Below, piece after piece: positions 1 through 57,023 of a stretch of DNA of 57,023 nucleotides (position 1 is the first letter of the stretch; every line of letters begins with the position of its first letter). Both the position numbers and the translations under genes were made by a program. Origin of the DNA: Actinomycetota bacterium (lineage in GTDB: Bacteria > Actinomycetota > Thermoleophilia > RBG-16-64-13); assembly GCA_018830645.1 (NCBI GenBank), contig JAHJSA010000075.1, positions 1 to 57,023 of the forward strand, given 5' to 3'. Below the pieces are notes generated by a model that was given only the letters and a program-made list of their open reading frames with translations, ran no database searches and had not been told where the DNA came from.

Positions 1-72
1 CTCCCGGTGAAGGACGTCTACCTCCACCCCCTCCACCGCGGCTACCGGCGCATCCTCGGCGCTCCCGTCTGA
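1..72 (+). CDS. 3' end of an unidentified gene
   Basis: Frame 1 is open from the window edge for 23 codons and ends in TGA at 70-72. The visible peptide ends in ILGAPV and is rich in Tyr, His and Arg. It is too short to assign to a family. The 107 bp that follow, up to the stop codon of the opposing transporter gene, show no recognisable feature. Real coding is likely because the codon use is GC-rich at third positions like the neighbours. Confidence 0.5.
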   Translation, partial: LPVKDVYLHPLHRGYRRILGAPV

Positions 73-179
73 CCGCCGCGTGGCTGGTCCGGGCGCACCG
101 TCGCCATGCTGCCTATGCAGGGGTTGGCCGAATACTTACGGTCTGAAGAAAGCCCCTGAGGCGACCGGAGATTGTACGC

Positions 180-1184
180 TCAGTGACCGTGACGGTGTTC
201 GGCGTCAGGCACGTGCCAGTGGGTGTGCGCCACCCCGTCGTGCGCGTGCTCGTGCACGTGCTGCTCGGAGATCATTAGAGCAGTGCCGACCAGCATCAGT
301 ACGGCCGCCGCGAGGAGCGAGAGAGTCGGATAGCTGCGATCGACTACCAGGGAGATCCCGGCGGCGAAGAACGGCCCCGCCCCGAAGTAGGCGCTCGTGC
401 GGGTGGAGCCGAGGTAACGAAGCGCCTGCACGAAGAGCACGAGGCTCACGCCGTAGCTCAAACCGCCGACGATGAGAGCGAATACCACAACGGGCCAGCG
501 GGGCAGAGATCCTCCTACTGCCAGCAGTAGCAGAAGGTTGACCGTGCCGGCCGCGAGACCTTTGAGCTGCGCTACCCTGCTCGGCTCGAACGTGACGATG
601 TTGCGGGTCAGGTTGTTGTCGAGGCCCCAGAGGGCGCAGCCACCCACAACGGCCAAGGCACCTAGCGAGACCCCCCAGCTCCCACCTCCCTCCAGCCCGA
701 GGAGCACACCTCCGGCCGTGACGGCGAGGACCGCCCACCACACCTGGGCGACCACGTGCTCCTTGAAGAGGCCGGCCGCCCACAGCGCCGTAAAGACAGC
801 CTCGAACGAGATCAAGAGGGAGGCCGTCGCCCCCGGCGTCGCCCTCAGGCCCCAGAGCAGAAGCAGTGGGGCGGCAACTGCACCGGAGAGCGTGGCGGCC
901 GCGAGCCAGGCCCAGTCACTCGTGCCCCGCACCGTGACGCCTGTGTCCGCCGCTCGCGGCCGGCTGTTCACCCGGCGTCGAGACGCCCGGGAGACGATAC
1001 GGAAACCGGTGAGCGCCAGCCCAGCCCCGAGGTAGAGGAGGCCCGCCACCGCGAGTTGCGAGGTGTCGCGCAGGAGGAGCTTACTCGCCGGCACGCTGAG
1101 CGCGAAGGCCAGGGCGGCCGCGATGGCAAGGAGGGGGCCGACCCACCGTCGCCGCTCGCTCCCCGACCGCCCTCGCTCGCTCAT
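180..1184 (-). CDS. EamA/DMT-family transporter with a His-rich C-terminal tail
   Basis: A 334-residue polytopic membrane protein made of two EamA-like halves, each with about five hydrophobic segments, as in drug/metabolite exporters. The substrate cannot be read from sequence. The start is ATG 1184: AAGGAG lies 6 bases upstream, while the further GTG at 1199 would place that ribosome site inside the coding region. The last ~28 residues after the final membrane segment carry about ten histidines with Asp/Glu (HVHEHAHD, HTHWHVPD, HRHGH), unlike ordinary EamA proteins, and resemble the metal-binding loops of metal transporters. It diverges from the restriction-modification gene with a 56-bp gap between the two starts. 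Membrane transporter is firm; a metal-related role is only inference from the tail. Confidence 0.85.
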   Translation of the reverse strand: MSERGRSGSERRRWVGPLLAIAAALAFALSVPASKLLLRDTSQLAVAGLLYLGAGLALTGFRIVSRASRRRVNSRPRAADTGVTVRGTSDWAWLAAATLSGAVAAPLLLLWGLRATPGATASLLISFEAVFTALWAAGLFKEHVVAQVWWAVLAVTAGGVLLGLEGGGSWGVSLGALAVVGGCALWGLDNNLTRNIVTFEPSRVAQLKGLAAGTVNLLLLLAVGGSLPRWPVVVFALIVGGLSYGVSLVLFVQALRYLGSTRTSAYFGAGPFFAAGISLVVDRSYPTLSLLAAAVLMLVGTALMISEQHVHEHAHDGVAHTHWHVPDAEHRHGH

Positions 1185-1240
1185 CCGTCTCCTTCCCACC
1201 GTAGTACTCCGTACACTCTAGCTGAAAGGAGCAAGGTTTC

Positions 1241-1405
1241 ATGGCAGGATCGTCGACCAGAACCTATTTGGCCTAGGAGGCCGTCGGGCAATCACCCTCC
1301 GAAGAGCACTTCATCGACCTCTGCCACCTGATCGGCGTCCCGACGCCCAATGAGGCCGATCCCTCCGGCGAGGAGTACGCGTTCGAGAAGGGCGCCGAGA
1401 AGACC
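1241..1405 (+). other. Interrupted N-terminal coding segment of the restriction-modification gene (in-frame amber)
   Basis: ATG 1241 has a good ribosome site (AAAGGAG, about 9 bases upstream) and is in frame with the downstream enzyme, but codon 12 is TAG (1274-1276). After the TAG the frame stays open and encodes EEHFIDLCHLIGVPTP followed by NEADPSGEEYAFEKGAEKT, which reads as the conserved start of MmeI-like enzymes, joining directly to Met 1406. There is no ATG, GTG or TTG between the TAG and 1406. The segment is therefore either lost by a nonsense mutation, started from a non-standard codon, or affected by a sequence error. Confidence 0.6.
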
Positions 1406-3985
1406 ATGGGCGGGGATGGCTTCGCCGACGTCTGGAGGCGTGGCTACTTCGCGTGGGAGTACAAGGGCAAGAGGAAGGACCTGGCCGCGGCCTACAAGCA
1501 GCTCCTGGACTATCGCGAGGCGCTGGACAATCCGCCCTTGCTCGTCGTCTGTGACCTCGACCGCTTCGAAGTCCACACCAACTTCACGAATACTCCTGCC
1601 ACCGTTCACCGCTTCCGACTCGAAGATCTCCTGGACAATCCTATGGAGCCCTTACGGATACTCCGGGCGGTCATGGAGCATCCCGAGGAGCTCCGGCCGG
1701 GAAAGACCAGGGACGAACTTACCGCGCAGGCAGCCGAGCAATTCGCGTCTCTCGCCGAACGCCTGCGAGGCCGAGGCCACGAATCGCACGCCGTCGCTCA
1801 TTTTCTCAACAAGGTTCTCTTCTGCATGTTCGCCGAGGACGCCGGGCTTCTCCCCGCAGGCCTCTTGCGCCGTCTGGCCGCAGCCTCGCAACAAGAGACG
1901 GCGATCTTTACGGATGGCCTCAGTGACCTTTTCGCCAAGATGTCCGATCACGGTGGGCTGTTCGGTGCTGAACGCATCCTTTGGTTCAACGGTGGACTGT
2001 TCGACGGGGGCGACGTCCTTCCCCTCGCCGCTGACGAGATCGAGCTCATCGACAAGGTGTCTCGGCTCGACTGGTCCCAGGTGGAACCGGCCATTTTCGG
2101 CACTCTCTTCGAGCGCGGTCTTGACCCGAGCAAGCGCTCCCAGCTGGGCGCGCACTACACGGACAGGGAGTCGATCCTGCGCCTGATCGAGCCGGTGGTG
2201 ATCGAACCTCTTCGCCGCGACCTCGAGGCAACGCAGGCGCGGGTGCTGGCTCTGGTCGCGGAGGGGAAGAAGATCACGGCCCGCACTCCGGCTGCCACAA
2301 ACCCGCAGGCTGTGTTCAACGGGTTCCTCGACCGTCTCCGCGCTGTCCGCGTCCTTGACCCCGCGTGCGGTTCGGGCAACTTCCTGTACTTGGCGCTGCA
2401 GGCGCTGAAGAACCTGGAGCGAGAGGCGATCTTGTGGGTGTCGCTCACGTTGCAGGTGCCTATCGAGTTCCCTCAGATCGGCCCCCAGGCTGTGCTCGGC
2501 ATCGAATTGAACCCCTATGCGGCGGAGCTCGCCCGAGTTGTGATCTGGATCGGAGAGATCCAGTGGATGCTCGCTACCGGATTCGCCTACGTGCGCAACC
2601 CCATACTTCGTCCGCTGGGCAATATCGAGTGTCGCGACGCCGTTCTCAACCTGGACCTTCCCGGCGATCCACAGGAGCCGGCCTGGCCTGAGGCCACATG
2701 CATCGTAGGAAACCCTCCGTTCCTCGGAGGAAAGCTCCTGCGCACGAACCTCGGCGACGACTACGTGGACGATCTGTTCAAAGTGTATGACGGTCGGGTT
2801 CCTCGCGAGGCTGATCTCGTCACCTACTGGCACGAGAAAGCCCGGGCCATGGTTGAGGCGGGCGGAGTCCAACGTGTAGGCCTTCTGGCCACACAGGGCA
2901 TTCGGGGTGGGGCGAACCGGAAGGTGCTCGAGCGCATCAAGGGGACCGGCGACATCTTTCTCGCTTGGTCCGACGAGCCGTGGGTAGTCGAGGGCGCGGC
3001 TGTTCACGTCTCGTTTGTCGGCTACGACGACGGCTCGGAGGAGACCCGCTACCTCAACGGGCACCCCGTCGCCGCGATCAATCCGAACCTGACGGCGGGA
3101 ATTGATCTCACGCGTGTTCGCCGACTGGAAGAGAACCTCGGGATCTCCTTCATGGGGGATACGAAAGGCGGTCCGTTTGACATAGGAGCGGACATGGCCC
3201 ACGCCATGCTCGCGTCGCCCAATCCCGACGGACGGAGGAATGCGGAGGTAGTGCGCCCGTGGGTCAACGGTCTGGATCTCACCAGGCGGCCCCGCGGGAT
3301 GTGGATTGTCGATTTCGGCACCGACATGCCGGAGAATGAAGCGGCTCTCTACGAGGCGCCCTTCGAGTACGTCGCCGAACACGTTAGACCGAAGCGCCTG
3401 GCCTCACGAACCACCATCGCGGAATGGTGGCTCCATGAGCGGCGGCGCGAGGAGATGCGCAAGGCCCTCGGCGCCCTGGAGCGCTTCATCGGGACACCAA
3501 CCCTCACGAAACATCGGCTCTTTGTCTGGCTGTCGCAAGAGACGCTGGCTGACCACCAGGTCATCGTCTTCGCCCGAGACGATGATTACTTCTTCGGCGT
3601 TCTCCACTCGTCCGTCCACGAGTTGTGGGCTCTTCGCCTTGGAACGCAGCTCGAGACACGGCCGAGATATACGCCAACCACGACGTTCGAGACTTTCCCG
3701 TTCCCCGAACCCTCCGAGGAAGCGAATGACGAGATAGCGGAAGCGGCTAAGACGCTCGACTCTCTCCGGACCGGCTGGATGAATCCTCCCGAGGTGACCG
3801 GCGCCGACCTACACAAGCGCACGCTGACCAACCTGTACAACATGCGGCCGTCGTGGCTCGGACAGGCCCACGAGCGACTTGACCGGGCGGTGTTCACAGC
3901 CTACGGGTGGCCTTACCCCCTGGACGACGACGCGGTTCTCACACGACTCGTAGAGCTGAACCTGAGCCGCGCGGACCAGGGGTGA
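1406..3985 (+). CDS. MmeI-like type IIG/IIL restriction-modification enzyme (DNA methyltransferase)
   Basis: Single-chain enzyme expected to methylate and cut DNA with its own target-recognition domain. From ATG 1406 it has 859 residues. A D-x9-E-x-K nuclease motif sits at residues 8-20 (ADVW...WEYKGK), matching the spacing in MmeI. A helical spacer follows, then the N6-adenine methyltransferase with motif I VLDPACGSGNF near residue 315 and motif IV GNPPF near 435, a target-recognition region around 560-740, and a C-terminus ending in the usual AYGWPYPLDDD type sequence. Starting at 1406 leaves only seven residues before the nuclease Asp, too few to fold, and conserved sequence continues upstream (see 1241-1405). 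The methyltransferase half looks intact; nuclease activity is uncertain. I saw no partner S/R subunits and no BREX genes, so a stand-alone system is the best reading. Confidence 0.85.
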   Translation: MGGDGFADVWRRGYFAWEYKGKRKDLAAAYKQLLDYREALDNPPLLVVCDLDRFEVHTNFTNTPATVHRFRLEDLLDNPMEPLRILRAVMEHPEELRPGKTRDELTAQAAEQFASLAERLRGRGHESHAVAHFLNKVLFCMFAEDAGLLPAGLLRRLAAASQQETAIFTDGLSDLFAKMSDHGGLFGAERILWFNGGLFDGGDVLPLAADEIELIDKVSRLDWSQVEPAIFGTLFERGLDPSKRSQLGAHYTDRESILRLIEPVVIEPLRRDLEATQARVLALVAEGKKITARTPAATNPQAVFNGFLDRLRAVRVLDPACGSGNFLYLALQALKNLEREAILWVSLTLQVPIEFPQIGPQAVLGIELNPYAAELARVVIWIGEIQWMLATGFAYVRNPILRPLGNIECRDAVLNLDLPGDPQEPAWPEATCIVGNPPFLGGKLLRTNLGDDYVDDLFKVYDGRVPREADLVTYWHEKARAMVEAGGVQRVGLLATQGIRGGANRKVLERIKGTGDIFLAWSDEPWVVEGAAVHVSFVGYDDGSEETRYLNGHPVAAINPNLTAGIDLTRVRRLEENLGISFMGDTKGGPFDIGADMAHAMLASPNPDGRRNAEVVRPWVNGLDLTRRPRGMWIVDFGTDMPENEAALYEAPFEYVAEHVRPKRLASRTTIAEWWLHERRREEMRKALGALERFIGTPTLTKHRLFVWLSQETLADHQVIVFARDDDYFFGVLHSSVHELWALRLGTQLETRPRYTPTTTFETFPFPEPSEEANDEIAEAAKTLDSLRTGWMNPPEVTGADLHKRTLTNLYNMRPSWLGQAHERLDRAVFTAYGWPYPLDDDAVLTRLVELNLSRADQG

Positions 3986-4093
3986 CCGGGTCGCGGCGGG
4001 GTGCACAACGGCGAAGTCTAAGCCGTCCACGCCCTCGAATCACGAAGCGGCGATTGCTCGAAGCGCCTCCACCACAGCCCGCCTCACATGACG

Positions 4094-4120
4094 AAAGGCC
4101 GCCCGCCAAGGCGGCCTTTT
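4094..4120. terminator. Hairpin terminator between convergent genes
   Basis: AAAGGCCGC (4094-4102) pairs perfectly with GCGGCCTTT (4111-4119) across an 8-base loop, with a T-run on the plus strand and an A-run on the other side. It lies between the methyltransferase stop and the end of the opposing cell-wall-binding fragment, so it may serve both strands. The remainder of 3986-4215 shows nothing else. Confidence 0.7.
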
Positions 4121-4215
4121 GCGTTCCGTGGTCCGGGTCGTCCCGAGAGACACCGAAGCTTCCTCTTCGTCCAGGCCCCGAGGCCCACAGGAAGGCCGGG
4201 CGTCCCTACTCGTCC

Positions 4216-4812
4216 CTACTTCATGATCCCCTTCACCACAGGCTGGATGGTGGGCCCGAGTCCCACGAAGTCGAGGGTGCGGATCTCCCCCGCGTTCGCG
4301 ATCAAGACATCTCTGATGGGGTTCGGAAGCGCCGTCAGGGTGGAGAGGAGCAGGATACCTCCATCTCTCGCCAGGTACGGGGCCACCACTAGGGCATCGG
4401 GGTAGTTGTGACCTTTGGCGAGAGCCACGTGCTTGAAGGAGAGCCCCATGCTCTTGGCGTAGGCGGCCACCTGGGCGCTGGTGTCGTAGCGGTCCGTGCC
4501 TACCAGGGAGCGGACCGTGGTCACCTGGGCGGGGAGTTTCACCCTGGTGCCCACGATCAGACCTTGCGTCACCCCGAGTGCCCCGATCTCATCCGCCGTC
4601 ACCTTGGGCAGAGTTCCGACTTGGGGGGTGAGGAGGATAGCCCAGCCCTTCTTGGCCGCGAGACGAGCCACGGAGAGGGCGTCGGGGAAGTTGTCGCCCG
4701 CGGCGAGCACCACCCGCTCCACCTTACCGAGCTTCTTCTTCAGCTCTTCGGCGAGGAGGACGGCACTGATACGCTCCGAGGGCGGGCAGAAGAGACGTTC
4801 CGCGGCGCACAC
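4216..4812 (-). pseudogene. 5'-truncated cell-wall-binding repeat 2 (CWB2) protein
   Basis: From about 4770 down to 4216 the minus strand encodes two CWB2 repeats (GDNFPDALSVA, VGTDRYDTSAQ, GHNYPDALVVA), closely parallel to the last two repeats of the intact surface protein at 7036-9051. Homology begins abruptly inside a repeat, at a point matching RYHTATLIAEEL in the intact copy. The residues before it, ~15 from GTG 4812, are unrelated and antisense to the neighbouring region. There is no signal peptide, no first repeat and no convincing ribosome site, so the product would not reach the wall. The likely origin is deletion or rearrangement when the SnoaL-like gene (start 4856) became its neighbour. 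A short cytoplasmic product cannot be excluded. Confidence 0.75.
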
Positions 4813-4855
4813 AGCCCGACCGCGCCGCGCCGTCTTCGAACGAGGGGGAGGGAAC

Positions 4856-5473
4856 GTGGATGCTGTGACGGCCGACAAGCTGGCCATACGCGAGATCGTC
4901 GAGAACTGGGTGATCTACAGCGATTCGGGCGACTGGGAGCGTTTCGCCGCCTTGTGGCACGACGACGGGTGGATGTCGGCCACCTGGTTCCAGGCTCCCG
5001 CCGTCGAGTTCGTGCGGGCCCGGCGCGAGGGGTTCGAGCGGGGCGTCAGCATCATCCATTTCTTGGGGGCCTTCACCTGCGACGTAGCTGGGGATCGAGC
5101 TGTCGCCCAGACGAAGATGACCATCAGCCAACGCGCGCCCGTGGATGGGGCACCGGCCGATGTCATGTGCACCGGCCGTTTCTACGACTTCTTCGAGAGA
5201 CGCGCCGGTCACTGGGGCATGGTGAGGCGCCAACCCATCTACGAGAAGGACCGCATCGATTTTGTGGGCCAGGGCCCGGCCCCCGAGCTGGACCAGGAGC
5301 TACTCGCCCGCTTCCCCGAAGGGTATCGCCACCTGGGCTACCTGCAGACTCGGGTGGGATATCCGGTGAAGGAGTCCGGCATGCCCGGTCTCAAGGGTCC
5401 CGAGGTGGAACGACTGTACGCTGAGGGCAGGGCGTGGCTCGAGGGTTCGGAGAGACCGGGGGAGCCCGCCTGA
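4856..5473 (+). CDS. SnoaL-like / NTF2-fold protein
   Basis: A 205-residue soluble protein whose first ~140 residues fit the SnoaL-like (NTF2 superfamily) cone fold: IREIVENWVIYSDSGDWERF, then LWHDDGW and a late CTGRFYDFFERR strand pair. Such domains act as small-molecule hydrolases, isomerases or dehydratases, or as accessory subunits; this one cannot be placed more precisely. The start GTG 4856 follows GGGGGAGG by a short spacer; another GTG nine bases later is possible. The C-terminal ~60 residues (YLQTRVGYPVKESGMPGLKG) extend past the fold and resemble tails of SnoaL proteins found near aromatic-compound genes. It stands alone between a broken gene and a convergent gene, so context gives no pathway. 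Confidence 0.75.
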   Translation: MDAVTADKLAIREIVENWVIYSDSGDWERFAALWHDDGWMSATWFQAPAVEFVRARREGFERGVSIIHFLGAFTCDVAGDRAVAQTKMTISQRAPVDGAPADVMCTGRFYDFFERRAGHWGMVRRQPIYEKDRIDFVGQGPAPELDQELLARFPEGYRHLGYLQTRVGYPVKESGMPGLKGPEVERLYAEGRAWLEGSERPGEPA

Positions 5474-5561
5474 GAGGTCGCCCTCGGTGTGGGTCAGACC
5501 CGGACTCCCCCGTTCTCCTCTCCGCGCCGAAGGAGCGAGGCGCCCACCGGTCACTCCCGTG

Positions 5562-6824
5562 TCAGACGAACTCGCCGTCGCCGTCGAACAGGGCGTCGGG
5601 GCCGTCGTTGCGCCGCGGCATCTCGCCGTGCTCCTGCAGGTGGCGCGCGAGCATCTCGCTCTCGCGCTGGGTGTACATGGGCTCCTCTTCGTAGGTGAAG
5701 AAGGCTGCGCCGCGCGTCGTCGAGTCCGATAGCGCCTCGGTCAGTCCCGCCCGGAGGTCCCTCACACCCGAGATCTGAAGAGTGTCCCCGGCCGAACCGT
5801 ATAGGACGAAAACCCCCTCTCGAGCGGCTACGTCGGCCACCACATCAGCCGTGAAGGTCAGCCGGGCCTCCGGAGGCAGGACGGACAGACTGAGCGTGGT
5901 GCGCTCTCTGCGCTTGGCGAGCCAAGCGGCGCCCTTCGCGCCAGACGCGCTGAGCGCCCCGCTGGGGCAGACCATCACGCAGACCCCACAGAACGTGCAG
6001 CCCGAGGCACGCAGATCCTCCGCCTTGGGCACGGCCACGGCGCGGCCCAAGTACGATCGGGGTTTCCAGTCGGCGGACACGCTCTCCATTCCCTCGCCCG
6101 CGGTGCGCGCCGCTTCGGCCGCCAGGTACTCGGCTCCGCCCGGGTCGCGGCCTACCAACGTGGCCGTCTCGACCATCTTGAGCGCCTCACCCGCCTCCTC
6201 CAGCGTGTCGCACGCGACCACGCACCGGCCGCAGCCGATGCATAGGTCGAGATCACTTCGTATCTGGTGATCGACGGTCTGGCCCAGTGCGCGGAACTGG
6301 TAGCCGGACGCCTGCTCGAGTACCCCCACGAACGCAGCCACCTTGGCGATCTCGCAACGGTTGAACTCGCCGCAACAGCGCGCCTGCACCACATTCCCGT
6401 ACGTGCACTCGTCCCGGCTGCAACCGTCTCGTGCCGGGCACGTCAGGCAGACGTGCGGGTGGTCGCCGAGGATGGCGGCCGTGGAGTTCCGCCGATAGGT
6501 CAGCGCCTCGGCATCGGTGGTCGAGACGCTCATGCCGTTCTGGACTGCGACCGAGCAGGCACGGCGCACGTCGCCGCCGTCAGCGGGGCCGCCACCAGCC
6601 GAGCCAGCGTCAGACAAACCGCCATCGACCGAGCCGCCATCGGCCGAGCGGGCGGCCGAGGCCCTGACGAAACACAGACCGCAGTCACCGACGGGCTTGA
6701 GGCCCGGGTAGGCGCATAGGCGCGGCACGTAGATGCCGGCCGCGTCGCAGGCATCCATTATGCTGACTCCCGCCGGAACGGAGACCACCCTGCCGTCGAT
6801 GGTGATGCCGACCGTGTCCCCCAC
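5562..6824 (-). CDS. NuoG/HydA-type multi-cluster iron-sulfur electron-transfer protein
   Basis: A 420-residue soluble protein with the N-terminal layout of NuoG or [FeFe]-hydrogenase electron-input modules. A plant-type [2Fe-2S] domain uses Cys37, 48, 51 and 90. A HxxxCxxC...C 4Fe-4S segment follows at ~122-140, then CxxCxxCxxxC at 195-205 and CTFCGVCVMVCPSG at 276-289. The last ~110 residues match no catalytic domain I recognise and contain an acidic TYEEEPMYTQRESEM stretch. Between Cys51 and Cys90 there is a ~25-residue Ala/Asp/Gly/Ser insertion of repeated ADGGSVDGG type, where relatives have about 12 residues. The start is GTG 6824 with AGGGG just upstream. No hydrogenase, formate dehydrogenase or diaphorase gene is adjacent, so its partner must be elsewhere. 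Confidence 0.8.
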   Translation of the reverse strand: MGDTVGITIDGRVVSVPAGVSIMDACDAAGIYVPRLCAYPGLKPVGDCGLCFVRASAARSADGGSVDGGLSDAGSAGGGPADGGDVRRACSVAVQNGMSVSTTDAEALTYRRNSTAAILGDHPHVCLTCPARDGCSRDECTYGNVVQARCCGEFNRCEIAKVAAFVGVLEQASGYQFRALGQTVDHQIRSDLDLCIGCGRCVVACDTLEEAGEALKMVETATLVGRDPGGAEYLAAEAARTAGEGMESVSADWKPRSYLGRAVAVPKAEDLRASGCTFCGVCVMVCPSGALSASGAKGAAWLAKRRERTTLSLSVLPPEARLTFTADVVADVAAREGVFVLYGSAGDTLQISGVRDLRAGLTEALSDSTTRGAAFFTYEEEPMYTQRESEMLARHLQEHGEMPRRNDGPDALFDGDGEFV

Positions 6825-7035
6825 GGGTTCCCCTTTTCGGACTACTCGTTGCGCCTCACCATTGAGATTCTACCTTGGTCACTCGAAGGCGTGATCAGCA
6901 CCCGGGCGCGAACAGGCGCTTGTCTCATGCGGCCCACTCGGGGCTCCAGGGTCAGCGAGACCATGTTTGCCCACCCGGCACCCCGGGTGTAGTCTCGAAG
7001 GAGCATATTCGGCTTTCGGACTGGGGGAGGAAGTC

Positions 7036-9051
7036 ATGAGGGCGAGGCTGCGGAACCGTTCGATGATAGTCCGTGGAGTCTTGTTGGGACTCTTCACGGC
7101 CGTCTGGCTGGTAGGTCTGCTTGCGGGACCGGCCCTTGGCGAGACACGCGTGAGCACCTTCGCGGGGACGGCGGGACTGCCTGGATGGACCAACGCGAAT
7201 CGCGGAGCTGCTCGATTCGACTACCCGTTCGATGCGGAGTTCGGTCCCAGTGGCGTGCTCTACGTGGCCGACCGCGACAACCACACCATCCGAGCCATCA
7301 ACGCCCTCGGCACGGTCACCACCCTTGCCGGGAAGCCGGGAATAGTAGGGTCGACGAACGGCACGGGTTCGACGGCGCGCTTCGACACGCCGTGGGACAT
7401 CGCCGTCTCCGACTCGGGCACCATCTTCGTGGCGGACACGAACAACCACACCATCCGCAAGATCACGCCCGCAGGCGTGGTCACTCTGGTGGCCGGGCAG
7501 CCGGGGGTGTCCGGGTTCGCTGACGGCACGGGCGCGGCGGCGCGCTTCTACCACCCCTGCGCCATCGCCGTCGACTCGCATGACAACCTCTACGTCGCCG
7601 ACTACTACAACCACACGATCCGCAAGATCACGCCGGCAGGCGTGGTCACCACCATCGCGGGCAAGCCCGCCGCCTCCGGCAACGCCGACGGCATCGGAAC
7701 CGCGGCCCGCTTCCTCTACCCGAAGGGCATCACGGTGAATGATGCCGGGGTCGTGTACGTGACAGACAGCAACAACAGTACGATCCGCCAGCTGGTCAAT
7801 GTCGGGGCGACATGGGTGGTGACCACCATCGCGGGCACGCCGGGTAGCAGCGGACACGATGACGGGGTGGGCGCAGCGGCGCGCTTCTTCGTTCCTTGGA
7901 GCATATCGGCGGACGCCTCCGGCGCCCTCTACGTCGCCGAGTTCCCCAACCACACCATACGCAAGATGGTGAAGCGTACCCCGGCTGAGGGCGGCGGGTG
8001 GCTCGTCTCCACAGTCGCGGGCAAACCCACGGTGCCGGGCAGCGCGGACGGCGCCACCAACCTGGCTCGCTTCCGTGCGCCCCGCGGCATCGCCGTGCAC
8101 CCTTCCGGCGCGCTGAGCGTGGCCGACACCGAGAACAGCACGATCCGCCGCATCGTCACGAGACCTACCTACGCGACACTCGTTGGCTCGGACCGCTACG
8201 AGACCGCGATCTTAGTCTCGCAGGACGCGTACCCATCCGGCGCCTCGATCGTCTTCGTGGTCAAGGGGGACGACTTCCCCGACGCCTTGGCCGCCGCGCC
8301 CTTGGCGGCGGCATATGATGGTCCGGTCATCTTAACTCCCTCGTGGGGCCTCCCCTCATCGGTTCGCGACGAACTCATCCGGTTGAACCCGGGGAAGATC
8401 TTCTTCATCGGGTTGTCCGACACGCTGAAGCCCGCCATCCAGGCCGCGGCCCCCGGCGCCTCGATCCAGACCGTGCGTGGCGTGAACCGTTATCACACCG
8501 CCACTCTCATCGCCGAGGAGCTACGGGCGAAACGGGGAACCATCCCCTGGGTAGTGCTCACCCCGGGTGACAAGTTCCCCGACGCTCTCTCCGTAGCCCC
8601 GCTGGCGGCTAACAAAGGATGGGCCATCCTCCTGACCCCGGCAGCCGGCCCCCTTCCCGCGATGACCAGCGCGAAGATCACATCCTTGGGCGTGACCAAG
8701 GCGCTGGTCGTGGGGACGTACGTTGATCCCCCGGCCTCCGTCACCACCGTGGTGCGAAAGGTGGGCACCGACCGCTACCACACCAGCGCCCTCATCGCCG
8801 CCTACTCCACGGGCAGAGGGCTCTCGTTCGCGCACACCGCCGTCGCCACAGGGGAGAACTTCCCCGACGCCTTGGTCGCCGGCGCGTATCTGGCTGATGA
8901 CAAAGGTATCCTTGTGCTCACCCACCCGACGACACTGCCGAACCCCATCCGCAACCAGCTCTTCGCGAACCGCGACTACATCGAGAGGATGGACTTTCCC
9001 GGGCTCCCCGCCGGGATCATCGCCGTGATCAAGGGCGTGGTGGAGGACTGA
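7036..9051 (+). CDS. Secreted NHL-repeat beta-propeller with three CWB2 wall-anchoring repeats
   Basis: Surface protein of 671 residues. The start ATG 7036 follows GGGGGAGGAAGTC; upstream in-frame ATG 6967 has no ribosome site. Residues 1-36 form a signal peptide ending near GPALGE. Residues ~38-375 hold six NHL units of about 56-62 residues, each with the pattern AGxPG...ARF...P.xIAV...LYVAD..NHTIRKI, enough for one six-bladed propeller. Residues ~377-671 hold three CWB2 repeats (VGSDRYETA, RGVNRYHTA, VGTDRYHTS, each followed by FPDALA/S/V), known to bind anionic wall polymers. The propeller repeats are also visible as DNA repeats of roughly 165-185 bp. NHL propellers usually bind proteins, RNA or glycans; the ligand here is unknown. 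Upstream, TTGCCC and TAGTCT near 6966-6994 with 17-bp spacing could be a promoter. Confidence 0.9.
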   Translation: MRARLRNRSMIVRGVLLGLFTAVWLVGLLAGPALGETRVSTFAGTAGLPGWTNANRGAARFDYPFDAEFGPSGVLYVADRDNHTIRAINALGTVTTLAGKPGIVGSTNGTGSTARFDTPWDIAVSDSGTIFVADTNNHTIRKITPAGVVTLVAGQPGVSGFADGTGAAARFYHPCAIAVDSHDNLYVADYYNHTIRKITPAGVVTTIAGKPAASGNADGIGTAARFLYPKGITVNDAGVVYVTDSNNSTIRQLVNVGATWVVTTIAGTPGSSGHDDGVGAAARFFVPWSISADASGALYVAEFPNHTIRKMVKRTPAEGGGWLVSTVAGKPTVPGSADGATNLARFRAPRGIAVHPSGALSVADTENSTIRRIVTRPTYATLVGSDRYETAILVSQDAYPSGASIVFVVKGDDFPDALAAAPLAAAYDGPVILTPSWGLPSSVRDELIRLNPGKIFFIGLSDTLKPAIQAAAPGASIQTVRGVNRYHTATLIAEELRAKRGTIPWVVLTPGDKFPDALSVAPLAANKGWAILLTPAAGPLPAMTSAKITSLGVTKALVVGTYVDPPASVTTVVRKVGTDRYHTSALIAAYSTGRGLSFAHTAVATGENFPDALVAGAYLADDKGILVLTHPTTLPNPIRNQLFANRDYIERMDFPGLPAGIIAVIKGVVED

Positions 9052-9081
9052 CAGCTCGGGCGGACCGAAGAGTGGGGCGCC

Positions 9082-9140
9082 GAAGCCGGGCGCGGCGCCC
9101 CTCGCGCGAAGCACCGCTTCCGAGGCTCGCGCCCGGCTTC
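9082..9140. repeat. 13-bp perfect inverted repeat with a nested small hairpin
   Basis: GAAGCCGGGCGCG at 9082-9094 is the exact reverse complement of CGCGCCCGGCTTC at 9128-9140. Inside the 33-base loop, GAAGC (9108-9112) pairs with GCTTC (9116-9120). There is no T-run, so it may be a Rho-independent-like barrier, an RNA-stabilising 3' structure of the surface-protein transcript, or a protein site. Confidence 0.6.
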
Positions 9141-9194
9141 GCTTCCGTCGCACCCGACCTTCTCATCCGCCGCGCGTTCACGCTCGGGAACCGC

Positions 9195-9200
9195 TAGAAT
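9195..9200 (+). promoter_or_regulatory. Probable -10 box for a leaderless yjbQ transcript
   Basis: TAGAAT ends seven bases before ATG 9208, the spacing seen for leaderless starts in high-GC Gram-positive bacteria. No good -35 box and no ribosome site are visible. Confidence 0.4.
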
Positions 9201-9207
9201 GGGCGCC

Positions 9208-9618
9208 ATGATTGAGTTGACCGTGACGACCACCGCGCGCGAGGTCCTGGTGGACATCACAACACTCGTGCGCCATGCCCTTCGCGACGCGGGGGTGCGA
9301 GGCGACGGCGTGTTACACGTCTTCAGCCCACACACCACCGCCGGTATCACCGTGAACGAGGGGGCGGACCCGTCGGTGGCCCGCGACCTTGTTGTCGCCC
9401 TGAGCGGGCTTGTGCCGCGCTCCGGCGACTACCGTCACGCTGAAGGCAACTCCGACGCCCACGTGAAGACGAGCCTGGTGGGCACGAGTGCCGCCGTGCC
9501 GCTGGTGGGCGGAGCGCCCCGGCTCGGCACGTGGCAGAGTCTCTACCTCGCCGAATTCGATGGGCCGCGGCGGCGGGCGGTGTGGCTGCAGGCCACGACA
9601 GACGGAGTCGCGACATGA
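9208..9618 (+). CDS. YjbQ/UPF0047 family protein
   Basis: A 136-residue protein covering the whole YjbQ (UPF0047) family. Signature segments are VFSPHTTAGITVNEG near residues 35-50, the second His cluster HAEGNSDAHVKTS near 74-86, and a C-terminal WQSLYLAEFDGPRRR. The conserved histidines and glutamate bind metal in family structures; some members have weak thiamine-phosphate synthase activity, but the cellular role is unsettled. ATG 9208 is preferred because it sits seven bases after a TAGAAT box; ATG 9199 lies inside that box. The stop codon overlaps the next start as ATGA. Confidence 0.85.
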   Translation: MIELTVTTTAREVLVDITTLVRHALRDAGVRGDGVLHVFSPHTTAGITVNEGADPSVARDLVVALSGLVPRSGDYRHAEGNSDAHVKTSLVGTSAAVPLVGGAPRLGTWQSLYLAEFDGPRRRAVWLQATTDGVAT

Positions 9619-10340
9619 GCGCTCGTACTCCCATGATGAGGGCTGCGGGTTCCATCCTGATCGTGATCGGCTTGGTGCTGGGTGGGGTCGCGTGGGCGCT
9701 CGGTCCTTCGTCGGCCGCGACCGGCGGCGTGGACGACACCAGCACCACCATCACAGCTGAAGGCCCGACCGTCAGCACCTCCGGCGATCCCACGGAAACC
9801 ACGACACAGACCGGGTCGACAGACGGAACCGACGGAGGGGGCGACGACTCCAATGACGGCACGACCTCGGACACCACGACTCCCGGCCCCGCCCCGACCA
9901 CAGATGGAGCGGGCGCTACTTCGACAACCCTCGCCGGTGCCCCCCCCACTACCATCGCGTCGGCTCCCGCGAACACCGATCTGTCGACCAAGCTCGCGAC
10001 CGCCGCCCGTGGCGCCGGCTTCACGGTGCTTGGTTCGAGTAGCTCCGACTGGCGGCTCGCGAGTGTGGACTCCGGCACCACCAGTCAGGGACCGTACGTA
10101 GCCACGTCGTACATCCGCGGCACCGAGTACTTCAGCACGAGTCAGGAGAAGGGCACCTCGTATCCGCCGATGGCCAACACCGAGGCGGTCACCGTGCGGG
10201 GGCAGAAGGGCGACCTGCTCGACTTGGGCCACGTCGTGGTGATCCGTTGGATCGACGGCGCGACGAGCATCATCTTCTCGTCGAACCTGAAGCGCGACGA
10301 TGCCCTGAAGATGGCGGACTCCTTGGCTCCTGTGCAGTAG
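9615..10340 (+). CDS. Membrane-anchored Thr/Ser-rich secreted protein, function unknown
   Basis: A 241-residue protein starting at ATG 9615, overlapping the yjbQ stop by four bases. A single hydrophobic segment at ~10-32 (SILIVIGLVLGGVAWALG) should act as a signal anchor. Residues ~35-115 are a low-complexity Thr/Ser/Gly/Asp linker (TTTQTGSTDGTDGG, TSTTLAGAPPTT). The C-terminal ~120 residues look folded, with WRLASVDSG, PYVATSYIRG and VVVIRWIDGATSIIFSSNL strands. I do not recognise this domain. The same arrangement of anchor, Thr-rich linker and small external domain recurs in this window, suggesting surface-exposed proteins. Confidence 0.75.
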   Translation: MSARTPMMRAAGSILIVIGLVLGGVAWALGPSSAATGGVDDTSTTITAEGPTVSTSGDPTETTTQTGSTDGTDGGGDDSNDGTTSDTTTPGPAPTTDGAGATSTTLAGAPPTTIASAPANTDLSTKLATAARGAGFTVLGSSSSDWRLASVDSGTTSQGPYVATSYIRGTEYFSTSQEKGTSYPPMANTEAVTVRGQKGDLLDLGHVVVIRWIDGATSIIFSSNLKRDDALKMADSLAPVQ

Positions 10341-10362
10341 TCCTCGGGTGCCGCGGTCAGCC

Positions 10363-10451
10363 TCAGGCAGCGCGGCCCGGCAGGCGGGGCCCCGAGCCTC
10401 AGGCCGCGCGGCCCCCGTCAGGCGGCGCGGCCCCCCTCAGGCGCCGCGGCG
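10363..10451. repeat. Array of 18-19 bp repeats covering a gene 3' end
   Basis: Units begin at 10363, 10381, 10399, 10418 and 10437, with consensus TCAGGCnGCGCGGCCCC. The last unit contains the stop codon of the minus-strand gene (TCA at 10437-10439). All but the second unit preserve TCA, so on the minus strand the gene end CGCGGCGCC-TGA is copied several times downstream. Confidence 0.75.
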
Positions 10452-12704
10452 CTTCGTCGAGCGAGAGCGCACCAGCGCGAACACCACCACGAGGAACCCC
10501 AGAGCGGTGAACGACTGCCCCACTATGTTGCTGGCGGTGCGGCTGTAGGTGAGCGTGACCTCGCGCTCGCGTGGGATCACCATCATGAACGAAGGAGACA
10601 CCACGTAGGGCCCGTCTGCCCCGTGGGCCTTCCAGTTCGGGAAGTACGACACCTTCACGATGTGCGGCACGCCGATGGCCGTCGTCTGGAAGGTGATGCG
10701 GTCGTTCTCGATCTGCTCCGAAAGCACCTCGCCCATGTGCTCGGTGGGCACGGCCGGCGGCGCGGTCACCTCCGACGCGTCGATGAGGTCGAACTGGGCG
10801 AGGCCCGACTCACCGCGGTCCCACACCACCGGCACCGGGAGCGCGCTCAGCTCCTTGTACCATGGCACGATCGTCTCGCGCCAATCGTCCGTAACCACGC
10901 GCACAGGCTGGTTGCGGGCGATCTCCACGTAGCCGGAGGTGCCGGCCACCTGGAAGATGCTCACCGTGTCGATGGTGGCGAGCAACTCGGCGCGGCGATC
11001 GGCCTTCACCTCCTCCGTCACCTCGGGTGAGACGGTCAGGAGGTAGGGGATGTTCATGAACTGCAGGTGGGTAAGGCCGGCCGCGGTGTTCCGCGGCGGG
11101 TACGGCACGCCGATGATGGCGTGACTCGGCCGGGCGGAGAGCTCGGCCTGGTTGATGAAGTGGTACGGGGCTGTGAAGGCCGACTCCATGAGCGTGCCTT
11201 CCATCGTCGGCTGCTTCGTCCAGAAGGGGATGAGCTCGAACACACGGGGAGTCCCGAACTTGTCCAGATCGGGCGAGTGCTCCCACATCACCCGGCCGGG
11301 GGGTTGCTCGTCGATCACCCTCAGGATCTCTTCGAGCGCAGGCCATGGCTCCTTGCTCTCGTAGCCCTCGTAGTTCCACTTGATCCACCCCGCCGCGGTC
11401 GTGCTGAGCACGAGGATGACCCCGCCCAAGGTGACGGCGATCACAGGCGGATAGACGAAACGCGAGACCCACTCCCCTGCCGCCAAGAGGTCGTCCAGCA
11501 TCACCGCGAAGGGGCGCAGCAACCACGAGAACCCATACGCGGCCCAGAGGCACGTGGCGAAGTAGAGGAAGGGCAGCAGACGGCCGTTCCAGAGCCGGCC
11601 ATCCGGCAACACGAAGAACAGCACCCCCATCACCAGCACCGTCCACAGCAGCGGTATGGTCCTGGCCTCGCGCTTGGAGAGCGCGAAGGCCATACCGAGC
11701 AGACCGATGGCGGCGACCGGCCGCAACTCCGGCGGCATGAGGTCTTTCATCTGGGTCAGCTGAACCCACGACATATGCGCGGTCCAGGAGAGTTTGTCGA
11801 CAAAGGGCAGACCCCAGAAGGAGCTCAGGAGGAAGCCAAGCGCGAAAACCCCGGCCAGGTAGAGGAAGGCCCGCCTTGTGCGATACACCACCAGGAAGCT
11901 CGGCACGATCAGAACCAGGGCGATCGTGGCCACGATGTGCGAGATCACCACGGCCATGAGAAGCAGCCCGTTCACGGCGAACAGCCAATCGAACCTGCCG
12001 CGTTCCATACCCCGGGCAAGGGTCCCCAGGAAGAAGAAGATCAGGGCGAAGGCGAACGAGTAGCCGAACTCGCCGGCCAGGGTGCTGAGGATGTTGCCGC
12101 CGTAGATGCTGAAGCTCTGGGCGAAGAGGAAGGCCAGCGACATGACCGCCGCCAGCACGGGGAACGGATCGCGAAAGCGCAGCATGCGCCCGAAAGTGTA
12201 GGCCGCCAGCGGAAGCAGGAACACGCCGAGCGCCGTAGCCAGCTTGAAAGCCACTCCATACGGCAGGATCACGTTGAAGATCGCGATCAGCAGGAACGGC
12301 AAGGGCAGATAGAAGGTGAAAAGCGGCATGCCCGCGTACCACTCTTGGGTCCAGCCGGTGAACTGGAAGCGAGGGAGCAGCTCCTCGATGAGGTATTGGG
12401 CGGCGTAGTGGTGCGCGCCCATGTCGCCACCAGACGTGGTGGTGTTCGAGAGCATCAGGTCGGGTCGGTAGAACGTCAGCAGAAGAGCGTAGATCACCAC
12501 GAACACCAGGATGGTGGAGAAGACGATCCAGGACGGTTTCGGACCGTCCTCGGCGTCGGCGGATCCCGCGAGTGGGTCGACTCCGAGGGCGCGAGGCTCG
12601 GCGGCGGCAGCCGAGACTACGGGCGGCGCGTCACCTCGGTCGCGAGGTTCTTCGTCGCTCCCCGACCCTCCCGCTCCGCGATCAGTGTTCTCGAGATCTG
12701 CCAC
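10437..12704 (-). CDS. Large polytopic membrane protein, 6-pyruvoyl-tetrahydropterin synthase-related / GT-C-like
   Basis: 755 residues: a hydrophilic, Ala/Asp/Gly-rich N-terminus (~1-50), roughly ten to twelve membrane segments up to ~430, an extracytoplasmic domain at ~430-715 (GRVMWEHSPDLDKFGTPRV, PVRVVTDDW), and a last membrane segment before a basic tail. The first external loop has GGDMGAHHYAAQYLIEELLPR and WYAGMPLFTFYLPLP, the layout of lipid-linked-sugar glycosyltransferases of GT-C fold and of the PTPS-related membrane family. The start is GTG 12704, with TGGAG seven bases upstream. Downstream of a polyprenyl-phosphate-sugar type GT2 and GtrA, it is a good candidate for moving sugar onto an external glycan or protein. 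The substrate is unknown. Confidence 0.75.
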   Translation of the reverse strand: MADLENTDRGAGGSGSDEEPRDRGDAPPVVSAAAAEPRALGVDPLAGSADAEDGPKPSWIVFSTILVFVVIYALLLTFYRPDLMLSNTTTSGGDMGAHHYAAQYLIEELLPRFQFTGWTQEWYAGMPLFTFYLPLPFLLIAIFNVILPYGVAFKLATALGVFLLPLAAYTFGRMLRFRDPFPVLAAVMSLAFLFAQSFSIYGGNILSTLAGEFGYSFAFALIFFFLGTLARGMERGRFDWLFAVNGLLLMAVVISHIVATIALVLIVPSFLVVYRTRRAFLYLAGVFALGFLLSSFWGLPFVDKLSWTAHMSWVQLTQMKDLMPPELRPVAAIGLLGMAFALSKREARTIPLLWTVLVMGVLFFVLPDGRLWNGRLLPFLYFATCLWAAYGFSWLLRPFAVMLDDLLAAGEWVSRFVYPPVIAVTLGGVILVLSTTAAGWIKWNYEGYESKEPWPALEEILRVIDEQPPGRVMWEHSPDLDKFGTPRVFELIPFWTKQPTMEGTLMESAFTAPYHFINQAELSARPSHAIIGVPYPPRNTAAGLTHLQFMNIPYLLTVSPEVTEEVKADRRAELLATIDTVSIFQVAGTSGYVEIARNQPVRVVTDDWRETIVPWYKELSALPVPVVWDRGESGLAQFDLIDASEVTAPPAVPTEHMGEVLSEQIENDRITFQTTAIGVPHIVKVSYFPNWKAHGADGPYVVSPSFMMVIPREREVTLTYSRTASNIVGQSFTALGFLVVVFALVRSRSTKRRGA

Positions 12705-12712
12705 ACGCACGC

Positions 12713-12757
12713 TCCATTGTCGGCGGTCTCGTTGTCGACGGTCTCGTTGTCGACGGT
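12713..12757. repeat. Three 15-bp tandem repeats filling an intergenic gap
   Basis: CTCGTTGTCGACGGT occurs exactly at 12728-12742 and 12743-12757, with a diverged copy (11/15) at 12713-12727. The array abuts the stop of the GT2 gene. The ribosome site of the next gene (minus-strand TGGAG) straddles the edge of the diverged copy. Confidence 0.8.
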
Positions 12758-13552
12758 CTACGTATCGAGACGCCGGCGTATCTGCCGGATCTCGCGGATC
12801 AAGCGCACTCCGTGCCCAACAGTGAACGTGCTCGGGCGCAGGGCGTCGTTCACCACACGCAGCGGGACGCTCTCCACGACGAGGGCATCGCGCTGAGCCA
12901 GAGCCAGCACCTCCATGTCCGCCGCGAAGCCATTGACGACGCACTCGGAGAAGATAGCGTGAGCGGCCTTCCGACGGAACCCCTTCAGCCCAGCTTGAGT
13001 GTCTTCGTGCACGATCCGGAGCGATCGTCGCACTCCCGCGCGAACCACCGCGCGTGCCGCGCGGTACGACAGGCCCCGATACGCCCCGATCTTTCGGGCG
13101 ATTGCAGCGTCGACCTCGGGGTGCTCGTCGAGAAGACGCATGAGGCGCTCGATGCCGGCGACCCCGAAGGGAAGATCGGCATCGGTGAACAGCACGATAT
13201 GGCCCTCGGCGGCGAGCATGCCCACACGCACGGCGTATCCCTTGCCCACGTTCGACTCCCGGCTCAACACCGCGACCGCCGGTGCGAACGAGCGCGCTAC
13301 CTCGGCGGTGTCGTCGGAACTGCCGTCATCGACGACGATGACCTCGGCATCGGGGAAGGCCGCCACGATCTGTTCGAGAGTGCCGCGCAGGATCGCGCCT
13401 TCGTTGAACGCGGGCACGACGATCGAGATGCGTGGGGGCGGAACGGAGCCTCCGGCCTCGGGCGCTGAGCCACCGGCCTCCGAGGTGATGCCTCCGGCCT
13501 CCGCCGACCCGGACGAGTCTGGGAGACCGGCGTCAGACAGATCCGCCGACAT
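12758..13552 (-). CDS. Family 2 glycosyltransferase, dolichyl/polyprenyl-phosphate glycosyltransferase type
   Basis: 264 residues. The GT-A fold starts at ~41: SIVVPAFNEG, VIVVDDGSSDDT (Asp75/76) and FTDADLPF with the D124-x-D126 metal/nucleotide site. NVGKGYAVRVG and HEDTQAGLKGF are typical of enzymes that transfer a sugar from a nucleotide to polyprenyl phosphate on the cytoplasmic face. There are no membrane segments. The first 40 residues are a linker built of a seven-residue repeat (SEAGGSA type; 21-bp DNA period around 13447-13509) absent from typical relatives. The start ATG 13552 lies within the end of gtrA (20-bp overlap), so the two are translationally linked. Together with GtrA and the following membrane protein it suggests a GtrA/GT2/GT-C glycan-decoration pathway. 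Confidence 0.88.
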   Translation of the reverse strand: MSADLSDAGLPDSSGSAEAGGITSEAGGSAPEAGGSVPPPRISIVVPAFNEGAILRGTLEQIVAAFPDAEVIVVDDGSSDDTAEVARSFAPAVAVLSRESNVGKGYAVRVGMLAAEGHIVLFTDADLPFGVAGIERLMRLLDEHPEVDAAIARKIGAYRGLSYRAARAVVRAGVRRSLRIVHEDTQAGLKGFRRKAAHAIFSECVVNGFAADMEVLALAQRDALVVESVPLRVVNDALRPSTFTVGHGVRLIREIRQIRRRLDT

Positions 13553-14060
13553 CAGACCGCTTGTCCCGGAAGGCCAGGAGTCGATAGCCGAGGAAGTTCC
13601 AGGTCATAGAAGCGACAGACGCCCCGAGCTTCTGGGCGTTCACGGCCAGCACCGACGTCTCTCCTGTGATCGTGTGGAGGATGTAGATGCCCGCGTCGTT
13701 GATCAGCAACCCCCCGAAACTCACCGCGAGGAAGAGCATCGCTTCGCGCCGCCAGCACCGCCACCCGCCGGAGCTGAAGGTCCAGTGCTTGTTCCAGAGG
13801 AAGCTGTTCGTGATGCCCGCGGTCACCGAGACGGTGTTCGCGGCGAGGAGAGGCCAGCCGACGACGTGATAGAGCACGTTCAACAGGCCGAAATCGATGA
13901 TGGTGTTCAGCACCCCCACGATGCCGAAACGCACCATCTGGCCCGCAAGACGCTCTCGCCTCAGGCGGGCGGGCACGAAACGACGGCGCCAGGGCTCCAC
14001 ACTTTTCTGAGGGTCTGATTGGGCGAGCCTGGGGGGCTGCGCCTCGTGGCTGTTGTGCAT
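13533..14060 (-). CDS. GtrA-family membrane protein
   Basis: 175 residues with four membrane segments and the GtrA pattern: RFGIVGVLNTIIDFGLL in the first helix, NSFLWNKHWTF after the second, and a final helix ending WNFLGYRLLAFRDK. GtrA proteins are small partners thought to flip polyprenyl-phosphate-linked sugars for GT2 enzymes such as the next gene. ATG 14060 is preferred since the region upstream holds a promoter-like element, a hairpin and tandem repeats and does not look coding; no clear ribosome site is present. The C-terminus overlaps the GT2 start by 20 bp. Confidence 0.85.
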   Translation of the reverse strand: MHNSHEAQPPRLAQSDPQKSVEPWRRRFVPARLRRERLAGQMVRFGIVGVLNTIIDFGLLNVLYHVVGWPLLAANTVSVTAGITNSFLWNKHWTFSSGGWRCWRREAMLFLAVSFGGLLINDAGIYILHTITGETSVLAVNAQKLGASVASMTWNFLGYRLLAFRDKRSDVGGSV

Positions 14061-14091
14061 CGGCAGTGGCGTCCCGCGTCGATCGCATGGT

Positions 14092-14114
14092 CCCGGGGCG
14101 GAACCGCCCCCGGG
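14092..14114 (-). repeat. GC-rich hairpin in the gtrA leader
   Basis: CCCGGGGCGG (14092-14101) pairs with CCGCCCCCGGG (14104-14114), ten base pairs with one bulged C. It lies between a promoter-like TGGTACCAT and the gtrA start, so it would form in the mRNA leader. Confidence 0.5.
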
Positions 14115-14123
14115 TGGCTGGAT

Positions 14124-14132
14124 ATGGTACCA
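14124..14132 (-). promoter_or_regulatory. Possible extended -10 element for gtrA
   Basis: The minus strand reads TGGTACCAT, an extended -10 form (TGn-TAnnnT). The same or a near-identical string occurs at 41324-41332 (plus) and 15757-15765 (minus, TGATACCAT), each ahead of a gene. Confidence 0.35.
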
Positions 14133-14143
14133 CGCGGCCTCTC

Positions 14144-14191
14144 GCCATCGCCCTGATCGGCCATCACTCTGATCCGCCATCGCTCTGATCG
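14144..14191. repeat. Three 16-bp tandem repeats
   Basis: GCCATCGCCCTGATCG, GCCATCACTCTGATCC and GCCATCGCTCTGATCG follow each other without gaps at 14144, 14160 and 14176. They lie just after the stop codon of the response-regulator cyclase. Confidence 0.8.
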
Positions 14192-14216
14192 CGTCGCCGG
14201 TGCGCGGCAACAGTGG

Positions 14217-15677
14217 TCAGTGGGCAGGCCACTCCACGTCGTCGCCGTGAGAAGCCCCTCCCCCGCCCTCGGCCTTGGCACGGTAGAGGCCACGGTCGGC
14301 TGCGTGGATCAGGGTGAGCGCGGTGTCCTGGAAGAACGACGCCGATACGGCGGCCGATCCTTCCGCCGCGGGTGCGCCCATCAGGGTAGCCGACCCGATG
14401 CTCAAGCTCGGCCGCTCGGAAAGCCCGGCCGAGCCGTGCTCCGGATCCCACTCGGCCAGGGTCTCAAGGATCCTCCGAGCCGCGACGATCGCACCCTCGG
14501 CGCAAGCCCCGGGGAGAATCACCGCGAACTCGTCGCCACCGTAGCGCGCCACCACGTCACTGTTCCGGGCGGAGCGCCTCAGCACCCGACCGATCTCTGT
14601 GAGCAGCCGGTCGCCGGCCAAGTGGCCGAGCCCATCGTTGACCCTCTTCAGTCCGTCGACGTCGATCATCAGCACCGACAACGGGAGGCCGGACCGGAAC
14701 GATGCGCGGAGCTCACGCTGAAGCCACTGTTCGAAGAACCTGCGCACGTAGACTCCCGTGAGCGGGTCGAGCGTGGCCATCTCGTGGAGTTGGGCGTTCT
14801 CGATGGCCACGGCGGCTTGGTTGGCGAACACCTGGAGCAGGCCGGCGTCTTCTTCCGACAGGGGCGCTCTGTCGAGGAACACGACCCCGCTGGTCTGTTC
14901 CCGCACGCGGAGCGGGACGACGGTGGCCGAGTCGCCCACGAGACTCCGGCCCGAGACCATGGCCTCGGTGACGAGTCGGGCCCTTGGGGCGTCGAGCGCG
15001 GTCCGCAGAGGGCCATTGATGGAATAGCGACCGGTGCCGGCCTGGATCACGAGTTCGGTGCCGTCTTCAGACGTGGCGAGAAAGCCATCGACTTCGGGGA
15101 GCCCCGAGCTGGCCGCGGTACCTGCCGTCACCGCCACGAACGAATTCACGGCGCCGACGAGGCCGGCCACCTGGAGCAGGATACCCTGCAGCAGGTCCGA
15201 CATGGGCTGGATCGCGTGAAGGCGGGGCGTGGCTTCGAGGATGTAGCGCAGGCCCTGCCGACTCTTGGACAGGAGCTGGAGCGAGTAGGCGGCCCTCAGT
15301 CCTACGTCTACCCAGAGCAGGAGACGCTCAGGGCCGTCGTTCTTGTCGTGGTAGCCCTGGATGTCGAGGCGCCGCATCATCTCCCGGGGAGGGTAGTCGC
15401 CGGCATGGCCGGTCTGCATGATCACCTGCACAATGGAGTTGAACGAGCGCAGCCTGCCCACCAACTCCTCGCCCGACATTCCCGGCATGCGCGAGTCGAC
15501 AAGGATGAGGTCTACGGAACGGCTGCCCAGGATCTCCAGCGCGTCCGCACCAGAGGCCACCGACAGCACCTCGTGACCCTCGCGCTCGAGCAGGCGACAG
15601 ACCACGTCGAGATACGAGGGATCGTCGTCGACCACGAGGACGACGCGTCCCTCCGTGACCCTGCCTTCCGAGCCCAT
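14217..15677 (-). CDS. Response regulator with GAF and active GGDEF domains (diguanylate cyclase)
   Basis: 486 residues, cytoplasmic. The receiver is at ~10-130: acidic pocket DDD at 17-19, phospho-acceptor Asp61 in LVDSRMPG, Lys112. GAF-like domain ~150-295. GGDEF domain ~300-470 with the catalytic GGDEF at 380-384 and an intact inhibitory site R371-N-S-D374 five residues before it, so it should make cyclic di-GMP and show product inhibition. The start ATG 15677 follows GGAGG by seven bases; upstream in-frame starts lack one. No histidine kinase is adjacent. It heads the minus-strand series leading to GtrA and GT2, which may link c-di-GMP with envelope glycan synthesis, but the 156-bp gap with its own promoter-like element makes co-transcription uncertain. 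Confidence 0.9.
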   Translation of the reverse strand: MGSEGRVTEGRVVLVVDDDPSYLDVVCRLLEREGHEVLSVASGADALEILGSRSVDLILVDSRMPGMSGEELVGRLRSFNSIVQVIMQTGHAGDYPPREMMRRLDIQGYHDKNDGPERLLLWVDVGLRAAYSLQLLSKSRQGLRYILEATPRLHAIQPMSDLLQGILLQVAGLVGAVNSFVAVTAGTAASSGLPEVDGFLATSEDGTELVIQAGTGRYSINGPLRTALDAPRARLVTEAMVSGRSLVGDSATVVPLRVREQTSGVVFLDRAPLSEEDAGLLQVFANQAAVAIENAQLHEMATLDPLTGVYVRRFFEQWLQRELRASFRSGLPLSVLMIDVDGLKRVNDGLGHLAGDRLLTEIGRVLRRSARNSDVVARYGGDEFAVILPGACAEGAIVAARRILETLAEWDPEHGSAGLSERPSLSIGSATLMGAPAAEGSAAVSASFFQDTALTLIHAADRGLYRAKAEGGGGASHGDDVEWPAH

Positions 15678-15756
15678 CTCGATGCCTCCAGTGATCGACG
15701 CCCTCCCGGCGCGGGGCGCCCACGATGGGTGCGGGACGAGCCCCGAATCAGGCCCC

Positions 15757-15766
15757 ATGGTATCAT
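15757..15766. promoter_or_regulatory. Overlapping divergent -10-like elements
   Basis: The minus strand has TGATACCAT (15765-15757) toward the response-regulator cyclase and the plus strand has TATCAT (15761-15766) toward the L,D-transpeptidase. No convincing -35 boxes are seen. The two starts are 133 bp apart. Confidence 0.35.
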
Positions 15767-15810
15767 TCAGAAACCGCGTAGCATGTCGTCATCTCCCCGA
15801 TGGGAATCCC

Positions 15811-16791
15811 ATGCAGAATCCGCACAGTTCCTCCCACGGTATCCGGAAGAGTAGGCTGGTGCGCCTCTTGGCCACCACGGGCGCGGCAGTGACGATCGCG
15901 GGGGTGGCGCTGGCGGTCTTCGCATCGACCTCCTTCCTGCAGCGGGCCATGAACGCCGACGGTACAGAGACCGGGAGCCCTGTCGCCGCGGCGGACCCGG
16001 GGCCGGCCGCGCAGGACCCGGGCCAATCCGGAGGCGCGCGCTCCGTCGCGTCGGGGTCGCCGCCCTCCTCGCGAACCACAGCAACGACCGTCGCGGCAGC
16101 TCCCACCACTACGACAACCGTCGCGCCCTCCCCGCCGACCACCCTTACCGCACTCCAGAAGGCCGTCGGCGGCGCTCTGTTCATCGTGGTGAAGCCCGTG
16201 GTCGAGCCTCTCAAGATATACAAGAGCGCTTCCACCACAGCCGAAGTGACGCACTCGTTCCCCTTCAAGGACAAGAAGTATGGATTCCCCGCCGTCTTCT
16301 CAGCGGTCGGTCAGACGATCACGTCCGACGGTACCCTATGGTACGAGGTGTACGTGCCGAAACGTCCGAACATGACGAAGGGATGGGTGCGGGCCTCCGA
16401 CGTCACGGCCGCTGTGACCACCCACTATCTTCAGATCCATCTCGACGCGCACCGGCTCGAGCTCTACGAGGAGGGTCAACTGGTGCGCACCTACCCGATC
16501 GCGGTGGGCAAGAGCAGCGCCCCCACGCCCACCGGTGACTTCTTCATCTCCAACGAGATGCAGACGGGCAACCCGGGGGGAGCGTACGGGCCGATCGCCA
16601 TGGGCATCAGCGCGTTCTCAGACGTGCTCACCGACTGGCCCGAGGACGGCCAGGTGGGCATCCACGGCACGAACAGCCGCTCTTCGATCGGGAACAGCGT
16701 GAGCCACGGGTGCATACGCCTCTTCAACGAACACATCATCGAGCTCTCCGCTACGATCGATCCGGGCACCCCAGTCTTCATTCGCAAGTAG
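15811..16791 (+). CDS. L,D-transpeptidase (YkuD) with SH3-like domain
   Basis: 326 residues. An N-terminal membrane anchor at ~20-42 (LLATTGAAVTIAGVALAVFA) is followed by a Thr/Pro-rich linker (~55-120), an SH3b-like segment (~130-200, LKIYKSAS...GWVRASD) and a C-terminal YkuD domain. The catalytic motif is HGT (from His285) and SHGCIRL with Cys301. Such enzymes form 3-3 peptidoglycan cross-links or attach proteins to the wall outside the membrane. ATG 15811 was chosen because the hydrophobic anchor follows at normal distance. It is the first gene of a plus-strand run; the stop TAG directly precedes the mtaB start. Confidence 0.9.
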   Translation: MQNPHSSSHGIRKSRLVRLLATTGAAVTIAGVALAVFASTSFLQRAMNADGTETGSPVAAADPGPAAQDPGQSGGARSVASGSPPSSRTTATTVAAAPTTTTTVAPSPPTTLTALQKAVGGALFIVVKPVVEPLKIYKSASTTAEVTHSFPFKDKKYGFPAVFSAVGQTITSDGTLWYEVYVPKRPNMTKGWVRASDVTAAVTTHYLQIHLDAHRLELYEEGQLVRTYPIAVGKSSAPTPTGDFFISNEMQTGNPGGAYGPIAMGISAFSDVLTDWPEDGQVGIHGTNSRSSIGNSVSHGCIRLFNEHIIELSATIDPGTPVFIRK

Positions 16792-18207
16792 GTGCCGGTG
16801 CCGATCACCGTCGCCTTCCGCACGCTGGGGTGCAGGCTCAACCAATGTGAGACCGCGCAGATGGAGGAGTCGCTCACCGTTCGCGGGCTCTCGACGATCC
16901 CCTGGGAGCAACGAGCCGACGTGCGGGTGCTGAACACCTGCACGGTCACCGGCAAGACCGACCGCGCGTGCCGCAACGAGATCCGGCGGGTGAAGCGGGC
17001 CGACCCGGCGTGCCGTCTGATAGTCACCGGATGCTACGCGCAGGTGGCCCCCGAACGGATCGCCGAGATCGCCGGAGTGGACCTCGTGTTGGGCAACCTC
17101 GACAAGGCGGAGCTACCCGACCACGTCGACCGACTGCTCTCCTCGGCACCCAGCGGCCCCGAGGCCACGCCGGGAAGCGCCGCCCCCCTCGACGCAGCAC
17201 CGGGAAGCGCAGCACTCCTCAAGGCCACACCGAGGCGTGCCGCGCTCCAGGTGACCGACTACGACAACGAGACGGCCTTCCGAAGCGACTTCGTCACCCA
17301 CTTCTCCGGCTACACCCGGGCCTTCCTCAAGGTGCAGAACGGGTGCGACGCCCGCTGCAGCTACTGCGTGATACCTATCGCGCGCGGTCGTTCGCGCAGC
17401 ATGCCCCTCGCCGACGTCCTGCACCAAGTGCGCATGTTGGAGAAGAAGGGGTTCCGCGAGGTGGTGCTCACCGGCATCCACCTCGGCTGCTGGGGCAAGG
17501 ACACGGGCGACGGAACCCTGGCCGACCTGCTCCGTTCGCTGGCCACGGATACTCAGATGCCGCACTTCCGCCTCAGCTCCACCGAGCCGCTCGAAGTGGA
17601 CGATCGCGTGCTCGCGGTGATGAGCACATATGGCGACCGCTTCGCAGAGCACTTCCATCTGCCGCTCCAGAGCGGCAGTGACAGCGTGCTCCGTCGTATG
17701 AGCCGGCCGTACGACACGCTCCAGTACGCCGAGCGCGCGCGCGCCGTGCGCTCGGCCTTCCCCGATGCGGCCATCGGAGCCGACGTGATCGTAGGCTTCC
17801 CGGGCGAGTCGGAGGCGGAGTTCCAGGAGTCGATGCACCTCGTCGAGAGCCTGCCGCTCACCTACCTGCACGTGTTCCCCTACAGCGACCGGCCGGGCAC
17901 GCGCGCATCGACCGCGCCGGACAAGGTCCCCCCGAGCACGATATCAGAACGGAGCGCGCGTCTGCGCCAGCTGGCCGAGGCCAAGGACGCCGCCTTCCAG
18001 GCCCGCTTCGCCGGGCGCGAACTACGCACGCTCCTCTTGAAGCAGAAGTCGGCTGACGACATGATAGTGGGCCTCACGGGCAACTACTTGGAGGTGCAGG
18101 TGCCGGGCGACGCGTCTCTCATGAACCGGTTCGCGCGGGTCGTGCCCCTGGAGCGTAGGCCTGACGGTCGCTGGCTGGGGTCGCTCGTCGACGTGGACTC
18201 GCCGTGA
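16792..18207 (+). CDS. mtaB: tRNA t6A37 methylthiotransferase MtaB
   Basis: 471 residues; radical-SAM enzyme that converts t6A to ms2t6A at position 37 of ANN-decoding tRNAs. The UPF0004 domain carries Cys14 ([10 protein letters not shown]), the CTVTGK motif near residue 50 and TGCYAQ near 84. The radical-SAM core holds [13 protein letters not shown] with Cys185, 189 and 192. A TRAM-like segment ends the protein. GTG 16792 directly abuts the preceding stop; GTG 16798 is an alternative. Between the first two domains is an extra Ala/Pro/Gly linker of three ~10-residue repeats ([27 protein letters not shown]), absent from typical MtaB and seen at DNA level as a 30-bp period. The stop overlaps dtd by four bases. 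Confidence 0.93.
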
Positions 18208-18665
18208 GAATCGTGGCCCAACGGGTGACCGAAGCCGCCGTGCATGTGGGCGACGAGGAGGTCGGTCGTATCGGAGCGGGGCTCCTGCTCTTCGTGGGCG
18301 TCGGGCACGATGACGCGCATGTGCACGCCGCGCCCCTCGCCGAGAAGATCGTGAACCTGCGCGTCTTCGAGGACGACGCCGGCAAGACCAACCTCTCGCT
18401 GCTCGACGTGGGCGGGGCTGCTCTCGTGGTGAGCCAGTTCACGCTCTTCGCCGACACCCGCAAGGGCAGGCGCCCCTCGTTCACCGCCGCCGCCGACCCC
18501 GCGGTGGCCGAGCGACTCGTGGAGCTCTTCCGCCGGGAACTCGAAGAGAGAGGCGTGCCCACCGCTTCCGGGCGCTTCGGAGCCGAGATGCGGGTGAGCC
18601 TGGTGAACGACGGTCCCTTTACCCTGCATCTCGACACCGACGCGATGCCCGGCGGACACCGATGA
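18204..18665 (+). CDS. dtd: D-aminoacyl-tRNA deacylase
   Basis: 153 residues, normal length for DTD. Chiral proofreading motifs are both present: SQFTLFAD at 77-84 and NDGPFT at 135-140 (family consensus NxGPxT). The enzyme removes D-amino acids, and glycine, from mischarged tRNA. The GTG start overlaps the mtaB stop (GTGA), and its own stop overlaps the next gene as ATGA, so translation is coupled along the run. Confidence 0.95.
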
Positions 18666-19609
18666 CCCGCGGCGCGCCGCGCATCGACACAGGTGGGGTG
18701 TGGGCTCCCGGCGTCGGTCTGCCCGACTACCACACGCACAACTCCCGGTGTGGGCACGCCAGTGGCACCCTGCGCGAATACGTGGAAGCGGCACTGCGGC
18801 GCGGGCTCTCGGGCATGGGTGCGTCCGCCCACCTGCCCCTCGTGCACACTCGCGATCCCATACTCTCCATGGCGCTCTCCGAACTCCACGACTACGTGGG
18901 TGAGGTCCGAGCCCTCCAAGCTGAGTATCCCGGCTTCATCCTCCTGGGCATCGAGGCCGACTACCGCCCCGACACGTTCGACGATGTGCGCGGGTTGCTC
19001 GAGTCGTATCCGTTCGACTACGTCATAGGTTCGGTGCACTACCTCGACGGATGGCCCTTCGACGATCCGCGCCAGCGTCACACGTGGGACGGGCGCGAGA
19101 TCGAAGACGTCTACCGTAGATACTTCGACCTCGTCGGCGAGGCGGCCGAGACGGGGGCCTTCACCCTCATCGGGCATCTCGATCTGGTCAAGAAATGGGG
19201 CCATCGGCCTCCCCGACCCCTCGAGGACGCGGCACGCGCTCTCGCCGAGAGGATCGCGCGCGCCGAGGTGGTGGTCGAGGTGAACACCGCGGGCCTACGG
19301 AAGCCGGTGGCGGAACTCTACCCCGATGTGACTCTGCTCCGCCTCCTCCGCGAGCAAGGAGTGGCGGTGACCTTCGGTTCGGATGCTCACAGCCCCCAAG
19401 ACGTCGGTCGCGACTTCGACGCCGCGTTGGCCGCGGTGCGCGAAGCCGGATTCGACTCCTACGCCGCGCTCGAGTACCCCCCAACGGGCATCGAGTCCCC
19501 GGACCACCACCCCGCCGGGAACGTGGGCCGCACTCCCCGTGCCATACCCACCCTGCGCCCACTGCCAGACCCCCCCTCCGAGATGACGGAGGCGGAAGCG
19601 AGCCCGTGA
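18662..19609 (+). CDS. PHP-domain phosphatase, histidinol-phosphatase-like
   Basis: 315 residues. The PHP metal-site motif [14 protein letters not shown] starts at residue 22 with His24 and His26. Further ligands fall in [35 protein letters not shown] and [13 protein letters not shown], matching the HisJ/HisK class that dephosphorylates L-histidinol phosphate. No histidine-biosynthesis neighbours are present, so another phosphoester substrate is possible. ATGA overlap with dtd; its stop shares one base with the next start (TGATG). The ~40 C-terminal residues are Pro-rich and variable. Confidence 0.85.
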
Positions 19610-20568
19610 TGGACGCCGCGCCCGCCACGACGGTCGGCCTGATATACAACCCGGCGGCCGGGGGCGGCAAAGCCGCGGACGTAGGCAAGGAAGTGCGACG
19701 GCGTCTGGAGTGGCACGGAGCACGGGTGCTAGTTCGCACCACGAGCGCCCCGACGGAGGCCTTCTTCATAGCGGCGGAGTTGGTCGGGCAGGTGGACTCG
19801 GTGGTGGCGGTGGGTGGCGACGGTACCGTGAACGAAGTGGTGAACGGCTTGGCCAACCGCGACGTGCCGCTCGGCATCGTGCCGGCGGGCACGGTGAACG
19901 TCCTGGCCTTGGAACTCGGGCTGCCCTTCGACGTGGGGAAGGCGTGCGAGGTGATCCTCCGCGGGCACACCACCACTCTCGACCTCGGGCGGGTGGACGG
20001 GCGGCGCTTCACCCTGATGGTGGGAGCCGGCATCGACGCGCTCACCGTGCGCGAACTCGACCCTCGGGCCAAGCGCCGCTTTCGCGAGCTGGCGTTCGTC
20101 TGGACGGGACTGCGCAGCTACTTACGCACCCCACCTGTGGATTTCGGCGTGGTGGTGGACGGACGACGCCACCGGGCCAGCTACGTCGTGGTGGGAAACT
20201 GCCGCTACTACGGCGGCCGCTTCGGCCTGACCAGCCGCGCCGATCCCACCGACGGCGTGCTCGACGTGCTCATGTACGAAGACACCGGCTTCGGTCACGC
20301 CATGGCGTTCGTCTTGGGCATCCCGTTCGGCCTGCACGTACGACACCCCGGAGTCACTTATGTACGAGGCCGTCACGTGGTCCTGGAGGCCCCTGACGAC
20401 GGCGTCGTGTGGTTCCAGACCGACGGAGAGCTGGCGGGCCGCCTTCCGGCGGTAGTCGAGATCGAGAGACACGCGCTGCGCGTGTTCGCTCCCGATCGAG
20501 CACGGCATGCGTGGGAGATACCCACTCCGGTATGGGCAAGACCCCGAATGGACGAAGAGGTCGGATGA
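19609..20568 (+). CDS. Diacylglycerol kinase-family lipid kinase
   Basis: 319 residues; the catalytic DAGK domain opens with GLIYNPAAGGGKA and has the nucleotide motif VGGDGTVNEVVNG at 68-80, then PAGTVNVLALELGLP and the C-terminal beta domain with VGAGIDALTVRELD and ADPTDGVLDVLMY. Members phosphorylate diacylglycerol, sphingosine or related lipids; the exact lipid is unknown. The DgkB-type GNDxAR signature is replaced by GTVNVLA, as in many actinobacterial YegS-like enzymes. It overlaps the PHP gene by one base and the lipoprotein gene by four. Confidence 0.88.
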   Translation: MDAAPATTVGLIYNPAAGGGKAADVGKEVRRRLEWHGARVLVRTTSAPTEAFFIAAELVGQVDSVVAVGGDGTVNEVVNGLANRDVPLGIVPAGTVNVLALELGLPFDVGKACEVILRGHTTTLDLGRVDGRRFTLMVGAGIDALTVRELDPRAKRRFRELAFVWTGLRSYLRTPPVDFGVVVDGRRHRASYVVVGNCRYYGGRFGLTSRADPTDGVLDVLMYEDTGFGHAMAFVLGIPFGLHVRHPGVTYVRGRHVVLEAPDDGVVWFQTDGELAGRLPAVVEIERHALRVFAPDRARHAWEIPTPVWARPRMDEEVG

Positions 20569-21227
20569 AGGCGCGAGGAACTCGCACCGGCCCGGCATCC
20601 CGCCGTACGGCATTGCATGCCACGGCTCCCGCCCGCGTGATCGCCATACTCCTCGTTCTCGCCGTAGCGGCCGCGACCACGGGGTGCGCGGAACGCACGG
20701 ACCCCGGCGCCACGACCACACTCGCGGGTGCCCCGTCGGAGACGACGTCCCCGGGCAGAGTGACGCCCACCACGTCCGGCGCCACTGACGGCACCACCGG
20801 CGGCACCTCCGCCGCCGGAACCACGTCCGCCCCCGGCACTCCCACCACCTCGGGCGCCGGCGGCGTCTCCGGCGACCTCGAGGCACTCGGGCGACTCGCG
20901 ATCTCCCAGTATCAGGAGCAAGACCTCACGGGAGCCGCCCGCACCTACCAAGCGATGTTGGCGCTCGACGACACCGACCCACTCATACACAACAACTACG
21001 CCAACGTGCTTCGCGACCTCGGCCGTTCCGCGGAGGCGGAGAAGGAGTACGAGCGGGCGCTCGCTCTCGACGCCACGCTCGCCACCACCTATCTCAACCT
21101 GGCCGCGCTCCATCTGCGCGGCCAGGACACGGCCAAGGCCATCTCCGTACTGGATCGTGGTATCGCCGCGACCGCGGGCGCCGACAGGCTGCGCCTCCAA
21201 GATCTGAAGAACCAGATAGCGGGGTAG
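20565..21227 (+). CDS. TPR-containing lipoprotein
   Basis: 220 residues. A type II signal peptide (~24-41) ends in the lipobox AATTGC with Cys41 as the lipidation site. A Thr/Gly/Ser-rich spacer runs to ~105, followed by about three tetratricopeptide helices pairs (LAISQYQEQDLTGAARTYQ, NNYANVLRDLGRSAEAEKEY, TYLNLAALHLRGQDTAKAI). It probably acts as a membrane-bound scaffold on the outer face. ATGA overlap with the kinase gene. The next gene, also a TPR protein, starts five bases after its stop, so the two may work as a pair. Confidence 0.82.
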   Translation: MKARGTRTGPASRRTALHATAPARVIAILLVLAVAAATTGCAERTDPGATTTLAGAPSETTSPGRVTPTTSGATDGTTGGTSAAGTTSAPGTPTTSGAGGVSGDLEALGRLAISQYQEQDLTGAARTYQAMLALDDTDPLIHNNYANVLRDLGRSAEAEKEYERALALDATLATTYLNLAALHLRGQDTAKAISVLDRGIAATAGADRLRLQDLKNQIAG

Positions 21228-21232
21228 GCGAG

Positions 21233-21940
21233 GTGCGCCCGCTTCTGGCCTCTTTCCTGGTCGTCGTGGTGGTGCTCGTGGCGACGAATCTGTTGTGGCC
21301 CCGTCCGGACCCCGGCCCAAGCGGCGTATGGGAACTGGGCCGGATAGACGAGATCACGGGCGTAGCGAGCGGCGGCGGCGGCGCAGCGGGCGACGACCTG
21401 GGCGGGGACGTCGCGGGCGGGGACGTCGCGGGCGGCGGCCCCGGGTCGACGATGGATCCTGTTCGGCGTGAGCACCCCGAGCCCGAGATGTGGGAGGAGC
21501 TCCTCCCCCGCGTCGAGGAAGACGCGAAGGCACACCCCGAGGACGCCGCACGACGACTTCGTCTGGCCCTCGTGCTGTACAACCTCGACCGCTACGAGGA
21601 GGCGGAGGCCATCTATCGGGAGATGCTCACCACGGGGGAAGACGCCGTCATCCGGAAACGACTGGGCAACGTGTTGCGCGACAAGGGGGACTACGAGGGA
21701 GCCCGGGCAGCGTACCTCGAGGCGCTGGCCACCGACCCCGCGGCCCCCTCCCTCTACATCAACCTGGCCGACCTCCTCTGGAGGTGGCGACGCACCGACG
21801 AGGCCCTCCGGGTACTCGCCGACGGCATGGAGAAGGTGCCGCCCGACCGTCGCCCCGCCTTGGAGAGCGCCGCCGCCGCGATCGGCGCGGCGAGCGGATC
21901 CGACAGGCCGGGCACTACACCCCCGGTCAGCGCGCCGTAG
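21233..21940 (+). CDS. Membrane-anchored TPR protein
   Basis: 235 residues from GTG 21233. One N-terminal membrane segment (LLASFLVVVVVLVATNLLW), a Gly/Asp linker (~45-75) containing a perfect 15-bp DNA duplication at 21401-21430 that repeats GGDVA, then TPR helices (LRLALVLYNLDRYEEAEAIYREML, LGNVLRDKGDYEGARAAYLEAL, LYINLADLLWRWRRTDEALRVL). The topology is like the preceding lipoprotein, with repeats outside the cell. Its last 14 bases overlap the end of the convergent methyltransferase gene, so no room remains for a terminator. Confidence 0.8.
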   Translation: MRPLLASFLVVVVVLVATNLLWPRPDPGPSGVWELGRIDEITGVASGGGGAAGDDLGGDVAGGDVAGGGPGSTMDPVRREHPEPEMWEELLPRVEEDAKAHPEDAARRLRLALVLYNLDRYEEAEAIYREMLTTGEDAVIRKRLGNVLRDKGDYEGARAAYLEALATDPAAPSLYINLADLLWRWRRTDEALRVLADGMEKVPPDRRPALESAAAAIGAASGSDRPGTTPPVSAP

Positions 21941-22667
21941 CCAGGAGCGTACCGAGCGGATAGGTGAACGAGATGCGTCCGTCCGCGAGCGCGAGGTCGA
22001 GCCGCTGCTGGAATCGCGGGCCCAGCGACAAGAACATCCGCCGGCAGGCCTGCACCCGAGCGTCGTTCGCCTCGGCGGCCCTCGACCCGCCCGCCGCCCC
22101 GCCCGATCCCGCCCAGTAGGCGAAGTCCTGCGTGAGATCAGACGTCTCCTCCGCATCGACTCCCAGTCCGGCCCCATCGGCCAGGGCATGCAGCTCTTCC
22201 AGCGAGTAGAACAGAAGGTGCCGGGGCGAGAGCAGCCGCTCGGCTTCCCACAGGCGCAGGTCGAGAGCGGGCTCGCTAAACGCCAGGATCTCCTGCAGCA
22301 CGACCCGGCCGGTGGGTCTAAGCACCCGCCGCACCTCGGCCAGAGCGGCCAAAGGGCGAGGCTCTCGGGCAAGACCGAGGCAGAGCAGCACCACGTCGAA
22401 CTGCCCCGCGTCGAACGGCAGGTCGTCGAGAGACGCCGTGCTGAAGAAGACGTTGTCGTGACCCATCGCGGCTGCGAGACGTCTTCCCTCCTCGGCCAGC
22501 TCCGGCTCGGACTGCACCGTCTCCACCGACCCGGCCGCCGCCGCGACGTGTAGCGCCATGTTGCCCGCGCGGCCGCTCAGATCAAGCACGGTCTCACCCG
22601 GTCGCACAGCCGCCAGAGACACGGCGAGCGCTATGGGGCCTCGCCCGGATGGATCGATCCCGTTCAC
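21927..22667 (-). CDS. Class I SAM-dependent methyltransferase
   Basis: 246 residues. Motif I is ETVLDLSGRAGNMALHVA, where the usual first Gly of the DxGxGxG loop is Ser-Gly-Arg-Ala-Gly, then an acidic SVETVQSEPELAEEG and motif IV FDVVLLCLGLARE, followed by LRPTGRVVLQEI. The overall form is the UbiE/methyltransf_11 type; the substrate is unknown. GTG 22667 has GAGGAG seven bases upstream and lies 16 bp after the ileS stop, so it is probably co-transcribed with ileS. An Ala/Gly linker (GSGGAAGGSRAAEA) interrupts the C-terminal half. Confidence 0.78.
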   Translation of the reverse strand: MNGIDPSGRGPIALAVSLAAVRPGETVLDLSGRAGNMALHVAAAAGSVETVQSEPELAEEGRRLAAAMGHDNVFFSTASLDDLPFDAGQFDVVLLCLGLAREPRPLAALAEVRRVLRPTGRVVLQEILAFSEPALDLRLWEAERLLSPRHLLFYSLEELHALADGAGLGVDAEETSDLTQDFAYWAGSGGAAGGSRAAEANDARVQACRRMFLSLGPRFQQRLDLALADGRISFTYPLGTLLATAR

Positions 22668-22683
22668 CGTGAGACTCCTCTCG

Positions 22684-25600
22684 TCAGGCTTCCACGCGAC
22701 GCACCGTGACCACCACCGGCAGCCCGTTGACCTTGAGCTCCTCACGATGGCCACCGGCCTCCGCCCCGCCCGGGGTCGCGGACGCCTCGAGGCTCACGGC
22801 GAGGGTCTCCTTCTTGATCAGCTCCCCGACCTCCTCGAGCACGGCGGCGATCTCCGCCGGGCCCTCCACGATGAGGTGGATGCGGTCCTCGATGCGCAGG
22901 CCCGCGGCCTTGCGGGTGTTCTGGATGTGGTGAACGAGTTCGCGGGCGAGGCCCTCCTGGCGCAGTGCGGGCGTCAGTTCGGTCGAGAGCGCCACCACCA
23001 GATCGGCCTCCCGTTCGATGGCGAACCCTTCCCGCTCCTCGGTCTCCACGAGAAGATCGTCGGCGGTCAGTTCGTGAAGCGCGCCCAAGGCCTGCACGGG
23101 TACGGGCTCGCCGGCCTTGAGCATCCGGTCGACTTCCGCGCCGTCGAGTGCCCCCACGGCCGCCGCCACCTCGGGCATCGCTTTGCCGAACCGCGGGCCA
23201 AGCGTGCGGTAGTTCGGCTTCACCAGGTAGCTCACCAGCTCCCCGGCGGTCGCCACGATCTCAAGTGCCTTGACGTTGAGCTCCTCGCACACCACGTCGG
23301 TGAGGGTGAGGAGGGCCGTCGCCTGCTTCTCGTCGAGCGCCACTATGGCTGTGGCCAGCGGTTGGCGGGTCTTCAGCTGAGACGCGTTGCGCGCCGCACG
23401 ACCCATGTTGACCACGCGACGGGCGATGCCCATGCGGAAGGAGAGATCCTCGTCGATGAGAGCGGTATCGGTCTCGGGCCAGTCGCACAGATGCACAGAT
23501 TCAGGCACGTCCGCGTACCGTTCCGCCGTCAGGTTGCGGTAGAGCTCCTCGGCCAGGAAGGGCATGAAGGGAGCACAGAGCTTGGAGAGCATCTCCAGGC
23601 ACTCGTAGAGCGTGAGGTAGGCGGCGACCTTGTCGGCGTCTTCCTCACTCTTCCAGAAGCGGCGGCGCGAGCGCCGCACATACCAGTTGGAGAGCTCGTC
23701 GACGAACTCGCTGATGGCTCGGCCGGTGGTGAAGGCGTCGTAGTTCTCAAGGCCGTGGGTGACCTTGGCCACGAGTTGGTGCAACTCGGAGAGGATCCAT
23801 CGGTCGAGCAAGGTGCGCTCGGAAGCGGGCACGTCATGGGCGCGCGGATCGAAGCCGTCGATATTGGCGTAGAGGGTGAAGAACGAGTACGTGTTCCACA
23901 GGGTAAGGGTGAACTTGCGCAGCACCTCGTCGATGTGATCCGGGCTGAAGCGGCGCGCGTACCACGGCGAGCTCACGGTGAAGAGATACCAGCGGAGCGC
24001 GTCGGCACCCTGCTCGTTGAGCACCGCCCAGGGGTCGACCACGTTGCCCAGGCGCTTCGACATCTTGCGCCCCTCACCGTCGAGGATATGCCCTAGGCAC
24101 ACGACGTTCTTGTAGCTCGAGTGCCCGTAGAGCAGGGCGCTGATGGCGATGAGGCTGTAGAACCAGCCTCTGGTCTGATCGATGGCTTCGCAGATGAAAT
24201 CGGCCGGGAAGCGGTCGTTCCAGTGTTCTTGGTTCTCGAAGGGATAGTGCCATTGGGCGATGGGCATCGCCCCGGAGTCGAACCACGCGTCGATCACCTC
24301 GGGCACCCGGCGCGCCTCGGCGCCGCACTCGCGGCAGGGGAAGGCGATGTCGTCCACGTAGGGGCGGTGCAGCTCGAGAGCCGAGAGGTCGCGGCCGGCC
24401 AACTCTCCCAGTTCGGCCCGGGAAGCCACGGCAAGGTCGTGCCCGTTCGAACACCGCCAGAGGGGCAAAGGAGTGCCCCAGTAGCGTTCGCGCGAGAGCG
24501 ACCAGTCGATGTTGTTCTCGAGCCAGTCGCCGAAGCGGCCGTGCTTGATGTGCTCCGGATACCAGTTCACGCCCTCGTTGGCGGCCAGCAACGCGTCCTT
24601 GCGCTTGGTGGTGCGCACGTACCATGACGCCTTCGCGTAGTAGATCAGGGCTGTGTCGCAGCGCCAGCAGTGCGGGTAGTTGTGGCTGTACGGGCGACTG
24701 GAGAAGAGCAACCCTACGTCGTCGAGATCGCGGATGATGGCCTTGTCGGCGTCCTTCACGAACATGCCGGCGTATGGCGGCACCTCTTCGGTGAACCGCA
24801 CCTCTTCGTCAACCGGCATGACCACGGGCAGGTCGTTGGCACGCCCCACCGCCATGTCGTCGGCGCCGAAAGCGGGGGCGATGTGCACGATGCCCGAGCC
24901 TTCGTCGGTACTCACGAAGTCACCGGTGACCACACGCCACGCGGGTTTGTCCGGCGTGACGAACTCGAACGGCGGACGATAGCGCCGCCCGACCAGGGCC
25001 GACCCCGGGAAGGTCTCCTCGACCACAGCTTCCGGACCGAGCACGGTCTCCACCAGGTCGGCGCCCAGGATCAGGTGCTCGTCGCCCAGCCGGGCCCGAG
25101 CGTAGACCACCTTCTCACCCACGGCCGCCGCGACGTTCGAGATCAAGGTCCACGGCGTCGTGGTCCAGACGAGGAGGCTCGTACCGTCCTCCTGGCGGCC
25201 TTCGGCGTCGAGGAGGGGGAAGCGCACGAAGATCGAGGGATCGGTGACCTCTTTGTAGCCCATGGCCAACTCGTGTGACGAGAGCGCCGTGCCGCAGCGC
25301 GGGCAGTAGGGCACGACCTTGTGGTCTTGCTCGAGCAATCCCTGCTTCCACATCTCGGCGAGGATCCACCACACCGACTCGATGTAGTCGTCGTTCATGG
25401 TCCAGTAGGCCTCGTCGAGATCCATCCAGAAGCCGATGCGCTCAGTCATCTTCTTCCAGTCGTCGACGTTCTCGGCGACCGACGCCCTGCACAGCCGGTT
25501 GAACTCGGCGATGCCGAACGTCTCGATCTCGTCCTTCTTGGTGATGCCGAGGCGCTTCTCGATCTCGAGTTCCACCGGGAGGCCGTGGCAGTCCCAGCCG

Positions 25601-26028
25601 GCCTTGCGGGGCACGAAGTGCCCGCGCATCGTGCGGAACCGGGGGTAGATGTCCTTGAAGATGCGGGCCAGCACGTGGTGGGCGCCGGGCTTCCCGTTGG
25701 CAGTGGGCGGGCCCTCGTAGAACACCCACTCGGGGCCGCCGCGCCGCAGCTCAACGCTCTTCTCGAATATGCGGTTCGCCCGCCACCACTCGAGGATGCC
25801 CTCTTCGAGGGCGGGGAAGCGCTGACCGGTGTCTACGGGACGGAACACGTGCGCCTCGTCGTGGCGGCACAGGCCGCCCCCGCAGGCGTCACCATGCGCG
25901 TGGGCTCTCACGCCGGCCGAGACATCGCCGCCGCCTGCGCCGCTCCTGCTACCTGCCGCACTCCCGCCGGTCACCGCACTCCCGCCGGTCACCGCACTCC
26001 CGCCGACCGCGGACTTCTCTTCGCTCAT
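22684..26028 (-). CDS. ileS: Isoleucyl-tRNA synthetase
   Basis: 1114 residues. HIGH-type motif in PPTANGKPGAHHVLA (~108-121), the CP1 editing domain (~210-410), a second part of the catalytic domain with AWFDSGAMPIAQWHYP, KMSKR near residue 652 (GRKMSKRLGN), an anticodon-binding helical domain and a long C-terminal extension of the eukaryote-like IleS2 type. IleS2 enzymes are usually mupirocin-tolerant, but this is inference. The start ATG 26028 has GGAGG six bases upstream. The first ~62 residues are unusual: an 18-bp triplicated SAVTGG linker and then HAHGDACGGGLCRHDEAH, whose His/Cys spacing could bind a metal. The leader carries a T-box. Confidence 0.93.
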   Translation of the reverse strand: MSEEKSAVGGSAVTGGSAVTGGSAAGSRSGAGGGDVSAGVRAHAHGDACGGGLCRHDEAHVFRPVDTGQRFPALEEGILEWWRANRIFEKSVELRRGGPEWVFYEGPPTANGKPGAHHVLARIFKDIYPRFRTMRGHFVPRKAGWDCHGLPVELEIEKRLGITKKDEIETFGIAEFNRLCRASVAENVDDWKKMTERIGFWMDLDEAYWTMNDDYIESVWWILAEMWKQGLLEQDHKVVPYCPRCGTALSSHELAMGYKEVTDPSIFVRFPLLDAEGRQEDGTSLLVWTTTPWTLISNVAAAVGEKVVYARARLGDEHLILGADLVETVLGPEAVVEETFPGSALVGRRYRPPFEFVTPDKPAWRVVTGDFVSTDEGSGIVHIAPAFGADDMAVGRANDLPVVMPVDEEVRFTEEVPPYAGMFVKDADKAIIRDLDDVGLLFSSRPYSHNYPHCWRCDTALIYYAKASWYVRTTKRKDALLAANEGVNWYPEHIKHGRFGDWLENNIDWSLSRERYWGTPLPLWRCSNGHDLAVASRAELGELAGRDLSALELHRPYVDDIAFPCRECGAEARRVPEVIDAWFDSGAMPIAQWHYPFENQEHWNDRFPADFICEAIDQTRGWFYSLIAISALLYGHSSYKNVVCLGHILDGEGRKMSKRLGNVVDPWAVLNEQGADALRWYLFTVSSPWYARRFSPDHIDEVLRKFTLTLWNTYSFFTLYANIDGFDPRAHDVPASERTLLDRWILSELHQLVAKVTHGLENYDAFTTGRAISEFVDELSNWYVRRSRRRFWKSEEDADKVAAYLTLYECLEMLSKLCAPFMPFLAEELYRNLTAERYADVPESVHLCDWPETDTALIDEDLSFRMGIARRVVNMGRAARNASQLKTRQPLATAIVALDEKQATALLTLTDVVCEELNVKALEIVATAGELVSYLVKPNYRTLGPRFGKAMPEVAAAVGALDGAEVDRMLKAGEPVPVQALGALHELTADDLLVETEEREGFAIEREADLVVALSTELTPALRQEGLARELVHHIQNTRKAAGLRIEDRIHLIVEGPAEIAAVLEEVGELIKKETLAVSLEASATPGGAEAGGHREELKVNGLPVVVTVRRVEA
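25956..26009. repeat. Three 18-bp tandem repeats in the ileS N-terminal coding region
   Basis: CCGCACTCCCGCCGGTCA is exact at 25956-25973 and 25974-25991, with a third copy differing in its last bases at 25992-26009. It encodes SAVTGG repeats, a six-residue period that keeps the reading frame. Confidence 0.8.
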
Positions 26029-26099
26029 GCCATACCTCCGCGGGGAAGCCTCTCCCCCGCAACCGACGGCCGCAACCCGCAGCCGCCGTTCGTACGTCG

Positions 26100-26280
26100 C
26101 CCAAGAAGCACGAAACCCCGCCCCAGCGGGATTCCGCTGTAGGGACGGGGTCTTCTCCCGCGGTACCACCCTACTTGGCCGCCCGAAGGCGACCCGCTCA
26201 CCGGATGCCGCGTCACCCGCCGCCTGCCCTCTTTCAGCATTCGGCCGCACTCGACACCCTCCTCCTGTAACGGGAAGGAC
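26100..26280 (-). ncRNA. T-box riboswitch leader of ileS with terminator
   Basis: The minus strand contains AGGGTGGTACCGCGG (26172-26158), an exact match to the T-box core that binds the tRNA acceptor end. A GC-rich terminator follows: minus GACCCCGTCCC (from ~26152) pairs with GGGGCGGGGTTT (to ~26113), with a nested AGCGG/CCGCT hairpin and a broken T-rich stretch after it. Upstream, minus-strand stems around 26180-26220 include an ATC triplet at 26206-26204 that could be the isoleucine specifier codon. Uncharged tRNA-Ile should favour the antiterminator and raise ileS expression. The stem I boundaries are my estimate. Confidence 0.88.
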
Positions 26281-26350
26281 CCGGCCAGGTCTACTGAGCC
26301 CCTCTGGCGTCCACCCCAGCGCTACAGTAAGCTACGAGGCGGACGGCCGG

Positions 26351-26368
26351 CCGGGCGCATGCGCCCGG
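26351..26368. repeat. 18-bp perfect palindrome
   Basis: CCGGGCGCATGCGCCCGG is self-complementary with no spacer. It lies in the divergent gap between the ileS leader and the plus-strand gene at 26598. It may be a cruciform, a protein-binding site or part of the ileS leader RNA. Confidence 0.5.
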
Positions 26369-26463
26369 TTCGGCGGCTGTTCGGCTGGCGGCTCGGGGAT
26401 GATGTTCACCGTCCGTTCCGGCCGGGCTCACACCGTCCCCGGCTCGCTGGGCGGATGAGAGAC

Positions 26464-26502
26464 GACTACTCGTTCCCGTCACAGCCTTTGAACGAAGTAG
26501 TC
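26464..26502. repeat. AT-richer inverted repeat in the divergent gap
   Basis: GACTACTCGTTC (26464-26475) pairs with GAACGAAGTAGTC (26490-26502), 12 pairs with one bulge and a 14-base loop. Local base composition is lower in GC than its surroundings. The rest of 26281-26597 shows no gene. Confidence 0.5.
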
Positions 26503-26597
26503 TAGTCCGCGGGCGGCGCGACTTCAAGTAACGCGCACGTGCCGCGCGGCGGTGGACAGGTGACCGCAAACGGGCGACCACGAACAGGAGACGCGAC

Positions 26598-27092
26598 GTG
26601 AGGCGCACATGGGTGGTGGCGATCGGGGTCGTGGCCGTCTTGGTGTTGGCGATCGGCGGTTGGTGGCTGACGCGGGACGGCGCGGACCGAACGAGCACCA
26701 CCTCCACCGTCTCGACCGGACCCGACGTGACCTCCCCCTACGACCTCATCGAGGCCGACGCCGCGGTGGACCTCGGCACGCTCACCGAGGCCAAGTTCGC
26801 CAGCCTGCTCCTCGACACCAGCGAGGGGTTGACCTCGTACATGATCGCCGCCGGGCAACCCTCGTTCGTCGCCTTGGCCGACGCGGTCGCCGCGTCGGAG
26901 AGAGTGGACGGGCCGGCACCCGCGACCGGTTCGACCTTGACCTTCGTCATGGAAGACCGAGTCACGGTGACCTTCGACCTCGACATCGCAGCCGGGGTCG
27001 TGGGCCGGGAAGGTGCGGTATGGCGACCGGCAGGCGACCTGGCCGCGTTGGTGGGCGACGTCACGGCCAAGGCCGAAGAGTTCCCCGAGTAG
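26598..27092 (+). CDS. Small membrane-anchored protein of unknown function
   Basis: 164 residues from GTG 26598, with AGGAG about ten bases upstream. A signal anchor at ~5-24 (WVVAIGVVAVLVLAIGGWWL) and a short Thr/Ser linker precede a ~115-residue domain. That domain has LTEAKFASLLLDTSEGLTSYMIAAGQPSFVALADAV and GSTLTFVMEDRVTVTFDLDIAAGVV, which looks like alpha/beta folded sequence without catalytic motifs. I do not recognise the family. The gap to the cysteine desulfurase start is 22 bp, so the two may share a transcript. Confidence 0.72.
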   Translation: MRRTWVVAIGVVAVLVLAIGGWWLTRDGADRTSTTSTVSTGPDVTSPYDLIEADAAVDLGTLTEAKFASLLLDTSEGLTSYMIAAGQPSFVALADAVAASERVDGPAPATGSTLTFVMEDRVTVTFDLDIAAGVVGREGAVWRPAGDLAALVGDVTAKAEEFPE

Positions 27093-27114
27093 AGCCCTCA
27101 GGATTCGAGTTACC

Positions 27115-28269
27115 TTGATCTATCTGGATAACGCAGCCACGTCGTGTCCCAAGCCGCCCGAGGTCATCGAGGCGGTGGAGCGCACGCTCCGCGAGGTGTG
27201 CGCGAACCCGGGTCGGGGTGCCTACGATGAGGCGCTGGAGGCGGGCAGAATACTTCTGCGCGCCCGGCGCGGAGTCTGTCGGCTCTGCAACATCAGCGAC
27301 GACTCGCGTGTGGTGTTCACGCTCAATGCCACCCATGCCCTGAACCTGGCACTCAAGGGGCTGCTCCGCGAGGGCGATCACGTGGTCACCTCTTCGATCG
27401 AGCACAACGCGGTGGTGCGGCCGCTCGCGACGTTGAGCAGGCGGGGGGTCACCGTGACGCGGGCCCCCTGCGGCGCAGATGGGGTCACCGACCCCGACGA
27501 CATCCTGGCCTCGCTCACGCCCGCTACCCGTCTCGTGGCCCTCTCCACCGCCTCCAACGTGCTGGGCACCCTGCTTCCTGTGGCGGAACTGGGGCCGGCA
27601 CTACGCGAGCGAGGCGTTCTCTTGCTGGTCGACGCGGCGCAGACGGCCGGATCGCGACCTCTCGACGTGGATGCGATGTGCATCGACCTTCTCGCGCTCC
27701 CCGGCCACAAGGGCCTCCTCGGCCCTCAGGGCGTCGGAGCACTCTACATCGGTCCCGATATCCGTCTCGAGACCCTTGTGGAAGGGGGCGCGGGCCACGA
27801 TTCGGCTTCGGAGGATCCACCGGAGGCCCTGCCCGAGCGCTACGAGGCAGGCACGCCCAACACCCCGGGCATCGCCGGTCTCGGCGCGGGGGTGGACGTG
27901 GTACTCGCGCGCGGAGTCGAGGCCATAGGTGCCGAGGAGACGCGCCTCGCCGACCGACTCAGAGCCGCTTTGCGCGACACCGAGGGCTTAGTAGTGTACG
28001 GCCCGGGTCCTGGCGTGGCGGCGGCTCCGGTGGTGTCCATCGCCTTCGCCGGACTCCCCTCGGCTGAAGCAGCCTTCGTGCTCGACCGGGCGTTCGGCAT
28101 AGCCGTGCGGGCGGGCCTGCACTGCGCACCCGAGGCCCACCGCGCCGCCGGTACGGAAGGCGAAGGACTGGTTCGGTTCAGCGTGGGGCACAAGACAGTG
28201 GATGCCGACATCGACACGGCCATCGAGGCCTGCCGCGAGGTGGCGGCCAAAGCGACCGCCCGCTCCTGA
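27115..28269 (+). CDS. Class V aminotransferase-fold cysteine desulfurase family protein
   Basis: 384 residues, PLP enzyme of the SufS/CsdA-like group. The N-terminus IYLDNAATSCPKP is typical. PLP contacts are seen in TSSIEHNAVVRP, VDAAQTAG and the Schiff-base Lys199 in LPGHKGLLGPQG. The active-site loop has Cys337 in GLHCAPEAH, needed for persulfide formation from cysteine. TTG 27115 is the preferred start because it gives the usual (M)IYLDNAAT beginning; AGGA lies 11 bases upstream, rather far. No SufBCD, IscU or selD neighbours are present, so it may supply sulfur for tRNA modification or other uses. Confidence 0.88.
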   Translation: MIYLDNAATSCPKPPEVIEAVERTLREVCANPGRGAYDEALEAGRILLRARRGVCRLCNISDDSRVVFTLNATHALNLALKGLLREGDHVVTSSIEHNAVVRPLATLSRRGVTVTRAPCGADGVTDPDDILASLTPATRLVALSTASNVLGTLLPVAELGPALRERGVLLLVDAAQTAGSRPLDVDAMCIDLLALPGHKGLLGPQGVGALYIGPDIRLETLVEGGAGHDSASEDPPEALPERYEAGTPNTPGIAGLGAGVDVVLARGVEAIGAEETRLADRLRAALRDTEGLVVYGPGPGVAAAPVVSIAFAGLPSAEAAFVLDRAFGIAVRAGLHCAPEAHRAAGTEGEGLVRFSVGHKTVDADIDTAIEACREVAAKATARS

Positions 28270-28309
28270 CGGTCACCTCGCGGTAGCCGAGCGACCGCCC
28301 GCTCCTGAC
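28233..28309. repeat. Stop-codon duplication and hairpin at the desulfurase 3' end
   Basis: A 20-bp segment at 28251-28270, including the TGA stop, is repeated exactly at 28290-28309. Interleaved with it, CCGCGAGGTG (28233-28242) is the exact reverse complement of CACCTCGCGG (28274-28283), giving a 10-bp stem around the stop codon. Confidence 0.8.
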
Positions 28310-28344
28310 TCCAGGACCGCGCGGCGGCCTACCAGGAGGATGAA

Positions 28345-29358
28345 GTGGAACGAATGACCACGGGTACCGCTCCCCTGGACGAGGCCTCTCCTCGATCCAG
28401 TGGTCTGTCTGCGCGCGAGGTCGAGGAAGCCGGGCGGCTCGGCGCCGCCCTCGTTGCCAACGTGGGCACGGTGATCCGCGGGAAACACGATGTGGCCCGC
28501 GCCTGCGTCATGGCACTCCTCGCGGGCGGGCACGTGATACTCGAGGACTTCCCGGGCGTGGGCAAGACCATGCTGGCCAAGGCCCTGGCCCAGTCGGTTG
28601 ACTGCCGCTTCTCCCGCATACAGTTCACCCCCGACCTGCTTCCCAGCGACGTCACCGGCGTCAACATCTTCAACCAGAAGACGGGGGAGTTCGAGTTCCG
28701 TCCCGGGCCCATCTTCGCCAACGTGGTGCTGGCCGACGAGATCAACCGCGCGTCTCCGAAGACGCAGTCGGCGCTCCTCGAGTGCATGCAGGAGCGCCAG
28801 GCCACCATAGACTCGGTCACGCATCCGATCGCGCCCCCGTTCATGGTTATCGCCACGCAGAACCCCATCGAATACGAGGGCACCTTCCCCCTCCCGGAAG
28901 CGCAACTCGACCGCTTCATGATCCGCCTCTCGGTGGGGTACCCGTCGCCCAGCGAGGAGGCCGCGATGCTCCTCGACCAGACCTCAGGCGACCCCCTCGC
29001 CGAACTGCGCCCCGTCATCGACGCCGCCCGCCTCCTCGACCTCGTCGAGGTCACCCGCCGCGTTCACTCCGCCCCGGCAATCAGAGCCTACGTGGTGGCG
29101 CTCGCCGAGGCCAGCCGCACCGACTCCGACCTCTACCTGGGAGCGAGCCCGCGTGCCGGGATAGCCCTGCTGCGGGCGGCACAGGCTTCGGCGCTCCTCG
29201 ACGGCAGAGACTACGTGACGCCTCAGGACGTCAAGAGCTTGGCGACGCGGGTACTCTCGCACCGGATCATCCTCTCGCCCGACGGTCGTGCCCACGGCCG
29301 CTCCACGGCGGACGTGGTCAGGCGGCTCTTGGAGAGCGTCCCGGTACCCACCGGGTAG
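28345..29358 (+). CDS. MoxR-family AAA+ ATPase
   Basis: 337 residues. Walker A is EDFPGVGKTML (Lys74), Walker B VVLADEINRA at ~127-136, followed by sensor 1 FMVIATQNPIEYEGTFPLPEAQLDRF and a C-terminal lid domain with LGASPRAGIALLRAAQA. MoxR ATPases act as chaperones that activate partner proteins, often with DUF58 and transglutaminase proteins, which follow here. GTG 28345 lies five bases after AGGAGG; ATG 28354 is an alternative. Confidence 0.92.
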   Translation: MERMTTGTAPLDEASPRSSGLSAREVEEAGRLGAALVANVGTVIRGKHDVARACVMALLAGGHVILEDFPGVGKTMLAKALAQSVDCRFSRIQFTPDLLPSDVTGVNIFNQKTGEFEFRPGPIFANVVLADEINRASPKTQSALLECMQERQATIDSVTHPIAPPFMVIATQNPIEYEGTFPLPEAQLDRFMIRLSVGYPSPSEEAAMLLDQTSGDPLAELRPVIDAARLLDLVEVTRRVHSAPAIRAYVVALAEASRTDSDLYLGASPRAGIALLRAAQASALLDGRDYVTPQDVKSLATRVLSHRIILSPDGRAHGRSTADVVRRLLESVPVPTG

Positions 29359-29368
29359 GGGGAGGCGC

Positions 29369-30619
29369 GTGACCGCCCGCGGCTTCGGGCTGGCCCTCTT
29401 CGCCCTTGCGACCTACCTGGCCGGTCGATTGCTTGGGACGGAGGAGCTGTACCTGGTGGCGCTCGCCCTCGTGGCGATGACCGTGCTCACCCAGGTGCTG
29501 GCGACGCCGGCGCGGGGTACGCTCACGGTGGAGCGGTCGCTCGATCCCACCGCCCCTGTCGCGGGCGAGCCGGTGGAGATACACCTGCGGGTGACCAACA
29601 GAGGCATGGTGCCCGTCATGCCATCCGAGCTCACGATGAGCCTGGCTGGAGCGGCCGATATCGAGCTGCGCTCGAGTTTCGGTCCGATCGGACCTAGGCG
29701 CACCTCGCAGTTCAGTATCCTCGTCCCAGGTCTACGGCGTGGGCTGTACACGCTGCCGGCCCCAAGTATCCGCACAGAAGACCCTCTGGGGATCGCGCGC
29801 CGCACGCGAAGCCGCGGCCGCGAGACCACCGTGACCGTGCTGCCGGCCCACGTGACGCTGGAATCGTGCGTGTTCTTCGGTGGGAGGAACCGCGGCCAGG
29901 ACCCGCGTACCCGCGCCACCTCCGCTCACAGTACGTACGACCTCCGGGGGGTGCGGCCTCACCAGCCCGGCGAACCGCTCAGCCGTATCGACTGGAAGAG
30001 CACCGCCAAGACCGGGGTTCTCATGCTGCGCGAGACCGAGGAGCACACCCGCTCCGCGGTGATCCTTCTGCTCGACGGAACGGAAGCCGCCGTCGCGGGC
30101 CGTCGCGGTGACGACACCTTCGAACTCGCGGTGTCGGCACTGGCAAGTGTCGGCGTCCACGCGCTGCGCACGGGCCTTTCGCTGAAGCTCATCGTGCACG
30201 CCGACCACCCCGGCGAGGTGTTCGCCGACCCCGGGGAGCGCGGCGAACGCGTGCTGCTCACCAGTCTGGCGAAAGCGGAGCCCGACGCCCGGCGCCCGTT
30301 GGCCATGACGATCCAGACCTTTGGATCCTCTGTGGCTGCCGGGATCTCCGTCGTGGTCGCGACCTCCAACATCGACCGCGCACTGCTGGCGGATCTATCT
30401 TCGCTGCGCGAGCGGGGCACGCCAAGCTACGTGGTGCACGTCGATTCCGGTGCGTATCGGACGGAGCACGACCTGATCGCGCAGGAGAAGCGATCGCTGC
30501 TGCACGAGCTCTCCCTCAGAGGCATACCTTCCGTGACCCTGCGCTCCGCCGACGACCTCGAACCCACGCTCTCCCTGTCACCGGAGATGGAGCGTCGTTG
30601 GGGAGGCGTGCGACAGTGA
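29369..30619 (+). CDS. DUF58 domain protein with N-terminal membrane helices
   Basis: 416 residues. Two hydrophobic segments at the N-terminus (GFGLALFALATYLAGRLL, LYLVALALVAMTVLTQVLA), a beta-rich region (~60-200), and the DUF58 signature DLRGVRPHQPGEPLSRIDWKSTAKTG at ~190-215 leading into a von Willebrand A-like fold (AVILLLDGTEAAV). DUF58 proteins are regular partners of MoxR ATPases. GTG 29369 has GGGGGAGG directly upstream. Its stop overlaps the next start as GTGA. Confidence 0.9.
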   Translation: MTARGFGLALFALATYLAGRLLGTEELYLVALALVAMTVLTQVLATPARGTLTVERSLDPTAPVAGEPVEIHLRVTNRGMVPVMPSELTMSLAGAADIELRSSFGPIGPRRTSQFSILVPGLRRGLYTLPAPSIRTEDPLGIARRTRSRGRETTVTVLPAHVTLESCVFFGGRNRGQDPRTRATSAHSTYDLRGVRPHQPGEPLSRIDWKSTAKTGVLMLRETEEHTRSAVILLLDGTEAAVAGRRGDDTFELAVSALASVGVHALRTGLSLKLIVHADHPGEVFADPGERGERVLLTSLAKAEPDARRPLAMTIQTFGSSVAAGISVVVATSNIDRALLADLSSLRERGTPSYVVHVDSGAYRTEHDLIAQEKRSLLHELSLRGIPSVTLRSADDLEPTLSLSPEMERRWGGVRQ

Positions 30620-32925
30620 GGGTCGCGGGAAAAGCCGCTCACCTCCTGGCGTTCACCGCCCTGGCCGCGGTCATCGTGCTCACGGTGGACCGCGTTGTCC
30701 AGCCGCCCATGACGCGCACCCTGCTGATCGCGCTGGCGCTCGCGCTACTGGCCACCCTCCCCGGCTACCTGCACGATTACCTACTCCCGCTGTCGCTCCT
30801 GCTGATCCCCGGCGCTCTGTACGTTCTCATGCGCGTCGTCCTCCCGCTCCCTCCGGCCGTCGAGGGGTTCGACGAGCAGACGGCCTTCTATTTCGCCGAA
30901 CTCCAAAGCGGACTGCGGGCCTACAGTGTGGATGTGTTCCCGCTTTCGCTCGATGCGGTCCAAGGGCTGTCCCTCCTCGTCACCCTGTGGGTGTACCTCC
31001 TGGCGGTCGCAGCGGGGGTGATAGTCCTCGGCGGTCGGCGGCCTCTCCTCGGCGCGGCAGTACTCTTCATCCTCATGGGATTCACCGCGACTGTTACCGC
31101 CGACCCGCTCACCCAGGGCGTGGGGCTGGCGGTGATCCTTCTGGCCCTTCTGCTCGGCACGACCCCTTGGTCGCGACCGGCACGGACGCTCGGTCGTAGC
31201 CTGGGCGCGGTCGGCATCGGCGCGGTGTCGGTGCTGGTGGCCTTGGCGTTCCTCACGCTCTTTCCCGGCTTCGCGCGCCCGGGATGGACCGATTGGCGCG
31301 GCTTCGACCCGTTCGACGCGGGCGGCCAGGCCGAACTGGTGTTCAGCTGGAAGCAGGACTACCCCCGGCTGCTCGATCCCGGCACCCGCAAGCCCCTCAT
31401 GCGCGTCACCTCACCCCTGCCCTCCTATTGGCGGGCCACCACGCTGGAATTCTTCAGCGGTGACACCTGGCTCAGCGACGGTGCGTTCCGCAACACCCTG
31501 CCCCCGGGGCCTGGGCCCCGGGCCGTCGCCTCCACCGAGCCGGAGACCATCGGCACCCCGGTCGAGCAGGAGTTCACTGTCACCGGAGCCGTCACGAACT
31601 ACCTCTTCACCGGCGGTCGCCCGTCGGCGGTCACGCTCGACAGCGACGTGGCTCTCTACAGCTCTTCATCAGGCGCCGTGCGTTCCGCGACCATGCTGTC
31701 CCCACCGCTGGACTACGCGGCGACAGCGGTGATCCCCCGGGTGCCGCCCGAGATGCTCATGGGGACGTCTGTGGACTACCCGGCCGAACTGAGCGAGGTC
31801 TACCTGCAACTTCCCTTCCCCGACGCCGCCACGGCTCGGCGTCTAGCCGAGGAATCCGACGGCGAGGCGCTCCAGCCCGGTGACTCGGGGAGGGGCGCCG
31901 AGTTCGTCGACGTGTACGCCTTGAACGAGCAGATCGTGGGCGATGCGACCGATCCCTACGACATCACCCTGCGCATTGAGCGCTTCCTGCGCAACGGCTA
32001 CTCGTACACGCTCGAGGTGCCGCCGTCGGACTACGTCTCGCCGATCTCGGCGTTCCTCTTCGACACCCGTGCGGGGTACTGCCAGCACTTCGCCGGATCC
32101 ATGGCCCTCCTCCTGCGCCTCAACGGGGTGCCGGCGCGGGTGGCCGTGGGCTTCGTCACCGGCGAGGAGGTGGGCACGTGGACCTACCAGGTGAGCACCA
32201 ACGAGGCCCACGCCTGGGTCGAGGCGTATTTCACCGACATCGGCTGGCTGCCCTTCGACCCGACCCCGGGGCGCGCGCTGCCTCTGGCCGGTCCGTCGTC
32301 CACCACCCCAGGGTTCGTCGACCCCTTCACGCGCGTCACCGATCCATCCACGAACCCGCCCACAACCCTGTCCCCCGACGCGGCCGACCGCCTGCCCGAA
32401 GATGGAGATACACCTCCCACCGCCGGCGGCGAAGGAAGCATCACCACCCGTCCCACCACCCTGGGACCGCTCGTTCTGCTGTTCGTGCTCGTGGCCTGGC
32501 CGCTCACCTATCAACGGCTCAGGGGACGAGGCACACGCGTCGGCACACCCGATGATCGACTGCGCGCGTCGATGAGACTCCTCAGAGGCGACCTCGCGGT
32601 CGCCGGCGTGCACGTACGGCCGTCGTCGACGCTCGAGCAACTCGCGCACTCGACGCGCGACCGGCTCGGAATCGACCTCGACCTCGTGGCTTCCCGTGTG
32701 CAAGAGGTGGTCTTCGGGGGTAGTCCAGCCACCCTGAGCGACGTGCGCCTGACCGAGCGGCAGCGCACCAGGACGAGGAGGGTGGCCCGCCGTACGCGCA
32801 GTGTGCGGTACGTGGCATCGTGGTACGGTTTGACCCCGCTGCTCGACGCGTGGTGGAGACTCACGCGAGGCGATGCAGCGCGGGCGCCCGGGCGCCAGGG
32901 GACATCTTGGAGGTTGAAACCGTGA
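30616..32925 (+). CDS. Transglutaminase-like membrane protein (TgpA/DUF3488 type)
   Basis: 769 residues. Six or so membrane helices fill residues ~5-215. An extracytoplasmic region follows, with the transglutaminase core at ~430-560: Cys489 in RAGYCQHFAGS, His532 in NEAHAWVEAYF and Asp548 in WLPFDPTPG, a complete Cys-His-Asp triad. A Thr/Pro-rich linker, a last membrane helix (~625-645) and a cytoplasmic DUF4129-like tail end the protein. The substrate is unknown; peptidoglycan or surface protein processing is commonly suggested. GTG 30616 follows GGGGAGG by nine bases and overlaps the DUF58 stop. Confidence 0.92.
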   Translation: MRVAGKAAHLLAFTALAAVIVLTVDRVVQPPMTRTLLIALALALLATLPGYLHDYLLPLSLLLIPGALYVLMRVVLPLPPAVEGFDEQTAFYFAELQSGLRAYSVDVFPLSLDAVQGLSLLVTLWVYLLAVAAGVIVLGGRRPLLGAAVLFILMGFTATVTADPLTQGVGLAVILLALLLGTTPWSRPARTLGRSLGAVGIGAVSVLVALAFLTLFPGFARPGWTDWRGFDPFDAGGQAELVFSWKQDYPRLLDPGTRKPLMRVTSPLPSYWRATTLEFFSGDTWLSDGAFRNTLPPGPGPRAVASTEPETIGTPVEQEFTVTGAVTNYLFTGGRPSAVTLDSDVALYSSSSGAVRSATMLSPPLDYAATAVIPRVPPEMLMGTSVDYPAELSEVYLQLPFPDAATARRLAEESDGEALQPGDSGRGAEFVDVYALNEQIVGDATDPYDITLRIERFLRNGYSYTLEVPPSDYVSPISAFLFDTRAGYCQHFAGSMALLLRLNGVPARVAVGFVTGEEVGTWTYQVSTNEAHAWVEAYFTDIGWLPFDPTPGRALPLAGPSSTTPGFVDPFTRVTDPSTNPPTTLSPDAADRLPEDGDTPPTAGGEGSITTRPTTLGPLVLLFVLVAWPLTYQRLRGRGTRVGTPDDRLRASMRLLRGDLAVAGVHVRPSSTLEQLAHSTRDRLGIDLDLVASRVQEVVFGGSPATLSDVRLTERQRTRTRRVARRTRSVRYVASWYGLTPLLDAWWRLTRGDAARAPGRQGTSWRLKP

Positions 32926-34010
32926 CAGACACCGTTCAGAACCGCGGCACACGGAAGGCGACCCTGACCACGGAAGTGGTCGCCCCACGTTGCGCGGCCA
33001 TGGCCGTGGGCTCGGTGCCCCACACCGATCCGGCGGTGGCCGTGGACCTGGTCATGCGCACCACGCCCGATATCCCCGCCTGGCCCCAACTCCCCCGCCG
33101 CACCTTCCGCGAGAGCATGTACGTGCAGTTCACCGAGGGGTTTCCCGGGCTGTGCCTCGATGAAGTGCGAGAGAGGGTCTACGTGCTCGACGAGCCACCA
33201 TCCGACCAATTGGTCGCGTTCGTCGAAGCCCTGGAGTCAGACGATCCCGCCCGCTTCGCCATCTCGCCCGGCAACGCCGCGGCGTTGCCCGTGCTCGGCG
33301 AGGCGCTCGCCGCCGCCGCTTCTGTGCCGCCGTTCGTGAAGGGTCAGGTCACGGGGCCGATCTCGCTGGGCCTGAGCCTCCCGAGGGAGGACCGCCGCGC
33401 CCTGCTCTACGACGACACCCTTCGCGACATCGCCGTGAACCTCCTGGTGATGAAGGCCCGCTGGCAGGCCGACCTGTTGCGATCTTGGGCGCCCGACGCC
33501 ACCGCTCTGATCATGGTGGACGAACCGAGTCTCACCCAGATGGGCTCCGCCTTCGTCTCGATACCGGAGGCGATCGCCTTCCCGGCGCTCGAGCAGTGCC
33601 TGGCGGCGCTTGGCTGCCTCACCGGCCTCCACGTGTGCGGCGCCACCGATTGGAGCTCTCTGATCGAACTCCCCGTGGACGTGCTCAATTTCGACGCCGC
33701 CGATCACCTGGACGCGTTCCTCGCCCATCGAGAGTCGGTCGGCGCCTTCCTGGCGGCGGGAGGACTCCTGGCCTGGGGCGTCGTGCCCAACGACGAACGC
33801 GCCATGAAGCTCGGCGCCGAGGAGACCGGGGCCACCGTACTGGCCGGAGCGGAGCACCTCGCCGCCGGAGGCTTCGTCGATGTGGATCAGATACTCCGGG
33901 CTTCGTTCGTGTGCCCCGCCTGCGGCACCGGCACGTTGACCGAGCCGCTGGCCGAACGGTGCTTCACGCTCGCGGCGGAGACGAGCGCCTGGCTGCGCGC
34001 CCGCATGTGA
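32922..34010 (+). CDS. MetE C-terminal / uroporphyrinogen decarboxylase-like protein
   Basis: 362 residues with the (beta/alpha)8 barrel pattern of the cobalamin-independent methionine synthase C-terminal domain and UroD-like methyltransferases. AMAVGSVPHTDP starts the barrel, then PFVKGQVTGPISL, ALIMVDEPSLTQMG and GLHVCGATDW, which supplies a His and a Cys of the likely zinc site. FVCPACGTGTLTEPLAERCF near the C-terminus contains further cysteines. It is too short for full MetE and lacks the N-terminal half, so corrinoid or C1 methyl transfer is more likely. GTG 32922 overlaps the transglutaminase stop (GTGA), with GGAGG eight bases upstream. Confidence 0.8.
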   Translation: MTDTVQNRGTRKATLTTEVVAPRCAAMAVGSVPHTDPAVAVDLVMRTTPDIPAWPQLPRRTFRESMYVQFTEGFPGLCLDEVRERVYVLDEPPSDQLVAFVEALESDDPARFAISPGNAAALPVLGEALAAAASVPPFVKGQVTGPISLGLSLPREDRRALLYDDTLRDIAVNLLVMKARWQADLLRSWAPDATALIMVDEPSLTQMGSAFVSIPEAIAFPALEQCLAALGCLTGLHVCGATDWSSLIELPVDVLNFDAADHLDAFLAHRESVGAFLAAGGLLAWGVVPNDERAMKLGAEETGATVLAGAEHLAAGGFVDVDQILRASFVCPACGTGTLTEPLAERCFTLAAETSAWLRARM

Positions 34011-34037
34011 CCCGCGCCCGCATGTGACCCGCGCCCG
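33996..34037. repeat. 17-bp tandem repeat including a stop codon
   Basis: CGCGCCCGCATGTGACC occurs exactly at 33996-34012 and 34013-34029, followed by a partial third copy to 34037. The TGA stop of the MetE-like gene is inside the first unit and is repeated in the second. Confidence 0.85.
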
Positions 34038-34088
34038 GGAGCGAGGCGGTAGCGGACGGTACCCCGCGCCGGCCGCGCTCCGCTCTCG

Positions 34089-35120
34089 TCAATACCCCGC
34101 CTGGCCTTCTTCTTCCACAACATCCTCGGTCACGATCCGTCCCCTGAAGACGCGGTACACGAGAGCGGTGTAGGCGAGCACTACGGGCAACCCGATGAGC
34201 GCCGCCACCAGCATCACGGTGAGGCTCAGGTCGGAGGAGCTCTCCTGGTACGCGCTGAGACCGGCCCCACCGTCGAGGCCCGGGACCAGATAGGGGAAGC
34301 TACCGACCGCCCACAGACCCACGAGCCCGACTATCCCAAGAGCCGAGCCGAGGAACGCGCCTCTGTCCCTGCCACGGATCATGGCCGTACGGGCTACCAC
34401 GAGACCGGCCACCAGCATCGCAAGAGCCACCCACCCGAGGGGCTCCGCGAGGTTTGAGCGGATGCGATCTGGAACCACGATCCCCGTAGCCACGGTCACT
34501 ACCACCAGCAGCGCCAAGAACAGCCAATGGGCCACCGAGCGCACGCGGGCGGCTCTGTCCCGAAGTGCGCCCTCGCTCTTGAGCGTGATCCAGGCCGCGC
34601 CGTGGGCTACGAACATCACCAGCCCGAAGACGCCCACGAGCAGCGCGAAGGGGTTGAGAAGCGTCAGGAAGGTGCCTGCGAACTCGCCATCGTCGGAGAG
34701 GGGCAGCCCCCGCACCAGGTTCCCGGCCGCTACGCCGAGGAGCAGCGCCGGCAGAGCGCTTCCCCCGGCGAAGGCCGCATCCCAGACCCTGGCCCAGGCG
34801 GGGTCGTGCGACCTGAACTCCAGCGAGACGGCGCGGAAGATGAGGCCCATGAGCACCAGGATGAGCGCAAGATAGAATCCGCTGAAGACGGTGGCGTACA
34901 CCGGGGGGAAGGCGGCGAACAGCGCGCCTCCGGCGGTGAGGAGCCAGACCTCGTTGCCGTCCCACACGGGCCCGATCGAGCGGCGCAGAACGAGACGCTC
35001 GGCCTCGTCGCGAGGCAGAAAGGGGTAAAGGGCGCCCACGCCGAGATCGAAACCGTCGAGGACGGCGTAACCGGCGACGAGTACCCCGATCAGCGCGTAC
35101 CAGATCAGCTGTAGGTCCAT
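34089..35120 (-). CDS. cydB: Cytochrome bd oxidase subunit II
   Basis: 343 residues with about eight to nine membrane helices. The N-terminus WYALIGVLVAGYAVLDGFDLGVG and the segment IGPVWDGNEVWLLTAGGALFAAFPPVY are diagnostic for CydB. It pairs with CydA to form a quinol oxidase that reduces O2 with high affinity without pumping protons. ATG 35120 shares a base with the cydA stop (TGATG), with GGAGG sequences upstream. No cydCD assembly transporter genes follow; downstream is the end of the MetE-like gene on the other strand. Confidence 0.95.
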   Translation of the reverse strand: MDLQLIWYALIGVLVAGYAVLDGFDLGVGALYPFLPRDEAERLVLRRSIGPVWDGNEVWLLTAGGALFAAFPPVYATVFSGFYLALILVLMGLIFRAVSLEFRSHDPAWARVWDAAFAGGSALPALLLGVAAGNLVRGLPLSDDGEFAGTFLTLLNPFALLVGVFGLVMFVAHGAAWITLKSEGALRDRAARVRSVAHWLFLALLVVVTVATGIVVPDRIRSNLAEPLGWVALAMLVAGLVVARTAMIRGRDRGAFLGSALGIVGLVGLWAVGSFPYLVPGLDGGAGLSAYQESSSDLSLTVMLVAALIGLPVVLAYTALVYRVFRGRIVTEDVVEEEGQAGY

Positions 35121-36433
35121 CAGGCTCCTCCCTCCTCCGGTCCGCGGCGTATGAGTCCGATCACGATACGCAGCCACGCCACGAAGAGCAGCGCGTACAC
35201 CGCCCCGAAGAGAGCCAGAGAAATCGCCACCTGTCCCGCCGGCACCACGGCCGAGACGGCGTCCACCGTGCGAAGTTCGCCGTAGACGATCCAGGGCTGA
35301 CGCCCCACTTCCGCGGCCGCCCACCCCATCTGGATGGCGAGGATAGGAAGGGGGATGCTCCAGACCACTGTCCACAGGAACGCGCGGCTCCGGTCGAGGC
35401 GCCCCCGCCACCAGAGCAGCAGGCCTAAGAGCATCAGCGCGACGAAGTAGACTCCGAGCGTGACCATCAAGTGGTAGGTCTGGAACGTCAGCTGCACGGG
35501 CGGCCTGTCGGCGGGAGCGAAGTCGTTCAACCCCACCACTTCCGTATCGGTGCCGCCCCCGAGCAAGACGCTCAGAAGCGAAGGCACCACGAGGCCGCGC
35601 ACCTCCTCTGCGTCCGTGTCAACCCAGCCTATCAGCGCCAGGCCGGCGTTGCCCCCCGTGGTGTAGATCCCCTCGAAGGCGGCCATCTTGGCCGGCTGGG
35701 TCTCAGCCACCTGTACCGCGTGCCAGTGACCCACCACCGGCATGGAGAGCGCGGCGCCCAGACCCACCACCAAGGCGGCGCGCAGCCAGCGGCGCGCGAA
35801 CTCGTGGTGCCGGCCTTTGAGCAGGTACCAGGCGGAGAGGCCGGCTACGAAGAAAGCGCCCGCCACCCAGGTGGAAAGGACCGTATGGAAGTATCGGGGA
35901 AGCGTGGAGGGGTTGAGGAAGGCCGCCGCCACGTCGGTGAGCACGGCCCTGCCGTCGATCACCTCGTAGCCGGCCGGTGTCTGCATCCACGAGTTAGCGA
36001 TGATGATCCAGAGGGCCGAGAAGTGGGCACCTGCGGCCACGAGCCATGTGGACACGTAGTAGAAGCGGGCGGAGACGCGCTTTCTCCCGAATAGCAGCAC
36101 CCCCAAGAAGGTCGATTCGAGAAAGAAGGAGAAGAGAGCCTCGGCCGCCAGGGGCGCCCCGAAGATGTCCCCTACGAAGCGTGAGTACGTGGCCCAGTTG
36201 GTGCCGAAGGCGAACTCGAGCGTGATGCCCGTGGCCACGCCTATGGCGAAGGTGGTGGTGAAGAGACGAATCCAGTAGTCGGCGGCGGCGCGGTCGGCGG
36301 GAAGACCGGTGCGGCGGTGCCTGCGTTCGGCTGCCACAAGGAACAGCGACGTCCCCAGGCTCAGCGGCACGAAGAGGAAATGATAGCCGACCGTGAAAGC
36401 AAACTGGATACGCGAAAGGAGCACTGCGTCCAT
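35120..36433 (-). CDS. cydA: Cytochrome bd oxidase subunit I
   Basis: 437 residues, nine membrane helices. Heme ligands are His18 (YHFLF) and His183 (YFHTVLS), with the conserved Met near 375 in AIQMGWAAAEVGRQPW. The protein is short: it lacks the long Q-loop insertion of E. coli CydA, as in many Gram-positive bd oxidases. ATG 36433 has GGAGG nine bases upstream. It heads the cydAB pair and diverges from the sulfur-assimilation promoter. I found no clear promoter for it in 36434-36616. Confidence 0.95.
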   Translation of the reverse strand: MDAVLLSRIQFAFTVGYHFLFVPLSLGTSLFLVAAERRHRRTGLPADRAAADYWIRLFTTTFAIGVATGITLEFAFGTNWATYSRFVGDIFGAPLAAEALFSFFLESTFLGVLLFGRKRVSARFYYVSTWLVAAGAHFSALWIIIANSWMQTPAGYEVIDGRAVLTDVAAAFLNPSTLPRYFHTVLSTWVAGAFFVAGLSAWYLLKGRHHEFARRWLRAALVVGLGAALSMPVVGHWHAVQVAETQPAKMAAFEGIYTTGGNAGLALIGWVDTDAEEVRGLVVPSLLSVLLGGGTDTEVVGLNDFAPADRPPVQLTFQTYHLMVTLGVYFVALMLLGLLLWWRGRLDRSRAFLWTVVWSIPLPILAIQMGWAAAEVGRQPWIVYGELRTVDAVSAVVPAGQVAISLALFGAVYALLFVAWLRIVIGLIRRGPEEGGA

Positions 36434-36616
36434 GAATGAGGACCTCCGAGCGGGGGACGCGCAACGTGAGGGGGCGTACCCGGGGCGCCCGTCAGGCGAA
36501 ACCAGGCCTTGGGGCCTGTCTGCCTCCTCCCACTCGAAGCAGCGCTCGGTTCCTCGAAGTCAGACGCAGTCGCCTCGTGACGCGCCGCCGTCTCCGCCGG
36601 TCTCAAGGGAGAGAAC

Positions 36617-36672
36617 TTGACGAAGCGGATCACGACTTGTTACAATGCTGAGTAATCTGATCGTCTTACTCA
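36617..36672 (+). promoter_or_regulatory. Strong sigma70-type promoter with a dyad at the start site
   Basis: TTGACG (36617-36622) and TACAAT (36641-36646) are separated by 18 bp, the best promoter in the window together with the one at 55297-55325. Directly downstream TGAGTAA (36649-36655) and TTACTCA (36666-36672) form a perfect 7-bp inverted repeat with 10 bp between arms, overlapping the expected transcription start. It looks like a repressor operator or a 5' hairpin. Confidence 0.75.
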
Positions 36673-36691
36673 TGTTTAGCCATCGGTGACC

Positions 36692-36862
36692 ATGAGACAC
36701 CCCGGTCCCAACAGCAGAGAGAATGAGCAGTGGCTCAAGGAGATCGCCCTCCTTGTCCAGTCGATGAGCCACGGATGTCTTGAGATCATCATCCAGGATC
36801 GCCGGATCATCCAGATCAACAAGACCGAGAAGATCCGGTTGGACAAGAAGAGAGGGCCGTAG
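36692..36862 (+). CDS. DUF2292 (YezD-like) small protein
   Basis: 56 residues: after a short helical N-terminus, CLEIIIQDRRIIQINKTEKIRL matches the small DUF2292 family, which reads as two strands followed by a basic end. Family members often sit at the head of sulfate-assimilation operons, as here before APS reductase, but their function is unknown. ATG 36692 has only a weak ribosome site (GGTGACC). Stop TAG at 36860-36862. The strong promoter with the dyad lies just upstream, and a strong terminator follows 35 bp after the stop. Confidence 0.8.
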   Translation: MRHPGPNSRENEQWLKEIALLVQSMSHGCLEIIIQDRRIIQINKTEKIRLDKKRGP

Positions 36863-36897
36863 GTCTCGAAGACGGCAAGCAGGCTGACCGGAAAACC

Positions 36898-36935
36898 GGA
36901 GGCCCCGACCGAAAGGTCGGGGCCTCCGTGCTTTT
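36898..36935 (+). terminator. Strong hairpin terminator or attenuator before cysH
   Basis: GGAGGCCCCGACC (36898-36910), a GAAA tetraloop and GGTCGGGGCCTCC (36915-36927) form a perfect 13-bp stem, followed by GTGCTTTTC. It separates the DUF2292 gene from cysH, and I see no good promoter between it and cysH, so partial read-through or attenuation is plausible. Confidence 0.85.
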
Positions 36936-37075
36936 CGGGCTAGGTCCACCGGCGGACAACCCGCCATACGGGGAGCAAGGGGTCGAAGAGGAGGTGCGTG
37001 TCTGATTCCACACAGAGTATTGGTGTTCGCACGACAACCGGCGTCGGAAGACGCTCTCAACTAGAGGAGCTCATC

Positions 37076-37780
37076 ATGCCTTTGAACGCAACTATAGAAG
37101 ACGTCCGCAGCCTCGTCGAGGACCTGAACTTCAGGCAGAAAGTCGATCGCTCCCTGGGCCTGATCCGGGAAGCCTGGCAGGAGTACGGCGATCGCCTGAC
37201 GGTGGCCAACAGCCTGGGCAAGGACTCGTCGGTCGTGTGGCATCTCGCGAAGCAAGTGTCCCCCGAGATTGGCGGCTTCATCGTGACGACCCGGTTCAAG
37301 CCCGCCGAGACGGTGCAGTTCATGCACGACACGGTGGCCGTCTACCCCGAGCTCGCCGTGTTCTCCAACGACGAGGCCATCCCCGACCGACTCTACGAGA
37401 CCGATCCGGACACCTGCTGCGACATCCTCAAGGTGGAGCCCACCCGCCGAGCCATCGACGAGCTCAGAGTGGAGTGCTGGGTCACCGGTCTGCGCTGCAC
37501 CGAGGGCCGCACGCGAACCGACTTCCAGGAGATCGAGGAGCGCGACAGCGGCCTCATCAAGCTCAACCCCATCCTCATCTGGAACGAGCGCGAGGTGTGG
37601 CAGTACCTGGCTCTGTACAGCGTGCCGGTGAATCCCCTCTACGCCGAAGGCTACCGTTCCCTGGGGTGCTCACCTTGCACGCGCATCAGCCAGGGCGCCG
37701 ACGAGCGGGCGGGCCGCTGGCTCGGCACCAACAAGTGCGGCGGCGAGTGCGGTATCCACACCCGGCCGCTGAAGGGCTGA
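37076..37780 (+). CDS. cysH: Assimilatory adenylyl-sulfate (APS) reductase, CysH type
   Basis: 234 residues, reducing APS to sulfite with thioredoxin. Residues NSLGKDSSVVWHL form the PP-loop-like nucleotide site. The four [4Fe-4S] cysteines of the APS-specific class are present: Cys114-Cys115 (DTCCDILK) and Cys198/Cys201 (GCSPCT). Catalytic Cys225 lies in GGECGIHT. The start ATG 37076 has GAGGAG six bases upstream; GTG 36998, also behind AGGAGG, would add 26 residues with no family match. A small GCGTC/GACGC hairpin at 37041-37054 precedes the ribosome site, and the site itself could pair with GCTCTC at 37053-37058. ATP sulfurylase genes are not in the window. Confidence 0.93.
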   Translation: MPLNATIEDVRSLVEDLNFRQKVDRSLGLIREAWQEYGDRLTVANSLGKDSSVVWHLAKQVSPEIGGFIVTTRFKPAETVQFMHDTVAVYPELAVFSNDEAIPDRLYETDPDTCCDILKVEPTRRAIDELRVECWVTGLRCTEGRTRTDFQEIEERDSGLIKLNPILIWNEREVWQYLALYSVPVNPLYAEGYRSLGCSPCTRISQGADERAGRWLGTNKCGGECGIHTRPLKG

Positions 37781-37788
37781 GGCGCGCC

Positions 37789-38871
37789 ATGGGCGAAGCC
37801 ACGACACTCGAGTCGGCGGCGCCCTCGGGAACCACGCCGAACCCCGGCGTGCGCACTGCTCTGGCCGGCGGTGCGCACGCGGCCGGTGTGGCCGGCGGAT
37901 CGCTACGGTCGGATCCGGCGGTGCGTCGATTCTCCGACATCCGCGAACTCATCGGCAACCCCGACTACCCCACCCCTTTGGTCCGCCTGCAACGGGTGGC
38001 GCCGGCTGATACCCAGCTCTATCTGAAGCTGGAGGGGTTCAACCCGTTCGGCTCCATCAAGGACCGGACGGCGCTCTACCTGCTGCGGGGGATGACAGAG
38101 CGGGGCGAGCTCGACGGCAGGGAACTCGTCGAGCCGACCTCGGGCAACACGGGCATCGCGCTCGCGGGTATGGCCGCGCTGCTGGGCGTCAAGATAACGG
38201 TAACCATCCCCGATGCGGTCCCCGAGGAGACGCTGCTGCTGCTCCGCATGCTCGGCGCCGAAGTGTGGCCCACTCCGGACGACCTCTGCCCGGTGGATCA
38301 TCCCAAGGACGGCGCCATCGCCCTCGCGCACTCTCTCGTGCGCAGCGCCGGCGGAGAACGGTACGCCATGGCCAACCAGTATGAGAACCCCGACAACGTC
38401 CGCGCCCACTACGAGACCACCGGCCCCGAGATCTGGCGCCAGACCGAGGGCCGGATCGCCCGGCTCTTCGCCGGGTACGGCACGTGCGGCACCATCGTGG
38501 GCGCCGGGCGCTACCTCAAAGAGCGCAACCCCGGCGTGCGCGTCGTGGCCATCGAGCCCGAACGCGGCCACCGTCTGCCGGGACTCAAGAACCTGACCGA
38601 GTCCAGGCCGCCTGGTATCCTCGACCCGAGCTTCATCGACGAGGTCGTGACCGTGGACGACCAATCCGCCTACGCGATGACGAAGCGCCTCTTCCGGGAG
38701 GAGGGGCTGATCGTGGGCCCCTCTACCGGAGCCATCGTGCACGCGGCCACGCAACCGGCGGAAACGACCCACCCGGACGGGATCGCCGTGGCGATCTCCC
38801 CCGATGGAGGATTCAAGTACGGCTCCTTCTTCGCGGACGTTCTTGGAGACGAAGGCACGCCCGGCGTGTAG
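37789..38871 (+). CDS. Cysteine synthase / cystathionine beta-synthase family enzyme
   Basis: 360 residues, fold-type II PLP enzyme. PLP lysine Lys91 is in FNPFGSIKDRTA and the substrate loop is EPTSGNTGIAL (~115-125); the phosphate-binding loop GYGTCGTIVGAG and a C-terminal GPSTGAIVHA complete the family pattern. It should form cysteine from an activated serine and sulfide, but donor preference (O-acetyl- or O-phosphoserine) cannot be read. The first ~45 residues are an Ala/Gly-rich extension with no counterpart in typical CysK. ATG 37789 lies nine bases after the cysH stop, with GAGG six bases upstream. Confidence 0.9.
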   Translation: MGEATTLESAAPSGTTPNPGVRTALAGGAHAAGVAGGSLRSDPAVRRFSDIRELIGNPDYPTPLVRLQRVAPADTQLYLKLEGFNPFGSIKDRTALYLLRGMTERGELDGRELVEPTSGNTGIALAGMAALLGVKITVTIPDAVPEETLLLLRMLGAEVWPTPDDLCPVDHPKDGAIALAHSLVRSAGGERYAMANQYENPDNVRAHYETTGPEIWRQTEGRIARLFAGYGTCGTIVGAGRYLKERNPGVRVVAIEPERGHRLPGLKNLTESRPPGILDPSFIDEVVTVDDQSAYAMTKRLFREEGLIVGPSTGAIVHAATQPAETTHPDGIAVAISPDGGFKYGSFFADVLGDEGTPGV

Positions 38872-38890
38872 AAAGGATCGACGCACCCTC

Positions 38891-41263
38891 ATGACAGTAG
38901 TGCTCAACCTACCGGAGAGCCTCGGCGACGACCTGGCGCGCCTGGCCGAAGCCGTCGCGCAGGTCAACGCCGGGCAGCTCTCGCCCGCCGCGTTCCGCTC
39001 CCTGCGCGTTCCGCAGGGAGTCTACGAGGAGCGTCGCGACGGCAGCTTCATGCTGCGCGTGCGACTCGCCGCCGGATGCCTGCTCCCCGAGCAGATGCGG
39101 GCACTCGCCCAGGTCGCCCGCACGTACGGGAGCGAGACCCTGCACGTTACCACCCGCCAGGACATCCAGGTGCACGGCGTGCCCCTGGAGGGCATCCACC
39201 CCGCACTGGTGGAGCTTGCCCGCGTCGGGCTCTCGACTAAGGGTGGCGGCGGCAACACGGTGCGGAATGTCGGCGCCTGCGCGGAGGCCGGGGTCTGCCC
39301 TCGGGAAGCCTTCGACGTGCGGCCGTGGGTGGTAGCCGTCACCGAGCGACTGCTCGCCGATCCGCTGAGCCTACAGCTGCCGCGCAAGTACAAGATCGCC
39401 TTCTCGGGCTGCTCCCAGGACTGCGCCGCGGCGACCGTGCACGACTTGGGGTTCGTCGCCCGCGAGCGCGACGGGCGGCCCGGCTTCGCCGTCTACGTCG
39501 GTGGCGGGATGGGCTCCAAGAGCCGCGTGGCCGACCTGTTGGAGGAGTTCGTGCCCGCGGAGGACGTGGCCCTGGTCGCCGAGGCGGTTAAGCGGGTGTT
39601 CGACCGGCGGGGAAACCGGCGGAACCGGCACCGGGCGCGGTTGCGCTTCCTGGTGGAGCAGCTCGGGCTGGAGGAGTTCAGGCGGCTATACCTCGACGAG
39701 ATCAAGCGCCTTCGTGAAGCGGACTTTGCGCCGCTCTCCGTCCGGGACCTGCCCGGAGCCGCCCGCGCCCTCAGCACGGAAGCCGAGGACGGCGCCGCGG
39801 CCCCCTCCTCAGACCAGCCGGCCCTTAAGCTCTGGCGGAGGCACAACACCAGCGCCCAGCGCCAAGCCGGGTATGTGGTCGCCCACGTCCCCCTGGCGCT
39901 CGGCGACATCTCGGCCGGGGTCCTGGCGGGTCTGGCCGGCATCGCGGAGGAGTACACCGACGGCTTGGCCCGCGCCACACAGTGGCAGAACCTCTCGCTC
40001 CACTGGGTCCGGGAGACGGACCTCCCCCAGGTTCGGGCGGAGCTCGAGGCGCTCGGGCTGGCCGAACCCCTGCCACCCGCCTTGCGCCATACCGTGTCGT
40101 GCACCGGCGCAGCCACGTGCCGCCTGGGCATGTGCCTGTCGCGCGGCCTGACCAAGGCCTTCGTCGCCCAGGTCGACCGCTCCGAGTTGGACCTGGCCGC
40201 ACTGGGCGACTTGGACATCCACGTGAGCGGCTGCCCCAACTCCTGCGGCCGTCACCCCATAGGCCAGATCGGACTGCACGGCGGCGCGCGCCGCATCGAA
40301 GGCAGGCTTGTGCCCTACTACACCGTCCAGCTCGGCGGATGGGTACGGGAAGGCGAGACCCGGCTGGCCGAGGGCGGCGAAGCGGTCCCCGCCCGCGCCC
40401 TGCCGGCCTTCCTCACAGAACTCCTTGCCGCCTACCGAGAGTCAGGCACAGCGCCCGACTTCGCCGGTTTCCTCGCCGCCGGCGGCCGCACGCTGGCCGC
40501 CGAACTTGCGCGCCGGCACGGCACCGTGCCCCGGTTCGAGGAAGACCCGAGCTTCTACTACGATTGGGGCGCCGAGACCCCCTTCTCCCTGGCCGGACGC
40601 GGCCCCGGGGAGTGCGGAGCCGGGGTCTTCGACCTCATCGAACTGGATCTCGCCGCGGCCCGCGAGGCCGAGTCCGAAGGCCGGCACGTCGCCGCCACCG
40701 TGCTGGCCGCCCGGTCGCTTCTGATCACCCAGGGACAGGAAGCCCGCACCGGCGCCGAGGCGCTGGAGCTTTTCGCCTGCGGGTTCCTGGAAGCGGGGCT
40801 GGTGGACGCCGGGTTCGCCGACTTGATCGCGCGTGCCCGAAGGGCCGTCGCGATCGCCGACCCGGAGAACGCCTTGGAGGCCGAAAACGGCCTTCCGGTG
40901 GCCGAGCAGGTCGTAGCGCTTATCGAGGTGGTGCAGAACCTCTACGACTCGATGGACGACTCTCTGCGGTTCCCCGCGAAACCCCAACCGGCGCAGCGGA
41001 AAGCCGCCGACATCCCGCAACCCGCCGCGGGCTCCGCGCTCCTCGCCGACCGCGAAGTCGACCTGCGGGGCGTAGTCTGCCCCCTCAACTACGTGAAGAC
41101 CAAACTGGTGCTGGCCCAGATGGCGGGCGACGAGGTGCTGGCGGTGCTGCTCGACGCAGCCGGCGCCACGAACGTCCCTGAGAGCACCGCGAACGACGGA
41201 CATGAGGTGCTGGAGGTCGTTCCGCTGGAGGGCCACTGGCGGGTGCTTATCCGGAAGCGGTGA
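38891..41263 (+). CDS. Siroheme sulfite/nitrite reductase fused to a helical domain and TusA
   Basis: 790 residues. Two ferredoxin-like and two nitrite/sulfite-reductase repeats fill ~1-500; the siroheme-[4Fe-4S] cysteines are in SCTGAATCRLG (from ~402) and GCPNSCGRHPIGQ (from ~447). With cysH and the cysteine synthase next door, reduction of sulfite to sulfide is the likely reaction. A helical segment at ~590-700 (DLAAAREAESEGRH, AARSLLITQGQEAR) resembles HEPN-type bundles. The last ~70 residues are a TusA-like sulfur carrier with Cys in LRGVVCPLNYVKTKLVL. The fusion suggests that sulfide or sulfane sulfur is passed straight to a carrier cysteine. ATG 38891 lies 19 bp after the previous stop, behind GAAAGGA. 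Confidence 0.9.
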   Translation: MTVVLNLPESLGDDLARLAEAVAQVNAGQLSPAAFRSLRVPQGVYEERRDGSFMLRVRLAAGCLLPEQMRALAQVARTYGSETLHVTTRQDIQVHGVPLEGIHPALVELARVGLSTKGGGGNTVRNVGACAEAGVCPREAFDVRPWVVAVTERLLADPLSLQLPRKYKIAFSGCSQDCAAATVHDLGFVARERDGRPGFAVYVGGGMGSKSRVADLLEEFVPAEDVALVAEAVKRVFDRRGNRRNRHRARLRFLVEQLGLEEFRRLYLDEIKRLREADFAPLSVRDLPGAARALSTEAEDGAAAPSSDQPALKLWRRHNTSAQRQAGYVVAHVPLALGDISAGVLAGLAGIAEEYTDGLARATQWQNLSLHWVRETDLPQVRAELEALGLAEPLPPALRHTVSCTGAATCRLGMCLSRGLTKAFVAQVDRSELDLAALGDLDIHVSGCPNSCGRHPIGQIGLHGGARRIEGRLVPYYTVQLGGWVREGETRLAEGGEAVPARALPAFLTELLAAYRESGTAPDFAGFLAAGGRTLAAELARRHGTVPRFEEDPSFYYDWGAETPFSLAGRGPGECGAGVFDLIELDLAAAREAESEGRHVAATVLAARSLLITQGQEARTGAEALELFACGFLEAGLVDAGFADLIARARRAVAIADPENALEAENGLPVAEQVVALIEVVQNLYDSMDDSLRFPAKPQPAQRKAADIPQPAAGSALLADREVDLRGVVCPLNYVKTKLVLAQMAGDEVLAVLLDAAGATNVPESTANDGHEVLEVVPLEGHWRVLIRKR

Positions 41264-41304
41264 GGCTTCAGTTTTCCCCTTCCCCCACGCCGAAAACGAT
41301 GCCC

Positions 41305-41332
41305 TTCACAAAGTGAACACCGGTGGTACCAT
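41305..41332 (+). promoter_or_regulatory. Promoter-like element with TTCAC dyad
   Basis: TTCACA (41305-41310) and TACCAT (41327-41332) are 16 bp apart. The -35 box is one arm of TTCAC-AAA-GTGAA (41305-41317), a perfect dyad. The -10 is extended, TGGTACCAT. Confidence 0.45.
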
Positions 41333-41365
41333 ACAGCTAGACACTCGACCCGAGGGAGGTATGCC

Positions 41366-41440
41366 GTGACGCGTTTCATGGTCCCGCGGGTGGCCCATTG
41401 TAGCGAGGGCTGCCGACGACCGTCCCGAGTACGACGCTAA
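41366..41440 (+). CDS. Possible 24-residue peptide
   Basis: GTG 41366 follows GGGAGG by six bases and starts a short basic peptide (MTRFMVPRVAH..., two Cys, six Arg after residue 15) ending in TAA. It lies just downstream of the promoter-like element at 41305-41332. Composition and length give no function, and it could be chance. Confidence 0.25.
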   Translation: MTRFMVPRVAHCSEGCRRPSRVRR

Positions 41441-41471
41441 ACTGCTTGCGACACACTCGAATGATGTCATA

Positions 41472-41500
41472 CGGAACGGGCGCCCTTGGCGTCCGTTCCG
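41472..41500. repeat. Long hairpin in the gap before the PAP2-like gene
   Basis: CGGAACGGGCGCC (41472-41484) pairs with GGCGTCCGTTCCG (41488-41500) around a CTT loop, 13 pairs including one G-T. There is no T-run. Apart from this, the possible peptide and the promoter-like element, 41264-41591 shows no gene. Confidence 0.55.
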
Positions 41501-41591
41501 CGTTGGTCCCGAGGCGACAGCGGCCGAGCACGTTACCACCGGCCACTCGCCCGCTCTCCGCGTGGGCCTTCGACTACAAACCCGGGCTGCG

Positions 41592-42173
41592 ATGATCGCC
41601 GCCGCCCGCTTCCTCTCAACGGTGTTCCAGCCCGCTCTCATGGGCACCTACATCCTCGTCGCACTGGGCCTCGGCGCCGCAGAAGGCGCATGGACCGGAC
41701 TCATCTGGGCCTTGGGTCTGGCGGCGCTCTCCGCCGGGTTGCCCGCGCTCGACATCCTCAGGCGCATGCGTGCCCGCACGGTCACCGACTTCCACATCGT
41801 CCTTCGCGAACAACGCTCGGGCCCTTTGCTGGTGGCGCTCGCGGCCACCGCCCTCGCCCTCGCCCTCGCGTGGGGCCTCGACGCCCCCCGCCTCATCCAG
41901 CTCGGCCTGCTGACAGCGCTGACCACAGGCGCCGTTCTCACCGGCGTGACGACGGTGTGGAAGATCAGCTTTCACTCGGCGATCGTATCGAGCGGGGTCA
42001 TCTTGCTGGCGGGGCTGCTCGGCCTCTGGGCGCTCGCGCTCGCGCCGCTCGTTCCGGCTGTGGGCTGGTCGCGGGTGGCGCTTCGCCGCCACACGCCCGG
42101 TCAGGTGACGGCGGGGGTGGTGGTGGGGACCGGCCTCACGGCGGCGGTGCTTGCCCTCGCCGGCGGGGCATGA
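41592..42173 (+). CDS. PAP2-like membrane protein
   Basis: 193 residues, about five membrane helices. TVWKISFHSAIVSSGVILL and the closing SRVALRRHTPGQVTAGVVVG correspond in order and spacing to the later motifs of PAP2 phosphatases (SxHxx and RxxxxxH), though the first KxxxxxxRP motif is weak (LDILRRMRARTVTDFHI). It may be a degenerate lipid-phosphate phosphatase. ATG 41592 is preferred; GTG 41562 is in frame and would add ten residues. No good ribosome site is visible at either. Confidence 0.7.
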   Translation: MIAAARFLSTVFQPALMGTYILVALGLGAAEGAWTGLIWALGLAALSAGLPALDILRRMRARTVTDFHIVLREQRSGPLLVALAATALALALAWGLDAPRLIQLGLLTALTTGAVLTGVTTVWKISFHSAIVSSGVILLAGLLGLWALALAPLVPAVGWSRVALRRHTPGQVTAGVVVGTGLTAAVLALAGGA

Positions 42174-42211
42174 GCCGCGGCCCTCAGGCGCCCTCGACAC
42201 GCCGAAGCGGG

Positions 42212-42217
42212 TACAAT
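42212..42217 (+). promoter_or_regulatory. Probable -10 box before the ferredoxin gene
   Basis: TACAAT ends 11 bases before ATG 42229, implying a very short leader. No matching -35 box is clear. Confidence 0.35.
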
Positions 42218-42228
42218 CCCTCTTGAAG

Positions 42229-42516
42229 ATGGAAGAGCGCATGCCGGAGAGCACGAAGAAAGGATCCGAAGACGCGGCGAAGAACCTGCCGGTCTTCGAC
42301 CGTGACCGCTGCAAGCAGTGCGGCATCTGCGCGCACTTCTGCCCGAAGGGCGTCATGGAGCTCGATGAGGCCGGCTTCCCCCGCATCATCGACGCCGAAG
42401 CCTGCACCGAATGCAGGCTGTGCGAGTACCTGTGTCCCGACTTCGGCATCAAGCTGGCCGCGCCCGAGAACGACGCGCCCGGAGCCAACGGTGGCCGATC
42501 CGACCCCCTTCGATGA
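42229..42516 (+). CDS. 2[4Fe-4S] dicluster ferredoxin (KorD-like)
   Basis: 95 residues. Two full CxxCxxCxxxCP motifs (CKQCGICAHFCP, CTECRLCEYLCP) bind two [4Fe-4S] clusters. The sequence between them (KGVMELDEAGFPRI) resembles the delta subunit of 2-oxoacid:ferredoxin oxidoreductases, but no alpha, beta or gamma subunit gene follows; the next gene converges. It may be a free electron carrier, for example for the sulfite reductase. ATG 42229 is chosen; ATG 42241 is an alternative behind GGAAGAG. Confidence 0.85.
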   Translation: MEERMPESTKKGSEDAAKNLPVFDRDRCKQCGICAHFCPKGVMELDEAGFPRIIDAEACTECRLCEYLCPDFGIKLAAPENDAPGANGGRSDPLR

Positions 42517-42517
42517 C

Positions 42518-42581
42518 GCCGGTGCTCCCGGTCGCCGGTGCACCCGGTCGCCGCTGATCACGCTCGCCGGTGCTCCGGGTC
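42518..42581. repeat. Four 16-bp tandem repeats between convergent stop codons
   Basis: Units GCCGGTGCTCCCGGTC, GCCGGTGCACCCGGTC, GCCGCTGATCACGCTC and GCCGGTGCTCCGGGTC follow without gaps from 42518. The array fills the whole space between the ferredoxin stop (ends 42516) and the stop of the opposing cyclase gene (42580-42582). Confidence 0.9.
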
Positions 42582-44115
42582 AATCCTGCGAGCGGTACAC
42601 CCTGATCTGGCTCCGGCCGTTCTCCTTGGCCACATAGAGCGCCTGATCAGCGCGATCGAACAGATCCTTGGGCACGTGGCAGTCGGCCTCCAGGGCGGCG
42701 ACCCCCACGCTCACCGTGCGATCCGCGACTACTCCATCGGGCACGTCGATCGTGATCTCACGCACCGCATCGAAGATCTTGCGTGCGACCACCTCGGCTC
42801 CACCGAGCGCAGTGCCCGGCAGCACGAGAGCGAACTCGTCGCCGCCGTAGCGGGCCGGGATATCCGATTCGCGCACGGCCGACCGTATCGCCTCGCCCAC
42901 CCGGCGCAAGAACATATCGCCGAGCAGGTGGCCGTAGGTGTCGTTGAGTTCCTTGAAGAAGTCGAGGTCGATCATGATCATCGACATCTGGGCCTTGGTG
43001 TTCCGGGCGCGCAGGAACTCCTGCTCGAGGATCTGCTGGAAGAAGCGATGGTTGTACAGGCCGGTGAGCTGATCGGTTATCGAGCGCTTCTCGATCTCCT
43101 CGTGCAACAGGACGTTCTGCAGCGAGAGTCCCGCCATCCCTCCGACGCTCATGAAACGCTCGAGCTCCAGAGGACCGTAGGCGATATCCTCTGACGTCAC
43201 GATCAGAAGACCGAGCAGATCGTCCTTCCGAAAGAGCACCGCACCCAGGCCGGGGCTGCCGCCGAACATCTCCCGGAAGACCTCCGGCCGCACCAACGGG
43301 GTGAAGCTCCCGTCGGTCGACCGAAGGTGCCGGTCGACCCAATCAGGATCTGCCGGCAGGGTGTCGGGGTACGCTTCCAGGTTCTGGCCCTGAGATCCGT
43401 ACAGCCCCAGGGTCTGCGACTCGTTGTCGGCCTTGATGTAGAGGGCGCAGCTCTCGGCGCCCATGATGCCCAGGGTGCCGTCCACGACCATCCCCGCGAC
43501 GCTCCTCAGCGGCTCGTACACCGTGAGCGCCTTGAAGAACTCATGCGTGAAGAACGTCTCGGCGAGTTGGCGTTCCACGTCATGGTAGGCACGGCGCAGT
43601 TCGTCGAGCCGCAAGGCCAGGCGCTGCTCGCGCTTCTGAGCCTCACTGAAGAACGAGAACAACTCGAACAGCGCGTCTGTAGCCGAGTCGGTGGCGATGC
43701 GCTGGCTGAGGAAGTAGCCGAGGAGCTGGCAGCCGGCGCTCCCCACCACGAGAACGCCCGACGAGGGCAGGGGCGCTTCGAGAACGTCTAACAGATCGAA
43801 GAAGACCGAAACCTCGTCCGCGGGCTCCAATACGTTCGGCCGCCCGTTGACCACCCGTACCCCGGATAGGTCGAAACCGGGGGATTCGTCGCCCGCATCG
43901 CCCTCGCCGGCTTCCCCGGCCATCAGGGCGGTCCAGGCGTCGGCCTTGGCGGAGGCCCCATCGGCGGCCAGGTAGACATCGTGCACTTGGGCGATCTCGA
44001 TGCCTCTCAGCTTCGCGACGAACCACTGGGCCGGCCCATCGGGGCCCACGACCGAGCAGCGGAGTCCCACGTCGGCCTGCGTCTTCAGATTCTCGATCTG
44101 GTCGGCGATGTTCAT
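42580..44115 (-). CDS. GAF-GGDEF diguanylate cyclase at the end of the chemosensory cluster
   Basis: 511 residues without membrane segments. N-terminal ~160 residues are of unknown type; a coiled-coil (SEAQKREQRLALRLDELRRAYHDVERQL, ~157-184) leads to a GAF-like domain (~197-337) and a GGDEF domain. GGDEF is at 424-428 and the inhibitory site R415-E-S-D418 is intact, so the enzyme should be active and product-inhibited. ATG 44115 overlaps the cheD stop by four bases, which ties it to the chemotaxis genes. The N-terminal part may be the input from the Che proteins; this is inference. Confidence 0.9.
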   Translation of the reverse strand: MNIADQIENLKTQADVGLRCSVVGPDGPAQWFVAKLRGIEIAQVHDVYLAADGASAKADAWTALMAGEAGEGDAGDESPGFDLSGVRVVNGRPNVLEPADEVSVFFDLLDVLEAPLPSSGVLVVGSAGCQLLGYFLSQRIATDSATDALFELFSFFSEAQKREQRLALRLDELRRAYHDVERQLAETFFTHEFFKALTVYEPLRSVAGMVVDGTLGIMGAESCALYIKADNESQTLGLYGSQGQNLEAYPDTLPADPDWVDRHLRSTDGSFTPLVRPEVFREMFGGSPGLGAVLFRKDDLLGLLIVTSEDIAYGPLELERFMSVGGMAGLSLQNVLLHEEIEKRSITDQLTGLYNHRFFQQILEQEFLRARNTKAQMSMIMIDLDFFKELNDTYGHLLGDMFLRRVGEAIRSAVRESDIPARYGGDEFALVLPGTALGGAEVVARKIFDAVREITIDVPDGVVADRTVSVGVAALEADCHVPKDLFDRADQALYVAKENGRSQIRVYRSQD

Positions 44116-44582
44116 AGCTCGACGACCCCTCCCTTGTAGGACGTCACCTTCACGCGCCCGGTGGAGATATCGAACTCCGCGGTCCGGGCCCAACCACCGC
44201 CCACGTCCTTCCCGACGATGGGCACGTGCATCTCACGCAGCACCTTCAGCGCGACCTCGATGTTGCGGTCGCCCACGTTCTTGCCGAGGGCCACCCTGCC
44301 GAACATGTTCGCCCCGCCCACCACCTTGGCTCGGAGCCGAGGCTTCTGCTGGGAGGCGCTCTCGAGCTTCCTGATCAGAGCCGGTATCGCCGCCACGACG
44401 AACTTGCCGGCAGGCAAGGCGGTACCGTTGAGCGGAGCCGGCAGCAGGCAGTGGGCCATTCCTCCCACTTGGAGCCGTTGATCGAAGAGCACGATGCCCA
44501 CGCACGAGCCGAGGGCTTGAGCCACCAGGACATCCCCGGCGAACCCCATCTTCACCTGCGCTATGCCTACCTGGAGGATCAT
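44112..44582 (-). CDS. cheD: Chemoreceptor glutamine deamidase CheD
   Basis: 156 residues, whole family length. Catalytic Cys27 in ALGSCVGIVL and His44 in GGMAHCLLP are present. CheD deamidates receptor glutamines and is regulated by CheC, which is encoded 52 bp upstream. It ends inside the start of the GGDEF gene (ATGA). An AGGG precedes ATG 44582 at some distance. Confidence 0.93.
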   Translation of the reverse strand: MILQVGIAQVKMGFAGDVLVAQALGSCVGIVLFDQRLQVGGMAHCLLPAPLNGTALPAGKFVVAAIPALIRKLESASQQKPRLRAKVVGGANMFGRVALGKNVGDRNIEVALKVLREMHVPIVGKDVGGGWARTAEFDISTGRVKVTSYKGGVVEL

Positions 44583-44634
44583 TATCCCGACCCTCGCACT
44601 CCTCTCCGCGTGATTCGGGGCACGAGCACAACGG

Positions 44635-45198
44635 CTAGCCGGCCATCTCGTCGATCATGCGATAGAAGTCGGCGTCTGCCAGGAAGAACAACCGGCCGAG
44701 GACACTGGTCTGGTCGGTGACGAAGTCCACCTCGACCATCCACAAGTACTCCACCTCGTAGTCGAGCTCGCCCATAAGGGAGGGCACAAGCGATCCTGCC
44801 ATGTCGCGCAGATAGCGGGTGAGCTCGGGCTTCAGATCGGCCATGAGAAACGTGCCCGTCGCCTCGACGAACGAGGTCAACACGTTCCCGAGCGGCTTCT
44901 CGAGGCCGAACTCGTCGTCCTCGGCCACGCCGAGTGCCGCGCGCAGGGCCTTGCCGTCCTCCTCGGGCAACGCGAGCAGCAGCCCTGCCTGGAACGCCCC
45001 CTCCACGATGACCAAAGCCGCTTCGACCGGCTCGGTGGGTGGGCCGAAGACCGTGGCCGCCTCCTCCAACTCCATCTCCCGCAGCATGGGGACGGTGATC
45101 CGGACGGCATGGCCCATCTGCTCGGCCAAGGCGCCCGAACTCTGAGACGCACCGATGCTCACAATCTCGCGGAACAGGTCCGCGGCTTCAGGCCTCAA
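44635..45198 (-). CDS. CheC/CheX-family chemotaxis phosphatase
   Basis: 187 residues with the CheC layout of two pseudo-symmetric halves. The first helix is LFREIVSIGASQSSGALAEQ where CheC has EIxNIGAG: the catalytic Asn is replaced by Ser. The second helix, PLGNVLTSFVEATGTFL, keeps an Asn. CheC dephosphorylates CheY-P and binds CheD. With one changed site it may have one active centre or mainly act as a CheD regulator. TTG 45198 is the likely start, behind AGAGGAAT, overlapping the cheA end by 11 bp. Confidence 0.8.
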   Translation of the reverse strand: MRPEAADLFREIVSIGASQSSGALAEQMGHAVRITVPMLREMELEEAATVFGPPTEPVEAALVIVEGAFQAGLLLALPEEDGKALRAALGVAEDDEFGLEKPLGNVLTSFVEATGTFLMADLKPELTRYLRDMAGSLVPSLMGELDYEVEYLWMVEVDFVTDQTSVLGRLFFLADADFYRMIDEMAG

Positions 45199-47272
45199 CT
45201 CCTATTCCTCTCTGCAGAAGCAGTAAACGGAGGTCTACGAACAACGACAGCCGCCCATCGGCGATCACACAGGTTCCCACGAGCCCCGGTGCCCGGCTGA
45301 GCGACCGCGCGACGGGCTTGATGACGAGCTCTTGGTCGCCTATCAGCGAGTCCACAACCAACGCTTCTGTGCGCGACGACAGCTTCACGAGCAGCGCCAA
45401 GTGGGCGCCGTCGACAGCGAGAACGTCACCACGCTCAAGCAGGCCTACCAGGGAACGGATCGCCACCGGCTGATCGTTCACGATGATCATGGGCATCCCC
45501 CTGACCCAAGAGATCTCCCCCGGCTCGATCTTGATGATGCGGAACACTTGGTTCCTCGGCACGCCCACGACCATGTGTCCCGCCCGCACCACGAGCGACT
45601 GCAGGAGCGAGAGCGTGGGCGGGAATTCGAGAATCACCTTCGTGCCGGCGCCGGGCGTGGAGATCATGTTGATGTCGCCGCCCACCTCCACAACGTTCTT
45701 GCGCACGATGTCGAGCCCGACACCCCGACCCGAGACATCGGTAACCTTCTCAGCCGTGGAGAAGCCGGCCTGGAACAGCAGGGCGAACACCTGGGCCTGG
45801 GTGAGATCAACACCGGAGTCCGCGGAGAGCACACCCTTCTTGCGCGCCGACGCGAGCACCCGTGCCGGGTCGATGCCCCGCCCATCGTCCTCGACCTTGA
45901 GCGCGACGTTGCCGTGCTCCGCGGCGGCCGTAACGGTCAGGCGACCTCTTCTCGACTTCCCGGCTGCCTCTCTCTCCTCGGGTGTCTCCAGCCCGTGATC
46001 GAGGCTGTTCCTGATGATGTGCACCAGGGGCTCCTGCACGCGATCGAGCAGGGCTCGGTCGATCTCGGTCTCACCGCCGATGAACTCGGCGTCTACTTCC
46101 TTGCCGAGCTGGACGGACAACTCCTTGACCAACCGCTGAAAGCGCTGGAAGACCGAGCCGATGGGCACCATGCGCGCCGACAGCACCTCGCGCTCGAGGT
46201 CGTGGCTGGTGCGTTCGATCAACTCGAGGATCTCCTGAAGTTCGGGGTCCTCGGTGGCGCCCACCACCGCCCGGAGGCGTCGTCGCAGCATCAGGATCTC
46301 GCCCACCATGTTCGTGATGCGGTCGAGCTTCTTCCGGTCCACGCGGATGCCGGTCTGCTGGAAACTCTGGACGGCGCCGCCCAGGGCGCCGCCCACTTTC
46401 TCGCGCACGGAGGCCGCGGCGTCAACGTCGGCCGACGGCAGCGCGATTCCCGGGGTTGCTTCCTCGGAAGGCCTGGCGTCGGCCGGCGGCTCCCCCCCGG
46501 CCGGCCCCGCTTCGGAGGGCGCGGCCTCGGCCTGGATGGCCCCGGCCCGTCCGCAGTCGACGGTAACCCTGACGAGAGGCGGCCCCGCTTCCAGCGGGAT
46601 GACCAAAGCGACCTCTCCCACTGACGCAGCAGTCTGGACGAGCAGCCCCTCCTCGACGATGCCGTCTAGGATGAAGGCGACCGCACCGCCCGGCTCAAGA
46701 GTCTCCCACTCTTCCGGACCTGGTACCGTGCGCACCGCGGCGCCGAGCTTCTCCAAGCGGTTCAATACCATCTTGAAACGGAGTCTCGGATACGCGACTT
46801 CGTCCTCCAAGGTGACCGCGACGCCGGACTCGCCCTCCGCGACGCCGGTGCGGCCGCCCAAGACTCCGGTCTGCGGTGGCGCCTGTGGGGGCCGCACCTT
46901 CGGCTCACCGGCGAACATGGCCAACGCGCCTTGGTGGGAAGAGACGTCGTCGGCGTTGGCGGTCATATCGCGGAGCACGGACTCCACCTGGAACATGAAC
47001 TCCAGATCGATCGGGTCGATGGGCTGTTTGTCGTGGCGCCAACGGTCGAGCAGGTTCTCGGCCCGATGACAGAACTCGGCGATAGCGCTGAAACCCATGG
47101 CCCCCGCCATGCCCTTGAGCGTGTGGGCCACACGGAAGATCTCGTCGACCGGAGCAAGGTCGGCCGGCTGAGCCTCCAATCGGAAGAGGCAATCAAGGAA
47201 GCCGTCGAGCAGCTCCTGCGACTCCTCAAGGAACAGAGCTCTGTAGCGTGCCTCGTCAGAGATCGAGCTCAC
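45188..47272 (-). CDS. cheA: Chemotaxis histidine kinase CheA
   Basis: 694 residues. HPt domain with phospho-His50 (RVAHTLKGMAG), an intermediate region (~155-245) that may bind CheY/CheB, a Pro/Ala/Glu-rich linker (~245-290), the dimerisation helices (RKKLDRITNMVGEILML), the kinase with HIIRNSLDHGLETPEE and DDGRGIDP (462-469) and GRGVGLDIV, and a CheW-like C-terminal domain from ~555. All catalytic boxes are present. GTG 47272 overlaps the cheB stop (GTGA). Confidence 0.95.
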   Translation of the reverse strand: MSSISDEARYRALFLEESQELLDGFLDCLFRLEAQPADLAPVDEIFRVAHTLKGMAGAMGFSAIAEFCHRAENLLDRWRHDKQPIDPIDLEFMFQVESVLRDMTANADDVSSHQGALAMFAGEPKVRPPQAPPQTGVLGGRTGVAEGESGVAVTLEDEVAYPRLRFKMVLNRLEKLGAAVRTVPGPEEWETLEPGGAVAFILDGIVEEGLLVQTAASVGEVALVIPLEAGPPLVRVTVDCGRAGAIQAEAAPSEAGPAGGEPPADARPSEEATPGIALPSADVDAAASVREKVGGALGGAVQSFQQTGIRVDRKKLDRITNMVGEILMLRRRLRAVVGATEDPELQEILELIERTSHDLEREVLSARMVPIGSVFQRFQRLVKELSVQLGKEVDAEFIGGETEIDRALLDRVQEPLVHIIRNSLDHGLETPEEREAAGKSRRGRLTVTAAAEHGNVALKVEDDGRGIDPARVLASARKKGVLSADSGVDLTQAQVFALLFQAGFSTAEKVTDVSGRGVGLDIVRKNVVEVGGDINMISTPGAGTKVILEFPPTLSLLQSLVVRAGHMVVGVPRNQVFRIIKIEPGEISWVRGMPMIIVNDQPVAIRSLVGLLERGDVLAVDGAHLALLVKLSSRTEALVVDSLIGDQELVIKPVARSLSRAPGLVGTCVIADGRLSLFVDLRLLLLQRGIGVEA

Positions 47273-48315
47273 CTCCGCCGCCTCCGGGCGTCGGAGATCA
47301 ACTCGACGAGCCGCGGCCCGATACGATGGAGGGGCAGCACTTCGGAGACCACGCCTGCATCAATGCACGCCTTCGGCATGCCGTACACCACCGAGGTCTC
47401 CCTGTCCTGAGCGATGGTCGTGGCCTTCTTCGCCTTGAGCATGGTCATGCCTTGGCACCCGTCGGCGCCCATGCCGGTGAGAACCACCCCAATGCCCCGC
47501 GGACCGAACACCTCGGCCAAGGACGAGAGGGTCACGTCGGCGGAGGGCTTGAAGCGGCCGTAGCCCTTCTCGTCGGTAAGCTCTATGGTCTTGCTCGAAC
47601 CGTTCTTCCCGAACTTCAGCTGGCTCCCCGGGGGGGCCAAGTAGGCGTGACCCACGCGGATCACCTGACCGTCCACGGCTTCGCCCACCTCGAGCTCCGA
47701 CACACGGTCCAACCGTTGCGCCAACGAGCGTGAGAAGCCAACGGGCAGATGCTGCACGACGACGATGGCGGCCTCGAGATCCCCCGGCAACCCCGCGAAC
47801 AGCACGTCGAGAGCCATGGGACCGCCCGTCGACGCCGCCACCGCGACCACCGGCATGAACGGGCGCGCCCCCGGCTGCGGCCTGCCGGGAAGGACGGGGT
47901 GCTGCGCCAGAGGAGCGACCACCGCGGCCGCCGCCCTCACTTTCTCGCGCAGGTCTTCTCCCAGCTCGTCGATGTTCACCGAGATCGTGCCTGAGGGCTT
48001 GAGCACGAAGTCGAGGGCGCCGAGCTCGAGGGCTTCGTACGCCACGTCGGGATCGGTGACGCCGCTCAACATGATCACCTGCGGCCTCGGCCGGCCTTGG
48101 AGTTCCATCAAGACCTCGAGACCGTTCATGCGTGGCATCTCGACGTCGAGAGTGATCACGTCCGGATCGAGAGCAGCGATCTTCTTGAGCGCATCCTCGC
48201 CGTCTCGGGCAGTGTCGAGCACATCGATGTCGTCGGCCTTGGAGAGGACGTCGGAGATCAGGGTCCTCATCAGAGCCGAGTCATCGACGACGATGACTCG
48301 GGCCGCGCTAGCCAC
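47269..48315 (-). CDS. cheB: Chemotaxis methylesterase CheB
   Basis: 348 residues: receiver domain with DD at 11-12, phospho-Asp57 (ITLDVEMPRMNG) and Lys106 region, a linker, and the methylesterase with Ser162 (AASTGGP), His189 (VVQHLPVGFS) and Asp285 (TGMGADG). It removes methyl groups from the receptor and is activated by CheA. GTG 48315 is preferred, with GGAG ten bases upstream and an 8-bp overlap with cheY; GTG 48324 would add three residues. Confidence 0.95.
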   Translation of the reverse strand: MASAARVIVVDDSALMRTLISDVLSKADDIDVLDTARDGEDALKKIAALDPDVITLDVEMPRMNGLEVLMELQGRPRPQVIMLSGVTDPDVAYEALELGALDFVLKPSGTISVNIDELGEDLREKVRAAAAVVAPLAQHPVLPGRPQPGARPFMPVVAVAASTGGPMALDVLFAGLPGDLEAAIVVVQHLPVGFSRSLAQRLDRVSELEVGEAVDGQVIRVGHAYLAPPGSQLKFGKNGSSKTIELTDEKGYGRFKPSADVTLSSLAEVFGPRGIGVVLTGMGADGCQGMTMLKAKKATTIAQDRETSVVYGMPKACIDAGVVSEVLPLHRIGPRLVELISDARRRRR

Positions 48316-48667
48316 GACCCACACGCTCCAGAGTGTCCAGCACCTTCTGGGGCTGGAAGGGCTTCACAATGAAGTCCTTGGCGCCCAGGGTAAGGGATCG
48401 CTCGATGAACTCCTCTTGGCCGAGGGCGCTCACCATGACCACGTTGGCCTCGGGATCGAACTCCATGATCCTCGCGAGGGCCTCGATGCCGTCGGCCACA
48501 GGCATGGTGATGTCCATCGTCACCATCTCCGGCCGCACTTCTTGGTACACGCGCACCGCCGCCTCTCCATCAGCCGCTTCACCCACGATGCAGTAGCCGT
48601 TCTTCTCCAAGATGTCTCGGAGCATCCTGCGGATGAATCCGGAATCATCGACGATCAACACGTTCAT
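48308..48667 (-). CDS. cheY: Chemotaxis response regulator CheY
   Basis: 119 residues, single receiver domain. Acidic residues Asp7/Asp8, phospho-acceptor Asp52 (TMDITMP), Ser80 and Lys102 (IVKPF) are all in place. No output domain is attached, so it acts by protein contact; with no flagellar motor gene nearby its target is open. ATGA overlap with cheW. Confidence 0.93.
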   Translation of the reverse strand: MNVLIVDDSGFIRRMLRDILEKNGYCIVGEAADGEAAVRVYQEVRPEMVTMDITMPVADGIEALARIMEFDPEANVVMVSALGQEEFIERSLTLGAKDFIVKPFQPQKVLDTLERVGRG

Positions 48668-49176
48668 CCGACGGGCACCTCCTTGAGCTCCCGGAGCCGG
48701 GCCAGCTGCTCGGGAGGCAGCAGCTCATGAGCCTGCACCAGCAAGAGCACGTGATCGTCGCGCTTCACGATCCCACGGACGGCCGCCCTGATCTCGCCGT
48801 CGACCACGAGGTCCTCAGGGGCTTCCATGATGTCGTCGGACGATATCTCCTCGACTGAGTAACAGGAATCGACAAGGGCGGCCATGTTCTCGTCGGCCAC
48901 GTCGAGCAGCAGGACGAACTCCTCGGGACCGCCGGGCGACCGAGTGCCGTCGGCCGAGCGGGTGCCGTCGGCCTCGCTCAGACCGAACCGCCTGCGCAGG
49001 TTGACAACCGCGTGAATCTCGCCGCGCAGGTTGAAGATGCCCTCGATCGAAGGGGGGGCGCCGGGCATATCCACGACCTCAGGACGACGCAAGATACCCT
49101 TCACGTCTGTGATCGGGAGGCCATACCGCCCCCTGCCCAGGTGGAACAGCAGGTATTTCTCGACTTCACCTGGCAT
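48664..49176 (-). CDS. cheW: Coupling protein CheW
   Basis: 170 residues, one CheW SH3-like domain linking receptor and Che[42 protein letters not shown] and [17 protein letters not shown]. After the third strand there is an inserted loop [15 protein letters not shown], produced by an exact-frame 18-bp duplication (48941-48976). ATG 49176 follows GGAGGAG and overlaps the receptor gene end by 11 bp. Confidence 0.93.
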
Positions 49177-50533
49177 GTGTCTCCTCCGACACGGCCACGC
49201 GCCCGTTGCCGTTGGAGGAGACCGTGAACCGGGCCACGAGGGCTGCGAGGTGCCCGGCCATGTCGGCGAGTTCGTGACTCGACGAGGTGATCTCCTCCAT
49301 GAACGCGGCCTGCTGCTCGGTCGCAGCGGCGGTCTGCTGCGCGCCTGCGGCGTTCTCTTCGACGACCGCGGCGATGTCCGATGACGCCTTCTCCACACGC
49401 TCGACGGCACTCAGCTGCGCGGCGAGCACGTTGACTATCTCATCGTTCAGCCGTGCTGTCTCTTCCACTCCGCGGAAGAGTCGCTGCAGCACTTGGCTCG
49501 TCTGCTCCACATCCGCGTGGCCCTCTTCGATCAGCATGCGCTCACGCTGCATGACATCCACGGCCACGTCGGTGCCTCCCCGCACTTCGGAGATCAGCGC
49601 GGCGATCTGCTCCGCGGCCGTGCTCGACTGCTCGGCCAGCTTCCGCACGTGATCGGCCACGACGGCAAAGCCCCGACCGGCTTCGCCGGCCCGGCCCGCC
49701 TCGATGGCGGCGTTCAGCGAGAGCAGGTGGGTCTGGTCGGCGATATCGTTGATCAGGTCGTTGATACGCTCGATCTCGCGAGATTGCTTGGCGAGTTGCT
49801 CCACCACTTTCACAGAGCTCTCGATGCCGTCCTGGAGGCTGGTGATCTTCTTGATGAGCCGCCCTGAGGCTTCGCCACCCTCCTTCGTGAACTGTTGGGC
49901 TTCATGCGAGGTGTCGGCCGCCGCTTTCGCCTGACGTGAAGCTCCTTCCATGGCGCGGGTGATCTGAGACACGGCCGTGGATATCTCCTCGATCTTCCGC
50001 GCCTGAAGCTCCGCCCCTTGGGCGATCTGCTGAACAGACGTGGAAACCTCGATGGTGGAGTTCGTGATGTCGTTCGCCGAGTCGCTGAGCTGCTCGGCGG
50101 CGTTCGATACGCTCGTGGAGGAGTCCTTCACGCCTCCTACGATGCCGGAAAGGCTTTCGAGGAGGTAGTTGACTTGACTGGCCAGAACGCCGAGTTCGTC
50201 ACTGCGCTCAACTTCGCACCTATGGCTGAGATCTCCCTGCGCACTCCGGCTGAGCGAACCGCCTATCTCGCGAACCGGACGCAGGACGTACCGATAGAAG
50301 CCGATGATCCAGAGCGGGCTGCCGATGAGCAGAGTCGCTAGGGCCAGTTCCAGAGACAGTGGGAGAGCCAGGTCCATGAAGCTCACACCTGGAGCGAGCT
50401 TCCCCCGCAGGTTCATGAAGTAGAAGAACGTGAGCGCCACGATCGTGGTCGGGCCAATGGTGATCAACGTAGCCATGTAGTACACGAACGCGAGGCTCCT
50501 GAAGAACCCGACTTCGTGGAACTCCCGTTTCAT
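49166..50533 (-). CDS. Methyl-accepting chemotaxis protein without an external sensing domain
   Basis: 455 residues. Two membrane segments (~14-40 and ~54-80) are separated by only about 13 residues, so there is no extracytoplasmic ligand domain. A HAMP domain (~80-135) and a long coiled-coil with the signalling tip [28 protein letters not shown] near 272-299 follow. The Gln/Glu-rich helices ([18 protein letters not shown]) provide methylation sites. Input may come from the membrane, HAMP state or a partner such as the upstream diguanylate cyclase. ATGA overlap with cheR. Confidence 0.93.
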
Positions 50534-51384
50534 GACGCCTCCTCAGGCATTCTCTTCCTATATACCCGCTCGGCCAAGCTCACGTGGACGAACTCGTCGT
50601 AGAGCTCCGGTTTCAGCTTCTCGCTCTTTCCCAGTATCAGGAGGCCGCCCGGGTTGAGCGCCAGAGCGAACTTCTTGAGCACCAAGACCTGCTGCTCCTG
50701 GGTGAAGTACATCAATACGTTGCGACAGAGGACCATATCCATCATGCGCTGTTCGACGCTGGAGAACAGATCCAGGTGCTGGAAGCGCACCATAGTCCTG
50801 AGGCCTCTCGCCATGCGTACCCCATCTGGCTCACTGCTCGTGAAGCGTGCAAGCTGCCCACGCGACAACCCGGCCATTTCGTTCTCCGAGTACAGCCCGG
50901 CTTTGGCCTTCGCGAGGCAGTCGCGGTCGTAGTCGGTGGCTGTGATGCGTACCGCCGCAAGGCTCCGCGGGTCGCTGCCGGCCAGTTCGGAGAAGAGCAT
51001 CGCCAGACTGTACGGTTCTTGCCCCGAGGAACACCCGGCGCTCCAGATGCGCACGAACGACTGCCCTCGGCGCTGCTTCTTCGCGAGTAGCTGCGGGCCT
51101 ATCTCCCGGCGCAGGAACTCCCACGTGCTGCGATCGCGGAAGAACTCCGTCACGTTCACCGTGAGCGTGGCGATCAGCTTGGTCCACTCGTCCCCGCTGG
51201 TGTCGAGAAGCCGGATGTACGCACCCAAGTCGCCCGCACCGCTCGCGCGGAGTCGGGATGTCACTCGCCGGCGGAAGTACGACTGCCGGAATTGACCACA
51301 ATCGAAATCGCGCTCGCGTTCTATCTTCTGCGCGAGGGCGCCAAGTTCCTTGTCGGAAAGCATAGAAGAAGATTCCACCAGCAT
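50530..51384 (-). CDS. cheR: Chemotaxis methyltransferase CheR
   Basis: 284 residues. The N-terminal helical domain ([14 protein letters not shown]) contacts the receptor. NVTEFFRD at 77-84 and the SAM site [19 protein letters not shown] at ~111-129 are diagnostic; [17 protein letters not shown] and [14 protein letters not shown] complete the domain. It methylates the receptor with SAM. ATG 51384 has AGGTGG seven bases upstream; ATG 51363 is an alternative. The 232 bp before the next gene contain no evident gene. Confidence 0.95.
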
Positions 51385-51616
51385 CAACCTACCACCTTCG
51401 GAGTGCATGCTCCGACACCGTCCCGTGTCCCTGCCGACCACCGAGGCTCCCGTTGCTTCGAACAGCGCCCCACGTCTCTTAGATTCGACAGTTCCCTGCC
51501 CGGGCTTTAGAACTCGCTCAATTGCGGGGCTCCGGTCGCGGCGGCCACACACGTGGCGGCACGATGCGGCGGGTCCCCTGTCCCGGCCTTAGCGCGGCTA
51601 CGAATGCTCCCAGGTC

Positions 51617-52177
51617 TCAGCCTCGGCGGGAAGCTGCATCGACCCGGGCGCCCGCCGCAGGGTCGAACGTCCGATCCTGCCGGATCTCGTCGGCGATGCG
51701 GAACGCTTCGAGAAGAGCGAACTGGAAGTTCACGAAAGCTCGGAACTTGGCTGGGTGTATCACGTCCAGTCGCGCGAAGCTGAAATACGGCGAAGGCAGC
51801 TCCAGAGAGAGGCAGATTGTCTCGATGATCTGATCGAAGACGCAATCCTCGAGGTCTTTCTGCGTGACCATCTTCTGGTGCACGAGGATGCGCCCGATCG
51901 GTAGGTGCTTGCCACGGGACTCGGCGAGTCGTTGGAGCTCAAGAGCCCGGTCGAGCTGTCGCGCCGTCACGCGGCCCTTGTTCAGCAGCTTCACCCCGAG
52001 CGGCTCCTGCTCTGGAGCCGACGCCGACACCATGTAGCCTCGATCGAGGTAGATGGTGAACGTCAGGCCGAGTTCGTATATGCGGAACGCGCCCGTGAGC
52101 GAGGCGTTGCAGAGCAGCTGGACGGCGTTGAGCAGGCCGAAGGGCTTGAGCTCCCCCTGGATGATCACCCTGGACAT
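51617..52177 (-). CDS. DUF4388 protein with MshEN-like repeats
   Basis: 186 residues, soluble. An N-terminal DUF4388/PATAN-type domain (LKPFGLLNAVQLLCNASLTG, then FTIYLDRGYMVSASA) is followed by two segments like type II/IV secretion ATPase N-domains, PLGVKLLNKGRVTARQLDRAL and PIGRILVHQKMVTQKDLEDCV. Related MshEN domains bind c-di-GMP in some proteins, and DUF4388 proteins often sit in chemosensory and gliding/pilus pathways. It could be the c-di-GMP receptor of this cluster, but the RLGxxL hallmark is only partly kept. ATG 52177 overlaps the cyclase stop (TGATG). Confidence 0.8.
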   Translation of the reverse strand: MSRVIIQGELKPFGLLNAVQLLCNASLTGAFRIYELGLTFTIYLDRGYMVSASAPEQEPLGVKLLNKGRVTARQLDRALELQRLAESRGKHLPIGRILVHQKMVTQKDLEDCVFDQIIETICLSLELPSPYFSFARLDVIHPAKFRAFVNFQFALLEAFRIADEIRQDRTFDPAAGARVDAASRRG

Positions 52178-54000
52178 CAGGTTCCGTCTGTGGGGCCGCC
52201 CGGGCCTCCTGCTGTCATGTCAGCCCCCGCTTCGTCGGCCGACACCGTCCTGTTCCGTCCGCGCGCCTTCGCCAGGTACAAGGCTCGGTCTGCCGCTTCG
52301 ACGAGCTCCTCGGCGGAGCCGCCATGCTCGGGCCGCGTGGACACACCCAGAGAGATAGTGAGCCGGCCCCCAGGCTGTCCCTCGCCTTCGCAGAAGGGCT
52401 CGTTCTGCACAATATCCCGAAGGCGATCGGCAAACGCTACGGCCTCATGATGCGTGGTGTGCGGCAGTATCGCGGCGAACTCCTCGCCGCCGTAGCGGGC
52501 CACGAAGTCCGTACCGCGCGCATGGTCGCGGAGCATCTCCCCAAGCCGTCGCAAAACCTGATCGCCTCCCCGGTGGCCGACACGATCATTGTACTTCTTG
52601 AAGTCGTCCACATCGAGGAGCACGAGGCTCAGAGACAAGCCATACCGTGCCGCCCGCACCACTTCGCTGCCGAGGGCTTCGTAGAAGTGGCGGTGGTCGA
52701 ACAGTCCGGTAAGACCGTCGGTGATGGCCATCTCGCGGGCCAGTTCGTGCAGTCGCGTGTGGACCACGGCGCGCGCTCCCTGCACCGCCAAGAACTCCAG
52801 CGCCCGACGGTCGGGTTGGGTCAGATCGACATGCCCTTCGGCGACGAGCATGAGGTGACCCACCAACGCCCCTTCCGAGGCCATCGACAGCAGGACCGCA
52901 GTCTCGTATTGCTCGGGAAGACCGATGGCCTCAAAACCCACGTCCGCCGATCGATACAACACGCGCGCCGCGCCCACTCCAGTCATGAGCCCTGAGATCA
53001 TGCGCAGAGCCTTCTCGACGTCACGCGATTCCGGGGCAACCCCGCCTTCGGAGGAGGCGCCACGACCCGCCGGGGACGAGACCGGATCGACCACGAACGA
53101 AGTACCGTCGTCGAGGACCACGGCTCCGGCCGCGAACCTCCCGACGCCTATTGCTTCACCGATCATGACGTGCATGATGCTGTCTATGTCGAGCGCCGAA
53201 CTCAGAGCCTCGGCGACCCGGTGCATCGACGTCTCCAGGCGCTCCCGGGCCTCCTCGAGGTCACCGATGCGGCCGGTCAGTTCTGAGGTCATAGCGTTGA
53301 AGCTGATGGCCAAGTCGCCGATCTCGTCTTCCTGCGGGAAGTCGACACGCTGCGTGAGGTCCCCTTGAGCGATCTGCCGCGCCCGCCTGGCAAAGATCTT
53401 GAGGGGCCGCACTACGGTGCGCGAGAGCATCACCCAGAGCGCCAGCACGAGCACGCCGGCCATTACCACCGTCTGCAACACGAACCTGTCCCGGTGGCCG
53501 CGAAGGAGGTCGTAGTCGTCTCGCAGAGAAACATCCACGCGGATCACCCCGGCGATGGGATCCGACTGCTCATGGCACGTGAAACAGACGGGGCTGATCT
53601 CCACGGGTGTGAACACGATGTAGGCAGGGTCGTCAACGCCCGTGGCCACCATGCCCCTGGGTCGTCGGTCACCAAGCGTTTCCGCGCCCAGTTCTCCCAA
53701 GGGTGCGAAACCCGTAGTAAACGCCGGCTTGCCCGTAGCGTCGAACACGGCCACGTCGAGCACTTCGTCTGACTTCTCGATGCCCTCGACCACCTGCCCG
53801 ACCAACTCGGTGGTGCGCGACTTCATCGCCGCCGTCAGCGCGCCTTCCGTGGTCCGCCCGACGTCGCGGGCACTCTCGTAGGCATCCGCCAACACTTCCG
53901 AGCGCTCCGCCCGGTAGAAGAGCGCGCTGAGGCCCGCTGTGATCGCCACCACGACGCTCAAGACGACCACGAGGATCTTGGAGTTGAGAGAAGCCCGCAT
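52177..54000 (-). CDS. Membrane diguanylate cyclase with an extracytoplasmic CXXCH (heme c) motif
   Basis: 607 residues. A first membrane helix (~8-30), an extracytoplasmic domain (~31-172) containing PVCFTCHEQSDP with CXXCH at 139-143, a second helix (~173-197), HAMP (~195-246), GAF-like region (~258-415) and GGDEF domain. The active site is GGEEF at 504-508 with the inhibitory site R-G-T-D at 495-498. The CXXCH in a family-like Tll0287/cache-type fold implies covalent heme c as redox or gas sensor outside the membrane. ATG 54000 is preferred: GGGGA lies seven bases upstream; ATG 54018 has none. It is the first gene of the chemosensory cluster. Confidence 0.9.
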   Translation of the reverse strand: MRASLNSKILVVVLSVVVAITAGLSALFYRAERSEVLADAYESARDVGRTTEGALTAAMKSRTTELVGQVVEGIEKSDEVLDVAVFDATGKPAFTTGFAPLGELGAETLGDRRPRGMVATGVDDPAYIVFTPVEISPVCFTCHEQSDPIAGVIRVDVSLRDDYDLLRGHRDRFVLQTVVMAGVLVLALWVMLSRTVVRPLKIFARRARQIAQGDLTQRVDFPQEDEIGDLAISFNAMTSELTGRIGDLEEARERLETSMHRVAEALSSALDIDSIMHVMIGEAIGVGRFAAGAVVLDDGTSFVVDPVSSPAGRGASSEGGVAPESRDVEKALRMISGLMTGVGAARVLYRSADVGFEAIGLPEQYETAVLLSMASEGALVGHLMLVAEGHVDLTQPDRRALEFLAVQGARAVVHTRLHELAREMAITDGLTGLFDHRHFYEALGSEVVRAARYGLSLSLVLLDVDDFKKYNDRVGHRGGDQVLRRLGEMLRDHARGTDFVARYGGEEFAAILPHTTHHEAVAFADRLRDIVQNEPFCEGEGQPGGRLTISLGVSTRPEHGGSAEELVEAADRALYLAKARGRNRTVSADEAGADMTAGGPGGPTDGT

Positions 54001-54073
54001 TACGCGATCCCCGATCATGCTGCGCGTTGGACGTGGAACCCCCCCGAACCGTCGGAACGGGGCACAATCAACA

Positions 54074-54091
54074 CATATATCGCATTTATCG
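54074..54091. repeat. Tandem 9-mers in an AT-rich patch upstream of the chemosensory cluster
   Basis: CATATATCG and CATTTATCG (plus strand) are adjacent and differ at one base. The patch lies about 75-90 bp before the cyclase start and is clearly AT-richer than its surroundings, so it may be the promoter or an activator site for the cluster. Confidence 0.4.
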
Positions 54092-54113
54092 GGGTTTCGC
54101 TTTAGGGGCGGGT

Positions 54114-55172
54114 CTAGCTACGACCTGCGGTACACACCTCCGGCTCGACCTCCGAAGGTGCAGTCTCGCCCTCGGAGGCGACGACCTCGACCTCCGAGGG
54201 CGCCGTCTCAACCTCCGACGGCACCGTCTGGGCGAGTTCGGCCATGCGATTCTCCGCGAGCGGATTGGGGACGCTCGAGTGCTCGCCGTACTCGGCTATG
54301 CGTCGCATCAGCACATACTGCTCGGGGTCCTCGCCCCGCGAGACCGCCTCCGCTTTGAGGGCGGCCTCTTCCTTGATAGCTTCGTCCACCGCCTGATAAT
54401 GCAGGAACCCACCCTTGTGCAAGATGCTATCCCCCAGCTCCGGGTCGGTGAGCATCGAGCCCACGCATGGGAAGCTGTGCCAGTATTTCGACACCACTCT
54501 CTCGTTGAGATCGGCGTCGATCCGCTGTCCGGCCAGGTTGTAGGCCACGTAGTACGTATTACCGCACGGAGCGCTCTGCACGACACGTGCCTCCCGGATC
54601 ACACCGTCACGGCTCTGGATCACGATCTTCGGCTTTCCGATCCGATACCTCTCCTGGAACTCTCTGATGACGACCTGATCGTTCCGCGCATCGAGCGCAC
54701 AAGCCGGTTTCGGAAACGCGCACTCCAGCCCGAGGCCGTCGCAGATGCGCTGCGTCTGACGCCGGACTCCAGCGCTCAGCCAGTCGGTGTCGTCCTGCGG
54801 CACTATGAGCGCCCGGCTGCCCGACGCGACCGCGAGGGCGGGCAAGCTGAGAAGGAGGTCTTCGTGGATGTTGATGGCCAGGGTTACGTCGTGGGGCTCG
54901 AGCAGGTCGGGCAGGTAGTCGTCGGGGTCGTCCACGTACACCGGTATCCGGGCGGGCAACTGCAGAAGACCGACCACGTCCTCCGCGAATTGGATCGGAT
55001 ACTGATCGCGGCAGTGCTCGCAGAAGCTGGCGCATCCGGTGCACAGCTCAGCGTCGTTGGTGAGGTGCATGATCACGCGCTGAGCGAAGGCGTCGTCGAA
55101 GGACTTCAGGAACGACGACGGCAGGTCGGACTCCTGCGACTCGTCGCCCGAGAATACGAAGAACAGCCTCAC
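54114..55172 (-). CDS. DUF166 family protein
   Basis: 352 residues, predicted soluble. It starts MRLFFVFSGDE and carries LCTGCASFCEHC with Cys44, 47, 51 and 54, which could bind a metal or Fe-S cluster. Then RALIVPQDDTDWLSAGVRRQ and VVQSAPCGNTYYVAYNL contain another Cys. DUF166 occurs mainly in archaea and anaerobic bacteria and its function is unknown. The C-terminal ~30 residues are four copies of a 7-8 residue repeat (PSEVETA, PSEVEVVA, SEGETA, PSEVEPE). GTG 55172 follows GGGGAGGG. The leader is about 118 nt, from a near-consensus promoter. Confidence 0.82.
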   Translation of the reverse strand: MRLFFVFSGDESQESDLPSSFLKSFDDAFAQRVIMHLTNDAELCTGCASFCEHCRDQYPIQFAEDVVGLLQLPARIPVYVDDPDDYLPDLLEPHDVTLAINIHEDLLLSLPALAVASGSRALIVPQDDTDWLSAGVRRQTQRICDGLGLECAFPKPACALDARNDQVVIREFQERYRIGKPKIVIQSRDGVIREARVVQSAPCGNTYYVAYNLAGQRIDADLNERVVSKYWHSFPCVGSMLTDPELGDSILHKGGFLHYQAVDEAIKEEAALKAEAVSRGEDPEQYVLMRRIAEYGEHSSVPNPLAENRMAELAQTVPSEVETAPSEVEVVASEGETAPSEVEPEVCTAGRS

Positions 55173-55279
55173 ACACCCTCCCCGCCGGGCTTCGCGGACC
55201 CTCCCCGGCGGCCGGCCCGGCAGCCGGCTCCGTCGAAGCTCCGGCCACGACCTGATCCGACTCCGCCCGCTTTCCCGGG

Positions 55280-55325
55280 GTTTACACTGCCTAGACAGTA
55301 TAAACCACCGTACACACTGTGTCAA
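55280..55325 (-). promoter_or_regulatory. Consensus promoter and overlapping dyad operator for the DUF166 gene
   Basis: On the minus strand TTGACA (55325-55320) and TATACT (55302-55297) are 17 bp apart, essentially consensus. GTTTACACTG (55280-55289) and CAGTATAAAC (55296-55305) form an inverted repeat with 9 of 10 positions paired and 6 bp between, covering the -10 box and start point. The spacer also contains ACACA-C-TGTGT. The divergent regulator gene is the obvious candidate to bind here. Confidence 0.8.
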
Positions 55326-55372
55326 CGGTGCTTAGAGTACCGGCACTGTGCGCCACTATCACTTTCCGCTAC

Positions 55373-55378
55373 TATACT
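55373..55378 (+). promoter_or_regulatory. Possible -10 box of the regulator gene
   Basis: TATACT lies four bases before ATG 55383, suggesting a leaderless or nearly leaderless transcript, or initiation of translation at ATG 55401. No -35 box was recognised. Confidence 0.4.
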
Positions 55379-55382
55379 TCTG

Positions 55383-56147
55383 ATGGATACCCGAGCCGAC
55401 ATGTCTCACACCAGCATCCTCTCCGCGGAGGAGACACTCAACATCACCGGTGCCCTCGGGGACCCCACCCGCTATTCCATCTACAGGTTCATCGTCGAAG
55501 CGGCCGGGAAGCCCGTCACGGTGGCTGAGGTGGCCGCCCAATTCTCCCTACATCCCAACGTGGCCCGTATGCATCTCCAGAGACTGGTGGAGGTGCGCCT
55601 GCTTCAATCCGACACCCGGCGCTCGAAGGGTGGCGGGCGACCCGCTCGCACGTACAGGCTCGGCGCCCAGGTGGCCAATCTGCAGTTCCCCCCGCGCGAC
55701 TACCAGATGCTCGCCGGGGTGGCGCTGAAGGTCGTCGACGAGTTCGCGGGCCGAGACCCTGAGGCGCTCGACCGCGTGGGCACCGAACTCGGCCGGGAAG
55801 AAGCCCGGCATGCCCTGAAGCGCGACGGTCTGGACCCGCGGCACCACGACATCGGCGTCCTACTCAAGAGTCTCTCCGCCACCGCCGTGGGCCTCGGCCT
55901 CTACCCGAGGGTCGAGCAGAACGACGACGGCACCGTGGACTTCGAAATACGCAACTGCGTCTTCCGCGAACTCTCCACACAGTATCCGGAGCTGGTGTGC
56001 AGTCTTCACACTGCCATGCTGAAGGGCTTCGTGCAGGAGTACGTCTCGGCTTCCGGTCTGGAGGGCACTCCGGCGATCTCGTCCGGGGAGGCGGTGTGCC
56101 TCTTCAAGGTGCGCCTACGGCCGCCGACTCCCGCAGGCGAGGAGTAA
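55383..56147 (+). CDS. SufR-like winged-helix regulator with conserved cysteines
   Basis: 254 residues. Winged helix-turn-helix at ~15-95: ITGALGDPTRYSIYRFIVEA, VAEVAAQFSLHPNVARMHLQRLVEVRLL, then a basic wing GGGRPARTYRLG. The C-terminal half has the layout of SufR-type repressors, where NCVFRELSTQYPELVCSLHTAMLKGF holds Cys192 and Cys206, with Cys239 further on; in SufR such cysteines bind an Fe-S cluster. It probably senses redox or iron-sulfur status and acts on the divergent dyad operator. ATG 55383 is taken as start, 55401 is possible. The last codons are the first unit of a tandem repeat. Confidence 0.82.
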   Translation: MDTRADMSHTSILSAEETLNITGALGDPTRYSIYRFIVEAAGKPVTVAEVAAQFSLHPNVARMHLQRLVEVRLLQSDTRRSKGGGRPARTYRLGAQVANLQFPPRDYQMLAGVALKVVDEFAGRDPEALDRVGTELGREEARHALKRDGLDPRHHDIGVLLKSLSATAVGLGLYPRVEQNDDGTVDFEIRNCVFRELSTQYPELVCSLHTAMLKGFVQEYVSASGLEGTPAISSGEAVCLFKVRLRPPTPAGEE

Positions 56148-56211
56148 ACTCCCGCAGGCGAGGGATTGGCTCCCTGCAGGCGAGCAGTCGACTCCCGCAG
56201 ACGAGGGGCAG
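56127..56211. repeat. Four 21-22 bp tandem repeats starting inside the regulator stop region
   Basis: Units near ACTCCCGCAGGCGAGGAGTAA begin at 56127, 56148, 56170 and 56191, with increasing divergence. The first contains the TAA stop. The array fills the gap to the stop of the opposing cytochrome gene. Confidence 0.9.
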
Positions 56212-56219
56212 GCCGGATC

Positions 56220-56774
56220 CTACAGGTTCCGCGCGAACCGGTCGATCAGGAACCCGCCCACCAAGCCGAGCACGATCGTCACCGCGGCCACCACTACCCC
56301 GACCGTCCGTCCGGTGCTCGCCGCTACATCCACGCCTTCCCGCGGCTCTTGGTCCCCCTCGAGCTTCTCCTGAGTAAGGCCGCTGTAGAACCACGAGGAC
56401 ACCCCGGCGCGCAGGTGCACGTTCGAGGTGTGGCAGTCCATGCAGCGCCCGGCGCTGGTCTCGGCCCTGAAGTCGGGGTGGATCGCGTCAACATCGTGGC
56501 ACCCCATGCACACGCCCACATCTGGAGACGGTCTGAAGTCGCCTCCGTGCGTGTTGTGACACGCCTCGCAGGAGACTCCGTTGCGGCCGTGGTTCTGAGT
56601 GCGCCACGTGTCGACGATCTCACGACTCACCGCGCCGTGGCAGGACACACAGATGGGGTCACCGGGCAGCGTGGTGGGAGTCGTACCGGTCTCGGCCAGA
56701 GCCGAGCCCGCAGTTCCCAGCAGCAGGAGGGCGGCCGCGAAGAGGGCACCGGCGATGAATCTTGCGCGCCCCAT
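56220..56774 (-). CDS. Membrane-anchored tetraheme cytochrome c
   Basis: 184 residues. A signal peptide at 1-27 (GALFAAALLLLGTAGSALAE) is followed by four CXXCH motifs at 42-46, 69-73, 89-93 and 111-115, with extra His at 62, 76, 99 and 120 as likely distal ligands, in the style of NapC/NrfH-like and cytochrome c7-type proteins. A C-terminal membrane helix (~158-178) anchors the domain outside. The start ATG overlaps the cytochrome b stop (TGATG), so both belong to one complex. It likely takes electrons from the quinol-oxidising cytochrome b. Confidence 0.92.
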   Translation of the reverse strand: MGRARFIAGALFAAALLLLGTAGSALAETGTTPTTLPGDPICVSCHGAVSREIVDTWRTQNHGRNGVSCEACHNTHGGDFRPSPDVGVCMGCHDVDAIHPDFRAETSAGRCMDCHTSNVHLRAGVSSWFYSGLTQEKLEGDQEPREGVDVAASTGRTVGVVVAAVTIVLGLVGGFLIDRFARNL

Positions 56775-57023
56775 CACTCGAACCCCAAGAACCCAAGGAG
56801 GGTGAGGGTGAGGGCGGCGATTGCTCCAAGACCCACGACGGTGTTCAGGATGGCGCGTCCCCAGCGGTAGCGGGTGATACGCCCCCAGAAGAAGGGCACG
56901 GTGAAGAGCATGACGGGGAAGAGGATGAAGCTGAAGCCCACCCCCAGCCAGCGGGGCACGTACTTGAGGAGCTGGTAGACGGCGAGGAAGTACCACTCGG
57001 GCTCGATGCCGGCCGGGGTGCGC
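56774..57023 (-). CDS. C-terminal part of a cytochrome b/b6 (partial)
   Basis: 82 residues are visible; the gene runs off the window edge. TPAGIEPEWYFLAVYQLLKYVP contains the PEWY motif that lines the quinol-oxidation site of bc1/b6f complexes. Two to three membrane helices follow (GVGFSFILFPVMLFTVPFFWG, ILNTVVGLGAIAALTLTLLGF). Co-translation with a tetraheme cytochrome, rather than a usual cytochrome c1 or f, marks a non-standard bc-type complex. Confidence 0.92.
   Translation of the reverse strand, partial: RTPAGIEPEWYFLAVYQLLKYVPRWLGVGFSFILFPVMLFTVPFFWGRITRYRWGRAILNTVVGLGAIAALTLTLLGFLGFE

Follow-up and report, generated by a model that had tools for sequence, protein, structure and literature searches.

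A non-flagellar, single-receptor chemosensory operon framed by two diguanylate cyclases in an actinobacterial genome, with a proposed type IV pilus output

What does a chemosensory pathway control in a cell that shows no sign of a flagellum? The question is raised by a cluster of 11 co-directional genes that runs from 54018 to 42580 on the minus strand of the window (the whole analysed stretch of DNA, 57,023 nucleotides), in the order heme-motif diguanylate cyclase (DGC), DUF4388, CheR, MCP, CheW, CheY, CheB, CheA, CheC, CheD, second DGC. The original prediction, made from the sequence alone, had listed these eleven minus-strand genes in this order, and profile searches confirmed all of them:

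52177..54018, minus strand, GGDEF1, membrane diguanylate cyclase (Pfam GGDEF 145 bits, HAMP 56 bits)
51617..52177, minus strand, DUF4388 (PATAN-type) protein, 186 aa (PF14332 62 bits)
50530..51408, minus strand, CheR receptor methyltransferase (PF01739 185 bits, PF03705 29 bits; start ambiguous, 51408 or 51384)
49166..50533, minus strand, receptor (MCP), 455 aa (PF00015 145 bits, PF00672 41 bits)
48664..49176, minus strand, CheW (PF01584 94 bits)
48308..48667, minus strand, CheY, lone receiver domain (PF00072 104 bits)
47269..48324, minus strand, CheB, receiver plus methylesterase (PF01339 201 bits, PF00072 88 bits)
45188..47272, minus strand, CheA (Pfam)
44635..45198, minus strand, CheC (NCBIfam CheC_Thtogales NF041093 41 bits; PDB 2F9Z/1XKR)
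44112..44582, minus strand, CheD receptor deamidase (PF03975 87 bits)
42580..44115, minus strand, GGDEF2, soluble diguanylate cyclase (PF00990 152 bits)

Overlapping ends had been noted at nearly every joint, and 8 of the 10 joints do overlap, by 1-17 nt; the other two are gaps of 208 nt (DUF4388/CheR) and 52 nt (CheC/CheD). A promoter scan, which included the 208-nt gap, found no sigma-70-like site. Neither pilus nor exopolysaccharide genes lie inside the 11-gene cluster, and the type IV pilus (T4P) loci of the genome are on other contigs.

The identical 11-gene order was found in two relatives, one of the same genus (G046) and one of another genus (G080), which indicates that the cluster is more than a chance arrangement. 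In G076, a fourth member of the family, the DGC-DUF4388 pair stands between the same flanking genes without Che genes, and a genome search found neither CheA nor MCP. Conversely, two further families of the phylum (f51 and f67) have the block CheR-MCP-W-Y-B-A-C-D-DGC with unchanged gene order, in genomes without FlhA, and in f51 a PilT gene lies about 4 kb downstream of it. Given that the pair occurs alone in G076 and the Che block with its terminal cyclase in other families, the cluster is two joined modules, GGDEF1-DUF4388 and CheR-MCP-W-Y-B-A-C-D-DGC, and the 208-nt gap, the largest in the cluster, coincides with their border. Both that gap and the arrangement in G076 would also suit an older DGC-DUF4388 pair downstream of which a Che block was inserted, with two modules that share no circuit. 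We consider such independence improbable, as the modules are joined in the studied genome, G046 and G080 (two genera) with all genes in the same direction, and c-di-GMP is the common product of both.

In the first module, GGDEF1 is laid out as a transmembrane (TM) segment, an extracytoplasmic sCache_heme-like sensor, a second TM segment, HAMP, a weak GAF and GGDEF. The designation of this cyclase as heme-type was borne out by a CxxCH motif (CFTCHE) at residue 145, within the outside domain between TM1 and TM2, which is kept in all three relatives with the gene (G046, G080 and G076). The Geobacter heme-MCP sensor structure 3B47 matches residues 72-170 (E 3e-4), and PF21563 scores 15 bits here and 32.3 bits (cut-off 27) in G080, the sole ortholog above the cut-off. 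The active-site motif is GGEEF and the I-site RGTD; in GGDEF2 they are GGDEF and RESD. Thus, judged by a GG(D/E)EF motif and an RxxD I-site in each, both cyclases look active.

The 186-aa protein encoded next to GGDEF1 carries PF14332 (DUF4388), which we take to be PATAN, and has no fused receiver, CheY being encoded separately. Its orthologs are 81% identical between genera. That it could be a c-di-GMP reader, as originally proposed, held in one respect, namely an MshEN-like repeat at residues 59-116: NF053729 gives 36 bits here against a cut-off of 38, the orthologs from G080 and G076 score 41 and 38 bits, and glycine 3 and the final glutamine of the motif are present in both 24-residue halves (G61, Q82, G95 and Q116) and invariant across the three aligned orthologs. 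In the MshEN motif, both halves have arginine as their first residue and the spacer is 5 residues (PMC5013675). Against the proposal, both of these guanine-stacking arginines are replaced by proline (P59 and P93), and the spacer is 10 residues. The DUF4388 profile matched no solved structure, an alignment scan of named genomes returned only two relatives, both already known, and DUF4388 was present in 3 of 14 control genomes (Synechococcus, Thermus and Deinobacterium). In relatives from family f26, T4P operons contain DUF4388 genes alongside those for Roadblock proteins and Ras-like GTPases.

The second module has a single receptor and a single kinase, the only MCP and CheA found genome-wide. 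A TM scan placed two segments close together in the MCP (~21-40 and 52-79), leaving almost no outside loop and no extracytoplasmic sensor domain; HAMP is present, and about 22 heptads per arm of the signalling domain assign it by heptad count to the 44H type. CheA has a single Hpt, a weak P2, dimerisation, ATPase and CheW domains, and the Pfam search detected no receiver and no further Hpt in it. CheC is below Pfam detection and was recognized by its matches to CheC_Thtogales and to the Thermotoga CheC structure 2F9Z; the alignment shows both of its phosphatase sites to be degenerate, with N replaced by S in site 1 and E by P in site 2. CheD, aligned to PDB 2F9Z_C, retains two residues of its catalytic triad, Cys and His, with Thr changed to Ala. 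The block ends with GGDEF2, which comprises a divergent N-terminal part, a GAF-like region and the GGDEF domain, and in which the TM scan detected no segment. It aligns with the terminal GAF-GGDEF cyclases of the f51 and f67 blocks, and is taken as their counterpart from alignment and position. As had been stated for CheY, which is a single receiver with no output domain, and for the last cyclase, the Pfam search detected no receiver in GGDEF2, nor in GGDEF1. AlphaFold models built from three-sequence alignments were too poor for use (mean pLDDT 42 for DUF4388 and 34 for GGDEF2).

CheC, CheD, a single-Hpt CheA and a 44H MCP make up the F1 type, which usually serves flagella, and their presence here would suit a former flagellar chemotaxis cluster retained after the lineage lost its flagella. 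In this genome, 99.84% complete, flagellar absence was judged by FlhA alone: no match was found, and the same search was positive in E. coli, B. subtilis, Caulobacter and Thermotoga. FlhA is absent also from G046, G080 and G076. Trees were built from Che loci of this phylum only. Support for the placement in the CheA-only tree was weak (83), so six Che proteins were concatenated, which grouped the cluster's Che proteins with f51 and f67 (support 99); the MCP tree grouped its receptor with f51 (support 97). At 2.1 substitutions per site, the branch leading to the cluster's Che proteins is a long one, and their exact position is therefore less certain than these values imply. AU tests rejected grouping of these Che proteins with flagellar loci of their own class (p 0.0004) and with all sampled flagellar loci (p 0.003). 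These rejections and the absence of FlhA in the nearest relatives largely refute a flagellar relic, which we regard as very unlikely. The view of a non-flagellar system was thus upheld. The original prediction had named as contrary evidence a flagellar CheA together with a flagellar locus, and cyclases not conserved in orthologous clusters; neither was found, since the orthologous clusters retain both cyclases, FlhA is absent and the Che proteins stand apart from flagellar loci.

The most likely output is the T4P. The genome encodes PilB, PilT and PilC at C43 and a second PilB/PilT set at C78; its two PilB proteins carry MshEN motifs (66 and 70 bits, cut-off 38), and genes for a DUF4388 protein, an MglB-like Roadblock protein and an MglA-like GTPase are found no more than about 10 kb from PilB-PilT-PilC. 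In Synechocystis, PilB1 and PilC are bound by PATAN-CheY proteins (PMC7690835, PMC12288463). We favour, at a probability of roughly 0.55, a two-module, non-flagellar, single-receptor, Dif-like F1/44H operon with a T4P or surface output tied to c-di-GMP. In module 1, GGDEF1 would sense redox or NO outside through a putatively heme-loaded c-type motif, and would be translated together with the DUF4388/PATAN-type protein. Module 2 would supply a full F1-type 44H pathway, with kinase and adaptation proteins, plus the soluble cyclase GGDEF2: the MCP may read the state of the membrane or of a partner and set CheA activity, with adaptation by CheR, CheB and CheD, and CheA would phosphorylate the lone CheY. 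CheY-P could then act on the T4P motor and polarity machinery (PilB/PilT, MglA), possibly via DUF4388, while both cyclases would set a c-di-GMP level readable by the PilB ATPases through their MshEN domains. The net outcome would be surface motility or attachment guided by redox.

A more specific and rather doubtful version is a split PATAN-CheY output, in which the unfused DUF4388 protein would be the meeting point of CheY-P and of c-di-GMP made locally by the two cyclases; its MshEN-like repeat would offer a c-di-GMP site with proline in place of arginine, and the protein would act on PilB/MglA. If so, heme input and receptor array would converge on one coincidence detector of the pilus motor, a chemosensory class so far undescribed. 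Somewhat less doubtful, though still well short of our preferred reading, is an output of the Dif or Wsp kind. The pathway might then mainly control exopolysaccharide or biofilm through c-di-GMP; CheY-P might, with a similarly modest chance, activate or release one cyclase (GGDEF2, through the divergent N-terminal part); and any involvement of pili could equally tentatively be placed upstream, as a sensor, as in the Dif system. In having two TM segments with hardly any loop outside, the receptor resembles DifA and the Geobacter Dif-like clusters, in which CheC and CheD are also encoded (PMC2577667), GGDEF2 belongs to the Che block, a GAF-GGDEF cyclase also ends the block in other families, and both cyclases appear active from their motifs. 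However, GGDEF2 has neither a receiver nor a known CheY-docking domain, the cluster lacks exopolysaccharide genes, and the DUF4388/T4P associations point to pili.

With a single receptor, a single CheA and no flagellum, this is about the simplest natural case of a chemosensory array output other than swimming. The relatives provide a natural experiment, DGC-DUF4388 without Che genes and the Che-DGC block in FlhA-free genomes of other families, which makes the action of a lone CheY in non-flagellar systems testable. The cluster also places the widespread, unnamed DUF4388 domain beside c-di-GMP and T4P in actinobacteria. We found no description of the exact 11-gene combination in the open-access literature, so the proposal of an undescribed arrangement stands for the combination, although the cluster is not an isolated novelty, each of its two modules being also seen apart.

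The parallels originally named were Wsp- and pilus-type systems, and this list was too short: judged by receptor architecture and gene content, a clear parallel is the Dif or Dif-like cluster of Myxococcus xanthus and Geobacter, which is likewise non-flagellar, has a 44H MCP whose two TM segments enclose a tiny outside loop, and shares CheA, CheW, CheY, CheC and CheD, and in Geobacter CheR (PMC2577667). Here, in contrast, CheB is present, and the block is framed by two diguanylate cyclases plus DUF4388. F1-class flagellar chemotaxis of the Bacillus/Thermotoga type shares the protein set, CheC and CheD included, as well as the single-Hpt CheA and the 44H receptor, but the present locus has no FlhA, the gene order R-M-W-Y-B-A-C-D-DGC and a separate place in the trees. 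Like Wsp (ACF class), it combines Che proteins with a diguanylate cyclase; Wsp membership was rejected because no receiver-GGDEF output protein was found, and the CheA of the present locus is without a receiver and the two cyclases have other input domains. Pil-Chp and cyanobacterial Tax/Pix are also chemosensory pathways in T4P-bearing cells, and the cyanobacterial T4P systems also have a PATAN-type domain near CheY. The CheA of the Tfp class (Pil-Chp type), however, combines several Hpt domains with a receiver at its C-terminus, against one Hpt and no receiver here; further differences are that the PATAN-type protein carries no fused receiver and that no pil gene lies in the cluster. GGDEF1, by its sequence match to 3B47 and PF21563, resembles the sCache_heme family GSU0582/GSU0935, with a CxxCH outside domain before TM2 and HAMP (PMC12889525, PMC3460858); there the output is an MCP, whereas GGDEF1 ends in GGDEF, and the operon's own MCP lacks a sensor domain.

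Translation and family searches bore out the eleven genes of the original prediction, two of which encode diguanylate cyclases (DGCs; GGDEF1 and GGDEF2) that frame the cluster:

54018 to 42580, minus strand: GGDEF1, DUF4388, CheR, MCP, CheW, CheY, CheB, CheA, CheC, CheD, GGDEF2

Overlapping ends, predicted for nearly every joint, were present at 8 of the 10, the exceptions being DUF4388-CheR (gap of 208 nt) and CheC-CheD (52 nt). Elsewhere in the window, a third GGDEF protein is encoded at 14217-15758 on the minus strand (genome-search match C76:14265-14777), and a sulfite/nitrite reductase-type protein with two NIR_SIR domains, two ferredoxin-like half domains and a fused C-terminal TusA sulfur-carrier domain at 38804-41263 on the plus strand.

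All eleven genes occur in the same order in a genome of the same genus (G046) and one of another genus (G080), together with the flanks: ferredoxin on one side (plus PAP2 in G046), and, opposite, genes for DUF166, HTH and cytochrome proteins. In the window, the latter (54114-56996) encode a DUF166 protein, a regulator of HTH type that matches MetOD1 weakly, and a multiheme cytochrome c, and adjoin GGDEF1-DUF4388; this order is kept in G046, G080 and G076, a relative from a third genus of the family. Sequence conservation is highest in DUF4388 (81% between genera) and CheY (78%) and far lower in CheA (57%). Between the same flanks, G076 has just GGDEF1 and DUF4388, with ferredoxin about 250 bp further on, and neither CheA nor MCP was found in a search of its genome. 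Given this Che-less locus, the cluster consists of a DGC-DUF4388 pair and a nine-gene Che block.

Relatives of the block were traced by a CheA search covering 396 genomes of the phylum. Among the loci examined, CheR-MCP-CheW-CheY-CheB-CheA-CheC-CheD followed by a GGDEF protein was also found in families f51 (G419, G449, G468) and f67 (G511), and the same order without a cyclase in f26 and f52, partly also in f47 and f77. FlhA was found in none of the four genomes with the cyclase-ended block, nor in most others with the CheR-to-CheD order; the G419 block is followed by a PilT gene about 4 kb downstream. In a tree built on a concatenation of six Che proteins, our three clusters grouped with f51/f67 (SH-aLRT 99) and flagellar loci were set apart (support 100), in agreement with the MCP tree (support 97), the long branch to our clusters being the main caution on this placement. 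When our clusters were constrained to join flagellar loci, either those of the same class (p 0.0004) or the full set (p 0.003), AU tests rejected the grouping. The predicted non-flagellar setting is thus upheld, since the window's own genome (3.87 Mb, 99.84% complete) also has no FlhA match; its one CheA and one MCP both lie inside the cluster. Horizontal gain of the Che block within the family would fit the tree and the G076 locus, although G076 may instead have lost it.

GGDEF1 carries a CxxCH domain between two TM segments (CxxCH kept in 4 of 4 species) that matches the Geobacter heme-MCP sensor 3B47, and GGDEF1 of G080 exceeded the PF21563 cut-off. The MCP has a close pair of TM segments and no outside domain, which together places the sensor on the cyclase rather than the receptor; with about 22 heptads per arm, it is of the 44H type. 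Domains like that of GGDEF1, now named sCache_heme, behave like NO sensors if they are fused to signalling modules (PMC12889525). Both cyclases possess GG(D/E)EF and the I-site. CheA has a single Hpt and no receiver. CheC is too divergent for a Pfam match and was recognized by NCBIfam CheC and Thermotoga CheC; key residues are gone from both phosphatase sites (site 1 is intact in G080), so that, judged from sequence, its phosphatase activity is doubtful. CheC of the f51 Che-DGC blocks (L194-L196), like that of the window (44635-45198), is missing residues of the phosphatase sites, unlike CheC of the CheR-to-CheD blocks without a cyclase. CheD retains Cys and His, with the catalytic Thr replaced by Ala; we take these three as catalytic from Thermotoga CheD.

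DUF4388, proposed as a c-di-GMP reader, does contain two MshEN-like 24-residue halves (G61/Q82 and G95/Q116), but P59 and P93 occupy the positions of the guanine-stacking arginines, and 10 residues, versus 5 in MshEN, separate the halves. The NCBIfam c-di-GMP motif model gave 32-41 bits across four orthologs (cut-off 38), and binding is possible. In PilF, minor departures from the MshEN motif contribute to loss of binding (PMC12002112). A GGDEF gene is found close to DUF4388 genes more frequently than expected (within 5 kb for 3 of 9 in G076, p ~0.0016); the window's genome has 16 GGDEF and 6 DUF4388 matches. Among 14 control genomes, the domain was found only in Synechococcus, Thermus and Deinobacterium.

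The window's genome encodes two PilB/PilT sets, and the MshEN motifs of both PilB score well above the cut-off (66 and 70 bits versus 38). On its contig C43, DUF4388, Roadblock (MglB-like) and Arf/Ras-type (MglA-like) GTPase genes lie downstream of PilB-PilT-PilC (L058 16253-17822). In f26, DUF4388 genes lie inside type IV pilus (T4P) operons alongside Roadblock and GTPase genes. A T4P operon of another family (G614, L132 3633-12940) combines genes for PilT, MshEN-PilB and a Ras-like GTPase with those for a DUF4388 protein of 1137 aa and two or more consecutive Roadblock proteins. DUF4388 is presumably the PATAN domain. PilB1/PilC are binding partners of PATAN-CheY proteins in Synechocystis (PMC7690835, PMC12288463), and two PATAN proteins are candidate partners of T4P-polarity proteins in Myxococcus (PMC11580455).

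From this genome content and these domain associations, we infer T4P as the most likely output, with a probability of roughly 0.55. The array would read the state of the membrane or a partner, CheA would phosphorylate CheY, and CheY-P would adjust the T4P motor or polarity machinery, and the heme-sensing and the soluble cyclase would supply c-di-GMP that acts on PilB and perhaps DUF4388. The main rival, Dif- or Wsp-like matrix control via c-di-GMP, is less likely. Membership of the Wsp and Tfp systems fails on the architecture of CheA (one Hpt, no receiver) and of the output. As for the suggestion that the arrangement is undescribed, no description of it was found in the open-access literature searched, but the Che-DGC block recurs in f51/f67, and a Dif-like cluster, the closest described system, shares the sensor-less 44H MCP, CheC and CheD (PMC2577667).
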